Positions 1 to 64,000 of a DNA stretch of 64,000 nt are shown in pieces. Origin of the DNA: Microbacterium salitolerans. Lineage in GTDB: Bacteria; Actinomycetota; Actinomycetes; Actinomycetales; Microbacteriaceae. The stretch's first letter is position 1. Every line of letters begins with the position of its first letter. The notes beneath the pieces are model-generated. The model did not search any database and was not told where the DNA came from. It was given only the letters and a program-made list of their open reading frames with translations. The translations under genes and the position numbers were made by a program. The stretch spans positions 620,001 through 684,000 of the forward strand of contig NZ_JAHKSH010000002.1 of the NCBI RefSeq assembly GCF_019720895.1, written 5' to 3'.

Positions 1-1537
1 CCTCGCGGCGCTCCTTCGTGAACCAGCCGCGGATCTTGTTTCGAGCTCGGGTGCTCTTGACGAAGGACAGCCAGTCCTGGCTGGGACCCGCATCCGGATT
101 CTTCGACGTGAACACCTCGACGACGTCCCCGGAGTGCAGCTCCGTCTCGAGCGGCACGAGACGGCCGTTGACCTTGGCACCCATGGTGCGATATCCGATT
201 TCGGTGTGCACAGCGAAGGCGAAGTCGACGGGCGTCGCGCCTGTGGGAAGCCCGATCACGCGACCCTTCGGCGTGAAGACGTAGACCTCCTTGGCGCCGA
301 TCTCGAAGCGCAGGGAATCGAGGAACTCCCCGGGATCCTTGGTTTCGGCCTGCCAATCGCTCAGCCGGGCAATCCACGCCATGTCCTGGCCGGATGCGCG
401 CTCATCGGGGCGGCCGCCCGTCGCCTGCATCCGTTCCTTGTACATCCAGTGCGCCGCAACGCCGTACTCGGCCTGCTGGTGCATCTCCTGCGTGCGGATC
501 TGGATCTCGACCGTACGGCCCCCGGGCCCGATGACGGTCGTGTGCAGGGAGCGGTAGAGGTTGAACTTCGGCGTCGCGATGTAGTCCTTGAAGCGCCCGG
601 GGAGCGGCGTCCAGCGTGCGTGAATGGATCCGAGCACGGCGTAGCAGTCGCGCACGGACTGCACGATAACGCGGATCCCGAGAAGATCGTAGATGTCGTC
701 GAACTCACGACCGCGGACGACCATCTTCTGATACACGGAGTACAGCTGCTTGGGACGCCCCGACACGGAGCCGCGTATCCGCAGATCGCCGAGGTCGCGA
801 TTGACCTCGTCGATCACCTTCTGGACGTACTGCTCGCGCTGCGGTGTGCGCTGCTTCACGAGGCTGTCGATCTCGTTGTAGATCTTGGGGTACAGCACCG
901 CGAACGAGAGGTCCTCGAGCTCGCTCTTGATCGCGGCGATGCCGAGCCGGTGCGCCAGCGGCGCATAGATCTCGAGCGTCTCCGTGGCCTTCTTCTTCGC
1001 CTTCTCGGGCGGGACGAAGCCCCAGGTGCGGGCGTTGTGGAGGCGATCGGCGAGCTTGATGACGAGGACGCGCACGTCCTTCGACATCGCGACGATCATC
1101 TTGCGCACCGTCTCGGCCTGGGCGCTCTCGCCGTATTTGACCTTGTCGAGCTTGGTCACGCCGTCGACGAGGAGCGCGACCTCGTCGCCGAACTCGGCGG
1201 TGAGCTCGTCGAGCGGGTACCCCGTGTCCTCGACCGTGTCGTGCAGGAGCGCCGCGGCGATCGCGCGGGGACCGAGGCCGAGATCTGCCAGGATCTGCGC
1301 GACGGCGAGCGGATGCGTGATGTACGGCTCACCGCTCCGGCGCTTCTGCCCGGCGTGCTTCTCGTCAGCGACGCGATACGCCTTCTCGATGACCGCGATA
1401 TCTCCGCGCGGATGGTTGCCGCGCACGGTGTCGATCAACTTCTGGACGTCGGCGTTCGGCTTCGCGCGCGTGAAGATGCGGGGCACCAGCCAGCGCAGGC
1501 TCGGCCCGGAGGGCGGCGTCGAGAGCGTGTCAGCCAC
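1..1537 (-). CDS. relA: RelA/SpoT bifunctional (p)ppGpp synthetase/hydrolase, 3' end outside window
   Basis: Makes and degrades (p)ppGpp, the stringent-response alarmone, in the cytoplasm. About 512 N-terminal residues are visible. The HD hydrolase domain has LLHDTVEDT at residues 97-105. The synthetase domain follows, with the nucleotide-binding run FKDYIATPK...NLYRSLHT, and then the start of the TGS domain (VYVFTPKGRVIGLP). The rest of the regulatory C-terminus, roughly a third of a usual ~750-residue Rel, lies beyond position 1. The start is GTG at 1537 because a GGGGAGGGG ribosome site lies just upstream; an ATG further upstream is in another frame and soon hits a stop. It follows secF after about 57 bp on the same strand, the usual actinobacterial order secD-secF-rel. 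Both catalytic domains look intact, so a bifunctional enzyme is expected. Confidence 0.95.
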   Translation of the reverse strand, partial: MADTLSTPPSGPSLRWLVPRIFTRAKPNADVQKLIDTVRGNHPRGDIAVIEKAYRVADEKHAGQKRRSGEPYITHPLAVAQILADLGLGPRAIAAALLHDTVEDTGYPLDELTAEFGDEVALLVDGVTKLDKVKYGESAQAETVRKMIVAMSKDVRVLVIKLADRLHNARTWGFVPPEKAKKKATETLEIYAPLAHRLGIAAIKSELEDLSFAVLYPKIYNEIDSLVKQRTPQREQYVQKVIDEVNRDLGDLRIRGSVSGRPKQLYSVYQKMVVRGREFDDIYDLLGIRVIVQSVRDCYAVLGSIHARWTPLPGRFKDYIATPKFNLYRSLHTTVIGPGGRTVEIQIRTQEMHQQAEYGVAAHWMYKERMQATGGRPDERASGQDMAWIARLSDWQAETKDPGEFLDSLRFEIGAKEVYVFTPKGRVIGLPTGATPVDFAFAVHTEIGYRTMGAKVNGRLVPLETELHSGDVVEVFTSKNPDAGPSQDWLSFVKSTRARNKIRGWFTKERRE

Positions 1538-1594
1538 GGCGCCCCTCCCCTGTGCGAGCAGAGACCGCGATCATGGCGCTCATCCTATGCCCGC

Positions 1595-2587
1595 TCAGAC
1601 GGACGCGGCGTCGGCTGCTGCCGCAGCACGCTGCTCGAGGATCCGCTCATCGCGCTGGCGCACCTGAGGTTCGCGCTCACGCAGATACGAGTAGAGCGGC
1701 GCGGCGACGAACAGCGTGGAGTACGTCGCGACGATGATGCCCACGAAGATCGACAGCGAGATGTCGCTGAGCGTCTCGGCACCCATTCCGAACACGCCGA
1801 TGAAGAGGATCGCGGCGACGGGGAGTGCCGCGACCACCGACGTGTTGATGGAGCGGATGAGCGTCTGGTTGACGGCGAGGTTGACGGCCTCGCCGAAGGT
1901 GCGATCGGCGTGCTCCTCGCGTGTGTTCTCCCGGATCTTGTCGAACACGACGGTGGTGTCGTACAGGGAGTACGCGAGGATCGTGAGGAAGCCGATCACC
2001 GCCGACGGTGAGATCTGGAAGCCCGCGAGCGAGTAGATCCCGATCGTGACGATGAGGACGTCGACGAGTCCGATGATCGCGGCGACCGACATCTTCCAGG
2101 TGCGGAAGTAGATCGCCAGGATGAGGAAGGTGAGTGCGAGGAAGATCACGAGTCCGAGCAGCGACTGGTTCGTCACCTGCTGACCCCACGTCGGACCGAT
2201 GAACGAATCTGTCACCTCGTCGGGCGAGACGCCGTACGCGTCGGCGAGTGCCGCAGCGACCTCACGCGAGACGTCGTTCTCGAGAGACGTGGTCTGCACG
2301 CGGATGTCGTCGCCGCCCACGACGGTGACGGTCGACTCCGCCTCGGGGGCGACATCGGCGACCGCATCTGTGGCGATCGCCTGATCCGTCGACGACGGGT
2401 TCGAGACGGTGAACTGGGATCCGCCCGTGAACTCGATCGAGAACTCGACCCCGCGCGCGAATGGAGCGATCGCCGAGATCACCACGAGCACGATCGCGAT
2501 GATGAACCAGAGTCGACGGCGTCCCACGAAGGGAATGGACGTCTTGCCCGTGTAGAGATCGTTTCCGAGCTCGTTGATGGAGCGCAT
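1595..2587 (-). CDS. secF: Protein translocase subunit SecF
   Basis: Membrane component of the SecDF complex, which uses the proton gradient to help proteins leave the SecYEG channel. The protein has 330 residues, with a first membrane helix at about residues 28-45. The family signature GVEFSIEFTGGSQF follows and starts the extracytoplasmic loop. A block of five hydrophobic helices fills the second half (LLGLVIFLALTFLIL, then AAIIGLVDVLIVTIGIYSL, and so on). The Tyr-Asp pair of YSLYDTTVVFDKIRE is typical of SecF transmembrane segment 4. The C-terminal tail is charged and Ala-rich. Its ATG overlaps the secD stop codon (TGATG), so the two are translationally coupled. Confidence 0.96.
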   Translation of the reverse strand: MRSINELGNDLYTGKTSIPFVGRRRLWFIIAIVLVVISAIAPFARGVEFSIEFTGGSQFTVSNPSSTDQAIATDAVADVAPEAESTVTVVGGDDIRVQTTSLENDVSREVAAALADAYGVSPDEVTDSFIGPTWGQQVTNQSLLGLVIFLALTFLILAIYFRTWKMSVAAIIGLVDVLIVTIGIYSLAGFQISPSAVIGFLTILAYSLYDTTVVFDKIRENTREEHADRTFGEAVNLAVNQTLIRSINTSVVAALPVAAILFIGVFGMGAETLSDISLSIFVGIIVATYSTLFVAAPLYSYLREREPQVRQRDERILEQRAAAAADAASV

Positions 2588-4299
2588 CAGTCGTCACCCT
2601 CTCCGCTCGTGGACTTCATATCGTCTGCGGTGCCGGCGCGCTGCTCGGCGAGCTTGCGCTCCGCGATCGTCTGCCGGCGCGCCGCCTCCCGCTGCGAGCG
2701 GGAGTTGCGCGGGGCCGTCGCAACCGGCTCGCGGAAGCGCGCGCGTCCGCGGTACACGGCGCCGAGCGACTCGGGGTCGAGCCCCGAGAGAGGGTGTCCT
2801 CCGCCGAAGAAGCGCGTGCGCACGAGGAGCTGCATGACGGGATGCGTGAACATCACGAAGATGAGCACGTCGAGCAGCGTCGTGAGGCCCAGCGTGAAGG
2901 CGAAGCCCTTCACGGTCGCGTCCGCGAGGACGTAGAGAACGACGGCCGCGAGCACGTTGATCGACTTCGCGATGTAGATCGTCCGCTTCGCGCGCGACCA
3001 GCCGTCCTCGACTGCCGCCGTCGCCGACTTTCCGGCACGGAGCTCGTCGCGGATGCGCTCGAAGTAGACGATGAACGAGTCGGCCGTGAACCCGATCGTC
3101 ACGATCAGACCCGCGACGCCGGCGAGCGACAGGCGATAGTCGATGCGCCACGAGAGCAGGCACAGCAGGACATAGGTCAGCACCGCCATGACACCCAGCG
3201 ACGCGATGATCACGAAGCCGAGCGAGCGATAGCTCACGAGCAGAACCCACAGCGCGACGAGCGCGAGGCCGATGAGACCGGCGATGAGGCCGATCTGCAG
3301 CTGCTGCGACCCGAGCGTCGCCGAGATCGTCTCGCTCGAGACGACCTCGAAGCTCATGGGCAGCGCGCCGAAGCGGAGCTGATCGGCGAGCACCTTCGCG
3401 GAGTCCTCGTTGATCCCCTGTCCGGAGATCTGCGGGGAGCCGTTCGTGATGACGGCGTTCATCGTCGGGGCGGAGATCACCTGCCCATCGAGAACGAACG
3501 CGAACTGATTCTGTGCGCCCTGCAGGTTGTACAGGCGCTGGCTGACGTCGCCGAAGACATCCGTGCCGTGCGAGTCGAAGGAAACCTGCACGGCCCACGC
3601 GCCCTGCTGCGTGAGCACGGCCTGGGCGTCGTCGATCGCGGATCCGTCGAGTTCGACCGGACCGAGGATGTACTTCGCGGTGCCGTTGGCGTCGCATGTG
3701 ATGAGCGGCTCGTCGGCCGGGCTGTGCGCCGGGTCGTTGCTCTCATCGGCGCAGTCGTATGCGAGCAGCTCCGCCTGCAGCTTCGGCGTCACCCACGCGA
3801 GATCGCTCCCGTCGGTCGGCTCCGCCGTCGGCGTCGCTGCGAGAGACGGATCCGGCGTCGGATACGGCGTCTCCTCGTCGTCTTCGCCGACGAAGCTCGT
3901 CGCGGGATCCGTGGCGACGAGCACCGGACGCAGCTGCATCTGCGCGCTCGCCTCGATGCGGTCGCGCGTCTCCTGGTCGGCGTTGCCCGGGATCTGGACG
4001 ACGATGTTCGACGACCCCTGCGTCGTCACCTGCGCTTCGGCGACGCCGGAGGCATCGACACGCTGACGGATGATCTCGACGGCCTGGTCCATCTGCTCGG
4101 CAGTGGGCACCTCGCCCCCTGTGTCGGCCTCCAGAACGATCTGGGTGCCGCCCTGAAGGTCGAGCGCGAGCTCAGGAACCCACGTGCCCTCCTTGAGGCC
4201 GTAGACGCCGAAGGCGTTCAGGCCGAACAGAACGGCCGTGAGCGCGAACAGGCCGATGAGAGCGCGCCAAGCACGGCGCGTGGGTGAGGGTGTCGCCAC
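2587..4299 (-). CDS. secD: Protein translocase subunit SecD
   Basis: Partner of SecF in the Sec accessory complex. The protein has 570 residues. A single N-terminal helix (ALIGLFALTAVLFGLNAFG) precedes the signature ELALDLQGGTQIVLEA, then a large extracytoplasmic P1-like region with an acidic insert rich in Asp, Glu, Pro and Thr. A C-terminal block of membrane helices follows, with GFTADSFIVYFERIRDE, the SecD counterpart of the conserved proton-path segment. The open frame runs upstream to 4869, but that part is basic and low-complexity. The GTG at 4299 is chosen because it leads straight into the signal-anchor helix and has GAAGGCGA upstream. The tail is basic and Ala-rich, as in other actinobacteria. 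It lies between yajC and secF. Confidence 0.95.
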   Translation of the reverse strand: MATPSPTRRAWRALIGLFALTAVLFGLNAFGVYGLKEGTWVPELALDLQGGTQIVLEADTGGEVPTAEQMDQAVEIIRQRVDASGVAEAQVTTQGSSNIVVQIPGNADQETRDRIEASAQMQLRPVLVATDPATSFVGEDDEETPYPTPDPSLAATPTAEPTDGSDLAWVTPKLQAELLAYDCADESNDPAHSPADEPLITCDANGTAKYILGPVELDGSAIDDAQAVLTQQGAWAVQVSFDSHGTDVFGDVSQRLYNLQGAQNQFAFVLDGQVISAPTMNAVITNGSPQISGQGINEDSAKVLADQLRFGALPMSFEVVSSETISATLGSQQLQIGLIAGLIGLALVALWVLLVSYRSLGFVIIASLGVMAVLTYVLLCLLSWRIDYRLSLAGVAGLIVTIGFTADSFIVYFERIRDELRAGKSATAAVEDGWSRAKRTIYIAKSINVLAAVVLYVLADATVKGFAFTLGLTTLLDVLIFVMFTHPVMQLLVRTRFFGGGHPLSGLDPESLGAVYRGRARFREPVATAPRNSRSQREAARRQTIAERKLAEQRAGTADDMKSTSGEGDD

Positions 4300-4367
4300 G
4301 GCTGAGGTCGCCTTCGTTGTCGTGGGTGGATGGGACCCGATGCGGCCGAGGGACGACCGCGAACGGC

Positions 4368-4778
4368 TCAGTCCTTCTTGGTGTCGTCCTCGTCGCGGCG
4401 AGTCTCCGCCGGCTCGTCGACGCCCTCGATCGCGATCTCGGGCTCCACGATCTCGTCGACGTCGTCCTCGACCTCGTCGTCTTCGTCGTAGACGTCTTCC
4501 TGCTCGGCCTCCGGGTCGAGCGTGACGGTCTGCGCGTGCACCTCGACCTCGACGCCGGGCGCGATCTGGATCACGGCGTGCTGCGTGAGGTCGTCGGCGT
4601 CGAACGAGACGAGCGTGCCGTAGAGGCCGGCGCGCGTCATGACGGCGGCACCCGGAACCAGGAGCTGCTGACGGCGCTGCTCCTCCGCCTGCATCTTCTT
4701 CCGGCGACGGCTCGAGCTCCAGAACATGAAGACGAGGAGAGCGCCCGCGATGACGAGAAGCAGGATGTTCGGATCCAT
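4368..4778 (-). CDS. yajC: Preprotein translocase accessory subunit YajC
   Basis: Small single-pass membrane protein that associates with SecDF. The 136-residue product starts with a hydrophobic anchor (residues about 4-20, ILLLVIAGALLVFMFW). A basic RRRKK cluster follows, then the conserved region LLVPGAAVMTRAGLYGTLVSFD typical of YajC. The last 45 residues are strongly acidic (Glu/Asp-rich), as in many actinobacterial YajC proteins. It lies upstream of secD on the same strand with a gap of about 70 bp and downstream of ruvB, the standard ruvCAB-yajC-secDF arrangement. Confidence 0.93.
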   Translation of the reverse strand: MDPNILLLVIAGALLVFMFWSSSRRRKKMQAEEQRRQQLLVPGAAVMTRAGLYGTLVSFDADDLTQHAVIQIAPGVEVEVHAQTVTLDPEAEQEDVYDEDDEVEDDVDEIVEPEIAIEGVDEPAETRRDEDDTKKD

Positions 4779-4872
4779 AGTTCGGGTGGAGCCTTTCGTA
4801 GTGGGGGACGTCGCTCGACGATGAGGAGCCGCAACGAGACGAAACGCCGGATCTCCCGGCGCATCTCACCGA

Positions 4873-5904
4873 TTATAGGTCATCGGCGGAGCCGAACTCC
4901 GCCGGATGAGGGATCCCGAGGTGCGCGTATGCCTCCGGGGTCGCGATGCGACCACGCGGCGTCCGTGCCATGAAGCCGATGCGCACGAGATACGGCTCGA
5001 CGACGCTTTCGACGGTGTCGGCTTCTTCCCCCACCGAGACGGCGAGCGTCGAGAGCCCCACAGGGCCGCCGCGGAATCGACGCACGAGCGCATCGAGAAC
5101 AGCGCGGTCCAGTCGGTCGAGGCCGATCGCGTCGACGTCGTAGAGATCCAGTGCGGCACGCACGCCGGAGAGAGTGACCGCTTCTCCTCCTCCGTGGACG
5201 AGAGTCCAGTCGCGCACACGGCGCAGCAGCCGGTTCGATATGCGGGGCGTCCCGCGCGAGCGGCGAGCGATCTCCGCGCGATGGTCCGGCTCGAGGCCGA
5301 CCCCGAGAACCGACGACGACCGGGCGAGCACGTCCTCGAGCTCGTTCGCCTCGTAATACTCGAGGTGCGCGGTGAACCCGAAGCGGTCGCGCAGCGGATT
5401 CGGCAGCAGACCCGATCGTGTCGTCGCCCCGACGAGGGTGAACGGCGCGAGCTCGAGGGGGATGCTCGTCGCGCCCGCCCCCTTGCCCACCATGATGTCG
5501 ATCCGGAAGTCCTCCATCGCGAGATAGAGCATCTCCTCGGCGGATCGGGCCATGCGATGGATCTCGTCGATGAAGAGCACCTCGCCCGGCGTGAGACTCG
5601 ACAGGAGCGCCGCGAGATCGCCGGCGTGCTGAATCGCGGGGCCGCTCGACATGCGCAGCGGACGCCCGGCCTCGTGGGCGACGATCATCGCGAGCGTGGT
5701 CTTCCCGAGGCCGGGCGGCCCGGCGAGGAGAATGTGATCCGCCGAGCGGTCCTGGATCCGCGCCGCCTCCAGCAGGAGCTGGAGCTGGCCGCGCACCTTG
5801 TGCTGCCCGACGAACTCGTCGAGGCTCTGCGGGCGCAGCGCGCCCTCAACGGCGAGCTCCGCGTCACCCTGCGGCTCGGCCGAGATGACGTCCTCGTCAG
5901 CCAC
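4873..5904 (-). CDS. ruvB: Holliday junction branch migration helicase RuvB
   Basis: AAA+ ATPase motor that drives branch migration of Holliday junctions with RuvA. 343 residues. Walker A is GPPGLGKTT at residues 63-71, Walker B is LFIDEIHR near residue 110, and sensor 1 is in LVGATTRSG. The arginine-finger region LRDRFG follows, and the C-terminal winged helix has [10 protein letters not shown]. The start is a GTG (GTG GCT GAC GAG) that overlaps the end of ruvA by 8 bases, which implies translational coupling. Length and motifs match the family fully. Confidence 0.97.
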
Positions 5905-6514
5905 GGGCGCCTCCCGGCTGCGCGGGTCCGAGCGCGGCGAGGGTCAGGCGCAGAAGCGCCTGCACGGAGTCGCGGTCCGAGGCCGAGGCTGTCTCGGACA
6001 CACGGGCGACCGTGTCAGAGGCCACGCGATCGGGCCAACCGAGACCCGCCAGCGCCTGCACAACCTGGTCCACGACGAGCGCAGGCGCTGTCTGCGCCGT
6101 GGGAGCCGCAGCGGGCGCGTCGAGCTTGCCCTGCAGCTGCAGGGCGATGAGCTTCGCGGTCTTCGGGCCGATACCGGAGACCTTGCGGAACGGCTTGTCG
6201 TCCTCTTCCTGCACGGCGGCGGCGATCTGATCGATCGTGAGACTCGACAGCACCCCGAGTGCCGATTTCGGACCCACCCCGCTCACGCCGAGCAGCGTGC
6301 CGAAGACGTCGAGCTCCTCGCGCGAGGCGAAGCCGAACAGGTTCATCGCATCCTCGCGGACGACGAGATGCGTGTGCAGGAACACCGGCTCGCCCTCCCG
6401 CGCGGTGCGCGCGACGTCGGTCGGCACCGCGACGGTGAACCCGACGCCGGTCACCTCCACGATCACCTGGTCGGATCCGGCATGCAGGACGGTGCCGCGA
6501 AGGGACGAGATCAT
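5897..6514 (-). CDS. ruvA: Holliday junction DNA-binding subunit RuvA
   Basis: Tetrameric four-way-junction binding protein that targets RuvB to recombination intermediates. 205 residues from the ATG at 6514, which gives the canonical MISSLRG N-terminus; a GTG six bases upstream (6520) is a possible alternative. Domain I is an OB fold (residues 1-62). Domain II holds two helix-hairpin-helix motifs ([14 protein letters not shown] and [12 protein letters not shown]). A flexible Ala/Pro-rich linker leads to the RuvB-binding domain III ([12 protein letters not shown]...). It starts about 10 bp after ruvC ends and overlaps ruvB. Confidence 0.96.
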
Positions 6515-6523
6515 CCCCACAGG

Positions 6524-7108
6524 CTATCGAGCTGTTCGGACATATGTTCGAGCGACACGCGACCGCTTCTCCGCCGCAGCCCACGCCCGCTGGGCGGGCG
6601 TCGACATGTCCGAGCCGGGCGCCGCGGACGCCGGCCCCGAGCGCCAGGCATGACACAGCGCGATCGCGAGTGCATCGGCCGCATCGGCCGGCTTCGGCGC
6701 ACTCGGCAGACCCAGCACGCGCGCCACCATGTGCTGCACCTGCAGCTTGTCTGCGGATCCGTACCCGGTGATCGCCGCCTTCACCTCGCTCGGGGTGTGC
6801 GTCGCCGTCGGGATCCCGCGCTCCGCCGCAAGCATCAGGGCGACGCCGGACGCCTGGGCTGTGCCCATGACCGATGCGACGTTGTGCTGCGCGAAGACCC
6901 GTTCGACGGCCGCCACCTCGGGCTCGTGCACGTCGAGCACATCTCGGATCCCCCGTGCGATGATCGCGAGCCGGTCTCCGACCGAGGCGTCGACGGGCGA
7001 GCGCACGACGTCGACGTGCACCAGTCGGGCCGTGCGGTCCGCGGCGACGTCGACGACTCCGATGCCGCACCGGGTGAGGCCGGGGTCGATGCCGAGAACA
7101 CGCGTCAT
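6524..7108 (-). CDS. ruvC: Crossover junction endodeoxyribonuclease RuvC
   Basis: Resolves Holliday junctions by paired nicks. 194 residues. The start is the ATG at 7108, which places the family N-terminus [10 protein letters not shown] correctly; the same frame is open upstream only as antisense noise. The catalytic acidic residues are visible: Asp7 in [10 protein letters not shown], Glu in [11 protein letters not shown] near residue 68, and the Asp pair in [17 protein letters not shown] near residue 142. The C-terminal 35 residues are a basic extension beyond the usual end. First of the ruvCAB set and downstream of yebC, with a hairpin between them. Confidence 0.96.
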
Positions 7109-7122
7109 GCCTACAAACGTAG

Positions 7123-7158
7123 ACGCCCCGCGAGCGCCGTTCGGCACCCGCGGGGCGT
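7123..7158. terminator. Inverted repeat between yebC and ruvC
   Basis: The 10-base arms ACGCCCCGCG (7123-7132) and CGCGGGGCGT (7149-7158) pair perfectly around a 16-base loop. On the plus strand the second arm runs into TTTT; on the minus strand, where the genes are read, no strong U-run follows. It may be a partial terminator or a processing hairpin that separates yebC from ruvCAB. Confidence 0.5.
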
Positions 7159-7172
7159 TTTCCGCAGACGGA

Positions 7173-7934
7173 TCAGTCCTCGTCTTCTTCGAGCTCGGCC
7201 TGCACCTCGTCGGTGATGTCGATGTTGGTGAAGACGTTCTGCACGTCATCGCTGTCGTCGAGCGCGTCGATGAGCTTGAACACCTTGCGCGCGGTGTCGG
7301 CATCCGCCGGGACCTTGACGTTCGCGACGAACTCGGCATCCGCGGAGTCGTACTCGATGCCCGCGTCGACGAGTGCGGTGCGGACCGCCACCATGTCGCT
7401 CGCCTCGGTGATGACCTCGAACCCCTGCGGATGCGGCTCGATCTCCTGAGCACCGGCCTCGAGCGCCGCCATCATGACGTCGTCCTCGGTCGTGTTCTCA
7501 CCGGGGACGACGATGACCCCCTTGCGCTCGAAATTGAACGAGACGCTGCCGGGGTCGGCCATGGTGCCGCCGTTGCGGGTGACGATCGTGCGCACCTCTG
7601 CCGCGGCACGGTTCTTGTTGTCCGTGAGGCACTCGATGAGCAGCGCCGTTCCGCCCTGGCCGTAGGCCTCGTACATGATCGTCGTGTACTCGACGGCTTC
7701 GCCGCCGATGCCCGCGCCGCGCTTGATGGCGCGCTCGATGTTGTCCTTCGGGACCGAGGTCTTCTTCGCCTTGAGGACGGCATCGAAAAGCGTCGGGTTG
7801 CCCGACTCGTCGGGGCCGCCGAGTCGCGCCGCGACCTCGATGTTCTTGATCAGCTTCGCCCACGACTTCGCGCGCTTCGCGTCGATCGCGGCCTTCTTGT
7901 GCTTGGTCGTCGCCCACTTGGAATGACCGGACAT
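7173..7934 (-). CDS. YebC/PmpR-family protein (TACO1 family)
   Basis: Conserved protein of 253 residues, described in other bacteria as a transcription regulator and more recently linked to ribosome stalling at proline-rich stretches. The N-terminus [21 protein letters not shown] is diagnostic. Other family blocks are [41 protein letters not shown] and the acidic C-terminus LEEDED. The start at 7934 is fixed by AGGAGTTCT directly upstream and by the family N-terminus. It sits just upstream of ruvCAB, its usual place in many bacteria. Family membership is clear; which role it plays here cannot be read from sequence. Confidence 0.95.
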
Positions 7935-8050
7935 AGAACTCCTTGAATGCGTCTGCGGCCCGGACAGAACAGCGCACCGATGCGCGGCGGTGCGCCGGAG
8001 GGCCTCGTTCCATCCTACGCAGATGCGACACGTCCCCTCGGGCCGGGCCC

Positions 8051-8944
8051 CTAGACGATATGGACCGGCGTGCCCTCCGGCAGCTGGTACAGCCGCTCCG
8101 CGACGTCGGCGTCGACGCGGATGCACCCGTTCGAGATCGCCCCCGTGCGCACATCGTGGTAATGGAACGCCGTCACGGCCACGGTCTGGCCCGAGAAGCC
8201 CGGAAGCGTCGGCGACTGCACCGAGAGGTAGATCATGGGATGACCCCTCGTATAGGGAAACGACACCTCTTCCTCCTGCAGCATCACGAAGGAGCGGCCG
8301 ACGGGCGTCGGAGTCGCGTCGGCGCCCCAAGCGAAATCCGTGGCGATCGTCTCGCGTGTCTCGTCGTCGCCCTCCGCCGTGACGATGTCAATCGTGCGCG
8401 CGTCGAGGTCGACCTCGACGCGCTGCGCGTTATCGGTCAAGCCGACGTCCGCCGTGCGCATCCAGCCCGAGAGCTGGCTCGGATCCCCATCTCCCGCACG
8501 CGCCTGGCGCCCGACCAGCAGCACCTTCACCCAGTGGTCGTGCTTCTCGATAACGGGAACGGAGGTGCCGTGATAGGTCTCCTCGCGGTGCATCCACGCC
8601 ACGGGATCGCCCGCCGGGTCGGCGTAGACGGGCGCGCCGCCGTCCGCGGGCCGCGCCGTGATGCCGAGCGTCCGCTCCTGGGGAGCATCGTCGACGGGCA
8701 GCTCGCCGATCACCGCGTGCACGTTGACGGCGGGAAGGTCTCCCACGGTGTGCTCACGCCCGTCGGGCGGCGGGCCGGCGGGGGTCGGAGAGGCGGTCGG
8801 AGACGGCGTCGCAGTTCCGCTCGGCGACGGGGTGGGATCCGCCGACGGATCGCCGGTCGACCAGAGCGATGCGGCGAGGATCGCGCCGACGGCCACGACC
8901 GCGAGCACGGCGACCACCGCGATGACCCCGCCGCGCTTCCCCAT
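8051..8944 (-). CDS. Secreted or membrane-anchored L,D-transpeptidase (YkuD family)
   Basis: Predicted peptidoglycan cross-linking or remodelling enzyme outside the membrane. 297 residues. An N-terminal membrane anchor (residues about 6-28, [22 protein letters not shown]) is followed by a low-complexity Pro/Thr/Ser spacer. Next is an SH3-like wall-binding region ([17 protein letters not shown]), then the YkuD catalytic domain. The catalytic motif [19 protein letters not shown] holds the nucleophile Cys274 close to the C-terminus. The protein ends soon after the motif, as is normal. It is transcribed away from pdxY, with only about 25 bp between their starts. Confidence 0.88.
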
Positions 8945-8969
8945 GGATCCATGGTGGCATGATCGAGGG

Positions 8970-9821
8970 ATGCAGATCCTCTCGATTCAGTCCGCCGTGG
9001 CATACGGGCACGCGGGGAATTCCGCGGCCGTGTTCCCGATGCAGCGCATCGGCGTCGAGGTGCTCCCCGTGTACACCGTCGCCTTCTCCAACCACACCGG
9101 CTACGGCGCATGGCGCGGTCCGGTGATGGACCCGGCCGACGTCGCCGACGTCATCACCGGCGTCGAGGAGCGCGGCGCGTTCGGTTCGCTCGACGCCGTG
9201 CTGAGCGGCTACCAGGGATCCGAGGGTATCGCGGACGTCATCATCGACGCCGTCGCTCGCGTGAAGTCCCAGAACCCGGACGCGCTCTACGCCTGCGATC
9301 CCGTCATGGGCAACGCGAAGTCGGGCTGCTTCGTGGCCCCGGCGATCCCCGACCTGCTGCGCGACAAGGTCGTTCCGGCTGCCGACATCATCACGCCGAA
9401 TCAGTTCGAGCTCGGATTCCTCACCGGCACATCGCCCGACACCGTGGAGTCGACTCTCGCGTCAGCCGACGCTGCCCGCGCGATGGGGCCGCGCACAGTG
9501 CTGGTCACGAGCGTCGAGCGCCCAGATCGCCCCAACGGCACGATCGAGATGATGGCGGTCGACGACGCCGGCGCCTGGATCGTGCAGACACCGTACCTCC
9601 CGATGAAGGCGAACGGATCCGGAGACGTCACGGCGGCTCTGTTCACCTCGCACTATGCGCGCACGGGAGATGCGGCCGACTCCCTCGCGCGCACGGCGTC
9701 GAGCGTGTTCGGCCTGCTCGAGCAGACGCACGCCGCGGGCACGAAGGAGCTGCAGCTCGTCGAGGCGCAGGAGCACTACGCGAATCCCCGCATGGAGTTC
9801 GCCCCGCGCCGGCTGCGCTGA
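8970..9821 (+). CDS. pdxY: Pyridoxal kinase PdxY/PdxK-type
   Basis: Phosphorylates pyridoxal (salvage) to pyridoxal 5'-phosphate. 283 residues. Ribokinase-fold landmarks are MQILSIQSAVAYGHAGNSAA at the N-terminus, a substrate-contact region around SNHTGYG, CDPVMGN in the middle, IITPNQFEL, and the anion hole with catalytic Asp in ANGSGDVTAA. The start at 8970 gives the family N-terminus; an upstream in-frame Met (MDPWWHDRG) is possible but overlaps the neighbour's start. The salvage gene lies beside the de novo pdxST genes and their regulator, so vitamin B6 supply is grouped here. Confidence 0.93.
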   Translation: MQILSIQSAVAYGHAGNSAAVFPMQRIGVEVLPVYTVAFSNHTGYGAWRGPVMDPADVADVITGVEERGAFGSLDAVLSGYQGSEGIADVIIDAVARVKSQNPDALYACDPVMGNAKSGCFVAPAIPDLLRDKVVPAADIITPNQFELGFLTGTSPDTVESTLASADAARAMGPRTVLVTSVERPDRPNGTIEMMAVDDAGAWIVQTPYLPMKANGSGDVTAALFTSHYARTGDAADSLARTASSVFGLLEQTHAAGTKELQLVEAQEHYANPRMEFAPRRLR

Positions 9822-9844
9822 CCTCGCGACCGGACGTCAGGCGG

Positions 9845-9896
9845 ATCGCCCGATCCACGAACCCTTCCGACCGTGGGCGTCCGAGGACCGGGCGAT
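9845..9896 (+). terminator. Possible terminator after pdxY
   Basis: The arms ATCGCCCG (9845-9852) and CGGGCGAT (9889-9896) enclose a 36-base loop, and TTTTC follows on the plus strand. The long loop makes this a weak candidate. It lies between convergent pdxY and pdxT. Confidence 0.4.
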
Positions 9897-9921
9897 TTTC
9901 GGTGGGGTCCTCCCGGGCGGG

Positions 9922-10512
9922 TCAGGCGACCGCGCGCACCGCGGCGAGGAATCGCGCATGGAAGCGCCGCTCCCCCGTCTGCTCGGGATGGAAGGCCGTC
10001 GCGAGCACGGCTCCCTGCTCGGCCGCCACGGCGCGTCCGTCGGCGACGCGGGCGAGCACGGTCGCGGCCGGTCCGACCTCCTCGATCGCGGGCGCGCGGA
10101 TGAAAGCCGCCCGCACAGACGGCGCCCCCAGCGCCGGCACGTCGATCTCGGTCTCGAACGACTCGCTCTGGCGACCGAAGGCGTTGCGCCGCACCGTGAC
10201 ATCGAGCCCGCCGAATGTGCGCTGCCCGGCGATCCCATCGACGATGCGGTCAGCGAGCAGGATCATGCCCGCGCACGTCCCGTAGACGGGCAGCCCCGCC
10301 CGGATCCGCCCGACGAGCGGATCGCGCAGTTCGAACGCCCGCGCGAGCTTGTCGATCGTCGACGATTCCCCGCCCGGCAGCACGAGCCCGTCGACCTGGT
10401 CGAGCTCCTCCGGCCGGCGCACGCGGGTGGTGCGCGCGCCGAGATCGGAGAGGACGCGCTCGTGCTCGCGCACGTCGCCTTGGAGGGCGAGGATCCCGAC
10501 GCGCGGCGTCAC
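9922..10512 (-). CDS. pdxT: Pyridoxal 5'-phosphate synthase glutaminase subunit PdxT
   Basis: Class I glutaminase that releases ammonia from glutamine and passes it to PdxS. 196 residues. The start [17 protein letters not shown] is typical, then the glutamine-binding GGES at residues 47-50, nucleophile Cys80 in VYGTCAGM, and the His/Glu of the triad in [10 protein letters not shown] near the C-terminus. Its ATG overlaps the pdxS stop by ATGA, consistent with a coupled synthase complex. Confidence 0.96.
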
Positions 10513-11408
10513 CAGCCGCGCTCGGCGAGACGATGCGGCGCGGGCACGTCGGCGACGCTGATGCCGACCATCGCCTCGCCGAGTCCGCGCGAGACATCTG
10601 CGACGACAGCCGGGTCGTCGTGGAAGGTGGTCGCCTGGACGATCGCCTTCGCGCGACCGGCGGGATCACCCGATTTGAAGATGCCCGAGCCGACGAACAC
10701 GCCGTCCGCACCGAGCTGCATCATCATCGCCGCGTCTGCGGGGGTCGCGACGCCGCCTGCCGTGAACAGCACGACGGGGAGCTCCCCCGTGCGCGCGACC
10801 TCGGCGACGAGCTCGTACGGCGCCTGCAGCTCCTTGGCGACGACGTAGAGCTCGTCGTCGCTCTTCGAGGACAGCTGGCGGAGCTCGCCCGTGATCTGAC
10901 GGATGTGCCGGGTCGCCTCCGAGACGTCTCCCGTGCCGGCCTCGCCCTTCGAGCGGATCATCGCGGCACCCTCGGTGATGCGCCGCAGCGCCTCGCCCAG
11001 ATTCGTCGCGCCGCAGACGAACGGCACCGTGAACGGCCACTTGTCGATGTGATTCACGTAGTCCGCCGGCGAGAGCACCTCGGACTCGTCGATGTAGTCG
11101 ACTCCGAGCTCCTGCAGCACACGAGCTTCGACGAAGTGTCCGATGCGCGCCTTCGCCATCACGGGGATCTCGACGGCGTCGATGATGCCGTCGATGAGAT
11201 CCGGGTCGCTCATGCGGGCCACACCGCCCTGGGCGCGGATGTCGGCGGGCACGCGTTCGAGCGCCATGACGGCGACGGCGCCGGCATCCTCCGCGATCCG
11301 CGCCTGCTCGGCCGTGACGACGTCCATGATGACGCCGCCCTTCAGCATCTCCGCGAATCCGCGCTTCACGCGCCCCGTGCCGATCTGCGTCTCGGGTGCT
11401 GTGCTCAT
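10509..11408 (-). CDS. pdxS: Pyridoxal 5'-phosphate synthase lyase subunit PdxS
   Basis: Builds pyridoxal phosphate from a pentose phosphate, a triose phosphate and ammonia. 299 residues, a complete (beta/alpha)8 barrel. Diagnostic blocks are [46 protein letters not shown] (with a catalytic Lys), [37 protein letters not shown], and [32 protein letters not shown]. It is divergent from the MocR-type gene, whose product is its likely regulator. The 5' gap of 93 bp holds the shared control region. Confidence 0.97.
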
Positions 11409-11501
11409 GGGCTCTCCTGCCCTCGGCGGGACGGACCCGCATGGTTGACGGTTTGATCTAGGCCAAAAGCATAGAACGATCAGACAATATACTCAGCTCT
11501 G
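11409..11501. promoter_or_regulatory. Divergent pdxS / pdxR control region
   Basis: This 93-bp gap is locally AT-rich near 11463-11495. On the plus strand TATACT (11488-11493) sits 8 bases before the regulator's ATG, so the regulator may be transcribed without a leader. On the minus strand TTTTGGCCTAGATC (from about 11468 down) resembles the PdxR site recalled from Corynebacterium (AAAGTGG-W-CTA type), with mismatches. The shared layout is typical of PdxR control: activation of pdxST and self-repression. The site assignment is inference. Confidence 0.5.
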
Positions 11502-12827
11502 ATGACACACGACGACATGACGTTCGGCATCCAGGGCGCGACCGCGGCTGAGATCGCCGGCAGCGTGCGGGCCCTGATCGAGCGCGGCGCGCTCGCACAG
11601 GGATCCTCCCTGCCGCCGGTGCGCGCCCTCGCCGACGCGCTCGGCGTCAACCGCAACACGGCAGTGGCGGCGTACCGCTCTCTATCGCTCGCGGGACTCG
11701 TGAGTTCGCATGGTCGCGCGGGCACCCGCGTCGCCGGCGCCCCCGCGACGCCGCAGGAGGGGCTCGACCCGGCGAGTGCGCTGCGCGACGTCGCCGCGGG
11801 GAATCCCGATCCCACCTTCATCCCCGACGTGTCGCGCGCGCTCGCCGCGCTCGCCAGTCGCCCCGTTCTCTACGGCGAGTCCGTCATCGATCCCGAACTC
11901 GCCCGATGGGCCGAGGAATGGGTTCGCCCGGACGTGCCGTCGCGTCCGACGCTGACGATCACGAACGGGGCGTTCGACGCGGTCGAGCGTCTCCTCGCGC
12001 AGGCGCTCACGCGCGACGACGCCGTCGCGATCGAGGATCCCGGCTTCCTCGCGACCATCCGCACGGTCCGGCTCGCGGGATACCGACCGGTCCCGATCGC
12101 GGTCGATGCGGAGGGCCCGACGGTCGGGAGCGTCCGGGCCGCCCTCGACGAGGGGGTGCGCGCGATCGTCGTCACGCCGCGCGCGCAGAATCCGACCGGC
12201 GCGAGCCTGTCCGGTCGCCGTGCGGCCGCACTTCGGACGCTGCTCGCGGATCACCCCTACGTGCTCGTGATCTCCGACGACCACTTCTCGCTGCTTTCCC
12301 ACCGCCCGCATCGCGCGATCGTCGGCCCCGGCCACCGTCGCTGGGCGCTCGTGCGCTCGGTGTCGAAGTTCCTCGGCCCGGATATGTCGCTGGCCGTCGT
12401 CGCGTCAGATCCGCGCACGGCGGAGCGCCTCGCGCTGCGGCTCAGCCCCGGCACCACGTGGGTGAGTCACCTGCTGCAGCGTCTCGCTCACGCCCAGCTC
12501 GCGGATCCGGACGCCCGGGCGCGCATCGCCGCCGCCTCCGACCACTATGCGGAGCGGGCCACGGCGCAGCGCGATCGCCTGGCCGCGCGCGGGATCGCGG
12601 CAGCAGACGGCGAAGGGCTCACCCTGTGGGTGGACGCGGGCAAGCCCGCGCGCGGCGTCGTGGAGCAGCTGATGCGTCGCGGCTGGCTCGCACGCGCGGG
12701 AGACGAGTTCCAGGTCTCGCCCGACTCCCCATCGACGCATCTGCGGATCACGGCGCACCATCTCGACGACGACGCACAGGAGCGCCTCGCAGCAGACCTC
12801 GCCGCGGCGATCGAGGCGGCGAGCTGA
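11502..12827 (+). CDS. pdxR: MocR-family transcriptional regulator, PdxR-like
   Basis: Predicted PLP-sensing regulator of vitamin B6 synthesis. 441 residues. The N-terminal winged helix of the GntR type occupies about residues 10-75 (GSSLPPVRALADALGVNRNTAVAAYRSL). It is fused through a linker to a fold-type-I aminotransferase-like domain. PLP landmarks are DDAVAIEDPGF, VTPRAQNPTGASL, VISDDHFSLL and the Schiff-base lysine in VRSVSKFLGPDMSL (about residue 290). The location divergent from pdxST is the classical PdxR position. The assignment rests on domain architecture plus context. Confidence 0.9.
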   Translation: MTHDDMTFGIQGATAAEIAGSVRALIERGALAQGSSLPPVRALADALGVNRNTAVAAYRSLSLAGLVSSHGRAGTRVAGAPATPQEGLDPASALRDVAAGNPDPTFIPDVSRALAALASRPVLYGESVIDPELARWAEEWVRPDVPSRPTLTITNGAFDAVERLLAQALTRDDAVAIEDPGFLATIRTVRLAGYRPVPIAVDAEGPTVGSVRAALDEGVRAIVVTPRAQNPTGASLSGRRAAALRTLLADHPYVLVISDDHFSLLSHRPHRAIVGPGHRRWALVRSVSKFLGPDMSLAVVASDPRTAERLALRLSPGTTWVSHLLQRLAHAQLADPDARARIAAASDHYAERATAQRDRLAARGIAAADGEGLTLWVDAGKPARGVVEQLMRRGWLARAGDEFQVSPDSPSTHLRITAHHLDDDAQERLAADLAAAIEAAS

Positions 12828-12898
12828 GGCAGCCCCGCACGTTCGCCGCAGATGCCGGATCCGTCGCGGTCGCACGACGGTGAACGGCGTGCGGACTG

Positions 12899-13456
12899 CT
12901 AAGCGGGCCAGGCGTCGGCGATGGCCTGACGCACCTCGCCGAGCAGCTGCGGAAGCGCTTTCGTCCTGCCGATGATCGGGAAGAAGTTCGCGTCGCTCGC
13001 CCAGCGCGGCACGATGTGCTGGTGCAGGTGCTCTTCGACGCCGGCCCCCGCGACCTGGCCCTGATTCATGCCGATGTTGAAGCCATCGCAACGGGATGTG
13101 GTCCGCAGGACCCCCATCGCGACCTTCGTGAGGTGCGCGATCTCGGCCGTCTCCGCGACCGTCGCCTCGTCGTAGTGGCCGACGTGCCGGTAGGGGCACA
13201 CGAGCAGGTGGCCGGAGTTGTATGGGAACAGGTTCAGCAGCACGAAGGCGTGCTCGCCGCGATGCACGATGAGTCCGTCCTCATCGGACTTGTCGGGCGC
13301 CGCGCAGAACGGACACCCCGTGCCGCGGTTCACGTCGGCGCCCGCCGTGATGTACGCCATGCGATGCGGCGTCCAGAGGCGCTGGAACGCGTCGGGGACT
13401 CCCCCGAGTGCGCTCTCCGGCTCGAGCTGCGAGAACTCGTCGCGGGGATCCGTCAC
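12899..13456 (-). CDS. HIT-family nucleotide hydrolase/phosphorylase (diadenosine tetraphosphate-type)
   Basis: 185 residues. The histidine-triad signature HLHQHIV is at residues 143-149, with [18 protein letters not shown] just before it. A CPFC pair (Cys48, Cys51) suggests a zinc-linked N-terminal region, as in actinobacterial diadenosine-tetraphosphate phosphorylases such as the mycobacterial Rv2613c type. The substrate is inferred. The GTG start at 13456 overlaps the thrS stop (GTGA), so it is cotranslated with threonyl-tRNA synthetase. Aminoacyl-tRNA synthetases are a known source of dinucleoside polyphosphates, so the pairing fits. Confidence 0.88.
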
Positions 13457-15429
13457 GCAGCGTCCTCGTCCGTCATCACGAGCTTCTTCTCTCCCACGAG
13501 GCGGGCGACGAGCGCGATCGCCTCATCGATCGGCACGCCGTTGCGCTGCGTGCCGTCGCGGAAGCGGAACGAGACGGTGCCCGCCGAGCGGTCCTGCTCG
13601 CCGGCGATGAGGATCAGCGGCACCTTGCTCGTCGTGTGCGTGCGGATCTTCTTCTGCATGCGGTCGTCGGACGCATCGAGCTCGGCGCGGATGCCGGCGC
13701 GCCGAAGCTGATCGACCACGTCGCCGAGGTAGTCGGCGTAGTCGCCCGCCACGGGAACGCCCATGACCTGCACGGGAGCGAGCCACACCGGGAAATCGCC
13801 CGCGTAGTGCTCGAGGAGAATCGCGAAGAAGCGCTCGATGGACCCGAACAGCGCGCGGTGGATCATGATCGGGCGCTGCTTGGTTCCGTCGGCGGCCGCA
13901 TACTCGAGGTCGAAACGCTCGGGCAGGTTCGGATCCACCTGCACGGTCGACAGCTGCCACACGCGCCCGAGCGCGTCGCGCGTCTTCAGGTCGATCTTGG
14001 GGCCGTAGAACGCCGCCTCGCCGGGCACCTCGGTGAGCTTCAGCCCGCTCGCGACCGCGACGTTGCGCAGCGCATTCGTCGAATCGGCCCAGAACTCGTC
14101 GCTGCCGATCCACTTCGACTTCTCGTCGTCGCGCATCGACAGCTCGAGTTCGAAGTCGTCGAGGCCGAAGTCGCGGAGCATCGAGATGATGAACTCGAGA
14201 ACCTTCGTCACCTCGCCCTCGAGCTGGTCGGGGGTGACGAACAGGTGGGAGTCGTCCTGCGTGAAGCCGCGCACGCGTGTGAGCCCGTGCAGCGCCCCCG
14301 AGAGCTCGTTGCGGTAGACGGTGCCGTTCTCGGCGAACCGCAGCGGCAGGTCGCGGTAGCTGCGTGCACGCTCCTTGTAGATGAGAATGTGCATGGGGCA
14401 GTTCATGGGCTTGAGGAAGTAGTCAGAGCCCTGCTTCGTGATGGCGCCGTCGTCGTCGCGCTCCTCGTCCATGTGGATGGCGGGCCACATGCTGTCACCG
14501 TAGGTGGACAGATGGCCGGACGCCTGGAAGAGATCGCTCTTCGAGATGTGCGGCGTGTACACGTAGGTGTATCCGCCCTCGATGTGGCGGCGACGAGCGT
14601 GCTGCTCCATCTCGCCGCGCACCACGCCGCCCTTGGGGTGCCACACCGACAGCCCCGACCCGATCTCCTCCGGGAACGAGAAGAGGTCGAGCTCACGACC
14701 CAGCTTGCGGTGGTCGCGGCGCGCCGCCTCGGCGAGGCGATCCTGGTAGGACCTGAGCTCGTCCTTCGTGGGCCACGCCGTGCCGTAGATGCGCTGGAGC
14801 TGAGGGTTCTTCTCGTCGCCGCGCCAGTAGGCGCCCGCCAGGCGGACGATGTCCCACCCGTTGCCGATGAGCTTCGTGTTCGGGAGGTGCGGCCCACGAC
14901 AGAGGTCCTTCCAGATGACCTCGCCCGTCTTCGGGTCGACGTTGTCGTAGATCGTCAGCTCGCCCGCACCCACCTCGACGCTCGCGCCCTCGGCGGCTTC
15001 TTTCGACCCGCCCTTGAGGCCGATGAGCTCGAGCTTGAACGGCTCGTCGGCCAGCTCGGAGCGCGCCTCGTCGTCGGTGACAGCCCGGCGAACGAAGCGC
15101 TGACCCGCCTTGACGATGCGCTGCATCTCCTTCTTGATCGCCTTGAGGTCGTCGGGCGTGAAGGGCTCTGCAACCTCGAAGTCGTAGTAGAAGCCGTCGG
15201 TGATCGGCGGCCCGATCCCGAGATTCGCCTGCGGGGTGATCGACTGAACCGCCTGCGCGAGGACGTGCGCCGCGGAATGGCGGAGGATCGCGAGGCCCTC
15301 CTCGCTGTCGATCGTGACCGGCTCGACCGTCTGGATGTCCGTGACCTCCGCTGCGAGGTCGGTCAGCTCTCCGTCGACGCGCATGGCGACGACGTTGCGG
15401 TCGGGGTGCAGATCGAATCCAGTGCTCAC
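13453..15429 (-). CDS. thrS: Threonyl-tRNA synthetase
   Basis: Charges tRNA-Thr. 658 residues. A short N-terminal TGS-like segment is followed by the editing domain with [13 protein letters not shown]. The class II catalytic core has [17 protein letters not shown], the zinc-site cysteine in [28 protein letters not shown] (motif 2) and [28 protein letters not shown] (motif 3). The C-terminal anticodon-binding domain follows ([22 protein letters not shown]). The GTG at 15429 has AGGATGG upstream. No T-box leader is visible. It overlaps the downstream HIT gene. Confidence 0.97.
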
Positions 15430-15473
15430 CCATCCATCCTATGACTGCGTCGCGCAGCCGCCATCGCGTTCTC

Positions 15474-15809
15474 TCAGACGGCGGGGAGGGTACGGCCGTA
15501 CATCGCGGCGGTCGCCCGAACGGTCGGAGATCCGGCGTCCGGGTCGGCACCGGCGCGCAGCAGGGTCAGGATCAGATCTTCGTGCCCCTTGAACACGGCG
15601 CCCGCGAGCGGCACGAGGCCCTTCGCGTTGGGGCGATTCACGTCGGCGCCCCGCGCGACGAGGCCCCGCACCAGCTCCGCATGGCCGTGGTACGTCGCGA
15701 GCATGACGAGCGTGTCGCCGTTCTCATTGGCCTTGTCGACGTCGAAGCCGTCGTCGATGGCCTGGAGGAGCACCGGGTCTCCCGTACGCGCGAACTCGAA
15801 GAGATCCAT
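15474..15809 (-). CDS. Small ankyrin-repeat protein
   Basis: 111 residues made almost entirely of ankyrin repeats: NENGDTLVMLATYHGHAELVRGLVARGADVNRPNAKGLVPLAGAVFKGHEDLILTLLRAGADPDAG, written here as three successive units from residues 10 to 95 (each unit keeps the G-x-TxLxxA-x-xGH pattern). No signal peptide or enzymatic domain. It is upstream of thrS with a gap of about 44 bp. The start ATG at 15809 is preferred; an in-frame GTG seven codons upstream is possible and neither has a strong ribosome site. Probably a protein-binding module; the partner is unknown. Confidence 0.8.
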   Translation of the reverse strand: MDLFEFARTGDPVLLQAIDDGFDVDKANENGDTLVMLATYHGHAELVRGLVARGADVNRPNAKGLVPLAGAVFKGHEDLILTLLRAGADPDAGSPTVRATAAMYGRTLPAV

Positions 15810-15912
15810 GGGATCAGTATCTCTGCTCACCGCGCTCGGGAGGATAACGATCCCGAAGCGGATCGAGCGCGGATCCCCGGTGCCGGTCTGTCGCACGCGC
15901 TGCGATGGATGT

Positions 15913-15958
15913 AAGAAGGCCCCGGGTCGGAGCGACTGCTCTGACTCGGGGCCTTCTT
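15913..15958 (-). terminator. Terminator of the four-tRNA operon
   Basis: The arms AAGAAGGCCCCG (15913-15924) and CGGGGCCTTCTT (15947-15958) pair over 12 bases. The hairpin begins 7 bases after the 3' end of the last tRNA-Gly on the minus strand, in the right place to end the tRNA transcript. Confidence 0.75.
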
Positions 15959-15964
15959 CTTTCG

Positions 15965-16037
15965 AGCGGATGACGAGACTCGAACTCGCGACCCTCACCT
16001 TGGCAAGGTGATGCGCTACCAACTGCGCTACATCCGC
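15965..16037 (-). tRNA. tRNA-Gly (anticodon GCC), copy 2
   Basis: 73 bases. The acceptor stem pairs GCGGATG with CATCCGC, the anticodon loop reads CTTGCCAAG around GCC, and the T-loop is GAGTTCGAGTCTC. No CCA is encoded. It is last in a minus-strand array of four tRNA genes and identical in sequence to the first. Confidence 0.96.
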
Positions 16038-16070
16038 CGATACGAAAGCCCCCGTCGTGCGGGGGCTTCG

Positions 16071-16142
16071 TGCGCGATACTGGGATCGAACCAGTGACCT
16101 CTTCCGTGTCAGGGAAGCGCGCTACCGCTGCGCCAATCGCGC
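16071..16142 (-). tRNA. tRNA-Val (anticodon GAC)
   Basis: 72 bases. The acceptor stem pairs GCGCGAT with ATCGCGC. The anticodon stem CTTCC/GGAAG holds a loop centred on GAC, and the T-arm is CTGGTTCGATCCCAG. Third gene of the array. Confidence 0.95.
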
Positions 16143-16167
16143 TCAATTGAGCTGTTCAGTTTTTACG

Positions 16168-16238
16168 AGGTGGCGACGGGATTCGAACCCGTGTAAACGG
16201 CTTTGCAGGCCGGTGCCTAGCCTCTCGGCCACGCCACC
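16168..16238 (-). tRNA. tRNA-Cys (anticodon GCA)
   Basis: 71 bases. The acceptor stem pairs GGTGGCG with CGCCACC, the anticodon loop CTGCAAA reads GCA, and the T-arm is ACGGGTTCGAATCCCGT. Second gene of the array. Confidence 0.96.
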
Positions 16239-16289
16239 GTGGGGATCGAACCCGCGTGCCGAGCCACCCGAAGGCGCTCTGTGCACTCG

Positions 16290-16362
16290 AGCGGATGACG
16301 AGACTCGAACTCGCGACCCTCACCTTGGCAAGGTGATGCGCTACCAACTGCGCTACATCCGC
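16290..16362 (-). tRNA. tRNA-Gly (anticodon GCC), copy 1
   Basis: 73 bases, the same sequence as the copy at 15965-16037. First gene of the minus-strand array Gly-Cys-Val-Gly. The spacer between this gene and tRNA-Cys contains a loose T-arm-like stretch (GCGGGTTCGATCCCC near 16242-16257), possibly a leftover of a lost tRNA. Confidence 0.96.
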
Positions 16363-16400
16363 ATTTCTGTCCCCAGCCTCTTGCGCCGGGCACTTGAAAT

Positions 16401-16430
16401 ACATTAGCCCACATCCGACCGCCCGCAAAA
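16401..16430 (-). promoter_or_regulatory. Candidate promoter of the tRNA array
   Basis: On the minus strand TAATGT (16406-16401) is a good -10 element, about 40 bases before tRNA-Gly. TTTTGC (16430-16425) is a weak -35 with an 18-base spacer. Placement fits a stable-RNA promoter; the -35 match is poor. Confidence 0.5.
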
Positions 16431-16523
16431 CCTGATGCCGCCGCCGGGCGTGTCCGCGCATGCGCGACGCGGATCCGACATCCCCGGCCGACGTGTGCGT
16501 TCTTCCCCGTGCCGATCATCCTG

Positions 16524-16529
16524 TAGTAT
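16524..16529 (+). promoter_or_regulatory. Candidate -10 element for tRNA-Val(CAC)
   Basis: TAGTAT lies 34 bases upstream of the tRNA-Val start and matches the -10 consensus at four of six positions. No convincing -35 is seen at the usual spacing. Confidence 0.4.
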
Positions 16530-16563
16530 CGGTGCTCGTGCCGAACGGCGCACAACTTCACAC

Positions 16564-16637
16564 GGGCGATTGGCGCAGTTGGTTAGCGCGCTTCCTTCAC
16601 ACGGAAGAGGTCATGGGTTCGAGTCCCGTATCGCCCA
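16564..16637 (+). tRNA. tRNA-Val (anticodon CAC)
   Basis: 74 bases. The acceptor stem pairs GGGCGAT with ATCGCCC. The anticodon stem CTTCC/GGAAG holds a loop TTCACAC reading CAC, and the T-arm is TGGGTTCGAGTCCCG. It is divergent from the four-gene array and followed 10 bases later by a strong terminator. The region downstream is the least conserved-looking part of the window, so this tRNA could mark an old integration site; no duplicated 3' end was found. Confidence 0.96.
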
Positions 16638-16647
16638 CCGAGAGAAA

Positions 16648-16669
16648 CCCCGGCTCGCCGGGGTTTTTT
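16648..16669 (+). terminator. Rho-independent terminator of tRNA-Val
   Basis: CCCCGGC (16648-16654), a TC loop, and GCCGGGG (16657-16663) followed by TTTTTT (16664-16669). Classical hairpin plus U-run. Confidence 0.9.
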
Positions 16670-17027
16670 GTTTCCCCGGAAGGCGTCGGAGGCCCGATTT
16701 TCGGCCTGTACCCATCCAAATACCCATACGGGCTGAAGACAGCCCGATCGCTTCGCCCAGGCCGTGCAGGGCCTGCTTGTGCCGCAGCATGAACAGCGCC
16801 GCGCGCGAAGGTCGCCGACCCGCTCGTCACTACTCACCCGGTAGCGTCACCTCACTCACACCCGCGACCGCAGCCACGCACCGAGCTCACCACTCCCCCA
16901 GAACGTGATGCGTGCAGCACCTCACGTGCCCGTGCGATCTTGCGGCCCGCCGGACCCTGCCGATGTGATGCACACGTGTCGCCGTTCCCGTCGTGATCAG
17001 CGGCACAGCAAAGGTGCTCCTGGAGGC
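16670..17027. other. Accessory-looking gap with no intact gene
   Basis: About 358 bp after the tRNA-Val terminator. Codon-position GC bias is weak in all frames up to about 16975. It holds one copy of an imperfect 28-base direct repeat (16741-16768) whose minus strand reads HGLGEAIGL in frame. From about 16979 a second frame briefly shows coding-like bias (VAVPVVISGTAKVLLEA) before the next ORF takes over in another frame, which suggests a broken 5' end. Apparent ORFs over the tRNA genes that read like DTGLEPMTSS are tRNA artefacts. Confidence 0.55.
16741..16768. repeat. Imperfect direct repeat, copy 1
   Basis: 28 bases beginning AGCCCGATCGCTTCGCC, matching 17733-17760 at 25 of 28 positions. 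Read on the minus strand the differences fall at synonymous third positions of HGLGEAIGL, so both copies look like pieces of related protein-coding sequence, not random repeats. Confidence 0.7.
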
Positions 17028-17282
17028 GTGCGGACCGAGCTCGCCTCCTCCTCCCTGAGCATCAGTTCGTCGCGCACCGTGTCGAACTCGACAACGTGTC
17101 ACTCTCCCAAGATGAAGGCAGGACAGACGTTCGTGGCGCACCCGGTTGGCGAGCGCTACCGTTACAAGGTTCGCCAGAAGACGTACAACCTCCTGACCTA
17201 TTCGGTCCTGGCCGTGAAGACCACCGGATGGAAGTACGCGTTCAACCCCAAGCGCAACCACATCTACTGCACAGTTCGATGA
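17028..17282 (+). CDS. Small uncharacterised protein, probably with a broken 5' end
   Basis: About 84 residues from the GTG at 17028; the frame is open further upstream to 16905, but codon bias there is not coding-like. The C-terminal part has good bias and looks real: CHSPKMKAGQTFVAHPVG, RYRYKVRQKTYNLL, KTTGWKYAFNP and IYCTVR. Two cysteines near the ends could form a disulfide in an exported domain. Its stop overlaps the next gene's start by ATGA, a sign that it is or was translated with the lipoprotein. No clean signal peptide is in frame; a hydrophobic stretch lies in another frame just upstream. No family recognised. Confidence 0.45.
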   Translation: MRTELASSSLSISSSRTVSNSTTCHSPKMKAGQTFVAHPVGERYRYKVRQKTYNLLTYSVLAVKTTGWKYAFNPKRNHIYCTVR

Positions 17283-17713
17283 CATACCGATCCAGAGCCA
17301 GCCGAGTCATCGTCGCGACGGTCGTCGCGGCGATGACCGGCGGTTTCCTCGTGGGGTGCGCAGGCGACAGCAAGGAAGCCGAACCCGTGAAAAACGAGTG
17401 GCCCTCGCTCGTGGGGGAACCGATGTCCGCCGTCGCGCTCAAGGAGCTCGCCAACGACAACGAAGGTGTGCTCTACGTTCAAGACGCGTCGGTTGTCCTG
17501 GGCAAGGAAGCGTCGTACATGCCCATCGAGTTCGGGAACCCGAAGTGGACGATCGTGGGCGCGTGCGGAAACGGGAAGACGTGGGAGACCTCCACCGCGG
17601 TCGAGCTCGCCGTAGTTCCCACTCCCGAGGATCCCTCGAAAATCCTAACGATGGTCGACGCCGGGGACTTCGACCGATCGATCACCTGCGATGGCAGGAA
17701 GTATCACAGCTAG
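17279..17713 (+). CDS. Predicted lipoprotein of unknown function
   Basis: 144 residues. The basic n-region MTYRSRASR is followed by a hydrophobic helix (VIVATVVAAMTGGFLVG), and the lipobox LVGC puts the lipidated cysteine at about residue 27. The mature part is small and hydrophilic, with EWPSLVGEPMSAVALKEL, MPIEFGNPKWTIVGACGNG and a Cys near the C-terminus (SITCDGRKYHS), so a disulfide between Cys residues of the mature domain is plausible. The PSLVGEPMSAVALKEL stretch loosely resembles a PASTA-like or SHOCT-adjacent motif, but not enough to name. ATG at 17279 overlaps the upstream stop. Likely strain-specific surface protein. Confidence 0.75.
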   Translation: MTYRSRASRVIVATVVAAMTGGFLVGCAGDSKEAEPVKNEWPSLVGEPMSAVALKELANDNEGVLYVQDASVVLGKEASYMPIEFGNPKWTIVGACGNGKTWETSTAVELAVVPTPEDPSKILTMVDAGDFDRSITCDGRKYHS

Positions 17714-17732
17714 ATCGGGGCAACACGCCTAG

Positions 17733-17760
17733 AGCCCGATCGCCTCACCAAGGCCGTGCA
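17733..17760. repeat. Imperfect direct repeat, copy 2, with a coding relic on the minus strand
   Basis: Matches 16741-16768 at 25 of 28 positions. On the minus strand this copy reads GEMHGLGEAIGL followed at once by a TAG stop (in-frame relic LRPSRHGNAHAGEMHGLG... from about 17785 down). It looks like the 3' end of a lost gene. The two copies bracket the small-ORF/lipoprotein pair. Confidence 0.65.
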
Positions 17761-17828
17761 TCTCGCCCGCGTGCGCGTTGCCGTGGCGGGATGGACGCAG
17801 TTGTCACCGTCGGCCTGCGCGACCTCGG

Positions 17829-18387
17829 TCAGGCCCGCCACCCGAAGCGCTGCTGCAGCGCCCCGGCGACCCGTGTGAATCGGTCGAGGTCGAGCGTGGC
17901 CGCCTCGCGGCGCATGCCGTCGACATGGACCGAGTAGAGCTGGTCGAGATCGACCCATGACGGCCGACCGCGCGAATCCCATGGCCCCGAGCCGAGTGCG
18001 ACGTACTCGCGGTCGTCGTGCTTCTCCTTGCTCGTCAGCTTCACGGCGTAGACGCGGTCGACGCCGTTCCTCCCGACGACGAGCACCGGGCGATCCTTGC
18101 CGCGGCCATCCTTCTCTTCGTACGGCACCCAGGCCCAGACGATCTCGCCCGCGTCGGGAGCGCCGTCCGTGCGAGGAGCGTACGCCAACGTCACCCCTGC
18201 GACCCGCGGGTCGACCTCCACAGTCTCCGTCCCGCGCGCCGGGGCCGCCCCCCCGGCGGCCCCGGCGCGACGACGGGACTCTCTGGCTCGGGGTATGACG
18301 GCTCGTCCCGTGGGATCCCCGGAGCACGTCGCGCATGGCGCGGAACCCCTGCCGCAGGATCCTGTTCCACATTCGTCTGTTCGACAC
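17829..18387 (-). pseudogene. PemK/MazF-family protein, likely frameshifted
   Basis: The C-terminal 130 residues clearly match the actinobacterial PemK/MazF-like family: GEIVWAWVPYEEKDGRGKDRPVLVVG, VYAVKLTSK, ALGSGPWDSRGRPSWVDLDQLYSVH and the RREAATLDLDRFTRVAGAL tail (each quoted as separate blocks). In that frame there is no ATG, GTG or TTG before GTG at 18221. A plausible N-terminus (MWNRILRQGFRAMRDVLRG, start GTG 18387 or ATG 18372) lies in another frame. The two frames meet at a run of seven C (18248-18254). So either the gene is disrupted, the run is an assembly error, or translation starts at 18221. No antitoxin gene is adjacent, as is usual for this solitary subfamily. Confidence 0.7.
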
Positions 18388-18421
18388 GAGCTCAGCTTAG
18401 AGACGGCCGCCCGGTCCACCG

Positions 18422-18466
18422 CGCCGCGGGGCGTCACCTCCGCATCGGAGGTGACGCCCCGCGGCG
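18422..18466 (-). terminator. Perfect 21-bp hairpin downstream of amtB
   Basis: Arms of 21 bases (18422-18442 and 18446-18466) pair without a mismatch around a CAT loop. There is no U-run. Its place 27 bases after the amtB stop suggests a strong hairpin-only terminator of the actinobacterial kind; it also shields the PemK-like gene downstream. Confidence 0.8.
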
Positions 18467-18492
18467 TGCTCGACCGGGCAGGGGCCCGGCGA

Positions 18493-19770
18493 TCAGCGCA
18501 CGGCGAGCGCGTATCCCTCTTCGCCGTGGACCGTGACATCAATACCGGCGATCTCGTCCTCGTTCTTGACGCGGAAGCCGATTGTCTTCTCGATCGCGAA
18601 GCCCAGCACGAGGGCCACGACGAACGAGTAGACCAGCACGGCAACCACGCTGATGAGCTGCACGATGAGCTGCTCGGGGCCACCGCCCGTGAACAGGCCC
18701 GTGTCGATCGCCGCGAAGCCGAGGTAGAGGCATCCGATGAGACCGCCCACGAGGTGGACGCCGACGACGTCGAGGGAGTCATCGTAGCCGAGCTTCCACT
18801 TCAGCTCGATCGCCAGGGCGCAGGCGACACCGGCGATCAGGCCGAGGATGATGGCGGCGAGCGGGGTGATGTTCGCACACGCGGGCGTGATCGCGACGAG
18901 ACCGGCGACAGCACCAGAGGCGGCACCGACGGACGTGGACTTGCCGTCCTTGAGCTTTTCGACGATGATCCAGCCGACGATGGCGGCCGCCGGGCAGACC
19001 AGGGTGTTGAGCACGAGGAGCCCGGTGCCCGCGTTGCCCTCCGGCACGCCGAGCGGGGCGGCCACGACGCCGGCGTTGAAACCGAACCACCCGAACCAGA
19101 GGATCGCGGCGCCGAGCATCACGAGCGGCACGTTGTGGGGCTTCTGAATGCCCTTCTGGAACCCGACGCGCCTGCCGAGCACGAGCGCGAGAGCGAGCGC
19201 GGCCGCACCGGCGTTGATGTGGACGGCGGTTCCACCGGCCCAGTCGATGACCTCGACGCCCGAGTCGGGGAACATCATCGAACCGAGGTTGATGATCCAC
19301 CCGTCGACCCACACCCAGGCCGCCACCGGGAAGTAGACAAGGGTGGCCCAGATGCCGGCGAACAGCATCCACGGCCAGAAGCGCGCGCGGTCGGCGATCG
19401 CGCCGGAGATGAGCGCGACCGTGATGATCGCGAACGTCGCCGCGAAGGCGACGTTGACCATTCCCGTGCCGTCGGCGTCTTCAACCGCCAGGCTGTTCAA
19501 CCCGAAGTCAGCGAACGGGTTGCCCGCGAATGCGGTCGGACCGGAGATCTCGCTGTACATGTTGAAGCCGTACAGCACATAGAGCACCGCGATCAGGCCC
19601 ATTGCGCCGAAGCTCATCATCATCATGCTGACCACGGACTTGGCCTTGACCAGGCCCCCATAGAAGAAGGCGACGCCGGGCGTCATGAAGAGCACCAGCG
19701 CTGTGGCCATCATCAGCCACGCCATGTTTCCGTCCGCGCCTGCCGCGGTGAGCAGTTCTTCCTCAGACAT
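18493..19770 (-). CDS. amtB: Ammonium transporter AmtB
   Basis: Membrane channel for ammonium. 425 residues with about eleven hydrophobic helices. Landmarks are the N-terminal MAWLMMATALVLFMTPGVAFFYGGLVK, FAATFAIITVALISGAIADR, the first pore histidine in GGTAVHINAGAAALALAL, PHNVPLVMLGAAILWFGWFGFNAG, and the second pore histidine in DVVGVHLVGGLIG. Full family length. No glnK follows; the gene ends in a strong hairpin, so it is monocistronic. Several GTTAC/GTAAC half-sites upstream suggest GlnR control, in line with the GlnR-type box at glnA1 in this window. Confidence 0.95.
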   Translation of the reverse strand: MSEEELLTAAGADGNMAWLMMATALVLFMTPGVAFFYGGLVKAKSVVSMMMMSFGAMGLIAVLYVLYGFNMYSEISGPTAFAGNPFADFGLNSLAVEDADGTGMVNVAFAATFAIITVALISGAIADRARFWPWMLFAGIWATLVYFPVAAWVWVDGWIINLGSMMFPDSGVEVIDWAGGTAVHINAGAAALALALVLGRRVGFQKGIQKPHNVPLVMLGAAILWFGWFGFNAGVVAAPLGVPEGNAGTGLLVLNTLVCPAAAIVGWIIVEKLKDGKSTSVGAASGAVAGLVAITPACANITPLAAIILGLIAGVACALAIELKWKLGYDDSLDVVGVHLVGGLIGCLYLGFAAIDTGLFTGGGPEQLIVQLISVVAVLVYSFVVALVLGFAIEKTIGFRVKNEDEIAGIDVTVHGEEGYALAVR

Positions 19771-19863
19771 TCGGTTCCTTTGCGATTCGGGTGATCAGGA
19801 CACCGGTCAGCTGCAGGTCGACATGGAGCGCTCGACCGGGTGACCCCATCGTCGTGGGGCGGC

Positions 19864-19933
19864 GTTACCCGAGCAGTGCTGAGGAGGTTACGACTGGATT
19901 TCGCGGACCGGCCGCACGTAAACGCTGCGTTAC
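19864..19933. promoter_or_regulatory. Cluster of GTTAC/GTAAC half-sites upstream of amtB
   Basis: GTTAC occurs at 19864-19868, 19888-19892 and 19929-19933; GTAA at 19918-19921 forms an inverted repeat with TTAC at 19930-19933. GlnR boxes have the form GTnAC-N6-GnAAC. None here is a full match, but the density of half-sites 95-165 bp before a nitrogen gene is suggestive. Function is inferred. Confidence 0.4.
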
Positions 19934-19976
19934 GCGCGACGACCGGACCCGCGAACGGGACCGATGGATCCGCTTG

Positions 19977-21017
19977 TCACGCGTGGGTCGAGGCGACGAG
20001 GCGCGAGATCGCGCGCAGGTACTTCTTGCGATAGCCGCCCGCGAGCATCTCGTCGGAGAAGACGTCGTTCAGAGCGGTGCCCGTCGCCCGCAGCGGCAGC
20101 TGCGCGTCGTACACCCGGTCGATGAACGCGACGAAGCGCAGCGCCTCCGACTGGTCGGTGAGCTGACGCACCCCGCGCAGACCGACGGCTGCGACCCCGG
20201 CGATGAGACGGATATAGCGCGAGGGATGGACGTCGGCCAGGTGGGCGATGAGTTCGTCGAACGCGTCCTCGGAGGCGGTGCCGCCGTCGCAGGCGGCACC
20301 GAGCGCGGAGAGGAAGTCGGCATCGTCCGTCACGACCGCTCCCCCGTCGAGCGAACGCTGGCGGAAGTCGACGCCGTCGATGCGGATCGTCTCGAAGCTG
20401 TCGGACATCCCCTGGATCTCCCGCAGGAAGTCCTGCGCCGCGAACCGCCCCTCTCCGAGCGCGTTCGGCGGCGTGTTGCTCGTGGCGGCCAGACGGGTTC
20501 CCGTGCGCACGAGCTCGCCGAGGAGACGCGTCATGACCATCGTGTCGCCGGGATCGTCGAGCTCGAACTCGTCGATGCAGAGCAGAGCGGATCCCGACAG
20601 CAGGTCGACCGTGTTCTTGTATCCGAGCGCGCCCACGAGCGCCGTGTACTCGATGAAGGAGCCGAAGTGCTTTCGGCGCGCAGGGACCGCATGGTAGATC
20701 GCGGCGAGCAGGTGCGTCTTGCCGACGCCGAATCCGCCGTCGAGGTAGACACCGGGCTTCGTCTCGGGGGTCGCGGGCTGCCGCTTCCTGCCGAAGGAGA
20801 ACAGGCTCCCCCGCTTGACGGGAGCCGATCCGCCCGTCGCGAAGCTCTGCAGAGTCTCCTTCGCGTCCTGCTGCGACGGATACGCCTCGTCGACGCGATA
20901 TGTCTCGAACGTCGCGTCATCGAACTGAGGCGGCGGTACGAGACTGTCGAGCATCTCCTCTCCCGTGAGCTGCGGGTGGCGCTCTGAGAGACGGACGATC
21001 GTGGCGGCAGAAGTCAT
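19977..21017 (-). CDS. zapE: AFG1/ZapE-family ATPase, cell division protein ZapE
   Basis: P-loop ATPase linked in other bacteria to Z-ring behaviour under stress. 346 residues. Walker A is GGFGVGKTHLL near residues 94-104, and Walker B is LLCIDEFELDDPGDT with the family-specific acidic run. Sensor 1 is LAATSNTPPNALGEGRF. Family features ahead of the P-loop are VPPPQFDDATFETYRVDEAYPSQ and KPGVYLDG. It is divergent from the sufE-like gene, with starts only about 65 bp apart. Length agrees with actinobacterial members. Confidence 0.92.
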   Translation of the reverse strand: MTSAATIVRLSERHPQLTGEEMLDSLVPPPQFDDATFETYRVDEAYPSQQDAKETLQSFATGGSAPVKRGSLFSFGRKRQPATPETKPGVYLDGGFGVGKTHLLAAIYHAVPARRKHFGSFIEYTALVGALGYKNTVDLLSGSALLCIDEFELDDPGDTMVMTRLLGELVRTGTRLAATSNTPPNALGEGRFAAQDFLREIQGMSDSFETIRIDGVDFRQRSLDGGAVVTDDADFLSALGAACDGGTASEDAFDELIAHLADVHPSRYIRLIAGVAAVGLRGVRQLTDQSEALRFVAFIDRVYDAQLPLRATGTALNDVFSDEMLAGGYRKKYLRAISRLVASTHA

Positions 21018-21083
21018 CCTTCACAGCTTAATGCGCGCCCGCCGCCTGGCCCGTCCGCCCATGATCGTCGTATCGTGGCGGTG

Positions 21084-21524
21084 ATGATGACTTCCGCTCT
21101 CCCTGCCTCCCTGGCTGAGATCCGCGACGACCTCCTCGACATCGACGAAGCCGACCGGCTCCCGTTCCTCGTCGAGGTCGGCGACGAACTGCCTGAAGTC
21201 CCTGCTGAGTACCGCGAGGATCCGTCGCGCACGGAACGCGTCGAGGAGTGTCAGTCCCCCGTCTACATCGCCGTCGAGGTCGACGACGAGCGCCGCGTGA
21301 CGCTGCACGCGATCGCCCCGGCGGAGGCGCCGACGACACGCGGCTTCGCGAGCATGCTCGCGCAGGGTGTGCGGGGGGCAACGGTCGAGTCGGTGCTCGC
21401 GATTCCCGAGGACTTCCCCCTCACTCTCGGCCTCGGCTCACTCGTCTCACCGCTGCGCCTCGCAGGCATGGCGGGCATGCTCCGTCGCACGCAGCGACAG
21501 GTGCGCGCTCAGCAGCGAATCTGA
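21084..21524 (+). CDS. SufE family protein (Fe-S metabolism)
   Basis: 146 residues. The start is at 21084 or 21087 (two successive ATGs). The family core is seen in LPFLVEVGDELPEVPAEYR and RVEECQSPVYIAVEVDD, which holds the conserved persulfide-accepting Cys55 (counted from the second Met). The helical C-terminus has EAPTTRGFASMLAQGVRG and IPEDFPLTLGLGSLVSPLRLAGMAGML. SufE accepts sulfur from a cysteine desulfurase for Fe-S cluster assembly; no desulfurase gene is adjacent. The 3' end overlaps the convergent hydrolase by 16 bp. Confidence 0.88.
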   Translation: MMTSALPASLAEIRDDLLDIDEADRLPFLVEVGDELPEVPAEYREDPSRTERVEECQSPVYIAVEVDDERRVTLHAIAPAEAPTTRGFASMLAQGVRGATVESVLAIPEDFPLTLGLGSLVSPLRLAGMAGMLRRTQRQVRAQQRI

Positions 21525-22702
21525 TCCGCCAGCCATCCGGTGATCGTCCGCGCCCACCGATCCTCGTCGTAGTTCCAGAGCTTCGTGTGGCGTGCGCCCG
21601 TGTAGGACACGAACGTCACGAGGTCGGGGCGCGCCTCGGCGAGCCCGTGCGATGCCCCGGAGGGCACGAACCCGTCGTCATCGCTGTGCAGGAGAAGGAT
21701 CGGATGGCGCAGCTCGTCGGCACGCCTCACGATGTCGAGGTCGTCGAGCGAGATCGCGTTTCCCGACCGGACCACCCGCGACCACGACCGCAGCGTCAGC
21801 TGGCGCAGCGCGATGTGCGTCACGGGTGCGGGCACACGGAGGGCGCGCGCCTGGAAGTCGAGGACGAGACGCCAGTCGACGACAGGCGAGTCGAGGATCA
21901 CCGCGGCGATCACGTCGGGGTGCGACGTGTTGAGAACGGTCTGGAGCACGATCGCGCCGCCCATGGACCACCCCATCAGGACAATGCGGCGCGCGCCGCG
22001 CTCGCGGGCGTACTCGATCGATGCCTCGATGTCGCGCCACTCGGTCGCGCCGAGGCCGTAGCGGCCGGAACCGGACCTCGGCGCCTCTCCGTCGTTGCGA
22101 TACGAGACGGCGAGCGTCGTGATGCCGGCATCGCGGAACACGGGTGCCGAACGGAGGACCTCGGACCGTGTCGTGCCGCGACCGTGCACGACGATCGCCC
22201 AGGTGTCGTTCGCCGAGGATCCGCGGGGCGGGAACAGCCACGCGGGACACGCGCCGACCGGTGCGGGAATCGACACCTCGGAAAAGGGGATGTGCAGCTG
22301 GTCCGGCCGGGTGAAGTACCAGCCGCTGAATGTCGCATCGCGGCCAATTCTCTCCGCGGGTGAGACGTGCGTGAGAAGTTTGCGGGTGACGGTCGCGTCG
22401 GTCGTCGCATGCACGGACCCCAGCTGCAGATAGTCGCGCGCCCCGTTGACGAACAGTCCGTACCGCCCGGGCAGAACGGTGTCCGGTGTGCGGTTCAGCG
22501 TAATCGTCTGAGCCGTGCGGTCGAGACCCACCACCTCGGTATCGGCGATGCGACGCGTGAGCGGGGTCACCGCCTGCCGGGCGACGGCGAAGGCGACGAG
22601 CGTGCCGCCCACGACGATGCCCGCCGTCGTCGCCGCCGCGATGGTCGCGGCTTCGACGAACCGCCCTCGCGCGCTCGCGGCGTGCCTGAAACCCCTCACC
22701 AC
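21509..22702 (-). CDS. Membrane-anchored alpha/beta hydrolase
   Basis: 397 residues. An N-terminal membrane segment (about residues 17-40, EAATIAAATTAGIVVGGTLV) is followed by a beta-rich region of about 110 residues (VGLDRTAQTITLNRTP, RYGLFVNG). Then comes an alpha/beta hydrolase domain with the oxyanion run VVHGRGTTR, nucleophile Ser in LMGWSMGGAIVLQ, catalytic Asp in LLLHSDDDGFVPS and His near the C-terminus (TGARHTKLWN). The substrate is unknown; the family includes acyl esterases and peptidase-like proteins of the cell envelope. The ATG/GTG start at 22702 is placed by the signal anchor. Confidence 0.8.
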   Translation of the reverse strand: MVRGFRHAASARGRFVEAATIAAATTAGIVVGGTLVAFAVARQAVTPLTRRIADTEVVGLDRTAQTITLNRTPDTVLPGRYGLFVNGARDYLQLGSVHATTDATVTRKLLTHVSPAERIGRDATFSGWYFTRPDQLHIPFSEVSIPAPVGACPAWLFPPRGSSANDTWAIVVHGRGTTRSEVLRSAPVFRDAGITTLAVSYRNDGEAPRSGSGRYGLGATEWRDIEASIEYARERGARRIVLMGWSMGGAIVLQTVLNTSHPDVIAAVILDSPVVDWRLVLDFQARALRVPAPVTHIALRQLTLRSWSRVVRSGNAISLDDLDIVRRADELRHPILLLHSDDDGFVPSGASHGLAEARPDLVTFVSYTGARHTKLWNYDEDRWARTITGWLADQIRC

Positions 22703-22724
22703 ATTCCCAGCCTAGTCTGACCGC

Positions 22725-23303
22725 GTGGCCAGAGACGGGCGAGTTGAGAGCGGATTCGAATCCGCTGCCGATGCGCTGCGAGCAGCGTCCCACCGTTCCG
22801 ACCTGGTGGTGCGAGAGATTCCCTCGCCTGGCGACATCGCGCCCTTCAGCATCGCCTTCGCGGGCGATGTCCGCCCGGACTCCCACGGCGATTCGCCCTA
22901 CGGAACCGGGCGCTTCATCCTGTTGCACGACCCCGACGAGCCCGAGGCGTGGGGCGGACCGTGGCGGGTCGTCACGTTCGCGCAGGCTCCGCTCGAGCCC
23001 GAGATCGGCACGGATCCACTTCTTGCTGATGTCGCGTGGTCGTGGCTGACCGATGCGCTCGCCTCCCGCGGGGCCGCATACCGCGCCATCTCGGGGACTG
23101 CCACGAAGACCGTCTCGCGAGGCTTCGGCACGCTCGCGGATCAGGGCGACGGATCGCAGATCGAGCTCCGCGCGTCCTGGAGCCCGGAGAGCCCGTCGGA
23201 GGCGCACATCGAGGCGTGGGTCGAGCTCGTGTGCATGCTCGCGGGGCTTCCTCCCGGCTCGGAGGACATCGCGGTCCTCCGAGCCGGGCCGCGTCACCCC
23301 TGA
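22725..23303 (+). CDS. DUF3000 protein
   Basis: 192-residue conserved actinobacterial protein of unknown function. Recognisable blocks are REIPSPGDIAPFSIAFAGDV, GTGRFILLHDPDEPEAWGGPWR, TFAQAPLEPEIGTDP, LADVAWSWLTDAL, GTATKTVSRGFGTLAD, and QIELRASWSP. The first half of the alignment block TGRFILLHDP is the family core. No membrane helix. It is directly upstream of RNase D, a pairing that recurs in actinobacteria and suggests coexpression or linked function. Confidence 0.88.
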   Translation: MARDGRVESGFESAADALRAASHRSDLVVREIPSPGDIAPFSIAFAGDVRPDSHGDSPYGTGRFILLHDPDEPEAWGGPWRVVTFAQAPLEPEIGTDPLLADVAWSWLTDALASRGAAYRAISGTATKTVSRGFGTLADQGDGSQIELRASWSPESPSEAHIEAWVELVCMLAGLPPGSEDIAVLRAGPRHP

Positions 23304-23395
23304 CCACGGCCGCCTGCGCATCGCGAGACAATGGGTTCATCCCGTCCACAGCCGCCGCGTGGCTACTCGCCCGCGCCGCACGAAGGAGAACCGTC

Positions 23396-24589
23396 ATTCC
23401 GTACCGCGTGATCGACACCGCACAGGGCCTCGCCGAGGCCGCCCGCGCACTGGCTGACGCCGCGGGACCCGTCGCTGTCGATGTCGAACGGGCATCGGGA
23501 TTCCGGTACTCGGCCCGCGCCTACCTGATTCAGGTGTTTCGTCGCGGCGCCGGGGTGTTCCTCTTCGACCCGCCCGCCGTCGGCGACTTCGGACCGCTTC
23601 AGGAGGCGATCGGCGACGCCGAATGGGTGTTCCATGCCGCCAGCCAGGACCTGCCGTCGCTGCACGAGCTCGATCTGGTGCCGACGTCGATCTTCGACAC
23701 CGAGCTGTCGGCACGGCTGCTGGGATGGCCGAAGGTCGGACTCGGCGCCGTCGTCGAGCGCACCCTCGATATCGTGCTGAGGAAGGAGCACTCCGCCGCC
23801 GACTGGTCGACCCGCCCGCTGCCTCAGGACTGGCTCGAATACGCCGCCCTCGACGTCGAGCACCTCCTCGACGTCCGCGACGCCGTGGCCGCCGAGCTCG
23901 ACGAGACGGGCAAGCGCGAGTGGGCCGAGGAGGAGTTCGAGGAGGTGCGCACACGACTCCCCAAGCCGGCACCGGCCGAGCCGTGGCGTCGACTCGGCGG
24001 CCTCCACAAGGTCCGCGGGCGGCGCAACCTCGCCGTCGCGCGTCAGCTGTGGACGGCGCGAGACGAGTTCGCGCGCGCCGAGGATGTCTCGCCCGGGCGC
24101 CTCGTCCCCGACCGCGCCCTGATCGCCGCCATCCTGGCGCAGCCGCGCAGCAAGAGCGAGCTCACCGGGCTCAAGGCGTTCACGGGACGTGCAAGCCGAT
24201 CGGAGATCGACCGATGGTGGAAGGCGTTCGTCGACGGGCGCGAGATCGAGGAGCTCCCCCTCGAGCGCGTGCCGACCGACGCGCTCCCGCCCGTCCGGGC
24301 CTGGGCAGGACGACGCGCCGACGCGGATCGCCGGCTCAAGGCCGCCAAGCCGGCCGTCGAGGCGCACGCGGAGTTCCTGTCGATGCCGACGGAGAACCTC
24401 CTCACCCCGGATCATCTCCGACGAATCGCCTGGCAGCCGCCCACGTCTCTGTCGATCGAGACGGTCTCCACTGCGCTGCGTGACCTCGGGGCCCGCGAAT
24501 GGCAGATCGCGCAGACCGCGCCGATCATCGCGCTCGCGTTTGTTCAGGCGGCGCAATCACCCGCCGCACCCGCCGAACCGGCTTCGTAG
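23396..24589 (+). CDS. rnd: Ribonuclease D, probably with an ATT start codon
   Basis: 3'-5' exoribonuclease. 397 residues. The DEDD motifs are VAVDVERASGFRY (Exo I), FHAASQDLPSLHEL (Exo II) and WLEYAALDVEHLL (Exo III, with Tyr). HRDC-type helices follow (WRRLGGLHKVRGRRNLAVARQLW split over about residues 215-240, and a second unit near residue 310). Family proteins begin M-x-YRVIDT. Here that frame has ATT at 23396 giving (M)PYRVIDT, with AAGGAGAA five bases upstream; the next in-frame start is GTG at 23408, too far from the ribosome site. So ATT is the best start. It follows DUF3000. Confidence 0.88.
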   Translation: MPYRVIDTAQGLAEAARALADAAGPVAVDVERASGFRYSARAYLIQVFRRGAGVFLFDPPAVGDFGPLQEAIGDAEWVFHAASQDLPSLHELDLVPTSIFDTELSARLLGWPKVGLGAVVERTLDIVLRKEHSAADWSTRPLPQDWLEYAALDVEHLLDVRDAVAAELDETGKREWAEEEFEEVRTRLPKPAPAEPWRRLGGLHKVRGRRNLAVARQLWTARDEFARAEDVSPGRLVPDRALIAAILAQPRSKSELTGLKAFTGRASRSEIDRWWKAFVDGREIEELPLERVPTDALPPVRAWAGRRADADRRLKAAKPAVEAHAEFLSMPTENLLTPDHLRRIAWQPPTSLSIETVSTALRDLGAREWQIAQTAPIIALAFVQAAQSPAAPAEPAS

Positions 24590-24665
24590 GATCACCCCAA
24601 CTGACTCGCCTTCGACGTGGAGGATCCCTCTAGGCTGGCTACGCACACCAACCTCAGGAGGCAAA

Positions 24666-25877
24666 GTGGCCCAGCTGACGGATGTCTATTTCGTCGATGG
24701 CGTACGCACCCCGTTCGGTCGCGCAGGCGACTCCGGGATGTACGCGAACACCCGCGCCGACGATCTCGTCGTGAAGGCGCTCATCGGACTGATGGAGCGC
24801 AATGGAGGCGTTCCGAAGGATCGAATCGATGACGTGGCGATCGCCGCGACCTCGCAGACGGGCGATCAGGGACTCACCCTCGGACGATCTGCCGCGATGC
24901 TCGCGGGACTCCCCGAGACGGTTCCCGGCCTCGCGATCGATCGCATGTGCGCCGGCGCGATGACGGCCGTCAGCACGATGGGCGCGTCGATCGGCGCGGG
25001 AATGTACGACCTCGCCATCGCGGGCGGCGTCGAGCACATGGGGCACCACCCGATCGGGGCGAACGCGGACCCGAATCCGCGCTTCGTCGCCGAGCGCCTC
25101 GTCGATCCGCAGGCCCTCAACATGGGCGTGACGGCCGAGCGCCTGCACGATCGCTTCCCGCAGCTCACCAAGGAGCGCGCGGATCGCTTCGGCATGCTCA
25201 GCCAGCAGAAGGTGCAGGCCGCGTACGACGAGGGCAGGATCCAGCCCGACCTCGTTCCCGTCGCGATCTCGGATGCAGACGGCGCCTTCGGACTCGCGGC
25301 GGAGGACGAGGGCCGTCGGCCGCAGACGACCATGGCGGATCTGGCCGGGCTGAAGACGCCGTTCCGCCCGCACGGGCGCGTCACGGCCGGCACGTCCTCT
25401 CCTCTGACGGACGGCGCGACGATCAGCCTGCTCGCCGGCGGAGCCGCCGTGAAGGAGCACGGGCTCGCCCCTAAGATGCGCATGGTGTCGTTCGCCTACG
25501 CGGGCGTGCAGCCCGAGGTCATGGGAATCGGCCCCATCCCCTCGACGGAGAAGGCGCTGGCGAAGGCGGGCCTCGACATCGCCGACATCGGACTGTTCGA
25601 GCTGAACGAGGCGTTCGCGGTGCAGGTGCTGTCGTTCCTCGACCACTTCGGCATCGACGACGAGGACCCGCGCGTCAACGCCTGGGGCGGCGCGATCGCC
25701 CTCGGCCACCCGCTCGCCGCCAGCGGTGTGCGCCTCATGATCCAGCTGGCAGCGCAGTTCGCCCTCCGCCCCGACGTCCGCTACGGCATGACGGCGATGT
25801 GCGTGGGGCTCGGGCAGGGCGGCACCGTGATCTGGGAGAACCCCCACTACACGGGCAAGAAGGCGAAGAGGAAGTGA
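24666..25877 (+). CDS. fadA: Acetyl-CoA acyltransferase (thiolase), FadA-type
   Basis: Thiolytic cleavage step of fatty acid beta-oxidation. 403 residues. The nucleophile cysteine is in AIDRMCAGAMTAVS. The C-terminal catalytic blocks are ELNEAFAVQVLSF, NAWGGAIALGHPLAASG and GMTAMCVGLGQGG. The GTG start at 24666 has CAGGAGG six bases upstream; the frame upstream of it is antisense noise of RNase D. The stop overlaps or abuts the fadB-like gene, so they form an operon as in other bacteria, with the two-subunit complex expected in the cytoplasm. Confidence 0.95.
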   Translation: MAQLTDVYFVDGVRTPFGRAGDSGMYANTRADDLVVKALIGLMERNGGVPKDRIDDVAIAATSQTGDQGLTLGRSAAMLAGLPETVPGLAIDRMCAGAMTAVSTMGASIGAGMYDLAIAGGVEHMGHHPIGANADPNPRFVAERLVDPQALNMGVTAERLHDRFPQLTKERADRFGMLSQQKVQAAYDEGRIQPDLVPVAISDADGAFGLAAEDEGRRPQTTMADLAGLKTPFRPHGRVTAGTSSPLTDGATISLLAGGAAVKEHGLAPKMRMVSFAYAGVQPEVMGIGPIPSTEKALAKAGLDIADIGLFELNEAFAVQVLSFLDHFGIDDEDPRVNAWGGAIALGHPLAASGVRLMIQLAAQFALRPDVRYGMTAMCVGLGQGGTVIWENPHYTGKKAKRK

Positions 25878-25885
25878 CCGGCGCG

Positions 25886-28024
25886 ATGACCGACTACAGC
25901 ACCATCGACTTCAGCGAGCTCGAAGCCGCCTCGGCAGACGAGGTCGTGACGCACTCCCTCACGCGCGACGTCGCGCTTCCGAGCGGCCGCACCCTCGCTC
26001 TGATCACTCTTCACAACGGACACGACCATAAGCGGCCCAACACGCTCGGCCCGCTCACGCTGCGTGAACTCGGCGAGACGCTCGACGCTCTGCGCGAGCG
26101 CGCCAGCGCCGGTGAGATCGACGCAGTCGCCGTGACCGGGAAGCCGTACATCTTCGCCGCCGGTGCCGATCTGTCCCAGATCGGCGCGCTCAAGGAGCGC
26201 AGCAACGCGCTCCTGATCGCGCAGCGCGGTCACCAGGTGTTCGGCAAGCTCGGTGACCTCGGCGTGCCCTCGTTCGCCTTCGTCAACGGGCTGGCGCTCG
26301 GCGGCGGGCTCGAGGTCGCGCTCGGCGCCGACTACCGGACGATCGACTCGTCGGCCGCGGCCGTCGCGTTCCCCGAAGTCTTTCTCGGCCTCATCCCGGG
26401 CTGGGGCGGTGCGACCATCCTGCCGAATCTCATCGGCATCGAGAACGCCCTCGAGGTCATCATCTCGAATCCGCTCAAGCAGAACCGCACGCTCAAGCCG
26501 CAGCAGGCGTACGAGCTCGGCATCTTCGACGCGATGTTCTCTCCCGCCGCCTACCTCGAGGACTCGCTCGCCTGGGCCGACAGAGTCATCTCGGGCGAGG
26601 TGACCGTCGAACGCAAGAATGTCCCCGGGCGCATCGAGCGCGCCACGAAGTGGCCCGCAGCGATCAAGATCGCTCGCGGCATGCTCGAGCAGAGGATCGG
26701 CACCGTTCCGAAGTCCCCCTACCGTGCGCTCGACCTGCTCGACAAAGCTGCGAAGGGCTCGAAGGAAGAAGGGTTCGCGCGCGAGGACGAGGCGCTGGCG
26801 GATCTCGCCGCCGGCGACCAGTTCGCTGCGTCCATGTACGCGTTCGACCTCGTGCAGAAGCGTGCGAAGCGCCCCGTGGGTGCCCCCGATGCGTCGCTCG
26901 CGCGCCCGGTGAAGAAGGTCGGCGTCGTCGGCGCCGGTCTCATGGCCAGCCAGTTCGCGCTCCTCTTCCTACGCCGTCTGCAGGTGCCCGTGGTCATCAC
27001 CGACATCTCGCAGGAGCGCGTCGACAAGGGACTGTCGTACATCCGCGACGAGATCGCGAAGCTCGAGGGCAAGGGCCGGCTCGATGCCGATGCCGCGAAC
27101 CGGCTTCGCGCGCTCGTGACGGGCACGACCGACAAGACCGACTTCGCCGACTGCGACTTCGTGATCGAGGCTGTCTTCGAGGAGACGGCGGTCAAGCAGG
27201 AGGTCTTCCGCGAGATCGAGCAGCACATCGACGCCGACGCGATCCTCGCGACGAACACGTCGTCGCTGTCGGTCGAGGAGATCGGATCCGTCCTCGCGCA
27301 CCCCGCGCGCCTCGTCGGATTCCACTTCTTCAACCCGGTCGCCGTCATGCCGCTCATCGAGATCGTGCAGACGCCTCAGACGAGCGAGGAGGCGCTGTCG
27401 ACCGCATTCGTGACGGCGAAGTCGCTCAAGAAGAACGCCATCGGGTCCGCCGATGCGCCGGGCTTCATCGTCAACCGCCTGCTCGCCAAGGTCATGGGCG
27501 AGGCGGCGCGCGCCGTCGACGAGGGCGCGGCTCTCGTCGACGTCGAGAAGGCGTTCGCCCCGCTCGGACTGCCGATGGGGCCGTTCGAGCTCATCGACCT
27601 CGTCGGGTGGAAGGTCGCGGCCCACGTGCAGGACACGATGGTGACGCACTTCCCGGAGCGCTTCTATGCGTCGGAGAATCTGCACCGACTCGCCGAGATC
27701 GACCAGCCGCTGGAACGCGACAAGAAGAAGCGGATCACGGGCTGGACGAAGAAGGCGAAGAAGGCGCTCGAGATCGGCGAGACCCCCGCCACGGCCGACC
27801 AGATCCTACAGCGCGTCGAGGACGAGCTCGCGAGGGAGATCCGCATCATGCTCGACGAGAAGGTCGTCCCCGAAGTCGAGGACATCGACCTCGCGCTGAT
27901 CCTCGGCGCAGGCTGGCCGTTCATCGACGGCGGGGCCACGGCCTACCTCGACCGCGTCGGCGCCTCCGAGCGCGCGACGGGGCGCACGTTCCACGACCCC
28001 GTGATCCGGGGTGTGGTCGGCTGA
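25886..28024 (+). CDS. fadB: Fatty acid oxidation multifunctional protein, FadB-type (hydratase / 3-hydroxyacyl-CoA dehydrogenase)
   Basis: 712 residues. The N-terminal crotonase domain has an oxyanion loop FAAGADLSQIG and catalytic glutamates in LALGGGLEVALGADYR and AFPEVFLGLIPGWGG. The NAD-binding domain starts near residue 335 with VGVVGAGLMASQFALLFL and VVITDISQERV. The dehydrogenase catalytic His is in LVGFHFFNPVAVMPLIE, and a 3HCDH C-terminal domain follows (LPMGPFELIDLVGWKV). ATG at 25886 is preferred; GTG at 25874 would overlap the thiolase stop. It ends at a bidirectional hairpin facing dxs. Confidence 0.93.
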   Translation: MTDYSTIDFSELEAASADEVVTHSLTRDVALPSGRTLALITLHNGHDHKRPNTLGPLTLRELGETLDALRERASAGEIDAVAVTGKPYIFAAGADLSQIGALKERSNALLIAQRGHQVFGKLGDLGVPSFAFVNGLALGGGLEVALGADYRTIDSSAAAVAFPEVFLGLIPGWGGATILPNLIGIENALEVIISNPLKQNRTLKPQQAYELGIFDAMFSPAAYLEDSLAWADRVISGEVTVERKNVPGRIERATKWPAAIKIARGMLEQRIGTVPKSPYRALDLLDKAAKGSKEEGFAREDEALADLAAGDQFAASMYAFDLVQKRAKRPVGAPDASLARPVKKVGVVGAGLMASQFALLFLRRLQVPVVITDISQERVDKGLSYIRDEIAKLEGKGRLDADAANRLRALVTGTTDKTDFADCDFVIEAVFEETAVKQEVFREIEQHIDADAILATNTSSLSVEEIGSVLAHPARLVGFHFFNPVAVMPLIEIVQTPQTSEEALSTAFVTAKSLKKNAIGSADAPGFIVNRLLAKVMGEAARAVDEGAALVDVEKAFAPLGLPMGPFELIDLVGWKVAAHVQDTMVTHFPERFYASENLHRLAEIDQPLERDKKKRITGWTKKAKKALEIGETPATADQILQRVEDELAREIRIMLDEKVVPEVEDIDLALILGAGWPFIDGGATAYLDRVGASERATGRTFHDPVIRGVVG

Positions 28025-28029
28025 TCAAC

Positions 28030-28082
28030 CGCAGAAGCGGCCAGTGCACCTCACGGGAGGAGGAGCGCTGGCCGCTTCTGCG
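28030..28082. terminator. Bidirectional terminator between fadB and dxs
   Basis: 15-base arms: CGCAGAAGCGGCCAG (28030-28044) pairs with CTGGCCGCTTCTGCG (28068-28082) around a 23-base loop. It serves two convergent genes. Confidence 0.75.
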
Positions 28083-28104
28083 TGTCGGGTCGCCGGCCTC
28101 CGCC

Positions 28105-30072
28105 TCAGCGCGACGAGCGCCGCACGTGGGAGGCCCCGGCATCCGCTTCCTCGCGCGCGCCGCGTGCGGATCCGCCCTCCGGCCGAGCGACGGGAACGCG
28201 CGTGCCCAAGACCTGGGCGACCACGTCATGGGCGATCTTGGCCGGCATGAGGCCCGCGTCCTCGAGGATCTCGCCGCGCGACGCATGGTCGATGAAGGCG
28301 TCGGGGAGGCCGAGCTCGTCGACCGCGGTGTCGATGCCGGCTTCACGCAGCACCTGGCGCACGCGCGTCCCGATCCCGCCGACACGGATCCCGTCCTCGA
28401 TCGTGATCACGAGACGATGGCGCCGGGACATCTCGACGATCGAACCCGCGACCGGCACGACCCAACGCGGGTCGACGACGGTCGCGCCGATCCCCTGCGC
28501 CCGGAGTCGTTCTGCGACGTCGAGCGCTGTGCGCGCGAAGGGGCCGATCCCGAGGATCAGCACGTCCTCGTCGCCGTCGCGGAAGAGGACGTCGACGCCG
28601 TCGTCGGTGCGCTCGATCTGGTCGATCCGCGCGGCCACCGCGCCCTTGGGATATCGGATCACCGTGGGTGCGTCATCGACGGCTACGGCTTCGTCGAGCT
28701 CCTCTCGGAGCCGCTCGGCGTCGCGCGGCGCCGCGATGCGCACGTTCGGGACGATGTGCAGGAGAGCGAGATCCCACATTCCATGGTGGCTCGGGCCGTC
28801 AGGGCCGGTGACGCCCGCTCGATCGAGCACGAAGGTGACGCCCGCTCGATGGAGGGCGACGTCCATGAGGACCTGGTCGAACGCGCGGCTCACGAACGTC
28901 GAGTACAGCGCGACGACGGGATGGAGACCTCCGTATGCGAGGCCCGCCGCCGAGGTCACGGCATGCTGCTCTGCGATTCCGACGTCGTACACACGCTGCG
29001 GGAAGCGCTCCGCGAACGGGGCGAGGCCCGTCGGTCGGAGCATCGCGGCCGTCATCGCGATGACGTCCTCCCGACGTTCGCCGATCTCGACGAGCTTCTC
29101 GGAGAAGACATCGGTCCAGCCGATCGCCGACGCGCCGAGCGGCTCCCCCGTGATGGGGTCGATCTGTCCGACCGCGTGGAACTGATCCGCTTCGTCCTCG
29201 CGCGCAGGCTCGTAGCCGCGACCCTTCTCGGTGATCACGTGGACGATGACGGGCGCGCTGTACGACTTCGCGAGCTCGAGCGTCTCCAGCAGGGCCGGCA
29301 GATCGTGCCCATCGATCGGGCCGAGGTACTTGATGTCGAGCTGGGCGTACAGCGCGGAGTTGTTCGTGAGCCGCGAGAGGAACCCATGCGTGCCGCCGCG
29401 CACGCCGCGATAGAGAGCGCGTCCGACCTTGCCGAGGCGTCGTGCCAGCTTGCCCGACTTCGCGTCGAGGTCGCGATAGGTGGCCGCCGTGCGCACGCGG
29501 TTGAGATAGCGCGCCATGCCACCGATCGTCGGAGCGTAGGATCGCCCGTTGTCGTTGACGACGATCACGAGGTTGCGATCGTTGTCGTCGGTGATGTTGT
29601 TGAGCGCCTCCCACGTCATGCCGCCGGTGAGGGCGCCGTCGCCGAGCACCGCGACGACGTGCCGATCGTCGCGGCCGGTGCGGGCGAACGCGCGCGAGAT
29701 CCCGTCGGCCCAGCTCAGCGAACTCGATGCGTGCGACGATTCGACGACGTCGTGGGCGCTCTCAGAGCGCTGCGGGTAGCCGGCGAGGCCGCCCCTCGAT
29801 CGCAGGTCGGAGAAGTCCTGGCGCCCCGTGAGGAGCTTGTGCACGTACGACTGGTGTCCCGTATCCCAGACGATCGGGTCCGATGGCGACTCGAAGATCC
29901 GGTGCAGCGCGATCGTCAGCTCGACGACCCCGAGGTTCGGTCCGAGATGGCCACCCGTACGCGCGACATTCTCGATGAGGAACGCGCGCACCTCCTCGGC
30001 GAGCTGGGTCAGCTGGCGCGAGGACAGGCGATCCAGGTCCCGCGGCGAGGCGATCGAATCAAGCAGACTCAT
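28105..30072 (-). CDS. dxs: 1-deoxy-D-xylulose-5-phosphate synthase
   Basis: First enzyme of the MEP isoprenoid pathway; condenses pyruvate and glyceraldehyde 3-phosphate with thiamine diphosphate. 655 residues. The N-terminus MSLLDSIASPRDLDRLS is typical. Other motifs are HLGPNLGVVELTIALH, DTGHQSYVHKLLTGR, the ThDP motif GDGALTGGMTWEALNNI, GPIDGHDL, the pyrimidine-domain HHGMWDLALLH and the C-terminal transketolase domain. The C-terminus carries a 30-residue low-complexity basic tail. The start at 30072 is set by the family N-terminus although the ribosome site is weak. It follows the acnA terminator. Confidence 0.96.
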   Translation of the reverse strand: MSLLDSIASPRDLDRLSSRQLTQLAEEVRAFLIENVARTGGHLGPNLGVVELTIALHRIFESPSDPIVWDTGHQSYVHKLLTGRQDFSDLRSRGGLAGYPQRSESAHDVVESSHASSSLSWADGISRAFARTGRDDRHVVAVLGDGALTGGMTWEALNNITDDNDRNLVIVVNDNGRSYAPTIGGMARYLNRVRTAATYRDLDAKSGKLARRLGKVGRALYRGVRGGTHGFLSRLTNNSALYAQLDIKYLGPIDGHDLPALLETLELAKSYSAPVIVHVITEKGRGYEPAREDEADQFHAVGQIDPITGEPLGASAIGWTDVFSEKLVEIGERREDVIAMTAAMLRPTGLAPFAERFPQRVYDVGIAEQHAVTSAAGLAYGGLHPVVALYSTFVSRAFDQVLMDVALHRAGVTFVLDRAGVTGPDGPSHHGMWDLALLHIVPNVRIAAPRDAERLREELDEAVAVDDAPTVIRYPKGAVAARIDQIERTDDGVDVLFRDGDEDVLILGIGPFARTALDVAERLRAQGIGATVVDPRWVVPVAGSIVEMSRRHRLVITIEDGIRVGGIGTRVRQVLREAGIDTAVDELGLPDAFIDHASRGEILEDAGLMPAKIAHDVVAQVLGTRVPVARPEGGSARGAREEADAGASHVRRSSR

Positions 30073-30116
30073 GGTGTCGAGACTACGCCGTCGCTCTGAG
30101 AAGTTCAGGGAACGAC

Positions 30117-30155
30117 GAGAGCCCCTCGCACCGATCGGCGGTGCGAGGGGCTCTC
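30117..30155 (-). terminator. Terminator of acnA
   Basis: Perfect 17-base arms: GAGAGCCCCTCGCACCG (30117-30133) pairs with 30139-30155 around ATCGG. It starts 14 bases after the acnA stop on the minus strand and separates acnA from dxs. Confidence 0.85.
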
Positions 30156-30169
30156 CGTGAGTGCGTCGA

Positions 30170-32980
30170 TCAGACCAGGCTGCGCAGCACGTACTGCAGA
30201 ATGCCGCCGTTGCGGTAGTAGTCGGCCTCACCCGGCGTATCGATGCGGACGACCGCGTCGAACTCGACCGTCTGCTTGCCGGCGGGCGAGTGCTCGCTCG
30301 GCTGCGCCGAGACGCGCACCGTCTTCGGAGTCGTACCCTCATTGAGCTGCTCGAGACCCGAGATCGAGAAGACCTCGGTGCCGTCGAGTCCGAGCGACTC
30401 GATCGACTCGCCCTCCGGGAACTGCAGCGGAACCACGCCCATGCCGATGAGGTTCGAACGGTGGATGCGCTCGAAGCTCTCGGTGATGACGGCCTTCACG
30501 CCCAGCAGGCGCGTGCCCTTGGCAGCCCAGTCACGCGACGAGCCGGAGCCGTACTCCTTGCCGCCGAGGACCACGAGCGGGATCTCCTCCGCCGCGTAGT
30601 TCTGCGCCGCGTCGTAGATGAACGACTGCGGTGCGCCCTCCTGCGTGAAGTCGCGCGTGTAGCCGCCCTCGACGCCGTCGAGGAGCTGGTTCTTCAGGCG
30701 GATGTTCGCGAACGTGCCGCGGATCATCACCTCGTGGTTTCCGCGGCGGGAGCCATACGAGTTGAAGTTCCGCCGGTCGATCCCGTGCTCCTGCAGGTAC
30801 TGACCCGCAGGGCTGTCGGCCTTGATCGCACCGGCCGGCGAGATGTGGTCCGTCGTGACCGAGTCGCCGAGCTTCGCCAGGACGCGCGCTCCCTCGATGT
30901 TCTTCACGGGCTCGAGATCGAGGGTCATGCCGTCGAAGTACGGAGGCTTGCGCACGTACGTCGACTCGCCGTCCCAGTCGAACGTCGATCCCGTGGGCGT
31001 GGGAAGGCTCTTCCACTTCTCGTCGCCCTCGAACACGCTCGCGTACTGGTGGGTGAACATGTCGGTGCTGATCGACGAGTCGATCGTCGACTGCACCTCC
31101 TCGGCCGTGGGCCAGATGTCCTTCAGGAAGATGTCGTTGCCCTCGGCATCCACGCCCAGCGGGTCGTTGTCGAAGTCGAAGTTCATCGACCCCGCCAGCG
31201 CGTACGCGATGACGAGCGGCGGCGATGCGAGGTAGTTCATCTTGACGTCGGGGTTGATGCGCCCCTCGAAGTTGCGGTTTCCGGAGAGGACTGCAGTGAC
31301 CGCGAGGTCGTTGTCGTTGATCGCCTCGGAGACCTCCTCGATGAGGGGCCCCGAGTTGCCGATGCAGGTCGTGCAGCCGTAGCCGACGGTGTAGAAGCCG
31401 AGCGCTTCGAGGTCGGTGTTGAGACCGGCCTTCTCGTAGTAGTCCGTGACGACCTTCGAGCCGGGAGCCATCGTCGTCTTCACCCAGGGCTTCGAGGTGA
31501 GGCCCTTCTGTGCAGCGTTGCGCGCCAGCAGCCCCGCGGCGAGCATGACCGACGGGTTCGACGTGTTCGTACACGACGTGATGGCCGCGATCGTGACGGC
31601 GCCGTGGTCGAGCGTGTACTCCCCGCTCGGGCCCGAGACCGTGCTGGGCTTCGAGATGTTCGCGGGGGCGAACGCCGTGTGGCGGATGGTCCGCTCCTGG
31701 TCCTCGCCCTCGTTCTCCGGCGTCGTCGACGGGGCATCCGATGCCGGGAAGGACTCGGCGACCTGGTCGTCGACGATCGAGTCGGCGGTCGCGTAGTTGA
31801 CGAGGTCCTTCGAGAACTGCTCCTTGGCGCTCGTCAGCTCGATGCGGTCCTGAGGACGCTTCGGGCCGGCGATCGAGGGGACGACCGTCGAGAGGTCGAG
31901 CTCGAGGTACTCGCTGAACGTGGGCTCGGCCGACGGGTCGTGCCACATGTGCTGCTGCTTGGCGTAGGCCTCGACCAGCGCGAGCTGCTCCTCACTGCGG
32001 CCCGTGAGACGCAGGTAGTCGATCGTGACGCCGTCGACCGGGAACATCGCAGCCGTCGAGCCGAACTCGGGGCTCATGTTTCCGATCGTCGCGCGGTTCG
32101 CGAGCGGCACCTGGCCGACGCCGTCGCCGTAGAACTCGACGAACTTGCCGACGACGCCGTGCTGGCGCAGCATGTCGGTGATCGTGAGGACGACGTCCGT
32201 CGCCGTGACACCCGCCGGGATCTCGCCCGTGAGCTTGAAGCCGACGACCTTGGGGATCAGCATGGACACGGGCTGACCGAGCATGGCCGCCTCCGCCTCG
32301 ATGCCGCCGACTCCCCAGCCGAGCACGCCCAGACCGTTGACCATCGTCGTGTGCGAGTCCGTCCCGACGCACGTGTCGGGGTAGGCCTGAAGGGCGCCGC
32401 CGACCTCGCGCGTGAACGTCGTGCGCGCCAGGTACTCGATGTTGACCTGGTGGACGATGCCCGTTCCCGGCGGGACAACCTTGAAGTCGTCGAACGCCGT
32501 CTGGCCCCAGCGCAGGAACTGGTACCGCTCGCCGTTGCGCTCGTACTCGATCTCCGTGTTGCGCTCGTAGGCGTCCGCACGGCCGAAGAGGTCGGCGATG
32601 ACGGAGTGGTCGATGACCATCTCGGCCGGCGCCAGGGGGTTGATCTTGTTCGGATCGCCGCCGAGACCGGCGACGGCCTCGCGCATCGTGGCGAGGTCGA
32701 CGATGCACGGGACGCCGGTGAAGTCCTGCATGACGACGCGGGCTGGCGTGAACTGGATCTCGGTGTCCGGGTCCGCAGCGGCATCCCAGCTGCCGAGAGC
32801 CTCGATCTGCTCACGGGTGACGTTCTTGCCGTCCTCCGTGCGGAGCAGATTCTCGAGCAGCACCTTGAGGCTGTAAGGAAGCTTCTCGTAACCGTCGACC
32901 GCATCGACGCGGTAGATCTCATAGTCGGTGCTGCCGACCGTCAGGGTGCTCTTGGCACCGAAGCTGTTCACCGTGGACAC
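30170..32980 (-). CDS. acnA: Aconitate hydratase A
   Basis: TCA-cycle enzyme that interconverts citrate and isocitrate through a 4Fe-4S cluster. 936 residues. Cluster ligands are Cys in [14 protein letters not shown] and the pair in [14 protein letters not shown]. Active-site blocks are [28 protein letters not shown] (quoted here only as the [13 protein letters not shown] region), [16 protein letters not shown] and [22 protein letters not shown] at 32980 has GGAGGAGA upstream and gives [12 protein letters not shown]. About 125 bp upstream is a perfect palindrome (33106-33123), a probable repressor site. Monocistronic. Confidence 0.96.
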
Positions 32981-33105
32981 GGGTGTCTCCTCCTGGTCGA
33001 CCTCGGCATTGCGCCTCCCATCTTGCTCCCGGGAACGCACGACGGCTAGTAAGGCCGTCCTCATAGTCCAAAGGGCGAGATGCGCACGGGCGCATCGGCG
33101 CAATC

Positions 33106-33123
33106 TATCTTGATGTCAAGATA
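33106..33123. promoter_or_regulatory. Palindromic operator upstream of acnA
   Basis: TATCTTGA-TG-TCAAGATA is a perfect inverted repeat of 8 bases with a 2-base centre. On the acnA strand it includes TTGACA, so it would overlap a -35 element. The form is typical of MarR-family sites; a MarR protein (TamR) is known to control aconitase in Streptomyces. No MarR gene lies in the window. Confidence 0.6.
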
Positions 33124-33159
33124 AATCGTACACGACCGACCGCGTCCCCGCGGCTCCGA

Positions 33160-33921
33160 TCAGCCGCCAGGCGTGTCGGGCGCGCTCTTCGATCCCCTGC
33201 CCGGATACACGGCCCGCACGGCGAGCCACGTGATCGCCACGAGCGGAGCGAACAGCGGTATTCCCATGACGAGCTTCACCGTCCCGATCACCTGCACGTC
33301 GACGTCTGCGAGCCACATCGGGAACTGCACCGCCAGGCGCGCGAAGAACAGCGCTCCCCACATGATCGCGAGCCAGAAGAACACGCGGCGCTTACGACGA
33401 TCCCGCCGCCAGGCGAGGCCCTCGTCCATGAGGAAGCCGGCGGCGAGGCCGATGATGGACCACCCCGCGAACGCGGACACGAGGAAGGCCGACCCGTAGA
33501 TCACGTTCGTGATGAACCCGGGGATGAAGTTGTCCTCGGCGCGCCCCGTGAAGAGCACGAGCGCCCCCGCGACGCCGACGGCGATGAGCCCGCCGAGAGC
33601 CGCCGACGGCGGCTGCCGCTGGACCAGTCGCGCGACCGTGAAGACGCCTGCGGCCGCCACGGAGAGACCGACCGCGAGCACGAGCTGGTCGCGCCAGACC
33701 GTGAGGCTCACGAGGAAGACGACGAGCGGCAGCACGGACTCGACGATGCCGCGAACGCCGCCCATCGCCTTCCACACCGCCTGCCCCGTCGACGTCGTGT
33801 CGGACGGGTCCAGCCCGGCGCGCCGCGCCGCCTGGCCGAAAGCCTGACTGAGCTGCGACGAGGCGTGCACCTGGTCGGTCGCCTCCGCCTCCTCCTTCGG
33901 CTCTCGCTCGGGATCCGTCAT
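33160..33921 (-). CDS. DUF3159 membrane protein
   Basis: 253 residues. A hydrophilic N-terminus is followed by about six membrane helices, for example VESVLPLVVFLVSLTVW, LVLAVGLSVAAAGVFTVA, ALGGLIAVGVAGALVLF, FLVSAFAGWSIIGLAAGFL, VFFWLAIMWGALFFARLAV and LVMGIPLFAPLVAITWL. The pattern matches DUF3159, an actinobacterial family of unknown function. Its ATG overlaps the DUF3710 stop (TGATG). These two genes and dut form one transcription unit, which recurs in related genomes. Confidence 0.87.
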   Translation of the reverse strand: MTDPEREPKEEAEATDQVHASSQLSQAFGQAARRAGLDPSDTTSTGQAVWKAMGGVRGIVESVLPLVVFLVSLTVWRDQLVLAVGLSVAAAGVFTVARLVQRQPPSAALGGLIAVGVAGALVLFTGRAEDNFIPGFITNVIYGSAFLVSAFAGWSIIGLAAGFLMDEGLAWRRDRRKRRVFFWLAIMWGALFFARLAVQFPMWLADVDVQVIGTVKLVMGIPLFAPLVAITWLAVRAVYPGRGSKSAPDTPGG

Positions 33922-34520
33922 CAGGATCCGGGCGTCGAGGGCATCTCGAGCGGGATCAGATCGCGCGGCGGCATCGGGGAGCCGCCGCGGACGACGACGA
34001 TCGAACGGAACAGATCCTCGATCTGCTCGGCGTGCTCCGGCGAGCTCGCCCCCATGCCGCCGATGACGCCGCGCAGGAACCAGCGGGGGCCATCGACGCC
34101 CACGAAGCGCGCGATGCGCATCCCGGAGCCCTCTTCCGCGCTGACAGGCACCTCGGCGAGAAGCTCCGCACCCAGGGCGCCTTCACGCTCCTCGACCCGA
34201 CCGCCCTGCTGCGACACCTGCGCACGGATCTGCTCGCGTGTCTCATGCCAGAGACCGGCCGTTCGCGGCGCCGCGAACGGCTGCACCTGCAGGGTCGATT
34301 CGGCGTAGTCGAGACCCACCGCGACGATGCGCTTGGTCTTCTCCTCGACCTCGAGCCGGAGATTCAAGCCCTCGCGCGGCAGGACCTTGATGCCGCCGAG
34401 ATCGATGTAGGGGCGCACGGGGTTCGCCTCCGACTCGTCGAAGGGTCCGTTCTGCGCCCGGTCGGCCGGTGCCGACTTCCGCGAGGAGGTCGTGCCGGGA
34501 TCGTCGTGAGGTTCAGTCAT
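33921..34520 (-). CDS. DUF3710 protein
   Basis: 199 residues, soluble. DUF3710 blocks are YIDLGGIKVLPREGLNLRLEV, KRIVAVGLDYAESTLQVQPFAAPR, LWHETREQIRAQVSQQGG, and RFVGVDGPRWFLRGVIGG. The region is preceded by a disordered N-terminus of about 35 residues. Function unknown. Lies between dut and DUF3159 on the same strand, with the downstream gene translationally coupled. Confidence 0.88.
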   Translation of the reverse strand: MTEPHDDPGTTSSRKSAPADRAQNGPFDESEANPVRPYIDLGGIKVLPREGLNLRLEVEEKTKRIVAVGLDYAESTLQVQPFAAPRTAGLWHETREQIRAQVSQQGGRVEEREGALGAELLAEVPVSAEEGSGMRIARFVGVDGPRWFLRGVIGGMGASSPEHAEQIEDLFRSIVVVRGGSPMPPRDLIPLEMPSTPGS

Positions 34521-34545
34521 CAGTCTCGTCGTCTTCTTTCGTCGT

Positions 34546-34998
34546 TCAGCTGTCGGCGCGCGTCGCGGCGTATCCGGAGGATCCGAACCCGCCCGCTCCG
34601 CGCACGCTGTCGGAGAGGTCTTCCACGGGCAGGAAGCGAGCGCGCGTGACGGGCATGACGATCAGCTGCGCGATCCGGTCGCCTGCGCCGACGTCATATG
34701 CGGTGCGGCTGTCGGTGTTGAGGAGGGCGACCTTGATCTCGCCGCGGTAGCCCGCGTCGATCGTGCCGGGCGAGTTGACGATCGTGATGCCGTGCTTCGC
34801 CGCGAGTCCGCTGCGCGGGACCACGAATGCCGCGTATCCGTCGGGAAGCGCGATGCGCACGCCGGTCGCGACGAGCGCGCGCTCCCCCGGCTCGAGGCGG
34901 ACGTCCTCCGTCGCGACGAGATCGGCACCAGCATCGCCGGGGTGCGCATAGGCGGGCACCTGCGGTGCCACAATGGGAACATCCACGGAATCACTCAC
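34546..34998 (-). CDS. dut: Deoxyuridine 5'-triphosphate nucleotidohydrolase
   Basis: Removes dUTP and provides dUMP for thymidylate synthesis. 150 residues, the normal trimeric length. The five motifs are visible: AHPGDAGADLVA (1), VVPRSGLAAKHG (2), NSPGTIDAGYRGEI (3), AGDRIAQLIVMPV (4) and RGAGGFGSSG (5), each with conserved residues. The start at GTG 34998 is favoured (VSDSVDVPIVAPQ); GTG at 34986 is an alternative. Divergent from the DUF3093 gene by 12 bp. Confidence 0.96.
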   Translation of the reverse strand: MSDSVDVPIVAPQVPAYAHPGDAGADLVATEDVRLEPGERALVATGVRIALPDGYAAFVVPRSGLAAKHGITIVNSPGTIDAGYRGEIKVALLNTDSRTAYDVGAGDRIAQLIVMPVTRARFLPVEDLSDSVRGAGGFGSSGYAATRADS

Positions 34999-35010
34999 GC
35001 AACGAGGGTA

Positions 35011-35496
35011 ATGCAGATCCAGACCGACTCCCGCGACAACCGCCACGCTACCGAGGTCTATCGCGAACGACTCGCGCCGTCGCTGAAGATCATCGCCGGA
35101 GCCGCGATCGTGGCGCCGATGGTGTCGCTCGTCTTCGTGCAGGTCGACCGCACGCTCGCGCTGTCGCTCGGCGCCCTCTCGGCGATCGCCCTGGTGTCCG
35201 CGCTCATCTGGGCGGCGCCGGTGATCCGCGTCTCCGGTGGCGAGCTGCGCGCCGGGCGCGCGCATATCGACGTCTCCCTGCTCGGCGATCCGCGCTCATT
35301 CGACGGGGACGATGCGCGTGCCGCTCGCGGCCCCGGGCTCGACGGACGAGGCTGGCACCTCATACGCGGAGGGATCGCCGGGATCGTGTCCGTTCCGAAC
35401 ATCGATCCCGACGACCCCGTGCGCTCGTGGACCATCTCGACACGCACCCCCGACCGCCTGGCTGCGGCGATCCGCCGGGCGCAGCGCGAGAGCTGA
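35011..35496 (+). CDS. DUF3093 membrane protein
   Basis: 161 residues. A short hydrophilic N-terminus with the YRERLAPSLKI start is followed by two membrane helices (IIAGAAIVAPMVSLVFVQV and LALSLGALSAIALVSALIWA) and a cytoplasmic part with VSGGELRAGRAHIDVSLLG and GRGWHLIRGGIAGIVS. Matches DUF3093, found beside dut in actinobacteria. Function unknown. Convergent with DUF4193, only one base apart. Confidence 0.87.
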   Translation: MQIQTDSRDNRHATEVYRERLAPSLKIIAGAAIVAPMVSLVFVQVDRTLALSLGALSAIALVSALIWAAPVIRVSGGELRAGRAHIDVSLLGDPRSFDGDDARAARGPGLDGRGWHLIRGGIAGIVSVPNIDPDDPVRSWTISTRTPDRLAAAIRRAQRES

Positions 35497-35497
35497 C

Positions 35498-35788
35498 TCA
35501 GGCCGAGCAGTCCTTGCAGATCGGGCCGGAGGTGTCGGCGTGGTCGAGCTGCGACCGGTGCTTCACGAGGAAGCAGCTCATGCACGTGAACTCGTCCTGC
35601 TGCGGCGGGAGCACGACGACATCGAGTTCGACGTTCGAGAGGTCGTTTCCACCGAGCACGAAGCTCGGGTTGTCGGCGTCCTCGGACTCGACGGACGTGG
35701 TCTGGTTCGAGCGCGCCGCTTTCAGGGCCTCGATCGACTCGTTGCCTTCTTCTTCATTCTTACGCGGTGCGTCGTAGTCGGTTGCCAT
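35498..35788 (-). CDS. DUF4193 zinc-ribbon protein
   Basis: 96 residues. Begins MATDYDAPRKNEEEGNESIEALKAARS and ends with a four-cysteine zinc ribbon, CMSC and CKDC near residues 72 and 91, a pattern typical of DUF4193. The middle is acidic. Start at 35788 is chosen from family N-termini; upstream in-frame codons are unlike coding sequence. Function unknown. It faces sepH across a gap of about 320 bp. Confidence 0.88.
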   Translation of the reverse strand: MATDYDAPRKNEEEGNESIEALKAARSNQTTSVESEDADNPSFVLGGNDLSNVELDVVVLPPQQDEFTCMSCFLVKHRSQLDHADTSGPICKDCSA

Positions 35789-36107
35789 CGTGAGGGCGTC
35801 ACTTCTTTCACAGTCTGCGGAGGAAACGGGAGCCCCGCGCGGGTCACGCACCTGGTTGAGGAGGGGCGGATCGCGACTCGGAGCGAGCGGTCATCGACAT
35901 CCGACGCGAACTCGGCACCGTGGGCGGGGCGGCGACAGTTTGCACGACGCCGCCGCCTTTCGCAAATGGCGACGCGCGCGGCGCGCCTGGGGCTGCCGAT
36001 CGAGCAAACCTACGGCGCGCCCGCGTTATTCCCGTTTTCCCGGCTGCGCCGTGGCAACATGTGTGCGGATCGCGCCCCCGGCGGCGCTTTCGGCGGAGAG
36101 GAGCAGG
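35789..36107. other. Divergent gap between DUF4193 and sepH
   Basis: 319 bp with no supported gene on either strand. It must hold both promoters. Local AT-rich patches lie near 35938-35966 (inverted TTTGC / GCAAA) and 36026-36041 (GTTATTCCCGTTTTCC). GAGAGGAGCAGG ends directly before the sepH start and is a strong ribosome site. I could not fix a promoter for either gene. Confidence 0.5.
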
Positions 36108-37127
36108 ATGGAACAGCTGACCATCGTGGGCGCGGAGGGGCTGAGGCTCGTCCTCGCCACCGAACAGGGACAGCGCTTCACCCTCGACATCGACGACATG
36201 CTGCGCACGGAGGTGCGCAAGGCGCGCGCCGAGGCGGAGCCGAAGCCGCGCGAAGCAGGACCGAGCCCACGGGAGATCCAGGCCCATATCCGTTCGGGAA
36301 TGGCCGCCGAGCAGGTCGCGGAGCTGCTCTCCTGCGACATCGAGCGCGTCCGGCTCTTCGAGGGCCCTGTGCTCGCCGAGCGCGAGCACATCGTCGGGCG
36401 TGCGCTGGCGATGCCGGTGCTCACCGGTGTGCGGATCGACCAGGACGAGAATCCGACGTTCGGCACCGCGATCCGGCAGAAGCTCACCGAGCTGTCCGCG
36501 ACGAACGAGCGCTGGACGAGCTGGAAGGAGGACGAGGGGTGGGTCATCAAGCTCACCTTCGTCGCCTCATCCGTCGACCACGACGCCCGCTGGACATTCG
36601 ACCCGCGCCGGAGCGCACTTGCGCCCGCGAACGACGACGCGACGCAGCTCTCGCGCCAGGGCAAGATGCCCGACGGTCTCATCCCCCGACTGCGCGCGCT
36701 CGACGTCGTCGCGGACGAGAAGGACTCGTCGACGTTCGACGAGAAGGCGTTCCACGAGGACGCGCCTGTCCCCACTCCCGAACCCGAGCGCACAGCTGAC
36801 ACAGCTGATCTCCTCGAGGCCCTTCGCCGCAAGAGGGGCCAGCGCGAGGTGCCCCCTGCTCTCCATGACGACGACGAGCACGACGAGAGTGCGCCGCGCG
36901 GCCCGCAGCGCCCCGTCGCCATGATCGGTGCGATCGACCCCCGCGTGGAGGAGACGCCGCCAGCCGACGACGCGGAGGACAACGCGAACGAGAACGATGA
37001 CGACACTTCCGTCGAGGAGTCGGACGCGCGCGCCAAGCCGAGCGCGTCGGAGTCCGCGAAGCGCCGCGGCCGTCCCGCCATGCCGTCATGGGACGAGATC
37101 GTCTTCGGCGCGCGCGGCGACGACTGA
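36108..37127 (+). CDS. sepH: Cell division protein SepH
   Basis: Actinobacterial cell-division factor shown in Streptomyces and mycobacteria to bind FtsZ and promote its assembly. 339 residues. The N-terminal DUF3071 region (residues about 1-165) starts MEQLTIVGAEGLRLVLATEQG. It includes a helix-turn-helix (PSPREIQAHIRSGMAAEQVA) and WTSWKEDEGWVIKLTF. The rest is acidic and disordered, ending PSWDEIVFGARGDD, a conserved tail. The ATG at 36108 has a strong ribosome site. The downstream gene is convergent. Confidence 0.92.
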   Translation: MEQLTIVGAEGLRLVLATEQGQRFTLDIDDMLRTEVRKARAEAEPKPREAGPSPREIQAHIRSGMAAEQVAELLSCDIERVRLFEGPVLAEREHIVGRALAMPVLTGVRIDQDENPTFGTAIRQKLTELSATNERWTSWKEDEGWVIKLTFVASSVDHDARWTFDPRRSALAPANDDATQLSRQGKMPDGLIPRLRALDVVADEKDSSTFDEKAFHEDAPVPTPEPERTADTADLLEALRRKRGQREVPPALHDDDEHDESAPRGPQRPVAMIGAIDPRVEETPPADDAEDNANENDDDTSVEESDARAKPSASESAKRRGRPAMPSWDEIVFGARGDD

Positions 37128-37134
37128 CGTCGAT

Positions 37135-38268
37135 TCAGTTCGCGTATGCGCCGAGCCGGATGAGCGGCACGGACGTCTCCTCCGGCGTGATGGATCCATG
37201 CTGGCCGATCATCTTCTGCGGCCCCTTGTCGGCCAGACGATCATCGTAGAACGCCCAGCTGCCGCGCGCCGCGACGAGGACGTCGCCGATGCGCGCGGGC
37301 ACGTGAGGTGACATGACCGTGCCGAACAGCCCATCGGACAGCGCCTGCTCTCGCGTCGAGACGTCCGCCGTCTGCGCAGACTCTCGGCGCCATCTCTCGG
37401 CGAGCTCGTCGGCGTCGACGCCGCCCTCTCGATAGACGTGGAGGAGCCTCGGCTCTCCTCCGAGGTGACGGACGCCATCGAGGCGCGGATCACCGTCCGC
37501 GAGCAGCACATGGCGGTGGCGCGGCACGTCGATCATGCCGTGGTCGGCCGTGACCACGGCGCCGACCGTGGGCGGCAGACTCAGAGCAGGGCGGAGCGCG
37601 AGATCGATCGCCTCCAGCGTCTGCGTCCACGCGTCGGAGTCCACACCATGACGATGTCCGACCTGATCGAGTTCGGGCAGGTAGCAGTACACGAACGAGT
37701 CGGGCTCCTGTGATGCGAGAGCGCAGGCGACCTGCACACGCTGCGCAAGGTCGTCCTCTCCGATGTACTCGGCGCCTCGCATGATCGCCGAGGTGAGCCC
37801 GGTGGATTCGTACGCGGTCATGCCCACCGCGTACCCCCGGATCCCTGCCCTCGACGCGCGCTGGAAGACCGTCTCGGAGCGCTGCCAGGTGTCAGGATCC
37901 AGGCCGTCGCGCTCGTACCCGTTGAGCTGGTTGGTGAGCACATCGCGGTCGGGATCGAGCGTGCGGTAGCCCACGAGGCCGTGTTCTCCGGGCTCCGCGC
38001 CCGTCAGAATCGAGGTGAGCGCGGCGGCCGTCGTCGAGGGGAAGACGGTGCGCGCAACATGCTTCTTGGGCATCGCACCGGCGAGATGGCGCGCATGCGC
38101 ACGATGCGCACGCAGCTGGATCGCCCCGAGACCGTCGACGACGAACACGACGCCTGAGATCGCAGCAGGCAGCCACGTGCTCTCGCCACGCAGAGATCGG
38201 AGCATCTCGGGCGCCACTCCGGCGAGACTCCGGGCAGCCGCGGGCCCCACAGGTAGGATCTTCTGCAT
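37135..38268 (-). CDS. Alkaline phosphatase-superfamily phosphodiesterase/nucleotide pyrophosphatase
   Basis: 377 residues, cytoplasmic by appearance. The metal-site Asp is in [13 protein letters not shown], with nucleophile Thr in [17 protein letters not shown]. Other metal ligands are in [15 protein letters not shown] and [10 protein letters not shown], and a late His in LLHVYREGG. This matches the type I phosphodiesterase/nucleotide pyrophosphatase family; the substrate is not predictable. The ATG at 38268 is chosen because upstream codons look random. Divergent from topoisomerase subunit A; convergent with sepH. Confidence 0.88.
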
Positions 38269-38378
38269 CCGGGCCAGTCTCGCACAGCACCCGACACGCA
38301 CCCTTGTGCCGACATCACCCGCGCAGAGCGGAACGGGCGAGACCCCGCACACGACGTCCCATCCAGAAGGAGGGCTGC

Positions 38379-40823
38379 ATGGCGCGCACGCAGGAACCCG
38401 CCGCCTCACCGGCCGACGAGCGCATCGAAGACATCGCTCTCGAGAGCGAGATGCAGGATTCGTACCTCGAGTACGCCTACTCGGTGATCTACTCCCGCGC
38501 GCTTCCCGACGCGCGCGACGGCCTCAAGCCCGTCCAGCGACGCATCCTGTACCAGATGGCCGAGATGGGCCTCCGTCCGGACCGCGGGCACGTGAAGAGC
38601 GCACGCGTCGTCGGCGATGTGATGGGCAAGCTCCACCCCCACGGCGACAGCGCGATCTACGACGCCCTCGTGCGCCTGTCGCAGGACTTCGCGATGCGGG
38701 TGCCGCTGGTCGACGGTCACGGCAACTTCGGCTCCCTTGACGACGGACCGGCCGCGTCTCGATACACGGAGGCGCGACTCGACCGCTCCGCCCTGCGGAT
38801 GACCGAGCATCTCAGCGAGGACGTCGTCGACTTCGTGCCGAACTACGACGGCCAGTACCAGCAGCCCGATGTGCTGCCCGCGGCGTACCCGAACCTCCTC
38901 GTGAACGGCGCCACGGGCATCGCGGTCGGCATGGCGACGAACATGGCGCCCCACAACCTCATCGAGGTCGTGGGCGCCGCGACGCACCTCCTGGAGCATC
39001 CCGAGGCGACGACGGACGACCTCATGCAGTTCGTGCCGGGCCCGGACTTCCCCTCGGGCGGCATCATCATGGGACTCGACGGCGTCCGCGACGCCTACGA
39101 GACCGGTCGCGGATCCGTCAAGGTCCGTGCGAAGACGACGATCGAGCAGATCGGGCCGCGACGCACCGGCATCGTCGTGACCGAGCTCCCGTACATGGTC
39201 GGCCCGGAGCGCGTGATCGAGAAGCTCAAGGACGCCGTGCAGTCGAAGAAGCTGCAGGGCATCAGCGACGTGAACGACCTCTCGGACCGCAAGCACGGCC
39301 TGCGGCTCGTGATCGGTGTGAAGACCGGCTTCGATCCCGCAGCGGTGCTCGAGCGCCTCTTCCGCCTGACGCCGCTCGAGGACTCCTTCGGCTTCAACAA
39401 CGTCGCGCTCGTCGACGGCCAGCCGTCGACGCTCGGCCTGCGGGACATGCTCGTCGTGTACGTGAACCACCGCATCGAGGTCGTGACGCGCCGCACGACG
39501 TACCGTCTCCGGCGCCGGCGCGAGCGCCTGCACCTGGTCGAGGGCCTGCTCGTCGCCATCCTCGACATCGACGAGGTCATCCAGGTGATCCGCACGTCCG
39601 AGACGAGCGACGAGGCGAGGACGCGCCTCTGCCAGGTGTTCGACCTCGACGAGGTGCAGGCGGAGTACATCCTCGAACTGCGCCTGCGGCGGCTCACGAA
39701 GTTCTCGCGCATCGAGCTCGAGACCGAGCGCGACGAGCTGCTCGCCGAGATCGCCCAGCTCGAGGAGCTGCTGGGGTCCGAAGCGCTGATCCGGCGTCAG
39801 GTGGCGCGCGAGCTCGAGGCCGTGTCCGACGAGCTCGGCACGCCCCGCCGCACGGTGCTCATGAATGCGCGCCCGCAGCCGAAGCGCCCCGCCAAGTCGG
39901 GAGACGCGGACCTGCAGATCGCCGATGCCCCCACGCTCGTCGCACTGTCGACGACCGGACGCGCCGTGCGCATCGATGCGCCCGAGGGCGAGCAGATCGC
40001 CCCTCCCGCGCGACGCAGCAAGCACGACGCGATCCTGTCGACGGCCATCACGACGGTGCGCGGCGAGATCGGCGCCATCACGTCCTCGGGCCGCCTGCTG
40101 CGGTTCTCCCCCATCGATCTGCCGTCGGTCCCCCCGACGTCGATCTCGCTCGGCGCGGGCCAACGGCTGCGCGACTACATCGGGCTCACCGACAAGAACG
40201 AGGACATCCTCGGCCTCGTCGTGCCCAGCAGCGACACGCCCCTCGCACTGGGCACCGCGGGCGGCGTCGTCAAGCGCATCGTGCCGTCGACACTGGCTGT
40301 GCGCCCCGAGCTGGAGATCATCTCGCTCAAGTCGGGCGATCGCGTGGTCGGCGTCGCGGACGCCGCAGACGATGCTGACGTCGTGTTCGTCACGACCGAT
40401 GCCCGACTGCTGCGCTTCTCCGCATCGGCCGTTCGTCCTCAGGGCGCCTCGGCGAGCGGCATGGCCGGCATCAAGCTGTCGCCCGGCTCCTCCGCTCTGT
40501 TCTTCGGATCCGTGACCGGCGACGGCAACGTCGTCGTGACCGTCTCGACCGCAGAGGGGACCATCCTCGGCACCGATGCGGGCCGTGCGAAGATCAGCGA
40601 CTTCGGCGAGTATCCGACAAAGGGCCGCGGCACGGGCGGCGTACGCGCACATGCCTTCCTGAAGGGCGAGGATCACCTGCAGATCGCCTGGGCGGGCCCC
40701 GACCCCGCCTACGCGCTCGATGCAAAGGGCGCCGTCCGGAAGATTCCGATGACACTCTCGAAGCGCGACGGCTCCGGGCAGCCGCTAGAGGCGCCGCTGG
40801 CCACGATCGGTCGCGCGCTGTAG
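38379..40823 (+). CDS. parC: Type IIA topoisomerase subunit A (topoisomerase IV ParC-like)
   Basis: DNA cleavage and religation subunit; with subunit B it decatenates chromosomes. 814 residues. The quinolone-region block is [21 protein letters not shown], the active-site Tyr is in [11 protein letters not shown], and the coiled-coil tower region holds [15 protein letters not shown]. The C-terminal beta-pinwheel region has repeats, but I see no GyrA-box, which together with the separate location favours ParC over GyrA. The N-terminal extension is 20 residues. Ribosome site AGAAGGAGG precedes 38379. Convergent with subunit B. Confidence 0.92.
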
Positions 40824-40910
40824 GAGATCCCCTCTCGACGCGACGGTCGACGAGCGCCGGAGGCATCGTGCGGGAGACGGCTCTGACGCACGTCGCGGCC
40901 GACGCGTCCT

Positions 40911-40934
40911 CCCCCGCCCACCGGCGGGCGGGGG
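40911..40934. terminator. Terminator between convergent topoisomerase genes
   Basis: 9-base arms CCCCCGCCC (40911-40919) and GGGCGGGGG (40926-40934) with a 6-base loop, next to the subunit B stop codon. Confidence 0.65.
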
Positions 40935-43028
40935 CTATGCGTCGATCGCCTCCTTGTCGAGGCGCGCCGCTCCCTGGACGATGAAGTTGCGCCGCGGCGC
41001 CACCTCGCTCCCCATGAGCATCTCGAACACGTGGCCCGCCTCCTCGGCGTCCTCCATGCGCACGCGACGCAGGAGGCGGCCGTCGCGCGACATCGTCGTG
41101 TCAGCGAGCTGATCGGCATCCATCTCGCCGAGGCCCTTGTAGCGCTGAATCGGCTCCTGCCAGCGCTTGTTCTGCCGGCGCAGCTTGGCGAGCAGGGTGT
41201 TCAGCTCGCGATCGCTGTAGGTGTAGATCGTCTCGTTCGGCTTCGATCCCGGATTCATGACGATCACCCGGTGCAGAGGCGGAACAGCCGCATAGACGCG
41301 CCCGTGCTCGATGAGCGGGCGCATGTACCGATAGAACAGCGTGAGGAGCAGCGTCCGGATGTGGGCGCCGTCGACGTCGGCGTCGCTCAGGATGATGACC
41401 TTGCCGTAGCGGGCCACGTCGATGTCGAAGGACCGTCCCGAACCCGCGCCGACCACCTGGATCAGCGCGGCGCACTCGGCGTTCGAGAGCATGTCGCCGA
41501 TCGACGCCTTCTGCGTATTGAGGATCTTCCCGCGGATGGGGAAGAGCGCCTGATACTCGCTGTCGCGTGCCTTGCGCGCCGTTCCGAGCGCCGAGTCTCC
41601 CTCGACGATGAACAGCTCGGAGTTCGACACGTCGTTCGAACGGCAGTCGATGAGCTTGGCCGGAAGCGACGACGACTCGAGCGCGTTCTTGCGGCGCTGC
41701 GTCTCCTTGTGGGCACGGGCCGAGACGCGCGCCTTCATCTCGCTCACGACCTTGTCGAGCAGCATCGACACCTGGCTCTTGTCGTCGCGCTTGGTCGACG
41801 TGAACCGGTGCTTCATCCCCTCGCGCACGACCTTCGCGACGATGGCCCGCACGGCAGGAGTGCCGAGCACTTCCTTCGTCTGGCCCTCGAACTGCGGTTC
41901 GGGCAGGCTGACGTTGAGCACGGCGGTGAGCCCCGCGAGCACGTCGTCCTTCTCGAGCTTGTCGTTTCCGACCTTGAGCCGACGGGCGTTCTTGTCGACC
42001 TCCGCGCGCAGCTGCTTCGTGAGCTCCTGCTCGAAGCCCTGCTGGTGCGTGCCGCCCTTGGGCGTCGCGATGATGTTCACGAACGACCGCATGATCGTGT
42101 CGTATCCCGTGCCCCAGCGCAGCGCGATGTCGACGCGGCACTCCCGTTCGACCTCGGTCGAGCGCATGGAGCCATCGGGCTGCAGCGTCGGGACCGTCTC
42201 GGTGAAGCTTCCCGTCCCCTCGAGCCTCCAGGTGTCCGTGACCGGGGCATCCATCGAGAGGAACTCGACGAACTCGCCGAGGCCGCCGTCGAAGCGGTAG
42301 GAGCTCTCCTTCACACCGACCTCGGGGTCGTCGGCCGCGCGCTCATCGCGGATGACGATCTCGAGCCCCGGCACGAGGAATGCCGTCTGACGGGCGCGGG
42401 TGACGAGCTCCTCGTACTGGAAGGCGGCGTCGCTCGTGAAGATCTGACGATCGGCCCAGTACCGCACGCGCGTGCCGGTGACGCCGCGCTTCGTCTTGCC
42501 GATGACGCGCAGTTCGCTGTTCTTCTCGAACGGCGTGAACGGCGCATCCGGGCGCGCCTCACCGGTATCTCCGAAGATGCCGGGCTCACCCCGGTGGAAG
42601 CTCATCGCGTGCGTCTTGCCGCCGCGGTCGACCTCGACATCGAGACGCTCGCTGAGCGCGTTCACGACCGACGCCCCCACGCCGTGCAGGCCGCCGGAGG
42701 CCGCGTAGGACCCGCCGCCGAACTTCCCGCCGGCATGGAGCTTCGTGTACACGACCTCGACGCCCGTGAGGCCGGTGCGCGGCTCGACGTCGACGGGCAC
42801 GCCTCGGCCGCGATCCTGGACCTCGACGCTGCCGTCGTGGCGGAGCACGACCTCGATGCGATCGCCGTTGCCGGCGACGGCCTCGTCGACCGAGTTGTCG
42901 ATGATCTCCCAGAGGCAGTGCATGAGCCCGGGCGAGCCGTTCGAGCCGATGTACATGCCCGGGCGCTTGCGAACGGCCTCCAGGCCTTCCAGCACCTGCA
43001 GATGATGGGCGGAGTACTCAGCTGTCAC
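40935..43028 (-). CDS. parE: Type IIA topoisomerase subunit B (topoisomerase IV ParE-like)
   Basis: ATPase subunit. 697 residues. The GHKL ATP-binding motifs are LWEIIDNSVDEAVAGNG, VEVQDRGRGVPVD and GGKFGGGSYAASGGLHGVGASVVNAL (quoted in part). The transducer follows. The TOPRIM domain has LFIVEGDSALGTA and VIILSDADVDGAHIRTLLLT. The C-terminal YKGLGEMDADQL block is complete. GTG at 43028 gives VTAEYSAHHLQVLEGLEAVRKRPGMYIGS-type start and has AGGA upstream. Convergent with parC and divergent from a zinc-ribbon gene. Confidence 0.93.
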   Translation of the reverse strand: MTAEYSAHHLQVLEGLEAVRKRPGMYIGSNGSPGLMHCLWEIIDNSVDEAVAGNGDRIEVVLRHDGSVEVQDRGRGVPVDVEPRTGLTGVEVVYTKLHAGGKFGGGSYAASGGLHGVGASVVNALSERLDVEVDRGGKTHAMSFHRGEPGIFGDTGEARPDAPFTPFEKNSELRVIGKTKRGVTGTRVRYWADRQIFTSDAAFQYEELVTRARQTAFLVPGLEIVIRDERAADDPEVGVKESSYRFDGGLGEFVEFLSMDAPVTDTWRLEGTGSFTETVPTLQPDGSMRSTEVERECRVDIALRWGTGYDTIMRSFVNIIATPKGGTHQQGFEQELTKQLRAEVDKNARRLKVGNDKLEKDDVLAGLTAVLNVSLPEPQFEGQTKEVLGTPAVRAIVAKVVREGMKHRFTSTKRDDKSQVSMLLDKVVSEMKARVSARAHKETQRRKNALESSSLPAKLIDCRSNDVSNSELFIVEGDSALGTARKARDSEYQALFPIRGKILNTQKASIGDMLSNAECAALIQVVGAGSGRSFDIDVARYGKVIILSDADVDGAHIRTLLLTLFYRYMRPLIEHGRVYAAVPPLHRVIVMNPGSKPNETIYTYSDRELNTLLAKLRRQNKRWQEPIQRYKGLGEMDADQLADTTMSRDGRLLRRVRMEDAEEAGHVFEMLMGSEVAPRRNFIVQGAARLDKEAIDA

Positions 43029-43227
43029 GATGTTCGATCCTATCTTCGAATCCGTCCGGCGCCGCGCTGACACTCCCGCGGCCGGACTCCCGCTGCGAGG
43101 ATCCGAGTCGTCGTACGCCCAGCGCGAAATGTGCCGCCGTTTCGGGAAGCTCACGGGGGCCGGCGTGGTTGTATGGAGGACAGACGAAGACGTGGATCTG
43201 CTGAACGACAACGAAGGAGGCAGCCCG

Positions 43228-43449
43228 ATGACTGCGACGACGACCGCCGATGCACCTGTCTCGCACCGCCTCACCGCGGCTGACCGCTGCGACGCATGCG
43301 GAGCGCAGGCCTACATCGCCGCCGAGGTGGGAGGCAGCGAGCTGCTCTACTGCGCGCACCACGGCCGCAAGTTCGAAGAGAAGCTTCGCGCCGTCGCCAC
43401 CGCGTGGCACGACGAGACCGAGAAGCTCGACGCGGAGGCCGCGAACTGA
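43228..43449 (+). CDS. Small zinc-ribbon-like protein (DUF7455 type)
   Basis: 73 residues. Core HRLTAADRCDACGAQAYIAA with CxxC, then ELLYCAHHGRKF with a Cys-x2-His, forming a likely single zinc site. Acidic C-terminus. Strong AAGGAGG ribosome site before the ATG at 43228. The small protein sits between topoisomerase subunit B and a terminator, a conserved actinobacterial position; function unknown. Confidence 0.85.
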   Translation: MTATTTADAPVSHRLTAADRCDACGAQAYIAAEVGGSELLYCAHHGRKFEEKLRAVATAWHDETEKLDAEAAN

Positions 43450-43458
43450 GACTTCCCG

Positions 43459-43496
43459 AAGAGCCCCTCCCGACCCGCCGTCGGGAGGGGCTCTTT
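43459..43496 (+). terminator. Rho-independent terminator after the zinc-ribbon gene
   Basis: GAGCCCCTCCCGAC (43461-43474) pairs with GTCGGGAGGGGCTC (43480-43493), flanked by AA and TTT. It can also act for the convergent racemase gene on the other strand. Confidence 0.88.
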
Positions 43497-43522
43497 CTGT
43501 GCGGCGACGGGGCGCTCGACGC

Positions 43523-44563
43523 TCAGAGGTAGGCGCGTGGGACCAGAGGCGAGATCCGGAGGAGCGGCTCCTCCCCGACCGTGCCGATCGCTTCGCCGAG
43601 GTCGGTCGGCGTCGGCTCCCCTGATGCGCCCGACCCGAAGATGACGACCTCGTCGTCGAGCGCCGCGCCCGGCCAGGCCGCAACGAACGCCTCGAACGGG
43701 TCCACGCGGAGAAGCTCCCGCGGACCGGCGGGCGTCGACACCGAGACGCGGCCGCCCAACGTCGACGGGAGGCCATCGACGGCGCCGATGCCGATGCGCA
43801 CGCCCGCGTCGACCACCCCGGTCACGCGGGCCACAAGCGAGGACACGGGAGCGATTCCGGGGAGGTCGGGGCCGTCTTCGGAGCGCACGCCGAAGCAGAA
43901 CGCGCCCACGCGCACCAGGTCGTAGCGGAACTCCGGGCGGTGCCACGAGGCCGCGCTCGCCGCGAGGTGGCGCACATCGGGATCCAGCCCAGCGGCGCGC
44001 GCCGCGTCGACCGCGTCGTCGAAGACGGCGCGGGAGACATCGTCCTCGTCGTCGCTCGCCTCCGCGATATGGCTCCAGATCCCCGTCACGCGGATCCTGC
44101 TCTCGCGCTCCCAGCCACGCGCGGCCGCACAGAATTCGGCCCACGCCTCAGGACGGACGCCGTTGCGGTGGAGCCCGGTGTCGATCTTGAGATGAACCGG
44201 CGCGACGACGCCCGCGCTGCGGGCCGCGCGCGCGATCCGCTCGAGATACGAGATATCGCCGACGCCGAGTTCGAGGCCTCCTCGTATGCCCGCTTCCGCC
44301 TCTTCCTCGGACACGGTCATCCATGCCAGTACGCGCGCACGATCACCTGCTTCGGCCTTCGCGCGGAGCGAGCTCGCCAGGTCGATGCCGCCGAACCAGA
44401 CCGCCCCCGCATCGAGGGCGGCATCGACGATGGGCTCGACACCCTGGGCATAGGCGTCGTCCTTGATGACGACGAGCACCTCCGCGGGCGCCATGCGCGC
44501 TCGCACGGCACGAACATTCCGGCGGAGGCGTCCGAGGTCGACGCGCAGCTCTGCCGTGTTCAC
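43523..44563 (-). CDS. Alanine-racemase-like protein B: PLP barrel intact, catalytic Tyr segment lost
   Basis: 346 residues. The barrel is complete: PLP lysine in LVVIKDDAYAQG (near residue 34), KIDTGLHRNG with the conserved Arg, WSHIAEASDDE with His, HLAASAASW with Ser, and VRVGAFCFG with the Arg that contacts the pyridine nitrogen. In the C-terminal domain the segment that carries the catalytic Tyr (GVSYG...) is deleted: RVTGVVDAGVRIGIGAVDG joins directly to the following strand. The usual GRVxMD motif is replaced by LRVDPFEAFV. The end is VPRAYL. GTG at 44563 overlaps the stop of the upstream partner (GTGA) and has GGGAGG upstream. Probably needs partner A to supply the missing acid/base residues. 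Confidence 0.88.
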   Translation of the reverse strand: MNTAELRVDLGRLRRNVRAVRARMAPAEVLVVIKDDAYAQGVEPIVDAALDAGAVWFGGIDLASSLRAKAEAGDRARVLAWMTVSEEEAEAGIRGGLELGVGDISYLERIARAARSAGVVAPVHLKIDTGLHRNGVRPEAWAEFCAAARGWERESRIRVTGIWSHIAEASDDEDDVSRAVFDDAVDAARAAGLDPDVRHLAASAASWHRPEFRYDLVRVGAFCFGVRSEDGPDLPGIAPVSSLVARVTGVVDAGVRIGIGAVDGLPSTLGGRVSVSTPAGPRELLRVDPFEAFVAAWPGAALDDEVVIFGSGASGEPTPTDLGEAIGTVGEEPLLRISPLVPRAYL

Positions 44564-45237
44564 GGGACCACCTCCCGCGGAGCGGACAGCCCCACCACGG
44601 CGACGAGCTCCAGCGCCGACCAACCCGTGGCACGCACCCAGTCGTCGAGCAGATGCGGGGCGGATCCTCCGAAGTACACGGCCTCCGCGCCGGACTCCAG
44701 CTCCAGATCGCTGCCGATGTCGACCACGCACACGTCCATCGCCACGCGGCCGATGATGGGGCGTTCCGCGTCTCCGAAGCGCACGGACGCCGTTCCGCCG
44801 ATCGCGCGTGCCACGCCCTGCGCGTATCCGCCAGAGATCAGCGCGGCGTTGGTGTCGCTCGTCGCGCGATGCCTGTAGCCATACGAGACACCGTCGCCGG
44901 CGCGCAGGCGCTTCGTCTGCAGGACGGGGGCCGCGAACGTCAGTGCGGGGGCTCCACGTCCGTTCAGCCCGTAGACGGCATCGAGATCGAGGGCCGGCCC
45001 CGCCGACGGATGCATCCCGAGCGCCACGGCATCAGCGGGCTCGTCCGTGCGCGCCGCGGTCACGCCCGCGGCGCGTGCGGACTCCGCCACCGTCGCGGCG
45101 CCGTGGCCGCACGCGTCGCGACGCAGATCCACGACGACATCGCGACGGCCTGCGGCCGCCGCGGCGATATTTTTCTCGAGCGCCGCGCGCGACACACGCA
45201 CCCGCGGAGCGCTCATGCTCAGAGTCGACTCACTCAT
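44560..45237 (-). CDS. Alanine-racemase-like protein A: C-terminal domain intact, barrel mostly lost
   Basis: 225 residues, against about 370 for a normal alanine racemase. The region equal to the PLP-lysine motif reads VDLRRDACGHG: Arg where Lys should be, Cys where Tyr should be. About 150 residues of barrel with the PLP-binding Arg, His and Ser are missing; the protein then passes to LDAVYGLNG and a complete C-terminal domain: GDGVSYGYRHRATSDT with the catalytic Tyr, ISGGYAQGVARA, and IIGRVAMDVCVVDIG. So it holds what partner B lacks. Start ATG 45237; a second Met at 45216 is possible. A TAGTCT -10 element ends 8 bases upstream, so the transcript may be leaderless. Alone it cannot be a PLP racemase. 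Confidence 0.88.
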   Translation of the reverse strand: MSESTLSMSAPRVRVSRAALEKNIAAAAAGRRDVVVDLRRDACGHGAATVAESARAAGVTAARTDEPADAVALGMHPSAGPALDLDAVYGLNGRGAPALTFAAPVLQTKRLRAGDGVSYGYRHRATSDTNAALISGGYAQGVARAIGGTASVRFGDAERPIIGRVAMDVCVVDIGSDLELESGAEAVYFGGSAPHLLDDWVRATGWSALELVAVVGLSAPREVVP

Positions 45238-45241
45238 CCGA

Positions 45242-45252
45242 CCTAGACTAGG
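45242..45252 (-). promoter_or_regulatory. -10 element and palindrome before the racemase pair
   Basis: CCTAG-A-CTAGG is a perfect 11-base palindrome. On the minus strand it contains TAGTCT (45250-45245), placed so that transcription would begin at or next to the ATG at 45237. It may be both a leaderless promoter and an operator; inferred. Confidence 0.45.
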
Positions 45253-45322
45253 CGGCGCCCGCCTGAGCGCGTACCCAGCGATCCGCATACGGGCACCGAC
45301 TTCCCGCCGACCCGGAGGATCC

Positions 45323-46348
45323 ATGCCCGCGAACGGCCTCGCCCTCGGACCGAAGCTCCGCTATCTCGCAGAGCGCGCCCGCCGCATCGACATCGGCTCG
45401 GTGATCGAGCGCGCTCGAGAGGTGCACGACGAGCACGGCAAGGCGGTGCCTGCCGTGCTCGCGGACATGCTCTGGTCCGCCGCGAAGAAGGATGTCGCGT
45501 TCCAGGACTACGTCGACTTCGACTTCGCGATCCTCTCCGCCGCCGAGCGCGAGACCTTCATGACCCACCCTGTCTCGGCACAGCTCGCTCAGCAGTGGTC
45601 GCAGCCCGCCGGGCGGAAGATCTTCGAGGACAAGATCGCCTTCAATCGCCGATTCGACGCGTTCCTGAAGCGCGCGTGGCTCATCGTCGACGACCACAAC
45701 GTGGATGCCGTGCGTGAGTTCGTCGAGACCCAGAAGACGATCATCGCGAAGGTGCCCGTGAGCCACATGGGCCTCGGCGTGCGCCGGTATCACGCGAAGG
45801 ACGTCGACGACTGGTCGGCCTTCCACCGCCAGCTGCGCGACCGCGGCGAGGTGCTGCTCGAGGAGATCATCACGCAGCACGACGACATCTCCGCCGTCTG
45901 CCCCGGCACCGTCAACACGACGCGCATCACGGCGTTCTTCGACGGCGCGGACGTGCACGTTCTCGCCGTCGCGCAGAAGTTCGGGCGCGGCGAAGTCAGC
46001 GACCAGATGTCGTACGGCGGCTTCTACACGATGCTGGACCCGGACACGGGCCACGCGATGAGCGCCGGGTACGACTCGCACGCGCATGTGCACGAGACCC
46101 ACCCCGACACCGGCTTCCGCATCGCCGACTTCCAGCTCCCCCTGTTCGACGAGGCCGTCGCGCTCGTCGACAAGGCCGCCCGTGAGGTCCCCGACGTGCA
46201 GTACGCGGGATGGGACGTGGTCGTGACCCCGACCGGTCCTGTGCTCGTCGAGGGCAACTGGGGTGCGGGCGTGTACGAGAACAAGCCGAGCGTGTCGGGT
46301 GTCCGCACCGGGCACAAGCCGCGCTATCGCGCAGCCATCGGCTTCTGA
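45323..46348 (+). CDS. Sugar-transfer-associated ATP-grasp protein
   Basis: 341 residues. Resembles the ATP-grasp subfamily often found in cell-surface polysaccharide loci (Pfam ATPgrasp_ST). Visible features are PVSHMGLGVRRYHAKDV, EVLLEEIITQHDDI, VCPGTVNTTRITAFFDG, VAQKFGRGEVSDQMSYGGFY and the C-terminal metal/ATP block GWDVVVTPTGPVLVEGNWGAG, with Glu and Asn as likely Mg ligands. The first 110 residues are helical and carry no enzyme motif. Such enzymes join an acid to an amine using ATP. ATG 45323 follows CGGAGG. Divergent from the racemase pair by 85 bp and convergent with the CofE-like gene. Confidence 0.85.
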   Translation: MPANGLALGPKLRYLAERARRIDIGSVIERAREVHDEHGKAVPAVLADMLWSAAKKDVAFQDYVDFDFAILSAAERETFMTHPVSAQLAQQWSQPAGRKIFEDKIAFNRRFDAFLKRAWLIVDDHNVDAVREFVETQKTIIAKVPVSHMGLGVRRYHAKDVDDWSAFHRQLRDRGEVLLEEIITQHDDISAVCPGTVNTTRITAFFDGADVHVLAVAQKFGRGEVSDQMSYGGFYTMLDPDTGHAMSAGYDSHAHVHETHPDTGFRIADFQLPLFDEAVALVDKAAREVPDVQYAGWDVVVTPTGPVLVEGNWGAGVYENKPSVSGVRTGHKPRYRAAIGF

Positions 46349-46358
46349 GCACACGAAG

Positions 46359-46396
46359 AAGCGGCGGGGAGTCTCGGATGAGACTCCCCGCCGCTT
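46359..46396. terminator. Bidirectional terminator between ATP-grasp and CofE-like genes
   Basis: 17-base arms: AAGCGGCGGGGAGTCTC (46359-46375) pairs perfectly with 46380-46396 around GGAT, and outer bases CACACGAA/TTCGTGTG extend the stem with one bulge. Confidence 0.85.
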
Positions 46397-46408
46397 TCGT
46401 GTGGGATG

Positions 46409-47101
46409 TCAGGCCGCGCGGATGATGCCCATCGGCGTCGACTGATGCCCCTGCCCCAGCGGGTTGTCGCTGAGGATCTTCACGAGGGTGCGCTCAGCCG
46501 TCTTGTCGAGGGTCGAGCCGAGGATGTTCCCGCCGATGTCGTTGATGTCGACGACCGCGACATCGCAGCCGACGAGCTTCTTCATCTCCGCAGCGACCTC
46601 TCGCGGCCGCTCGGGGCCGAGCACGACCGCGTCGTTGTACGGCGGGATCGTGTTGGGAGTCGGGCCGTCGATCGCACGCGCCTTGTCGCCTGCGATCCGG
46701 TAGAAGTCGCCGCGCCGCCCGAAGAGCTTCGTCACGGCCGAGACGCCGGCGGCGAAGAGGATCCGCAGCGGGCCGACCTCACGCAGAGCGAACTCCATCG
46801 TCTCGGGGATGCCGAGACCGATGCCGTACGCCGACTTCGTGACGTACTTCGAGAGGAAGCGCGCGAGCGGCCGAGGCTCGATCTCGCTCATCATGTAGGA
46901 GCGTCCCTGCATGATCGCGACGATCTTCTCGGTGATGAAGAGAGTGTCGCCCTGCTGGACCGAGTCGACCGCATACTTCTGGACGATCTCCTCGAGCTGA
47001 TCGCCGGGCATCACCACGTGTGTGCGCAACGGGATGCGCAGGTACGAGGCGCCGTCGATCGTGACGTTGAGGGCCTTGCCCTCGTTGGCATCGCTCACCA
47101 T
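46409..47101 (-). CDS. CofE-like coenzyme F420-0:gamma-glutamyl ligase family protein
   Basis: 230 residues. CofE fold landmarks are VVMPGDQLEEIVQKYAV, GDTLFITEKIVAIMQGRSYMM, SAYGIGLGIPETMEFA, and VVDINDIGGNILGS. The family joins glutamate or related amino acids to a carboxylate with GTP or a similar nucleotide. The window has no other F420 gene (cofC, fbiA and so on), so a role in another amide ligation is more likely. Its ATG overlaps the sigA stop (TGATG), so it would be translated from the primary sigma factor mRNA. It faces the ATP-grasp gene, and CofE-like and ATP-grasp genes are known to cluster in putative peptide-ligation loci. Confidence 0.83.
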   Translation of the reverse strand: MVSDANEGKALNVTIDGASYLRIPLRTHVVMPGDQLEEIVQKYAVDSVQQGDTLFITEKIVAIMQGRSYMMSEIEPRPLARFLSKYVTKSAYGIGLGIPETMEFALREVGPLRILFAAGVSAVTKLFGRRGDFYRIAGDKARAIDGPTPNTIPPYNDAVVLGPERPREVAAEMKKLVGCDVAVVDINDIGGNILGSTLDKTAERTLVKILSDNPLGQGHQSTPMGIIRAA

Positions 47102-48345
47102 CACTCGAGGTAGTCCCGCAGCGACTGCGAGCGGCTCGGGTGACGCAGCTTCGCCATGGTCTTGGACTCGATCTGGCGGATCCGCTCGCGCGTGACGCCG
47201 AACGTGTCGCCGATCTGATCGAGCGTCTTGGGCTGTCCGTCTCCGAGGCCGAAGCGCATGCGGATCACGCCCGCCTCGCGCTCCGAGAGCGAGTCGAGGA
47301 GCCCCTCGAGCTGACGCTGCAGCATCGTGAAGCCCACGGCGTCCGCCGGGACCACGGCCTCGGTGTCCTCGATCAGGTCACCGAACTCGCTGTCGCCGTC
47401 CTCACCCAGTGGCGTGTGCAGAGAGATCGGCTCGCGACCGTACTTCTGCACCTCGACGACCTTCTCAGGCGTCATGTCGAGTTCCTTGGCCAGCTCCTCG
47501 GGCGTGGGCTCGCGGCCCAGATCCTGCAGCATCTGGCGCTGCACACGGGCGAGCTTGTTGATGACCTCGACCATGTGGACCGGGATGCGGATCGTGCGGG
47601 CCTGGTCGGCCATGGCGCGCGTGATGGCCTGACGGATCCACCATGTGGCGTACGTCGAGAACTTGAAGCCCTTGGTGTAGTCGAACTTCTCGACCGCGCG
47701 GATCAGACCGAGGTTGCCCTCCTGGATCAGATCGAGGAACTGCATTCCGCGGCCCGTGTAGCGCTTCGCGAGCGAGACGACGAGACGGAGGTTCGCGCCG
47801 AGCAGGTGGCTCTTCGCGCGCTTTCCGTCGCGGGAGACCCACTGCATGTCGAGGCCGAGCTGCGTCGACTTCTCAGCCGCCGACATCTTCGACAGCTTCT
47901 CCTCGGCGAACAGGCCCGCCTCGATCCGCATCGCGAGGTCGACTTCCTCTGCCGCGTTGAGCAGCGGAACCTTGCCGATCTGCTTCAGGTAGTCCTTGAC
48001 AGGGTCGGCCGTCGCCCCGGTGATCTGCGTCGAGTAGACCGGGACGTCCTCCTCCTCGGAGGCGCTGATGACGATCGCGCCCGTCGGGAGCGGCTCGGCC
48101 TGCTCCTTCTTGGGCGCCTTCTTATCTTCGGCCTCTTCGGTCTCGGACGCGTCGTCACCGATGATCTCGGCGACGACGTCGCTCTTCTTCCGAGCCGTCT
48201 TCTTGGCCGCAGGCTTCTTCGCGGCTGGCTTCTTCGTCGCCGCCTTCTTCGCGGCGCCCTTGGTGGCAGCCGTATCGTTCTCGGCCGTCGCGGCCGTGGT
48301 CTCGTCGACCTCGTCGGTCTTCGTGGTCTTCGTGGCAGGAGTCAC
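47101..48345 (-). CDS. sigA: RNA polymerase primary sigma factor
   Basis: Housekeeping sigma-70. 414 residues. The N-terminus is a Lys/Ala-rich low-complexity tail with repeats of PAAKK (residues about 30-55). Region 1.2 is [16 protein letters not shown]. Region 2 has [44 protein letters not shown] (quoted for location only, in parts: [14 protein letters not shown] and [13 protein letters not shown]). Region 3 is [17 protein letters not shown], and region 4 has [20 protein letters not shown] and [14 protein letters not shown]. No other rpoD gene is in the window. Stop overlaps the CofE-like start. Confidence 0.96.
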
Positions 48346-48492
48346 GTTTCGCCTTTCACCAGGGCCACCGCGCGCCAGCGCCCCGGGTGTGTTCGAGCAC
48401 GATTAAGACCCTTGTCAAGTGCGAGCGCCTTGCGGGTTTCGAGATGACAACGGGTCGGATGTCCATTCTCTCATATGTCGGCGCCGACTGAT

Positions 48493-48516
48493 GACACGGC
48501 GAGCCGACGCCGTGTC
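48493..48516 (-). terminator. Hairpin downstream of PAC2 gene
   Basis: GACACGGCG (48493-48501) pairs with CGCCGTGTC (48508-48516) around AGCCGA, about 50 bases after the PAC2 stop. No U-run. Confidence 0.55.
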
Positions 48517-48565
48517 GAGGGAAACATCGCCTCGCTCGTCGGTATTCCCCACCAGGCCTCCGACG

Positions 48566-49492
48566 TCAGGCTCCGCGCTCGTCGTCGCCTGGCCGGTCGG
48601 CGAGGAATCGTTCGAGCTCGGCCGCCAGTTCATCTGCGCTCGGGAGATCGGACTCGACCAGACCCTCGCCCGAGACCGAAGCCCCGCGCTCCCCTGCCAT
48701 GTAGGCGTCGTAGCGCTGTTCGAGCGCCTCGACCATGCGGGCCAGCTCGTCGTTGCGGGAGATCTGGTCGTCGACGCGTTCGAGGTAGGCGCGATTGTCG
48801 TCGCGGAGCCCGTCGAGCCCGAACACCAGACCCGTCGCGGTCATGAGCTTGTCGAGCGCCGCGAGAGCCGCACCGGGATACTCGGTCTCCGCGAGATAGT
48901 GCGGGACGAGCATCACGAAGCCGGCGACCGGGAAGCCGTCCTCCGACAGCCGGAACTCCAGCAGGTGGCCCGCCGTCGCGGGAACCTGCGTGTGCGGACG
49001 CCACACGGAGTGGGCCTGGATGAGGTCGGTGCGGGATCCGCTGACCGTCGTCGTCAGCTGGCGCGTGTGCGGAACCGGCATGGGGATCGCGTGCAGCCAT
49101 GTGAGGGACGCCACGTCATACTCGTCGGCCAGCTCGCGCACCGCGTCGACGAACGCGTTCCACTGGAAATCGGGCTCGTAGCCCGCGAGAAGGAGGAACT
49201 GCTGCCCCAGGGCGTCGCGTACGAGTGAGAGTTCGAGTCTCGGCGCGCGGAACTCCGACAGATGGTCCTGATCGAACGTGACGATCGGACGACGCGCGCG
49301 GTAGTCCAGCAGTGCGTCGTTGCGGAACACGGCGACGGGATGCGGTTCGAGATCCTCTCGCGCGAACTCGACGATGCTCGACACCGTGCCGCCGGCGTCC
49401 GTGATCCCGGTCAGCAGTGCGACGAGCGGGAGGCGCGGGGGGACCACGGGCGCGTTCGCCACGCGCTCGAAGATGTCGGGGGTGCGAGGCAT
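48566..49492 (-). CDS. PAC2-family protein
   Basis: 308 residues. PAC2 family (proteasome assembly chaperone 2-like) blocks are ALLTGITDAGGTVSSIVE, LEPHPVAVFRNDALLDYRARRP, FLLLAGYEPDFQWNAFVDAV, and LHAIPMPVPHTR. A C-terminal coiled region follows (DDQISRNDELARMVEALEQRYDAYM). Common in actinobacteria; function there is not settled. ATG at 49492. Divergent from pepA, with starts about 90 bp apart. Confidence 0.88.
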   Translation of the reverse strand: MPRTPDIFERVANAPVVPPRLPLVALLTGITDAGGTVSSIVEFAREDLEPHPVAVFRNDALLDYRARRPIVTFDQDHLSEFRAPRLELSLVRDALGQQFLLLAGYEPDFQWNAFVDAVRELADEYDVASLTWLHAIPMPVPHTRQLTTTVSGSRTDLIQAHSVWRPHTQVPATAGHLLEFRLSEDGFPVAGFVMLVPHYLAETEYPGAALAALDKLMTATGLVFGLDGLRDDNRAYLERVDDQISRNDELARMVEALEQRYDAYMAGERGASVSGEGLVESDLPSADELAAELERFLADRPGDDERGA

Positions 49493-49580
49493 CTCTCCAT
49501 GCTACGAGCAGCAGACGCACCTCGGGCCTTCCATGACCGCACCGGGGCGGATGAGCCGGCGCGTACATAGGATGGGTGAC

Positions 49581-51074
49581 ATGCCTCTCCCCGAACTCGC
49601 GATCACTCACGCTCCGTTCCCGTCCGACGAGGCCGACGCTCTGATCCTCGCGGTGCCGTCGCTCGACGACGACGCGGCCGCCCCGTCGGATCTCGCCGGC
49701 CTCCGCCCCGCTCTCGAGGCCATCTCCTTCACGGGCGCGAAGGGCGCGTACGCGCGGGTCTACGCGCCGTCGCTCACCGAGAAGCCGCTCGCCGTCGTCG
49801 GGCTGGGCTCCTCCGTCGACGCCGACGTCGTGCGCGAGGCTGTGGGCACCGGCGTCCGCCAGCTGACCGGCTTCGACACGGTGGCCGTCGCCGTGGCCGC
49901 CGAGGTCGAGGAAGGATGGCGCGCCGCCGCCGAGGGTGCGATCCTCGGGGGCTACGCGTTCGACTCATACAAGAACATCTCCGACGAGAAGAAGGCATCG
50001 TCGCGCCGCGCGGCGAAGGTTCTCGTGGCCGCGCCGGACGACGTGTCCGACGACGACCTCCGCACCGTGCGCGCGCACGGTGACGCCGTCGCCCTCGTCA
50101 AGGACCTCGTGTCGACGCCCGCCGACCGCCAGAGCCCCGAGGTCTTCGCCGACCACGCGGCGGCCTCCACGTCCGATCTCCCGATCCAGGTGACGGTCTG
50201 GGATGAGAAGGCTCTCGCGGACGGCGGCTTCGGAGGCATCCTGGGTGTCGGTCGCGGATCCGACCGACCGCCGCGCCTCGTGCGCCTCGACTACGCACCC
50301 GATGCTGCGGACCGACATGTTGCGCTCGTCGGCAAGGGCATCACCTTCGACACGGGCGGCCTCTCCCTGAAGCCCGCGGCATCCATGGTCGGCATGCAGG
50401 AGGACATGACGGGGGCCGCTGAGGTCCTCGCCGTCGTGCGCGCCGCCGCTCAGCTCGCGCTTCCCGTGCGCGTGACGGCCTGGATGTGCATCGCCGAGAA
50501 CATGCCCTCGGGCCGCGCGACGCGTCCCGGCGATGTCCTCGTGATGGCCGACGGCACGACCGTCGAGGTCACGAACACCGATGCCGAAGGTCGTCTCGTC
50601 CTCGCCGACGGTCTCGTCGCCGCGAGCCGCGAGAACCCCGACGTGATCGTCGACGTCGCGACCCTGACCGGAGCCATGGTCGTCGCGCTCGGCACGCGCC
50701 ACACGGGCATCATGGGCGATGACGACGCCGTCGCCGCCTTCCTGGAGGCGTCGGAGCGCACGGGTGAGGCGGCCTGGCCCCTCCCCCTCCCCGATTTCAT
50801 GGAGGAGCAGCTCGATTCGCGGGTCGCCGACTTGCAGAACGCCAACGTCGGCAGCCGCGCCGCCGGCTCTCTCTATGCGGGACTCTTCCTGCGTCGCTTC
50901 GTCGGCAGGATCGACAACGCCGACGACGGCGACCGGATCCCCTGGGTGCACCTCGATATCGCCGGAACCGCGATGAGCACGTCGAGCGCATACGGCTACA
51001 CCGACAAGGGCCCGACCGGCGCATCGGTCCGCGCGCTCATCGACTTCGTCGCCGCCGGCGGTCGGACCGCGTGA
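49581..51074 (+). CDS. pepA: Leucyl aminopeptidase, M17 family
   Basis: Cytosolic metallo-aminopeptidase. 497 residues. The N-terminal macro-like domain is followed by the catalytic domain with ALVGKGITFDTGGLSLKP (metal-binding Lys and Asp), GMQEDMTGAAEVL, NMPSGRATRPGDV and the family signature NTDAEGRLVLADGL. The C-terminal HLDIAGTAM block is present. ATG at 49581 is preferred over the ATG at 49572; AGGATGG lies upstream. It heads a run of plus-strand genes with lpd and sucB. Confidence 0.95.
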   Translation: MPLPELAITHAPFPSDEADALILAVPSLDDDAAAPSDLAGLRPALEAISFTGAKGAYARVYAPSLTEKPLAVVGLGSSVDADVVREAVGTGVRQLTGFDTVAVAVAAEVEEGWRAAAEGAILGGYAFDSYKNISDEKKASSRRAAKVLVAAPDDVSDDDLRTVRAHGDAVALVKDLVSTPADRQSPEVFADHAAASTSDLPIQVTVWDEKALADGGFGGILGVGRGSDRPPRLVRLDYAPDAADRHVALVGKGITFDTGGLSLKPAASMVGMQEDMTGAAEVLAVVRAAAQLALPVRVTAWMCIAENMPSGRATRPGDVLVMADGTTVEVTNTDAEGRLVLADGLVAASRENPDVIVDVATLTGAMVVALGTRHTGIMGDDDAVAAFLEASERTGEAAWPLPLPDFMEEQLDSRVADLQNANVGSRAAGSLYAGLFLRRFVGRIDNADDGDRIPWVHLDIAGTAMSTSSAYGYTDKGPTGASVRALIDFVAAGGRTA

Positions 51075-51102
51075 CCTCCGCGATCGTACGAGTGGACCTG
51101 TC

Positions 51103-52500
51103 GTGACCGACCACGCATTCGATGTCGTCGTCCTCGGCGGCGGCAGCGGCGGCTACGCGGCGGCGCTGCGCGCCGCCGAACTCGGTCGGTCCGTCGCCCT
51201 CATCGAGCGCGACCTCGTCGGCGGCACGTGCCTTCACCGCGGATGCGTGCCGACGAAGGCGCTGCTGCACACGGCCGAGGTCGCCGACACCGTGCGTCAC
51301 GCCGCGGCCTCCGGTGTCCGGGCGACGCTCGAGGGCATCGACGCGGCAGCCGCGCGAGACTGGCGGCAGAAGCTCGTCGACGGCAAGTTCCGGGGGCTGA
51401 CGTCCCTGCTGAAGGCGCGCGGCGTGACGTCGGTCAGCGGCATCGGCACGCTCACGCGCTCGGGCGAGCAGCCGGCGATCCGCGTCGACGACGACCTCTA
51501 CGTGGGAGCAGACGTCATCATCGCCACGGGGGCGTCCAGTCGGTCGATTCCCGGAGTCGAGATCGGCGGGCGCATCCTCGATTCGACGAGTGCGCTCGCC
51601 CTCGATGAGATCCCGGGCCACGCCGTGATCCTCGGCGGGGGTGTCATCGGCGTCGAGTTCGCCAGCGCGTGGCGCTCCCTCGGCGCCGATGTGACGATCG
51701 TCGAGGCGCTCGACTCGCTCGTCGCGAATGAGGATCCTTCGTCTCGCGGTGCTCTGGAGAAGGCATACCGTCGACGCGGCATCGCCCTCGAGCTCGGTTC
51801 CCGGGTGTCGTCGGTGAGCGCCGACGACGCGAGCGTCGCCGTGGAGCTCGAGGACGCGCGGCGCATCGCCGCCGACTACGTGCTCGTGGCCGTCGGACGC
51901 GCGCCCGTGACCGCCGGAATCGGCCTCGACGACCTCGGTGTCGAGACCGATCGCGGATTCGTCGTCGTGGATGAGGATCTGCGCACGACCGCCGAGCACG
52001 TGTGGGCCGTCGGCGACGTCGTCTCCGGGCCGCAGCTCGCGCACCGCGGGTTCCGCCACGGCATGTACGTCGCCGAGCAGATCGCCGGTCTCACGCCCTC
52101 GCCTCTCGATGACAGGCTCTTCCCGCGTGTGACCTACTCCTCACCCGAGATCGCCGCTGTCGGACTGACAGAGGACCAGGCCGTGGCCGCGCACGGAGCG
52201 GACGCCGTCGGGACGACGGAGGTATCGCTCGCCGGCAACGCGAAGAGCGAGATCGTGCAGGCCGGATCCCCCGTGCGAGCCGGCCACGCGAAGGTCGTGC
52301 GGCTGACGAACGGCCCCGTGGTCGGCGTCCACCTCGTCGGCGACCGCGTCGGAGAGCTCATCACCGAGGGGCAGCTCGCGGTCGCCTGGGAGGCCCACCC
52401 CGACGATCTGGCGCCCCTCATCCACGCGCATCCGACGCAGAGCGAGGCTCTGGGCGAGGCCTTCCTCGCCCTCGCCGGCTCGCCGCTCCACACCCTCTGA
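51103..52500 (+). CDS. lpdA: Dihydrolipoyl dehydrogenase (E3)
   Basis: FAD enzyme that reoxidises dihydrolipoamide in 2-oxoacid dehydrogenase complexes. 465 residues. FAD site VVVLGGGSGGYAAALRAAELG, redox-active pair in GGTCLHRGCVPTKALL, NAD site AVILGGGVIGVEFASAW, second FAD block VWAVGDVV, and the C-terminal His-Glu pair in LIHAHPTQSEALGEAF. GTG start. About 95 bp before sucB, so E3 and E2 are probably coexpressed. Confidence 0.95.
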   Translation: MTDHAFDVVVLGGGSGGYAAALRAAELGRSVALIERDLVGGTCLHRGCVPTKALLHTAEVADTVRHAAASGVRATLEGIDAAAARDWRQKLVDGKFRGLTSLLKARGVTSVSGIGTLTRSGEQPAIRVDDDLYVGADVIIATGASSRSIPGVEIGGRILDSTSALALDEIPGHAVILGGGVIGVEFASAWRSLGADVTIVEALDSLVANEDPSSRGALEKAYRRRGIALELGSRVSSVSADDASVAVELEDARRIAADYVLVAVGRAPVTAGIGLDDLGVETDRGFVVVDEDLRTTAEHVWAVGDVVSGPQLAHRGFRHGMYVAEQIAGLTPSPLDDRLFPRVTYSSPEIAAVGLTEDQAVAAHGADAVGTTEVSLAGNAKSEIVQAGSPVRAGHAKVVRLTNGPVVGVHLVGDRVGELITEGQLAVAWEAHPDDLAPLIHAHPTQSEALGEAFLALAGSPLHTL

Positions 52501-52595
52501 CTCACCATCGGCGCTGCTGGCCCCACACGGGACGCGAGCAGAGCCGATCCCCTAAGCTGAACAACGCACTTCCACCTTCTGAAGGAGACTCGAAT

Positions 52596-54704
52596 ATGAG
52601 CACTTCCGTTGTCCTCCCCGCTCTCGGCGAGAGCGTCACTGAGGGAACGGTCACCCGCTGGCTGAAGCAGGTCGGCGACACCGTCGAGGTCGATGAGCCT
52701 CTGCTCGAGGTTTCGACCGACAAGGTCGACACCGAGATCCCTTCGCCCGTGGCGGGCGTGCTCGAGTCGATCGCCGCTCAGGAGGACGAGACCGTCGAGG
52801 TCGGCGCCGAGCTGGCGACCGTCGGCGACGGCTCCGGCCAGGGATCCGCTCCCACGGCCCAGGAGCCGGCAGCAGACGCACCGTCCGCGCAGGAGTCTGC
52901 GCCCGCCGCGGAAGAGAAGCCCGCCGAGGAGAAGCCCGCAGAGACTCCCGCTCCGGCCGACGACAAGCCCGCTGCATCCGGCGACGCGACAGACGTCGTG
53001 CTCCCCGAGCTCGGCGAGAGCGTCACCGAGGGCACCGTGACCCGCTGGCTCAAGCAGGTCGGCGACACCGTCGAGGTCGACGAGCCCCTGCTCGAGATCT
53101 CCACCGACAAGGTCGACACCGAGGTCCCCTCCCCGGTCGCCGGCAAGGTCCTCGAGCTCCTCGCATCGGAAGACGACACCGTCGAAGTAGGGTCCGTCCT
53201 CGCCCGCGTCGGCTCGGGCACACCGGCCGAAGAGAAGCCGGCAGCAGACGCATCGCCCGCGCAGGAGTCTGCGCCCGCCGCGGAAGAGAAGCCCGCCGAG
53301 GAGAAGCCCGCAGAGACTCCCGCTCCGGCCGACGACAAGCCCGCTGCATCCGGCGACGCGACAGACGTCGTGCTCCCCGAGCTCGGCGAGAGCGTCACCG
53401 AGGGCACCGTGACCCGCTGGCTCAAGCAGGTCGGCGACACCGTCGAGGTCGACGAGCCCCTGCTCGAGATCTCCACCGACAAGGTCGACACCGAGGTCCC
53501 CTCCCCGGTCGCCGGCAAGGTCCTCGAGCTCCTCGCATCGGAAGACGACACCGTCGAAGTAGGGTCCGTCCTCGCCCGCGTCGGCTCGGGCGCACCGGCC
53601 GAAGAGAAGCCGGCAGCAGACGCATCGCCCGCGCAGGAGTCTGCGCCCGCCGCGGAAGAGAAGCCCGCCGAGGAGAAGCCCGCAGACACTCCCGCCCCAG
53701 AAGCGCCGGCAGCTCCGGCACAGAAGGCGCCTGCGTCTGAGAAGCCCGCGGCTGCACCGGCCCCCGATCCCGCACCGGCACAGGGCAGCGACAAGCTGTA
53801 CGTCACGCCGCTCGTCCGCAAGCTCGCGTCGCAGAACGGCGTCGATCTCGCGCAGGTCACCGGAACGGGCGTCGGAGGTCGCATCCGCAAGGAGGACGTC
53901 CTGAACGCGGCGAAGACCGCGCAGACGGCGACTCCGGCCACGGCGGGCGCGCCGGTCTCGACACCGGCGACGAAGCTCGAGACGTCGCCGCTGCGCGGCA
54001 CGACTCAGCCGATGACGCGTCTGCGCAAGGTGCTCGCAAAGCGCGCCGTCGAGTCGATGACGTCGACAGCTCAGCTCACCACGGTCGTCGAGGTCGATGT
54101 GACGAAGCTCGCCGGATTCCGCGACCAGAAGAAGGGCGAGTTCCTCGAGAAGACGGGAAACAAGCTCTCCTTCCTGCCGTTCTTCGCTCTCGCCGCGACC
54201 GAGGCGCTCAAGGCCTTCCCGATCATCAACTCGACTCTCGACGGCGAGAACATCGTCTACCCCGAGAGCGAGAATCTCTCGATCGCGGTCGATACCGAGA
54301 AGGGCCTGTACACGCCGGTTCTGCGCGACGCCTCGTCGAAGAACCTGTCGGAGATCGCCGCAGGCATCGCCGACCTCGCCGATCGCACGCGCAACAGCAA
54401 GCTGAAGCCCGATGACCTCGCGGGCGGCACGTTCACGCTGACCAACACGGGTTCGCGCGGCGCGCTGTTCGACACGCCCGTCGTGTTCCTCCCGCAGTCG
54501 GCGATCCTGGGCACGGGAATCGTGTTCAAGCGGCCAGGCGTCGTGAAGGTCGACGGCGTCGACGCGATCGGTGTGCGCTCGTACGTCTATCTCGCGCTGT
54601 CGTACGACCACCGCACGATCGACGGTGCGGACGCGGCTCGCTACCTCAGCGCGCTCAAGAACCGCCTCGAGGAGGCGAACTTCGAGGCCGATCTCGGCAT
54701 CTGA
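52596..54704 (+). CDS. sucB: 2-oxoglutarate dehydrogenase E2 (dihydrolipoyl succinyltransferase), three lipoyl domains
   Basis: Core subunit of the 2-oxoglutarate (or branched 2-oxoacid) dehydrogenase complex. 702 residues. Three lipoyl domains lie at about residues 1-78, 130-205 and 254-329, each with lipoyl lysine in STDKVDTE. Linkers are rich in Pro, Ala and Glu (PAEEKPAEEKPAETPAP). A peripheral-subunit-binding domain (YVTPLVRKLASQNGVDLAQV) follows, then the acyltransferase domain with catalytic His in LSYDHRTIDGADAARYL. Domains 2 and 3 and their linkers are almost identical at DNA level through a 372-bp tandem duplication. ATG 52596 has GAAGGAGA upstream. Ends at a strong hairpin. Confidence 0.95.
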   Translation: MSTSVVLPALGESVTEGTVTRWLKQVGDTVEVDEPLLEVSTDKVDTEIPSPVAGVLESIAAQEDETVEVGAELATVGDGSGQGSAPTAQEPAADAPSAQESAPAAEEKPAEEKPAETPAPADDKPAASGDATDVVLPELGESVTEGTVTRWLKQVGDTVEVDEPLLEISTDKVDTEVPSPVAGKVLELLASEDDTVEVGSVLARVGSGTPAEEKPAADASPAQESAPAAEEKPAEEKPAETPAPADDKPAASGDATDVVLPELGESVTEGTVTRWLKQVGDTVEVDEPLLEISTDKVDTEVPSPVAGKVLELLASEDDTVEVGSVLARVGSGAPAEEKPAADASPAQESAPAAEEKPAEEKPADTPAPEAPAAPAQKAPASEKPAAAPAPDPAPAQGSDKLYVTPLVRKLASQNGVDLAQVTGTGVGGRIRKEDVLNAAKTAQTATPATAGAPVSTPATKLETSPLRGTTQPMTRLRKVLAKRAVESMTSTAQLTTVVEVDVTKLAGFRDQKKGEFLEKTGNKLSFLPFFALAATEALKAFPIINSTLDGENIVYPESENLSIAVDTEKGLYTPVLRDASSKNLSEIAAGIADLADRTRNSKLKPDDLAGGTFTLTNTGSRGALFDTPVVFLPQSAILGTGIVFKRPGVVKVDGVDAIGVRSYVYLALSYDHRTIDGADAARYLSALKNRLEEANFEADLGI
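52890..53634 (+). repeat. 372-bp tandem repeat in sucB
   Basis: Two adjacent units of 372 bp (124 codons), each spanning a linker plus a lipoyl domain, with a partial third unit of linker after 53635. I see only scattered base differences between the units, such as the A/G that changes Thr to Ala near 53221/53592. The very low divergence points to recent duplication or gene conversion. Confidence 0.85.
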
Positions 54705-54718
54705 GTCCCGCCTGCTTC

Positions 54719-54751
54719 GACGGGGGCCGTGCTTCGCGCACGGCCCCCGTC
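54719..54751. terminator. Terminator after sucB, shared with the convergent membrane protein gene
   Basis: 14-base arms: GACGGGGGCCGTGC (54719-54732) pairs with GCACGGCCCCCGTC (54738-54751) around TTCGC. It lies 15 bases after the sucB stop. Confidence 0.85.
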
Positions 54752-54757
54752 GTCGTG

Positions 54758-56089
54758 TCAGGGCGCGGCCGACACGTCGCGGATCCGCCATGAGTCGTCC
54801 GTCCGTTCGATCACGAGGAACTGCCGAAGGTCGTCGGCGGTGACGCTCAGGAGGGCGACGGCGCCGTAGTCGTCGACGAGCTCGACATGGCGGCCGTCTG
54901 CCGCGGCAGCCACGGGGCCCTCGCGCTCGAGCTCGTACCCGACCCCGCAGCGATCGTGTCCGCACGCGTCCCAGGCCGCCAGCAGAGCGGTCGCCGCGGC
55001 CCGGGGATCGTCCTCCGCCGTCTCCGCCGCGTCCGGCTGCACCGGCGCTCCCGTCTCGGGCGCCGACGTGGGAGCCCTGGTGCTCTGCGATGCCGGCGCC
55101 GCGCGAGACGAAGCCGAAGAATCCGAGGCACGGGAGGGATCGGCGTCGGGCCAGAGCAGGCCCCCGACGCACCCGAGCACGACGACCGCCACGCCCACGA
55201 GGGCGAGACGCCCACGGCCGGTGGACTCGGCTGGCGACCGCCGCCTGCGCGGCCGCTTGCCGCGCGCCCTCCACCGTGCCCGGAGAGAATGCAGTGCGCC
55301 GAAGACGGCCTCCCCCACGCCCGCGTCGATGTGACGTGTGAGTGCACCTCGCAGAACGTGGAGGACGCCGCCCGTTTCGTCGTCGTCCTCATCGACGATC
55401 ACACGCGCTGGTCGGGCGCCGCGCCCGGGTGCCGCGGTGACCGAGACATCGATCGGCTGCGGCGCCGCCGCCTCGAACAGCGTCTCCTCGAGGGACTCCA
55501 GCCGACGCGACAGTACCTGAGGGCGACCGATCGCCTCGAGCGCGTCGTCGATCGCTCGCGACACGATGCGGTCGTCGCACCCGCGTCGAAGACGCTGAAT
55601 GAGGGCGCGACTCGCCTCGGCGATCGTCTCGTCGTCCTCCTCGCTCTGCGAGTACCCGAAGACCGGGCGGCCATCGACCGCGAGCCACCAGGAGCCGTGC
55701 TCGCCCTCGTCGACACCGCTCGCGCGGGCCTCGGCGATGCCCCGCAGGACCGAGACGACGATCGTCACGACCTCGCCTCGGTGCCACGACTCGCGCGCCT
55801 CCTCGCGCCTGCCGCAGGCCGCGCTGAGGCGCTCGCGCACGTCAGGGACGACGACATCGTGGCCATCCGCGCGGCGCACGACATCGGCGGGGGCGAGCAC
55901 ATGCTGTGCGCCGGCGCAGCGCCAGCCCGGCCAGTCGTCGAGCACACGCGCATCGACGAGCAGGACGGTCGACTCGGACAGCGCCGCACGGGTCGCGGCG
56001 AACGGGGCCTGCGGCGGCTCGACACGACGGATCCGCCGCACGACATCGCCGAGAGGGTCCACACGGGAACGGGTCGCGGAAGCAGTCAT
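54758..56089 (-). CDS. Uncharacterised actinobacterial single-pass membrane protein
   Basis: 443 residues. The first ~280 residues are cytoplasmic, with blocks such as VLLVDARVLDDWPGWRC, GEVVTIVVSVLRGIAEARAS and HGSWWLAVDGRPVFGYSQSE. A basic RKRPRRRR stretch precedes one membrane helix (LALVGVAVVVLGCVGGLLW, about residue 315). The outside part is an Ala/Ser/Pro/Thr linker followed by a small domain of about 90 residues (LLAAWDACGHDRCGVGYELE, two Cys likely in a disulfide) ending with VIERTDDSWRIRDV, an NTF2-like style ending. Start at 56089 fits TASATRSRVDPL. No family named; a sensor or anchor with inside and outside domains is plausible. Confidence 0.75.
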   Translation of the reverse strand: MTASATRSRVDPLGDVVRRIRRVEPPQAPFAATRAALSESTVLLVDARVLDDWPGWRCAGAQHVLAPADVVRRADGHDVVVPDVRERLSAACGRREEARESWHRGEVVTIVVSVLRGIAEARASGVDEGEHGSWWLAVDGRPVFGYSQSEEDDETIAEASRALIQRLRRGCDDRIVSRAIDDALEAIGRPQVLSRRLESLEETLFEAAAPQPIDVSVTAAPGRGARPARVIVDEDDDETGGVLHVLRGALTRHIDAGVGEAVFGALHSLRARWRARGKRPRRRRSPAESTGRGRLALVGVAVVVLGCVGGLLWPDADPSRASDSSASSRAAPASQSTRAPTSAPETGAPVQPDAAETAEDDPRAAATALLAAWDACGHDRCGVGYELEREGPVAAAADGRHVELVDDYGAVALLSVTADDLRQFLVIERTDDSWRIRDVSAAP

Positions 56090-56223
56090 GGCATCCACAC
56101 TGGCGCGATGAGCACGCCCCTGACGTGGCTCGACCCCGTGATTGTGGACGAATCCGGCGGATCCGCGGGTGTGCACACGCTGACCCGCATTCGACACGCC
56201 GCTCGCCCACGTAGGATGGGGGC

Positions 56224-56934
56224 ATGGCATCACGCACGTCCGAGCCCGAAAAGCGTCCTGGGTTCTTCACCACGATCAAGAACCTCTTCTCGTTCACCCG
56301 CGAGGAGTACTCGTGGGTCGCCTGGGTGCTCCCCCTCGTCCTGGTGGCGGGCATCGGCGTCGGCATCCTGCTCGCGTTCTTCTCGGGACAGCCATGGTGG
56401 GGATACATCCTCTGGGGCATCTTCGGCGTGATGATCGGCATCATCGCCTCGATGCTCATCATGAACCGCCTCGCGACGAAGGCGATGTACAAGAAGATCG
56501 ACGGCATGCCAGGCGGCGCCGGACACGTGATCGCCAATATGCTCGGTCGGCGCTGGCGCGGCGAGGACATGCCCGTCGCCGTCAACCCCAAGACGAAGGA
56601 TGCGGTCTACCGTGCTGTCGGCCGCGGAGGAGTCGCGCTCGTCGGCGAGGGATCCCGCAAGCGCCTCGAGAAGCTCATCAAGAAGGAGAAGACGACGGCA
56701 CTGCGCATTACGCACGGCGCGATCCCCGTCACCGTCTTCTACGTGGGCCACGGCGAAGACGAGATCCCCGTCTCCCGCCTCGCGTCGTCGATCAAGAAGC
56801 TCCCGAAGGCCGTCGACAAGGCCGGGATGCACCAGCTGATCGCGCGCACCGAGTCGATCGGCCATGGCGTCTCATCGCTGCCGATCCCGAAGGGCGTCGA
56901 CCCGACCAAGGTGCGAGCCCCGAGGCCGCGCTGA
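56224..56934 (+). CDS. DUF4191 membrane protein
   Basis: 236 residues. N-terminal region with two membrane helices (WVAWVLPLVLVAGIGVGILLAF and WWGYILWGIFGVMIGIIASMLIM), then a basic cytoplasmic part: MYKKIDGMPGGAGHVIANMLGRRW, VAVNPKTKDAVYRAVGRGGVALVGEG and GHGVSSLPIPKGVDP. Matches DUF4191, a conserved actinobacterial family often beside glnA. Function unknown. Strong ATG at 56224 with GGATGGGGG upstream. Confidence 0.88.
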   Translation: MASRTSEPEKRPGFFTTIKNLFSFTREEYSWVAWVLPLVLVAGIGVGILLAFFSGQPWWGYILWGIFGVMIGIIASMLIMNRLATKAMYKKIDGMPGGAGHVIANMLGRRWRGEDMPVAVNPKTKDAVYRAVGRGGVALVGEGSRKRLEKLIKKEKTTALRITHGAIPVTVFYVGHGEDEIPVSRLASSIKKLPKAVDKAGMHQLIARTESIGHGVSSLPIPKGVDPTKVRAPRPR

Positions 56935-56950
56935 CGGCATGCCGGATACG

Positions 56951-56980
56951 ACGAGGCCCCCGCCGCGGCGGGGGCCTCGT
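56951..56980. terminator. Bidirectional terminator between DUF4191 and RDD genes
   Basis: 14-base arms ACGAGGCCCCCGCC (56951-56964) and GGCGGGGGCCTCGT (56967-56980) with a 2-base centre; CCGGATA / TATCCGG further extend the symmetry with a small gap. Confidence 0.85.
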
Positions 56981-56996
56981 CATATCCGGTGGGGCG

Positions 56997-57398
56997 TCAG
57001 CCACGCACGATGACCGTGTCGGCGAGCAGGTCATGAAGTCCGCGCTGATTCTCGTCCCAGATGGCCGCCGGGATCACGAGCACGATCAGCACCGACCGCA
57101 TGAAGGGGCGCCAGACCCCTACCCACCCGCCGCCGCGACGGATGACTCGCAGTCGCCAGAGGCGATGGCCCGGACTGCCGCCGGCGGTCGGGAGGAAGAT
57201 GGTCTGGATCACGATGAAGATGAGGAGCGTCGACCACCACTCGTAGTCGAAGAAGGCCATCGAGAGAAGGACGACGGCGGCCCAGTCCGTGACGAACGCG
57301 CCGACGCGTCGGCTCAGCGGGGCGATGCTCCCCGGACCAGCGGGGGGCAGGCCGATCGACTTGCCGGGATATTCCTGCGCGGGGGTGTCTGGGCTCAC
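56997..57398 (-). CDS. RDD-family membrane protein
   Basis: 133 residues. RDD signature near LSRRVGAFVTDWAAVVLLSM with the Arg/Asp pattern, then helices TLLIFIVIQTIFLP and VWRPFMRSVLIVLVIPAAI, and the C-terminal NQRGLHDLLADTVIV typical of RDD proteins. Function unknown; sits divergent from glnA1, with which it shares a 158-bp control region. Confidence 0.88.
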   Translation of the reverse strand: MSPDTPAQEYPGKSIGLPPAGPGSIAPLSRRVGAFVTDWAAVVLLSMAFFDYEWWSTLLIFIVIQTIFLPTAGGSPGHRLWRLRVIRRGGGWVGVWRPFMRSVLIVLVIPAAIWDENQRGLHDLLADTVIVRG

Positions 57399-57447
57399 CG
57401 CTCCAGCCTATTCGCCGGGCGCATTTGTGCTGACGGCGAGCACCCAC

Positions 57448-57463
57448 GTAACCTCCAGGAAAC
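57448..57463 (+). promoter_or_regulatory. GlnR box upstream of glnA1
   Basis: GTAAC-CTCCAG-GAAAC matches the known actinobacterial GlnR consensus GTnAC-N6-GAAAC at every fixed position, 94 bases before the glnA start. A second, poorer copy may follow (ATTCGAGACATTC). Indicates nitrogen-responsive control of glnA1. Confidence 0.75.
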
Positions 57464-57556
57464 ATTCGAGACATTCTCGGGCAATGCCCCGCGGATAGCT
57501 TCGACGGGTCACCCTTCACGGGCGGCGACCCGAAGTCCCACCAATCTGGAGCCTCC

Positions 57557-58981
57557 ATGTTCAAAGACTCATCCGAGGTGCTCGCGTTCATCAAGGACGA
57601 GGACGTCAAGTTCGTTGACATCCGGTTCACCGATCTGCCCGGTGTCCAGCAGCACTTCAACATCCCCGCATCGACCGTGGATGAGGACTTCTTCACCATC
57701 GGTCAGATGTTCGATGGCTCCTCGATCCGCGGCTTCGCCAGCATCAACGAGTCCGACATGCAGCTCATCCCGGACGTCTCGACGGCCTATCTCGACCCGT
57801 TCCGCGAGAACAAGACGCTCGTGATCGTCTTCGATATCTACAACCCGCGCAACGGCGAGATCTACTCGAAGGACCCGCGCCAGGTCGCCAAGAAGGCCGA
57901 GAAGTACCTCGCGTCGACCGGCATCGCCGACACCGCGTTCTTCGCGCCCGAGGCCGAGTTCTACATCTTCGACGATGTGCGATACGAGGTCACGCAGGGC
58001 AAGAGCTTCTACTCGGTCGACTCCGAGGAGGCCGCGTGGAACACCGGTCGTGAGGAAGAGGGCGGGAACCTCGCCAATAAGACTCCCTTCAAGGGCGGCT
58101 ACTTCCCCGTGTCCCCCGTCGACAAGCACGCCGACATCCGCGACGACATCTCGCTCCAGCTGATCGAGGCGGGCCTCGAGCTCGAGCGCGCACACCACGA
58201 GGTCGGAACGGCCGGCCAGGCCGAGATCAACTACCGCTTCGACACGATGGTCCACGCGGCCGACGACATCCTGAAGTTCAAGTACATCGTCAAGAACGTG
58301 GCCGACCAGTGGGGCAAGACCGCCACATTCATGCCGAAGCCGATCTTCGGCGACAACGGCTCGGGTATGCACACGCACCAGTCGCTGTGGCTCGACGGCA
58401 AGCCGCTGTTCTTCGACGAGCAGGGCTACGCGCAGCTCTCCGACGTCGCACGCTGGTACATCGGCGGGCTGCTGAAGCACGCTCCCGCGGTTCTCGCGTT
58501 CACGAACCCGACGATCAACTCGTACCACCGCCTCGTCAAGGGCTTCGAGGCCCCGGTCAACCTCGTGTACTCCGCCGGCAACCGCTCTGCCGCGGTCCGC
58601 ATCCCGATCACGGGATCGAACCCGAAGGCGAAGCGCCTGGAGTTCCGTGCTCCCGACTCGTCGGGCAACCCGTACCTCGCGTTCGCAGCCCAGCTCATGG
58701 CGGGCATCGACGGCATCAAGAACCGCATCGAGCCGCACGAGCCGGTCGACAAGGACCTCTACGAGCTTCCCCCCGAGGAGGCCAAGGACATCCCCCAGGT
58801 CCCCGGCACGCTCGCCGAAGCGCTCGAGGCGCTCCGCGAGGACCACGCCTTCCTCCTCGAGGGCGGCGTGTTCACCCAGGAGCTCATCGAGACCTGGATC
58901 GACTACAAGTACGAGAACGAGATCATTCCGATGGCCCAGCGCCCTCACCCGTTCGAGTTCGAGCTGTACTACGGCGTCTGA
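57557..58981 (+). CDS. glnA: Glutamine synthetase type I (GlnA1)
   Basis: Main ammonia-assimilating enzyme: glutamate plus ammonia plus ATP to glutamine. 474 residues. Signature blocks are [34 protein letters not shown]-site [18 protein letters not shown], metal site [12 protein letters not shown], and the adenylylation-loop Tyr in [11 protein letters not shown], the substrate of GlnE in this window. ATG 57557 after a GGAGCC ribosome site. Preceded by a GlnR box. It ends at a strong hairpin. Confidence 0.97.
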
Positions 58982-59015
58982 TCCTCGCCGCGGCGTCCAC
59001 GACGCCGTGCGGATT

Positions 59016-59049
59016 GCGAATGCCCGGGGTCTTCTCCCCGGGCATTCGC
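59016..59049 (+). terminator. Terminator of glnA1
   Basis: 14-base arms GCGAATGCCCGGGG (59016-59029) and CCCCGGGCATTCGC (59036-59049) around TCTTCT, 35 bases after the glnA stop. Confidence 0.85.
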
Positions 59050-59119
59050 CGTCCCCACCCGCGTCCGGCGTCTGAGCATGCGCCGCGGCCAGATCGCCGC
59101 GTGCATCGGCGACGCCGTG

Positions 59120-59788
59120 TCAGTCGCCGTCGACGAAGTGCTCGCGTGTGGCCGCCTCGACGCTGCGCAGATGCACCGCCATCGCGCCGCGGGCGCGTTC
59201 GGGATCGCGATCGCGGATCGCCTCGATGATCGCGAGATGCTCGGGGAACGAGACGCGCGGGCGGTTGCGCGTGCGGGCCAGTCGGATCCGGAATCGCGCG
59301 TTCTGCGCGCGAAGTCGGTTGACGATCGTCGGCGCGATGCGCATACCGCTCACCTCGAGCACGAGGTCGTGGAGCGCCCTGTTGCATTCGGAATACGCCT
59401 CGACGTCACCCTCGTCGACGCACACGCGCATGCGGTCGCCGATCGCGACGAGCTGCGCGATCTGCTCATCACTCGCCGCCGTCGCCGCGTGCCAGGCGCA
59501 CAGGGACTCGATCGCCGCGCGCAGCTCGACGATCTCGAGCGCCTCGACGACGTCGATCGCGCGCACCCGGGCGCCGCGATTCTGAAGGCGCTCGACCATC
59601 CCCTCGAACGCGAGGTTGCCGAGCGCGGTGCGCACGACGCTGCGAGTGACGCCGTAGTGTTCGACGAGGTCCGCCTCGATGAGTCGCTGATTCGGCGCCA
59701 GCTCGCCGGCGCTGATCGCCCGCCGCAGTTCGTCGGTCAGCCCGTCGACGCCGAGCTTCTGGCCGTCGCGTGTGTTCGTCGTCGTCAT
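59120..59788 (-). CDS. GntR-family transcriptional regulator with FCD ligand domain
   Basis: 222 residues. Winged helix at residues about 12-80 (LTDELRRAISAGELAPNQRLIEADLVEHYGVTRSVVRTALGNL, quoted in part as LIEADLVEHYGVTRSVVR). The FCD domain has the metal-binding pattern ELRAAIESLCAWHA, NRALHDLVLEVSG and FPEHLAIIEAIRDRDPERARGAMAVHL, with conserved Asp/His. Ligand unknown; FCD regulators sense small carboxylates. It separates glnA1 from glnE and is not obviously part of nitrogen control. A palindrome upstream suggests autoregulation. Confidence 0.92.
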   Translation of the reverse strand: MTTTNTRDGQKLGVDGLTDELRRAISAGELAPNQRLIEADLVEHYGVTRSVVRTALGNLAFEGMVERLQNRGARVRAIDVVEALEIVELRAAIESLCAWHAATAASDEQIAQLVAIGDRMRVCVDEGDVEAYSECNRALHDLVLEVSGMRIAPTIVNRLRAQNARFRIRLARTRNRPRVSFPEHLAIIEAIRDRDPERARGAMAVHLRSVEAATREHFVDGD

Positions 59789-59854
59789 GCGTGTCCCCCT
59801 TCGGAACCCGTCAGGCGTCGTGTGCCCTGGATCCGCCGCTGAGCGTCATCGTCG

Positions 59855-59883
59855 ATCATATTGTTCACAATCGCGTCTGACTA
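59855..59883 (-). promoter_or_regulatory. Promoter and operator of the GntR gene
   Basis: ATTGT-TC-ACAAT (59860-59871) is a perfect palindrome of the TTGT-N2-ACAA type used by FCD-GntR regulators. On the minus strand it lies in the 17-base spacer between -35 TAGTCA (59883-59878) and -10 TATGAT (59860-59855), so the regulator would repress its own promoter. The start of the promoter overlaps glnE only at the far end. Confidence 0.6.
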
Positions 59884-59900
59884 CCCGCACACCATGATGA

Positions 59901-62900
59901 TCACAGATCGTAGAAGACGTTCTCGTACGTGCGTCGCGCTCGGCGCGCCGTGCGCAGCCAGTCCTCTTCGATCTCCCACGCGGATCCGGGCGGCATCTCG
60001 AGGATGCGCGCGACGCCGTCGAGGGCATGAGAGTCGGTCGGGAGCACGTCGCTGTTGGACCCGGTCAGCAGCGTGTTCGCCGATCGCAGGCGGGTCGCAA
60101 GACGCCAGGCCGCGCCCAGCTGCTGCGCCTGCTCCTCTGTCAGGATGCCTTCGTCGTACGCCGCCTGCAGCGCGTGCAGCGTCCGGGGCGTGCGGAGGTC
60201 CGCGATGCGGTGCGCGTGCTGCATCTGGAGAAGCTGCACGAGCCACTCCACGTCGCTCAATCCGCCCGGGCCGAGCTTGAGATGACGGCTCGGATCCACC
60301 CCCTTCGGGATGCGCTCGCTCTCGACCCGCGCCTTGATGCGCTTGATCTCGCGCACGTCTTCGGTCTTCGCCTGGGCTGGGTATCTCACCTCGTCGACCA
60401 TCGCCATGAAGTCGTCGCGCAGCTCGGGCGTTCCTGCGACGGCGCGAGCGCGCAGGAGCGCCTGCGCCTCCCACGACACGGACCAGCGCGCATAGTAGGC
60501 GCGGTAGGCCTCGAGTGTGCGCACGATCGGACCGTTGCGTCCCTCCGGACGCAGGTCGGCGTCGAGGTCGAGCGGGACCCGGTGGTCCTGAGAGGCCTCG
60601 CGCAGCGTGCTCACGATGCGGCGTGCATACGACTCCGCGACCTGCGGGTCGAGGTCGGGCGCGCGGTAGACGTACAGCACATCGGCGTCGGACCCGAAGC
60701 CCACCTCGCCGCCCCCGTAGCGTCCCATGCCGATGATCGCGAACTCGATGCTCGCATGCTCGTCGGGCACCACGTCGCGCCGGACGGCACGCAGGGTCGC
60801 CTGAAGCGTGACGTCGGTGATCGTCGTGAGCGCCGTCGTGACGTCCTTGATGGACAGCTCCCCGAGCATCGATCCGATGGCCGTGCGCAGCAGCTCGCGA
60901 CGACGGATCCCACGGATCGCGCGCATCGCGTCGTCGAGCGACGGGCGCCGCCTCTGGATCGCGCGCGCCTCGAGGTCGAGCACCTCCATCGCTCGCGGGC
61001 GGAGCTGCTCGGCGCTGTCGAGCCAGCCGACCGACTCGGGGATCCATTCCATGAGCTCGCCCACGTAGCGCGACCCGCTCAGCAGCATCGTGAGCGATTC
61101 GGCCGCACCAGCGGAGTCACGCAGCATCCGGAGGAACCACGAGCTCTCGCCGAGCCGCTCGCTGATGCGGCGATACGCGACCAATCCGTAGTCGGGATCC
61201 ACCCCCTCCGCGAACCAGCGCAGCATGACGGGCATCAGCGTGCGCTGCACCGTGACCTTGCGGCTGACGCCGCGTGTCAGGGCGCCGATGTGGCGCAGAG
61301 CGCTCTTCGCGTCACGGAACCCGATCGCCGAGAGACGGTCGTGGGCCTCGTCGCCGGTCAGCGCCCGCGCATCGTCCTGGGTCGCGGCCACGGCGGAGAG
61401 AAGCGGCCGATAGAACATGCGCACGTGGATATCGCGTACCTCGTCGCGGACACGCCTCCATGTGGCCGTGATGTCGGTCGCGGTTCCGCCCGCTGCTCCG
61501 ACCGCGGGGTCGAACAGTCCCGTGGAACGCGCCAGAATCCTGCGACGCTCGTCATCGGACGGTATGAGATGCGTGCGTCGCAGCTGCTGCAGCTGCAGGC
61601 GGTGTTCGAGAAGGCGGAGCAGACGATAGTCGGTCGCGAAGGCCGCCGCGTCGCCGCGCCCGATGTATCCGCGATCCACGAGCGCCTCGAGTGCCGAGAG
61701 CGTGCCGCGCTCACGGACGAGCTCGTCGGATCGCCCGTGCACGAGCTGCAGCAGCTGCACGGTGAACTCGACGTCGCGCAGCCCGCCCGGTCCCAGCTTC
61801 ACCTGCCGGTCGACCTCGTCGCGGGCGATGTTGTCGCTGACGCGCTCGCGCATGGCCTGCACGCTGTCGACGAATCCGGCGCGCTCCGAGCTCGACCAGA
61901 CGAACGGCGCGGTCGCCGCGACATAACGCGCACCGAGTTCGACGTCGCCGGCCAGCGGGCGGGCTTTGAGGAGCGCCTGGAACTCCCACGAGTGCGCCCA
62001 GCGCTGGTAGTAGGCGATGTGCGAATCGAGTGTGCGCACGAGAGCCCCCTGTCGACCCTCGGGTCGCAGGTTCGCGTCGACCTCCCACAGCGGAGGCTCG
62101 GTCTCGAATGCGTCGATGCCGCGCATCGTCTGCGCTGCGAGGCGCGTGGCGATGTCGATGCCGCGCGCCTCATCGAGATCGGCGTCGTCGGCGACGCCCG
62201 CGACGAAGATGACGTCGACGTCCGAGACGTAGTTGAGCTCGCGCGCGCCTGCCTTGCCCATGCCGATGATGGCGAGCTTCGTCGCGACGACCTCATCGCG
62301 TGGAAACAGCCCACGGGATCCCATGCCCTGCGAGATCTTCGTGCGCGCGACCGCAAGCGACGCCTCGATCGCAGCTGCCGCCGCATCGGACAGCGCCGCC
62401 GTCACGTCGCGCACGGCCTCGACCGGATCCGGGGCCGCGAGATCGAACGCCGCGATCTGGAGGAGGACACGACGGTAGGCCACCCGCAGCGCGTTCCACG
62501 CGTCGGCGTCGTCGCTGCCCGCGAACCCCTCCGCCGCGTCGACGGCGGCGAGCAGCTGGCGCTGCATCTCGCCGGCTGCCGGCAGCCGGACGCCGGCCGT
62601 CACCAAGTCGGCGAGCACCGCCGGCCGCCGCAGGAAGAAGTCGCCGAACCCCTGCGATGCTCCGAGCACCCGCCACAGGTTGCGGGTGCCGCGCGGATCG
62701 GCGAGAACCTCGCGCACGGGGCGCGCGTCGCGCCGGGCGATCGCGAGGACGGCGCGCACTGCGGCATCTGGATCCGCGCTGCGCGCCGCGCCGGCGACGA
62801 GATCGTCTCGGCCGACGTCCGTGAGCTCGGCCAGCTCGTCCAATGCCGCGGAAGCATCGGACAGGTCAGCGAAGCCCGCCCGCGCGAGGACCGAGCGGAT

Positions 62901-62924
62901 GGACGGGCGTGCAGGAGGTGTCAC
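59901..62924 (-). CDS. glnE: Bifunctional glutamine synthetase adenylyltransferase/adenylyl-removing enzyme
   Basis: Adds and removes AMP on GlnA1. 1007 residues, normal length. Two nucleotidyltransferase domains: the N-terminal one has IIGMGKAGARELNYVSDVDVIFV, the C-terminal one has IGMGRYGGGEVGFGSDADVLYVY (both have the G-x-GS/SD-x-D catalytic pattern). Each is followed by a helical regulatory part with GPGGLRDVEF and GPGGLSDVEW. GTG 62924 lies 8 bp after the glnA2 stop, so glnA2-glnE form a unit, as in mycobacteria. Confidence 0.96.
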   Translation of the reverse strand: MTPPARPSIRSVLARAGFADLSDASAALDELAELTDVGRDDLVAGAARSADPDAAVRAVLAIARRDARPVREVLADPRGTRNLWRVLGASQGFGDFFLRRPAVLADLVTAGVRLPAAGEMQRQLLAAVDAAEGFAGSDDADAWNALRVAYRRVLLQIAAFDLAAPDPVEAVRDVTAALSDAAAAAIEASLAVARTKISQGMGSRGLFPRDEVVATKLAIIGMGKAGARELNYVSDVDVIFVAGVADDADLDEARGIDIATRLAAQTMRGIDAFETEPPLWEVDANLRPEGRQGALVRTLDSHIAYYQRWAHSWEFQALLKARPLAGDVELGARYVAATAPFVWSSSERAGFVDSVQAMRERVSDNIARDEVDRQVKLGPGGLRDVEFTVQLLQLVHGRSDELVRERGTLSALEALVDRGYIGRGDAAAFATDYRLLRLLEHRLQLQQLRRTHLIPSDDERRRILARSTGLFDPAVGAAGGTATDITATWRRVRDEVRDIHVRMFYRPLLSAVAATQDDARALTGDEAHDRLSAIGFRDAKSALRHIGALTRGVSRKVTVQRTLMPVMLRWFAEGVDPDYGLVAYRRISERLGESSWFLRMLRDSAGAAESLTMLLSGSRYVGELMEWIPESVGWLDSAEQLRPRAMEVLDLEARAIQRRRPSLDDAMRAIRGIRRRELLRTAIGSMLGELSIKDVTTALTTITDVTLQATLRAVRRDVVPDEHASIEFAIIGMGRYGGGEVGFGSDADVLYVYRAPDLDPQVAESYARRIVSTLREASQDHRVPLDLDADLRPEGRNGPIVRTLEAYRAYYARWSVSWEAQALLRARAVAGTPELRDDFMAMVDEVRYPAQAKTEDVREIKRIKARVESERIPKGVDPSRHLKLGPGGLSDVEWLVQLLQMQHAHRIADLRTPRTLHALQAAYDEGILTEEQAQQLGAAWRLATRLRSANTLLTGSNSDVLPTDSHALDGVARILEMPPGSAWEIEEDWLRTARRARRTYENVFYDL

Positions 62925-62932
62925 CGGCGAGA

Positions 62933-64000
62933 TCAGATGATGTCGAACGTCGTCTTCAGCTCGAGCGACGTAACCTGCTCGCGGTATTCCTCGAACTCGC
63001 GGCGCTTGTTCGCGAGGACGTAGCTGAACACCTGCTCACCCAGAGTCTCGGCGACGAGCTCGCTCTCTTCCATGCGCGCGATCGCATGATCGAGACTCGA
63101 CGGCAGCGGCCGGTAGCCGAGCGCACGGCGCTCGGCACTGCTGAGCGCCCAGATGTTGTCCTCGGCCTCGGGGGGAAGCTCGTACTCGTCTTCGATGCCC
63201 TTGAGACCCGCGGCGAGCATCAGCGCGTACGACAGGTACGGATTGGCCGCGGAGTCGACCCCACGGTGCTCGACGCGCGCCGACTGCCCCTTGCCGGGTT
63301 TGTGCATCGGGACGCGGATGAGCGCGGAGCGGTTGTTGTGCCCCCAGGCGATGTAGCTGGGCGCCTCGTCGCCACCCCACACGCGCTTGTACGAGTTGAC
63401 GAACTGGTTCAGCACGAGCGAGATCTCGTCGGAATGACGCAGCAGACCCGCGACGAAGTGACGCCCGGTCTGCGAGAGCTGATGCGGCGCAGTCTCGTCG
63501 TAGAACGCGTTCGTGTCGCCTTCGAAGAGCGACATGTGCGTGTGCATGCCGCTGCCCGGCTCGCCGGCCAGCGGCTTCGGCATGAACGTCGCGTGCACGC
63601 CCTGCTCGATCGCGACCTCCTTGACGACCGTGCGGAACGTCATGATGTTGTCCGCCATGGTGAGCCCATCCGCGTAGCGCAGATCGATCTCGTTCTGGCC
63701 CGGGCCGCCCTCGTGATGGCTGTACTCCACGGAGATCCCGAGGTCTTCGAGCATGCGAACGGCCCGACGACGGAAGTCATGGGCCGTGCCGCCAGGCACG
63801 TTGTCGAAGTAGCCCGCCGAGTCGACGGGCACGGGAACCTCGCCGCGCTTCCCCGGTTTGAAGAGATAGAACTCCATCTCGGGGTGCGTGTAGAACGTGA
63901 AGCCCGCATCCGCCGCCTTCGAGAGCGTGCGCTTCAGGACATTGCGGGGATCCGACACCGCCGGCTGGCCGTCGGGAGTCGTCAGATCGCAGAACATTCG
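62933..64000 (-). CDS. glnA2: Glutamine synthetase GlnA2, 5' end outside window
   Basis: About 355 C-terminal residues of a ~446-residue beta-type glutamine synthetase. Blocks are PEMEFYLFKPG, HHEGGPGQNEIDLRYAD, KPLAGEPGSGMHTHMSLF, NSYKRVWGGDEAPSYIAWG, and RVEHRGVDSAANPYL. The adenylylation loop Tyr motif of GlnA1 (DLYELPPEE) is replaced by EDEYELPPEAED. Partner of GlnE in order but, in mycobacteria, not essential for assimilation; related proteins can act on other amines. The upstream reading frame continues beyond 64000. Confidence 0.94.
   Translation of the reverse strand, partial: RMFCDLTTPDGQPAVSDPRNVLKRTLSKAADAGFTFYTHPEMEFYLFKPGKRGEVPVPVDSAGYFDNVPGGTAHDFRRRAVRMLEDLGISVEYSHHEGGPGQNEIDLRYADGLTMADNIMTFRTVVKEVAIEQGVHATFMPKPLAGEPGSGMHTHMSLFEGDTNAFYDETAPHQLSQTGRHFVAGLLRHSDEISLVLNQFVNSYKRVWGGDEAPSYIAWGHNNRSALIRVPMHKPGKGQSARVEHRGVDSAANPYLSYALMLAAGLKGIEDEYELPPEAEDNIWALSSAERRALGYRPLPSSLDHAIARMEESELVAETLGEQVFSYVLANKRREFEEYREQVTSLELKTTFDII

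Follow-up and report, generated by a model that had tools for sequence, protein, structure and literature searches.

Adjoining alanine racemase-like genes with complementary losses in Microbacteriaceae: a candidate obligate heterodimer with one composite active site

We describe two overlapping genes, A and B, in a 64,000-nt stretch of Microbacterium salitolerans DNA (contig NZ_JAHKSH010000002.1, positions 620,001–684,000; hereafter, the window). Each encodes an incomplete alanine racemase, and together the two proteins hold all the catalytic residues of the alanine racemase fold. Very probably, the two proteins are the subunits of an obligate heterodimer that has one composite active site. 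We infer the complex and its activity from the complementary loss of residues, the linkage of the two genes, their conservation, selection on both, gene fusions, and the predicted fold of A.

Gene layout and residue content

The first-pass annotation of the window had described two overlapping, degenerate alanine racemase genes, and the open reading frames and the GTGA overlap are as it reported; both frames are on the minus strand (Table 1). Such an overlap may couple the translation of A and B. The aligned start of B, an alignment-based position, lies 3 or 6 bases before the last base of the A stop codon in 69 of the 79 named loci that have both genes (from the best 80 of 436 loci).

Table 1. 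Features of the A/B locus, in window coordinates
Feature	Position	Strand	Description or basis
Gene A	44560..45237	minus	225 aa; ATG at 45237, stop TGA 44562-44560; barrel vestige without PLP lysine plus alanine racemase C-terminal domain; candidate partner-donating subunit
Gene B	43523..44563	minus	346 aa; GTG start 44563-44561, stop 43525-43523; full barrel with Lys34, C-terminal domain without Tyr265 loop and Met312; candidate PLP-binding subunit
GTGA overlap of A stop codon and B start codon	44560..44563	minus	Sequence
Arg39 of A, at the PLP-lysine position (Lys39 lost)	45121..45123	minus	Alignment with the genome's intact Alr
Tyr119 of A, Tyr265 equivalent (motif GVSYG)	44881..44883	minus	Alignment
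Met167-Asp168 of A, Met312-Asp313 equivalents	44734..44739	minus	Alignment
Lys34 of B, PLP lysine (Lys39 equivalent)	44462..44464	minus	Alignment
Glu331 of B, position 354 (Tyr in the genome's intact alanine racemase)	43571..43573	minus	Alignment
ATP-grasp protein	45323..46348	plus	341 aa; PF14397 ATPgrasp_ST, 4.5e-33; candidate ligase partner

For the alanine racemase homodimer, it is established which residues each chain gives in cis and which it gives to its partner's site. We number residues as in Geobacillus Alr, transferred through the genome's own intact Alr. The only Pfam match in A is Ala_racemase_C (8.4e-25). B matches Ala_racemase_N over positions 1–219 of 220 (7.3e-46), and of Ala_racemase_C it matches no more than the tail (PF00842; profile positions 77–127 of 127, 17.5 bits vs. 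a cut-off of 25), and it can be aligned to S. lavendulae Alr over residues 7–346. Alignment with the genome's intact Alr agrees: most of the barrel is missing from A, and B has neither the Tyr265 loop nor the Met-Asp motif. The earlier description of A, with its C-terminal domain kept and the PLP lysine and most of the barrel lost, is therefore borne out by both Pfam and the alignment (Arg39). Neither protein passes the alanine racemase model TIGR00492 (cut-off 168 bits; A 85.6, B 112.6) or NF009879 (cut-off 434 bits; B 46, A 25.4), which we take to model the broad-specificity racemase group.

Lys39 is present in B (as Lys34) and replaced in A (Arg39), and neither chain combines it with Tyr265: B has no Tyr segment, and A has the tyrosine without the lysine. 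The residues given in cis have equivalents in B (Lys39, Tyr43, Arg136, His166, Ser204, and Arg219), and those given to the partner's site have equivalents in A (Tyr265, Tyr284, Arg290, Met312, and Asp313). Arg219 is a mark of racemases that fold type III decarboxylases typically lack, and we counted its retention in B in favor of a racemase. The predicted structure of A is confident (pLDDT 93.6) and superposes on alanine racemases over nearly its full length. For Glu331 of B, at position 354, we propose a contact with the substrate side chain.

An intact alanine racemase of 374 aa is encoded in one copy on another contig of the same genome, which also has two further barrel matches, both without a C-terminal domain match.

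Complementary losses across loci

The best 80 of 436 loci, which we refer to as the named loci, gave 78 A and 80 B proteins. Lys39 is absent from all 78 A proteins, all of which have Tyr265, Arg290, Met312, and Asp313. All 80 B proteins have Lys39, Tyr43, Arg136, His166, Ser204, Arg219, and Gly221; in every one Tyr265 is deleted and position 354 is Glu. We added 66 A and 66 B proteins from a survey of the family and 26 A and 27 B proteins from later loci, counting identical C-terminal ends once. Among the resulting 169 distinct A proteins, none has Lys39, all have Met312, and 168 have Tyr265, the remaining one being cut by a contig end. Among 172 distinct B proteins, Lys39 is universal, Arg219 is found in 171 (one is cut), and a Met is aligned at 312 in two.

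The complementarity that the first-pass annotation saw in the window thus holds across loci. Its account of B stands as to the full barrel and, for the window's B, as to the missing Tyr segment and Met-Asp motif, but the loss of Asp313 is not general: out of 66 B proteins, 43 keep Asp313 and 20 keep Tyr284, so the near-strict losses in B are those of Tyr265 and Met312.

How the classes were defined matters to these counts. The A class was defined by a missing barrel match and not by Lys39, so the Lys39 count in A is not circular. The B class was defined by the missing Tyr265, so that loss in B is not evidence on its own; the independent statement is that wherever an A type was found, the adjoining barrel protein lacks Tyr265. 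The C-terminal domain itself is divided between the two proteins, with A keeping the partner-facing part without the Tyr354 tail and B keeping the tail (Tyr, Glu, or Asp at 354) without the partner-facing part. Random decay would hardly give a division that so follows function.

We also looked in B for a replacement acid/base in cis, a finding that the first-pass annotation had held would count against it, and found no conserved one. The Tyr265 segment is deleted in the B proteins seen, with an aligned Gly in one of 66. Glu354 was considered as a substitute and rejected, since intact tandem racemases (below) already carry Glu354 together with Tyr265.

In the mechanism that we propose, B would bind PLP via Lys34 and give the equivalents of Tyr43, Arg136, His166, Ser204, and Arg219 in cis. 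The C-terminal domain of A would enter the site of B, where Tyr119 (Tyr265) would serve as the second acid/base, and A would also give the equivalents of Arg290, Met312, and Asp313, as the chains of alanine racemase homodimers do for each other. The dimer's second site, formed by an A lysine and a B tyrosine, would have been lost from both chains. The probable ancestor of A and B is a pair of intact racemases in tandem. Our best guess at the substrate is a diamino acid such as ornithine, whose racemized form would enter the bridge of group B peptidoglycan, with the adjoining ATP-grasp protein perhaps attaching it.

Distribution, linkage, and selection

Complementary pairs or fusions occur in fetched loci of 28 of the 85 sampled Microbacteriaceae genera. 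The named loci (best 80 of 436) are nearly all from Microbacterium, with one from Frigoribacterium and the rest from unclassified Actinomycetota, Actinomycetales, or Microbacteriaceae. In 79 of these 80, A lies directly upstream of B; the remaining one is at a contig end.

Across 237 genomes of the window's genus, B was found in 194 (E ≤ 1e-115), leaving 43 without a match at that threshold, and A in 163 (E ≤ 1e-58). B was likewise found in all but one of the 163 genomes with A; the case without it (G629) is at a contig end. We picked 48 of the A matches listed, and in 47 of them B follows 0–60 bp downstream on the same strand; in the other genome (G664), A and B are at the ends of different contigs. 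Conversely, 32 genomes have B and no A above the cut-off, and in all eight of these that were fetched, A is directly upstream or fused. One genome of the genus (G469) was matched with its intact racemase only. The occurrence of A and B apart, which the first-pass annotation had held would count against a heterodimer, was therefore seen only at contig ends among the loci examined.

The median dN/dS is 0.21 for A and 0.22 for B (197 nonindependent comparisons), and by this measure both genes are under purifying selection. Among the matches listed for 198 genomes of the order, of which 184 belong to other families, none from outside Microbacteriaceae scored like an A type. The best score outside the family among these matches is 177.6 bits, with all such matches in frames of at least 353 aa; the A types listed within the family score about 187 to 292 bits.

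Fusions, tandem relatives, and origin

Pairs come in two kinds. In type 1 pairs, which include that of the window, A precedes B, and position 354 is Glu or Asp; in type 2 pairs, B precedes A or is fused to it as B-A, and position 354 is Tyr. Single-frame fusions, in which internal starts are possible, were found in the order A-B (L144, L226, L227, and L264) and in the order B-A (L137 and L186–L195). One A-B fusion comes from the window's genus (L264, genome G568; 141–1649, minus strand) and forms a single frame of 502 aa. Seven of the B-A fusions (L137, L186, and L191–L195; genera g21 and g74) hold the sole alanine racemase C-terminal domain matches of their genomes. These seven would be natural single-chain forms of the composite site. 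Another locus (L125, genome G225 of g54; 9504–17034) has two complementary pairs and two ATP-grasp genes between rpoD and gyrB, and its second A keeps more of the barrel.

Two intact racemases lie in tandem in seven genera (g5, g8, g12, g27, g32, g35, and g36), and such tandem pairs are the likely precursor of the A/B pair. Elsewhere, A is still long and has lost its lysine (some genomes of g9, g54, g58, g81, and g85), has lost most of its barrel (Microbacterium and many other genera), or is barely more than a C-terminal domain of 172–225 aa (several g2 genomes, g76, and one g85 genome). A series of decay from tandem pair through long A and barrel-poor A to minimal A is possible.

In a barrel tree of 123 rows, a support of 100 unites type 1 B proteins with the downstream tandem copies, and these intact copies are nested inside B. 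In a reduced set, holding B together without the tandem copies gave an AU P of 0.046. The 123-row tree favors separate origins of type 1 and type 2 pairs. The C-domain tree weakly groups the A proteins of both types (support 81), and in the reduced tree their separation is without support.

Genomes with C-terminal domain matches in pairs or fusions only

Every PF00842 match falls within a complementary pair or fusion in all six genomes of g21, all five of g78, and two of the five of g74 (G136 and G234). These 13 genomes are 97%–100% complete. The other three g74 genomes (G073, G188, and G274) have one further racemase each. Those of two g74 genomes (L169 in G073 and L170 in G188) are of the broad-specificity kind; L169 is close to PDB 4bf5, 4dyj, and 4dza, and L170 groups with it in the C-domain tree.

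None of the 13 genomes has a D-amino-acid transaminase (TIGR01121) above the cut-off, and weaker matches exist. Peptidoglycan requires D-alanine, and the leading candidates for these genomes' alanine racemase are the type 2 pairs, with their Tyr354; this implies that such split designs can be active in vivo. Since the pairs that are candidates for this role are of type 2 and not of the window's type, they support the principle, and the window's pair not directly.

Substrate and the neighboring ATP-grasp gene

The substrate of the window's lineage is probably not alanine, given the intact alanine racemase elsewhere in the genome and the Glu at position 354 of B. The first-pass annotation had allowed that the substrate might not be alanine, which for the window's pair is plausible in view of Glu354. 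All six genomes of the genus that we examined residue by residue also have an intact racemase with Tyr354. Likewise, each of the 22 genomes with a type 1 pair in g1, g39, g54, g74, and g78 carries, besides that pair, an intact racemase or a type 2 version; Trp occupies position 354 in three of these accompanying g54 racemases.

The intact tandem pairs offer a further view of this position. Among 18 genomes with such pairs (g5, g32, and g36), none has a further intact racemase with Tyr354, and four have a further intact racemase with another residue there (L171–L174). In these three genera (L129, L136, L151, L152, and L196–L203), Asn313 goes with Tyr or Trp at 354 in the upstream copy, and Asp313 with Glu354 in the downstream one. 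Asn313 is found in the 14 upstream copies of these genera and in seven of 66 A proteins. The tandem site built on the downstream lysine would carry Glu354 and Asn313, and the other would carry Asp313 and Tyr354 (Trp in three copies), resembling an alanine racemase. Taken over eight related genera, this suggests a tandem dimer of double specificity, whose alanine site disappeared where it was redundant.

A D-diamino acid for peptidoglycan, perhaps D-ornithine, is a lead that we deduce from Glu354 in the window's B and the adjoining ATP-grasp gene; it is the weakest step of our argument, and we consider it about evenly balanced. PMC10757982 reports D-ornithine for eight species of the M. gubbeenense clade and for M. 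sufflavum, and L-lysine for M. gubbeenense itself. That clade includes the nearest named relatives of the window (best 80 of 436 loci). M. gubbeenense (L038) has both the pair and the ATP-grasp gene, and its reported L-lysine argues against a simple role in D-ornithine supply.

The ATP-grasp gene is divergent from A, with 85 bp between the two start codons. Homologs were found in 66 of the 80 named loci (best 80 of 436), within 1 kb of A in 65; contig ends truncate some of the 14 loci without one. The homolog is codirectional and just before A in five named loci (L037, L039, L064, L096, and L107). One of these is from M. sufflavum (L096), where the three genes are together and the fetched stretch has no gyrB, parC, or rpoD match. 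Close relatives (E ≤ 1e-100) were found in 22 of 299 genomes of the family and lie within about 1.5 kb of a pair in all but one of the 22 (G107). Most pairs fetched from other genera have no ATP-grasp gene nearby, and two of six genomes of the genus with the pair (G106 and G296) have no relative at E ≤ 1e-60. In Enterococcus faecium, an ATP-grasp enzyme attaches D-aspartate to peptidoglycan precursors, and by analogy it is a reasonable guess that the neighboring protein is a ligase for a D-diamino acid.

Farther along, directly after a sigma factor gene, the window has a match to F420 gamma-glutamyl ligase (PF01996, 37.7 bits; 46409–47104, minus strand). Homologs of this gene occur near the pair in many of the named loci (best 80 of 436).

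Alternative explanations

The obligate heterodimer proposed in the first-pass annotation draws its support, at the level of sequence, from the complementary losses, the linkage of A and B, the fusions, the intact tandem relatives, and the genomes that have only pairs or fusions. Because an intact Alr is encoded in the same genome, one might take A and B for two decaying pseudogenes of a duplicated alanine racemase, the intact copy doing the work. That is scarcely credible: the median dN/dS of both genes is about 0.2, the same residue split recurs in loci of 28 genera, A and B are found in 163 and 194 of 237 genomes of the genus at the cut-offs used, and they have fused in both orders. The intact Alr could instead be the partner of A or B in mixed dimers, as it is homologous, keeps both half-sites, and may have compatible interfaces. 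However, A and B lie side by side, in most cases overlap, and have fused repeatedly, and no intact Alr accompanies the pairs or fusions of the g21 and g78 genomes examined, so we regard mixed dimers as very improbable. Nor is it at all probable that B is the enzyme, as a one-base racemase or another PLP enzyme, and that A regulates or stabilizes it without giving a catalytic residue. The PLP site of B is complete, and Glu354 could in principle be a base; yet what A conserves is the set of catalytic partner residues (Tyr265, Arg290, and Met312), intact tandem racemases with Tyr265 already have Glu354, and type 2 B proteins with Tyr354 still lack Tyr265. B alone as a full racemase, which the first-pass annotation had named as a finding that would refute the heterodimer, is at odds with its lack of the catalytic Tyr.

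A different question is whether the heterodimer is a plain alanine racemase, in the window's lineage as well. This gains some weight from genomes without another racemase, whose likeliest source of D-alanine is a type 2 pair with Tyr354. The window's pair is of type 1, however: Glu354 is found in all 80 B proteins of the named loci (best 80 of 436), other genera have Glu or Asp at this position in their type 1 pairs, and the six genomes of the genus examined all have an intact Tyr354 racemase too. We consider a plain alanine racemase unlikely.

Returning to the heterodimer with a substrate other than alanine, we offer a fuller scenario, tentatively and at somewhat less than even chances. An ancestral tandem heterodimer would have had an alanine site (A lysine with B tyrosine, Tyr354) and a diamino acid site (B lysine with A tyrosine, Glu or Asp at 354). 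The alanine site would have been lost from both chains where another alanine racemase existed, and the obligate one-site heterodimer, with the ATP-grasp ligase, would then make the D-diamino acid found in group B peptidoglycan and attach it. In some genera, a sister version, fused into one chain, would have become the sole alanine racemase.

If our reading is right, the A/B pair is a natural, family-wide case of a homodimer becoming an obligate heterodimer by complementary loss. Possible intermediates are alive (tandem pairs, lysine-less long A, barrel-poor A, minimal A, and fusions), which would make the evolution of obligate heterodimers directly testable. The pair would also be a candidate enzymatic source of the D-ornithine, or similar amino acid, in the group B peptidoglycan of Microbacteriaceae, and a candidate ligase lies next to it. 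Annotation that expects one complete racemase chain could overlook the alanine racemase of g21, g78, and like genera.

Comparison with known systems

A search of open-access literature found no heterodimeric or split alanine racemase. Several known proteins resemble A or B in part. YggS/PLPHP has, like B, a PLP barrel of the Pfam family PF01168, but it has no C-terminal domain; B keeps one, has a dedicated partner, and so falls outside that group. The window's genome also encodes a short PF01168 protein (C8:80425), presumably of the YggS kind by its length and score. Antizyme inhibitor, an inactive paralog of the fold type III enzyme ornithine decarboxylase, is like A a catalytically incomplete paralog. 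We know of no role for it in completing an active site; unlike it, A carries the missing half of one.

The broad-specificity and lysine racemases (4bf5, 4dyj, 4dza, and 4beu) are nonalanine members of the same fold, homodimeric and with all residues in one chain. In alignments they have Met-Asn at 312–313 and no Tyr aligned with 354, and they share Asn313 with some A proteins. B is distant from them in sequence (46 bits vs. the NF009879 cut-off of 434). Alr/DadX (fold type III PLP, EC 5.1.1.1; M. tuberculosis 6scz and 1xfc, S. lavendulae 1vfh, and Geobacillus 1sft) is also among the closest known systems. Known Alr enzymes are homodimers with two identical composite sites; by comparison, the residues in A and B are divided between two genes, and one possible site is left.
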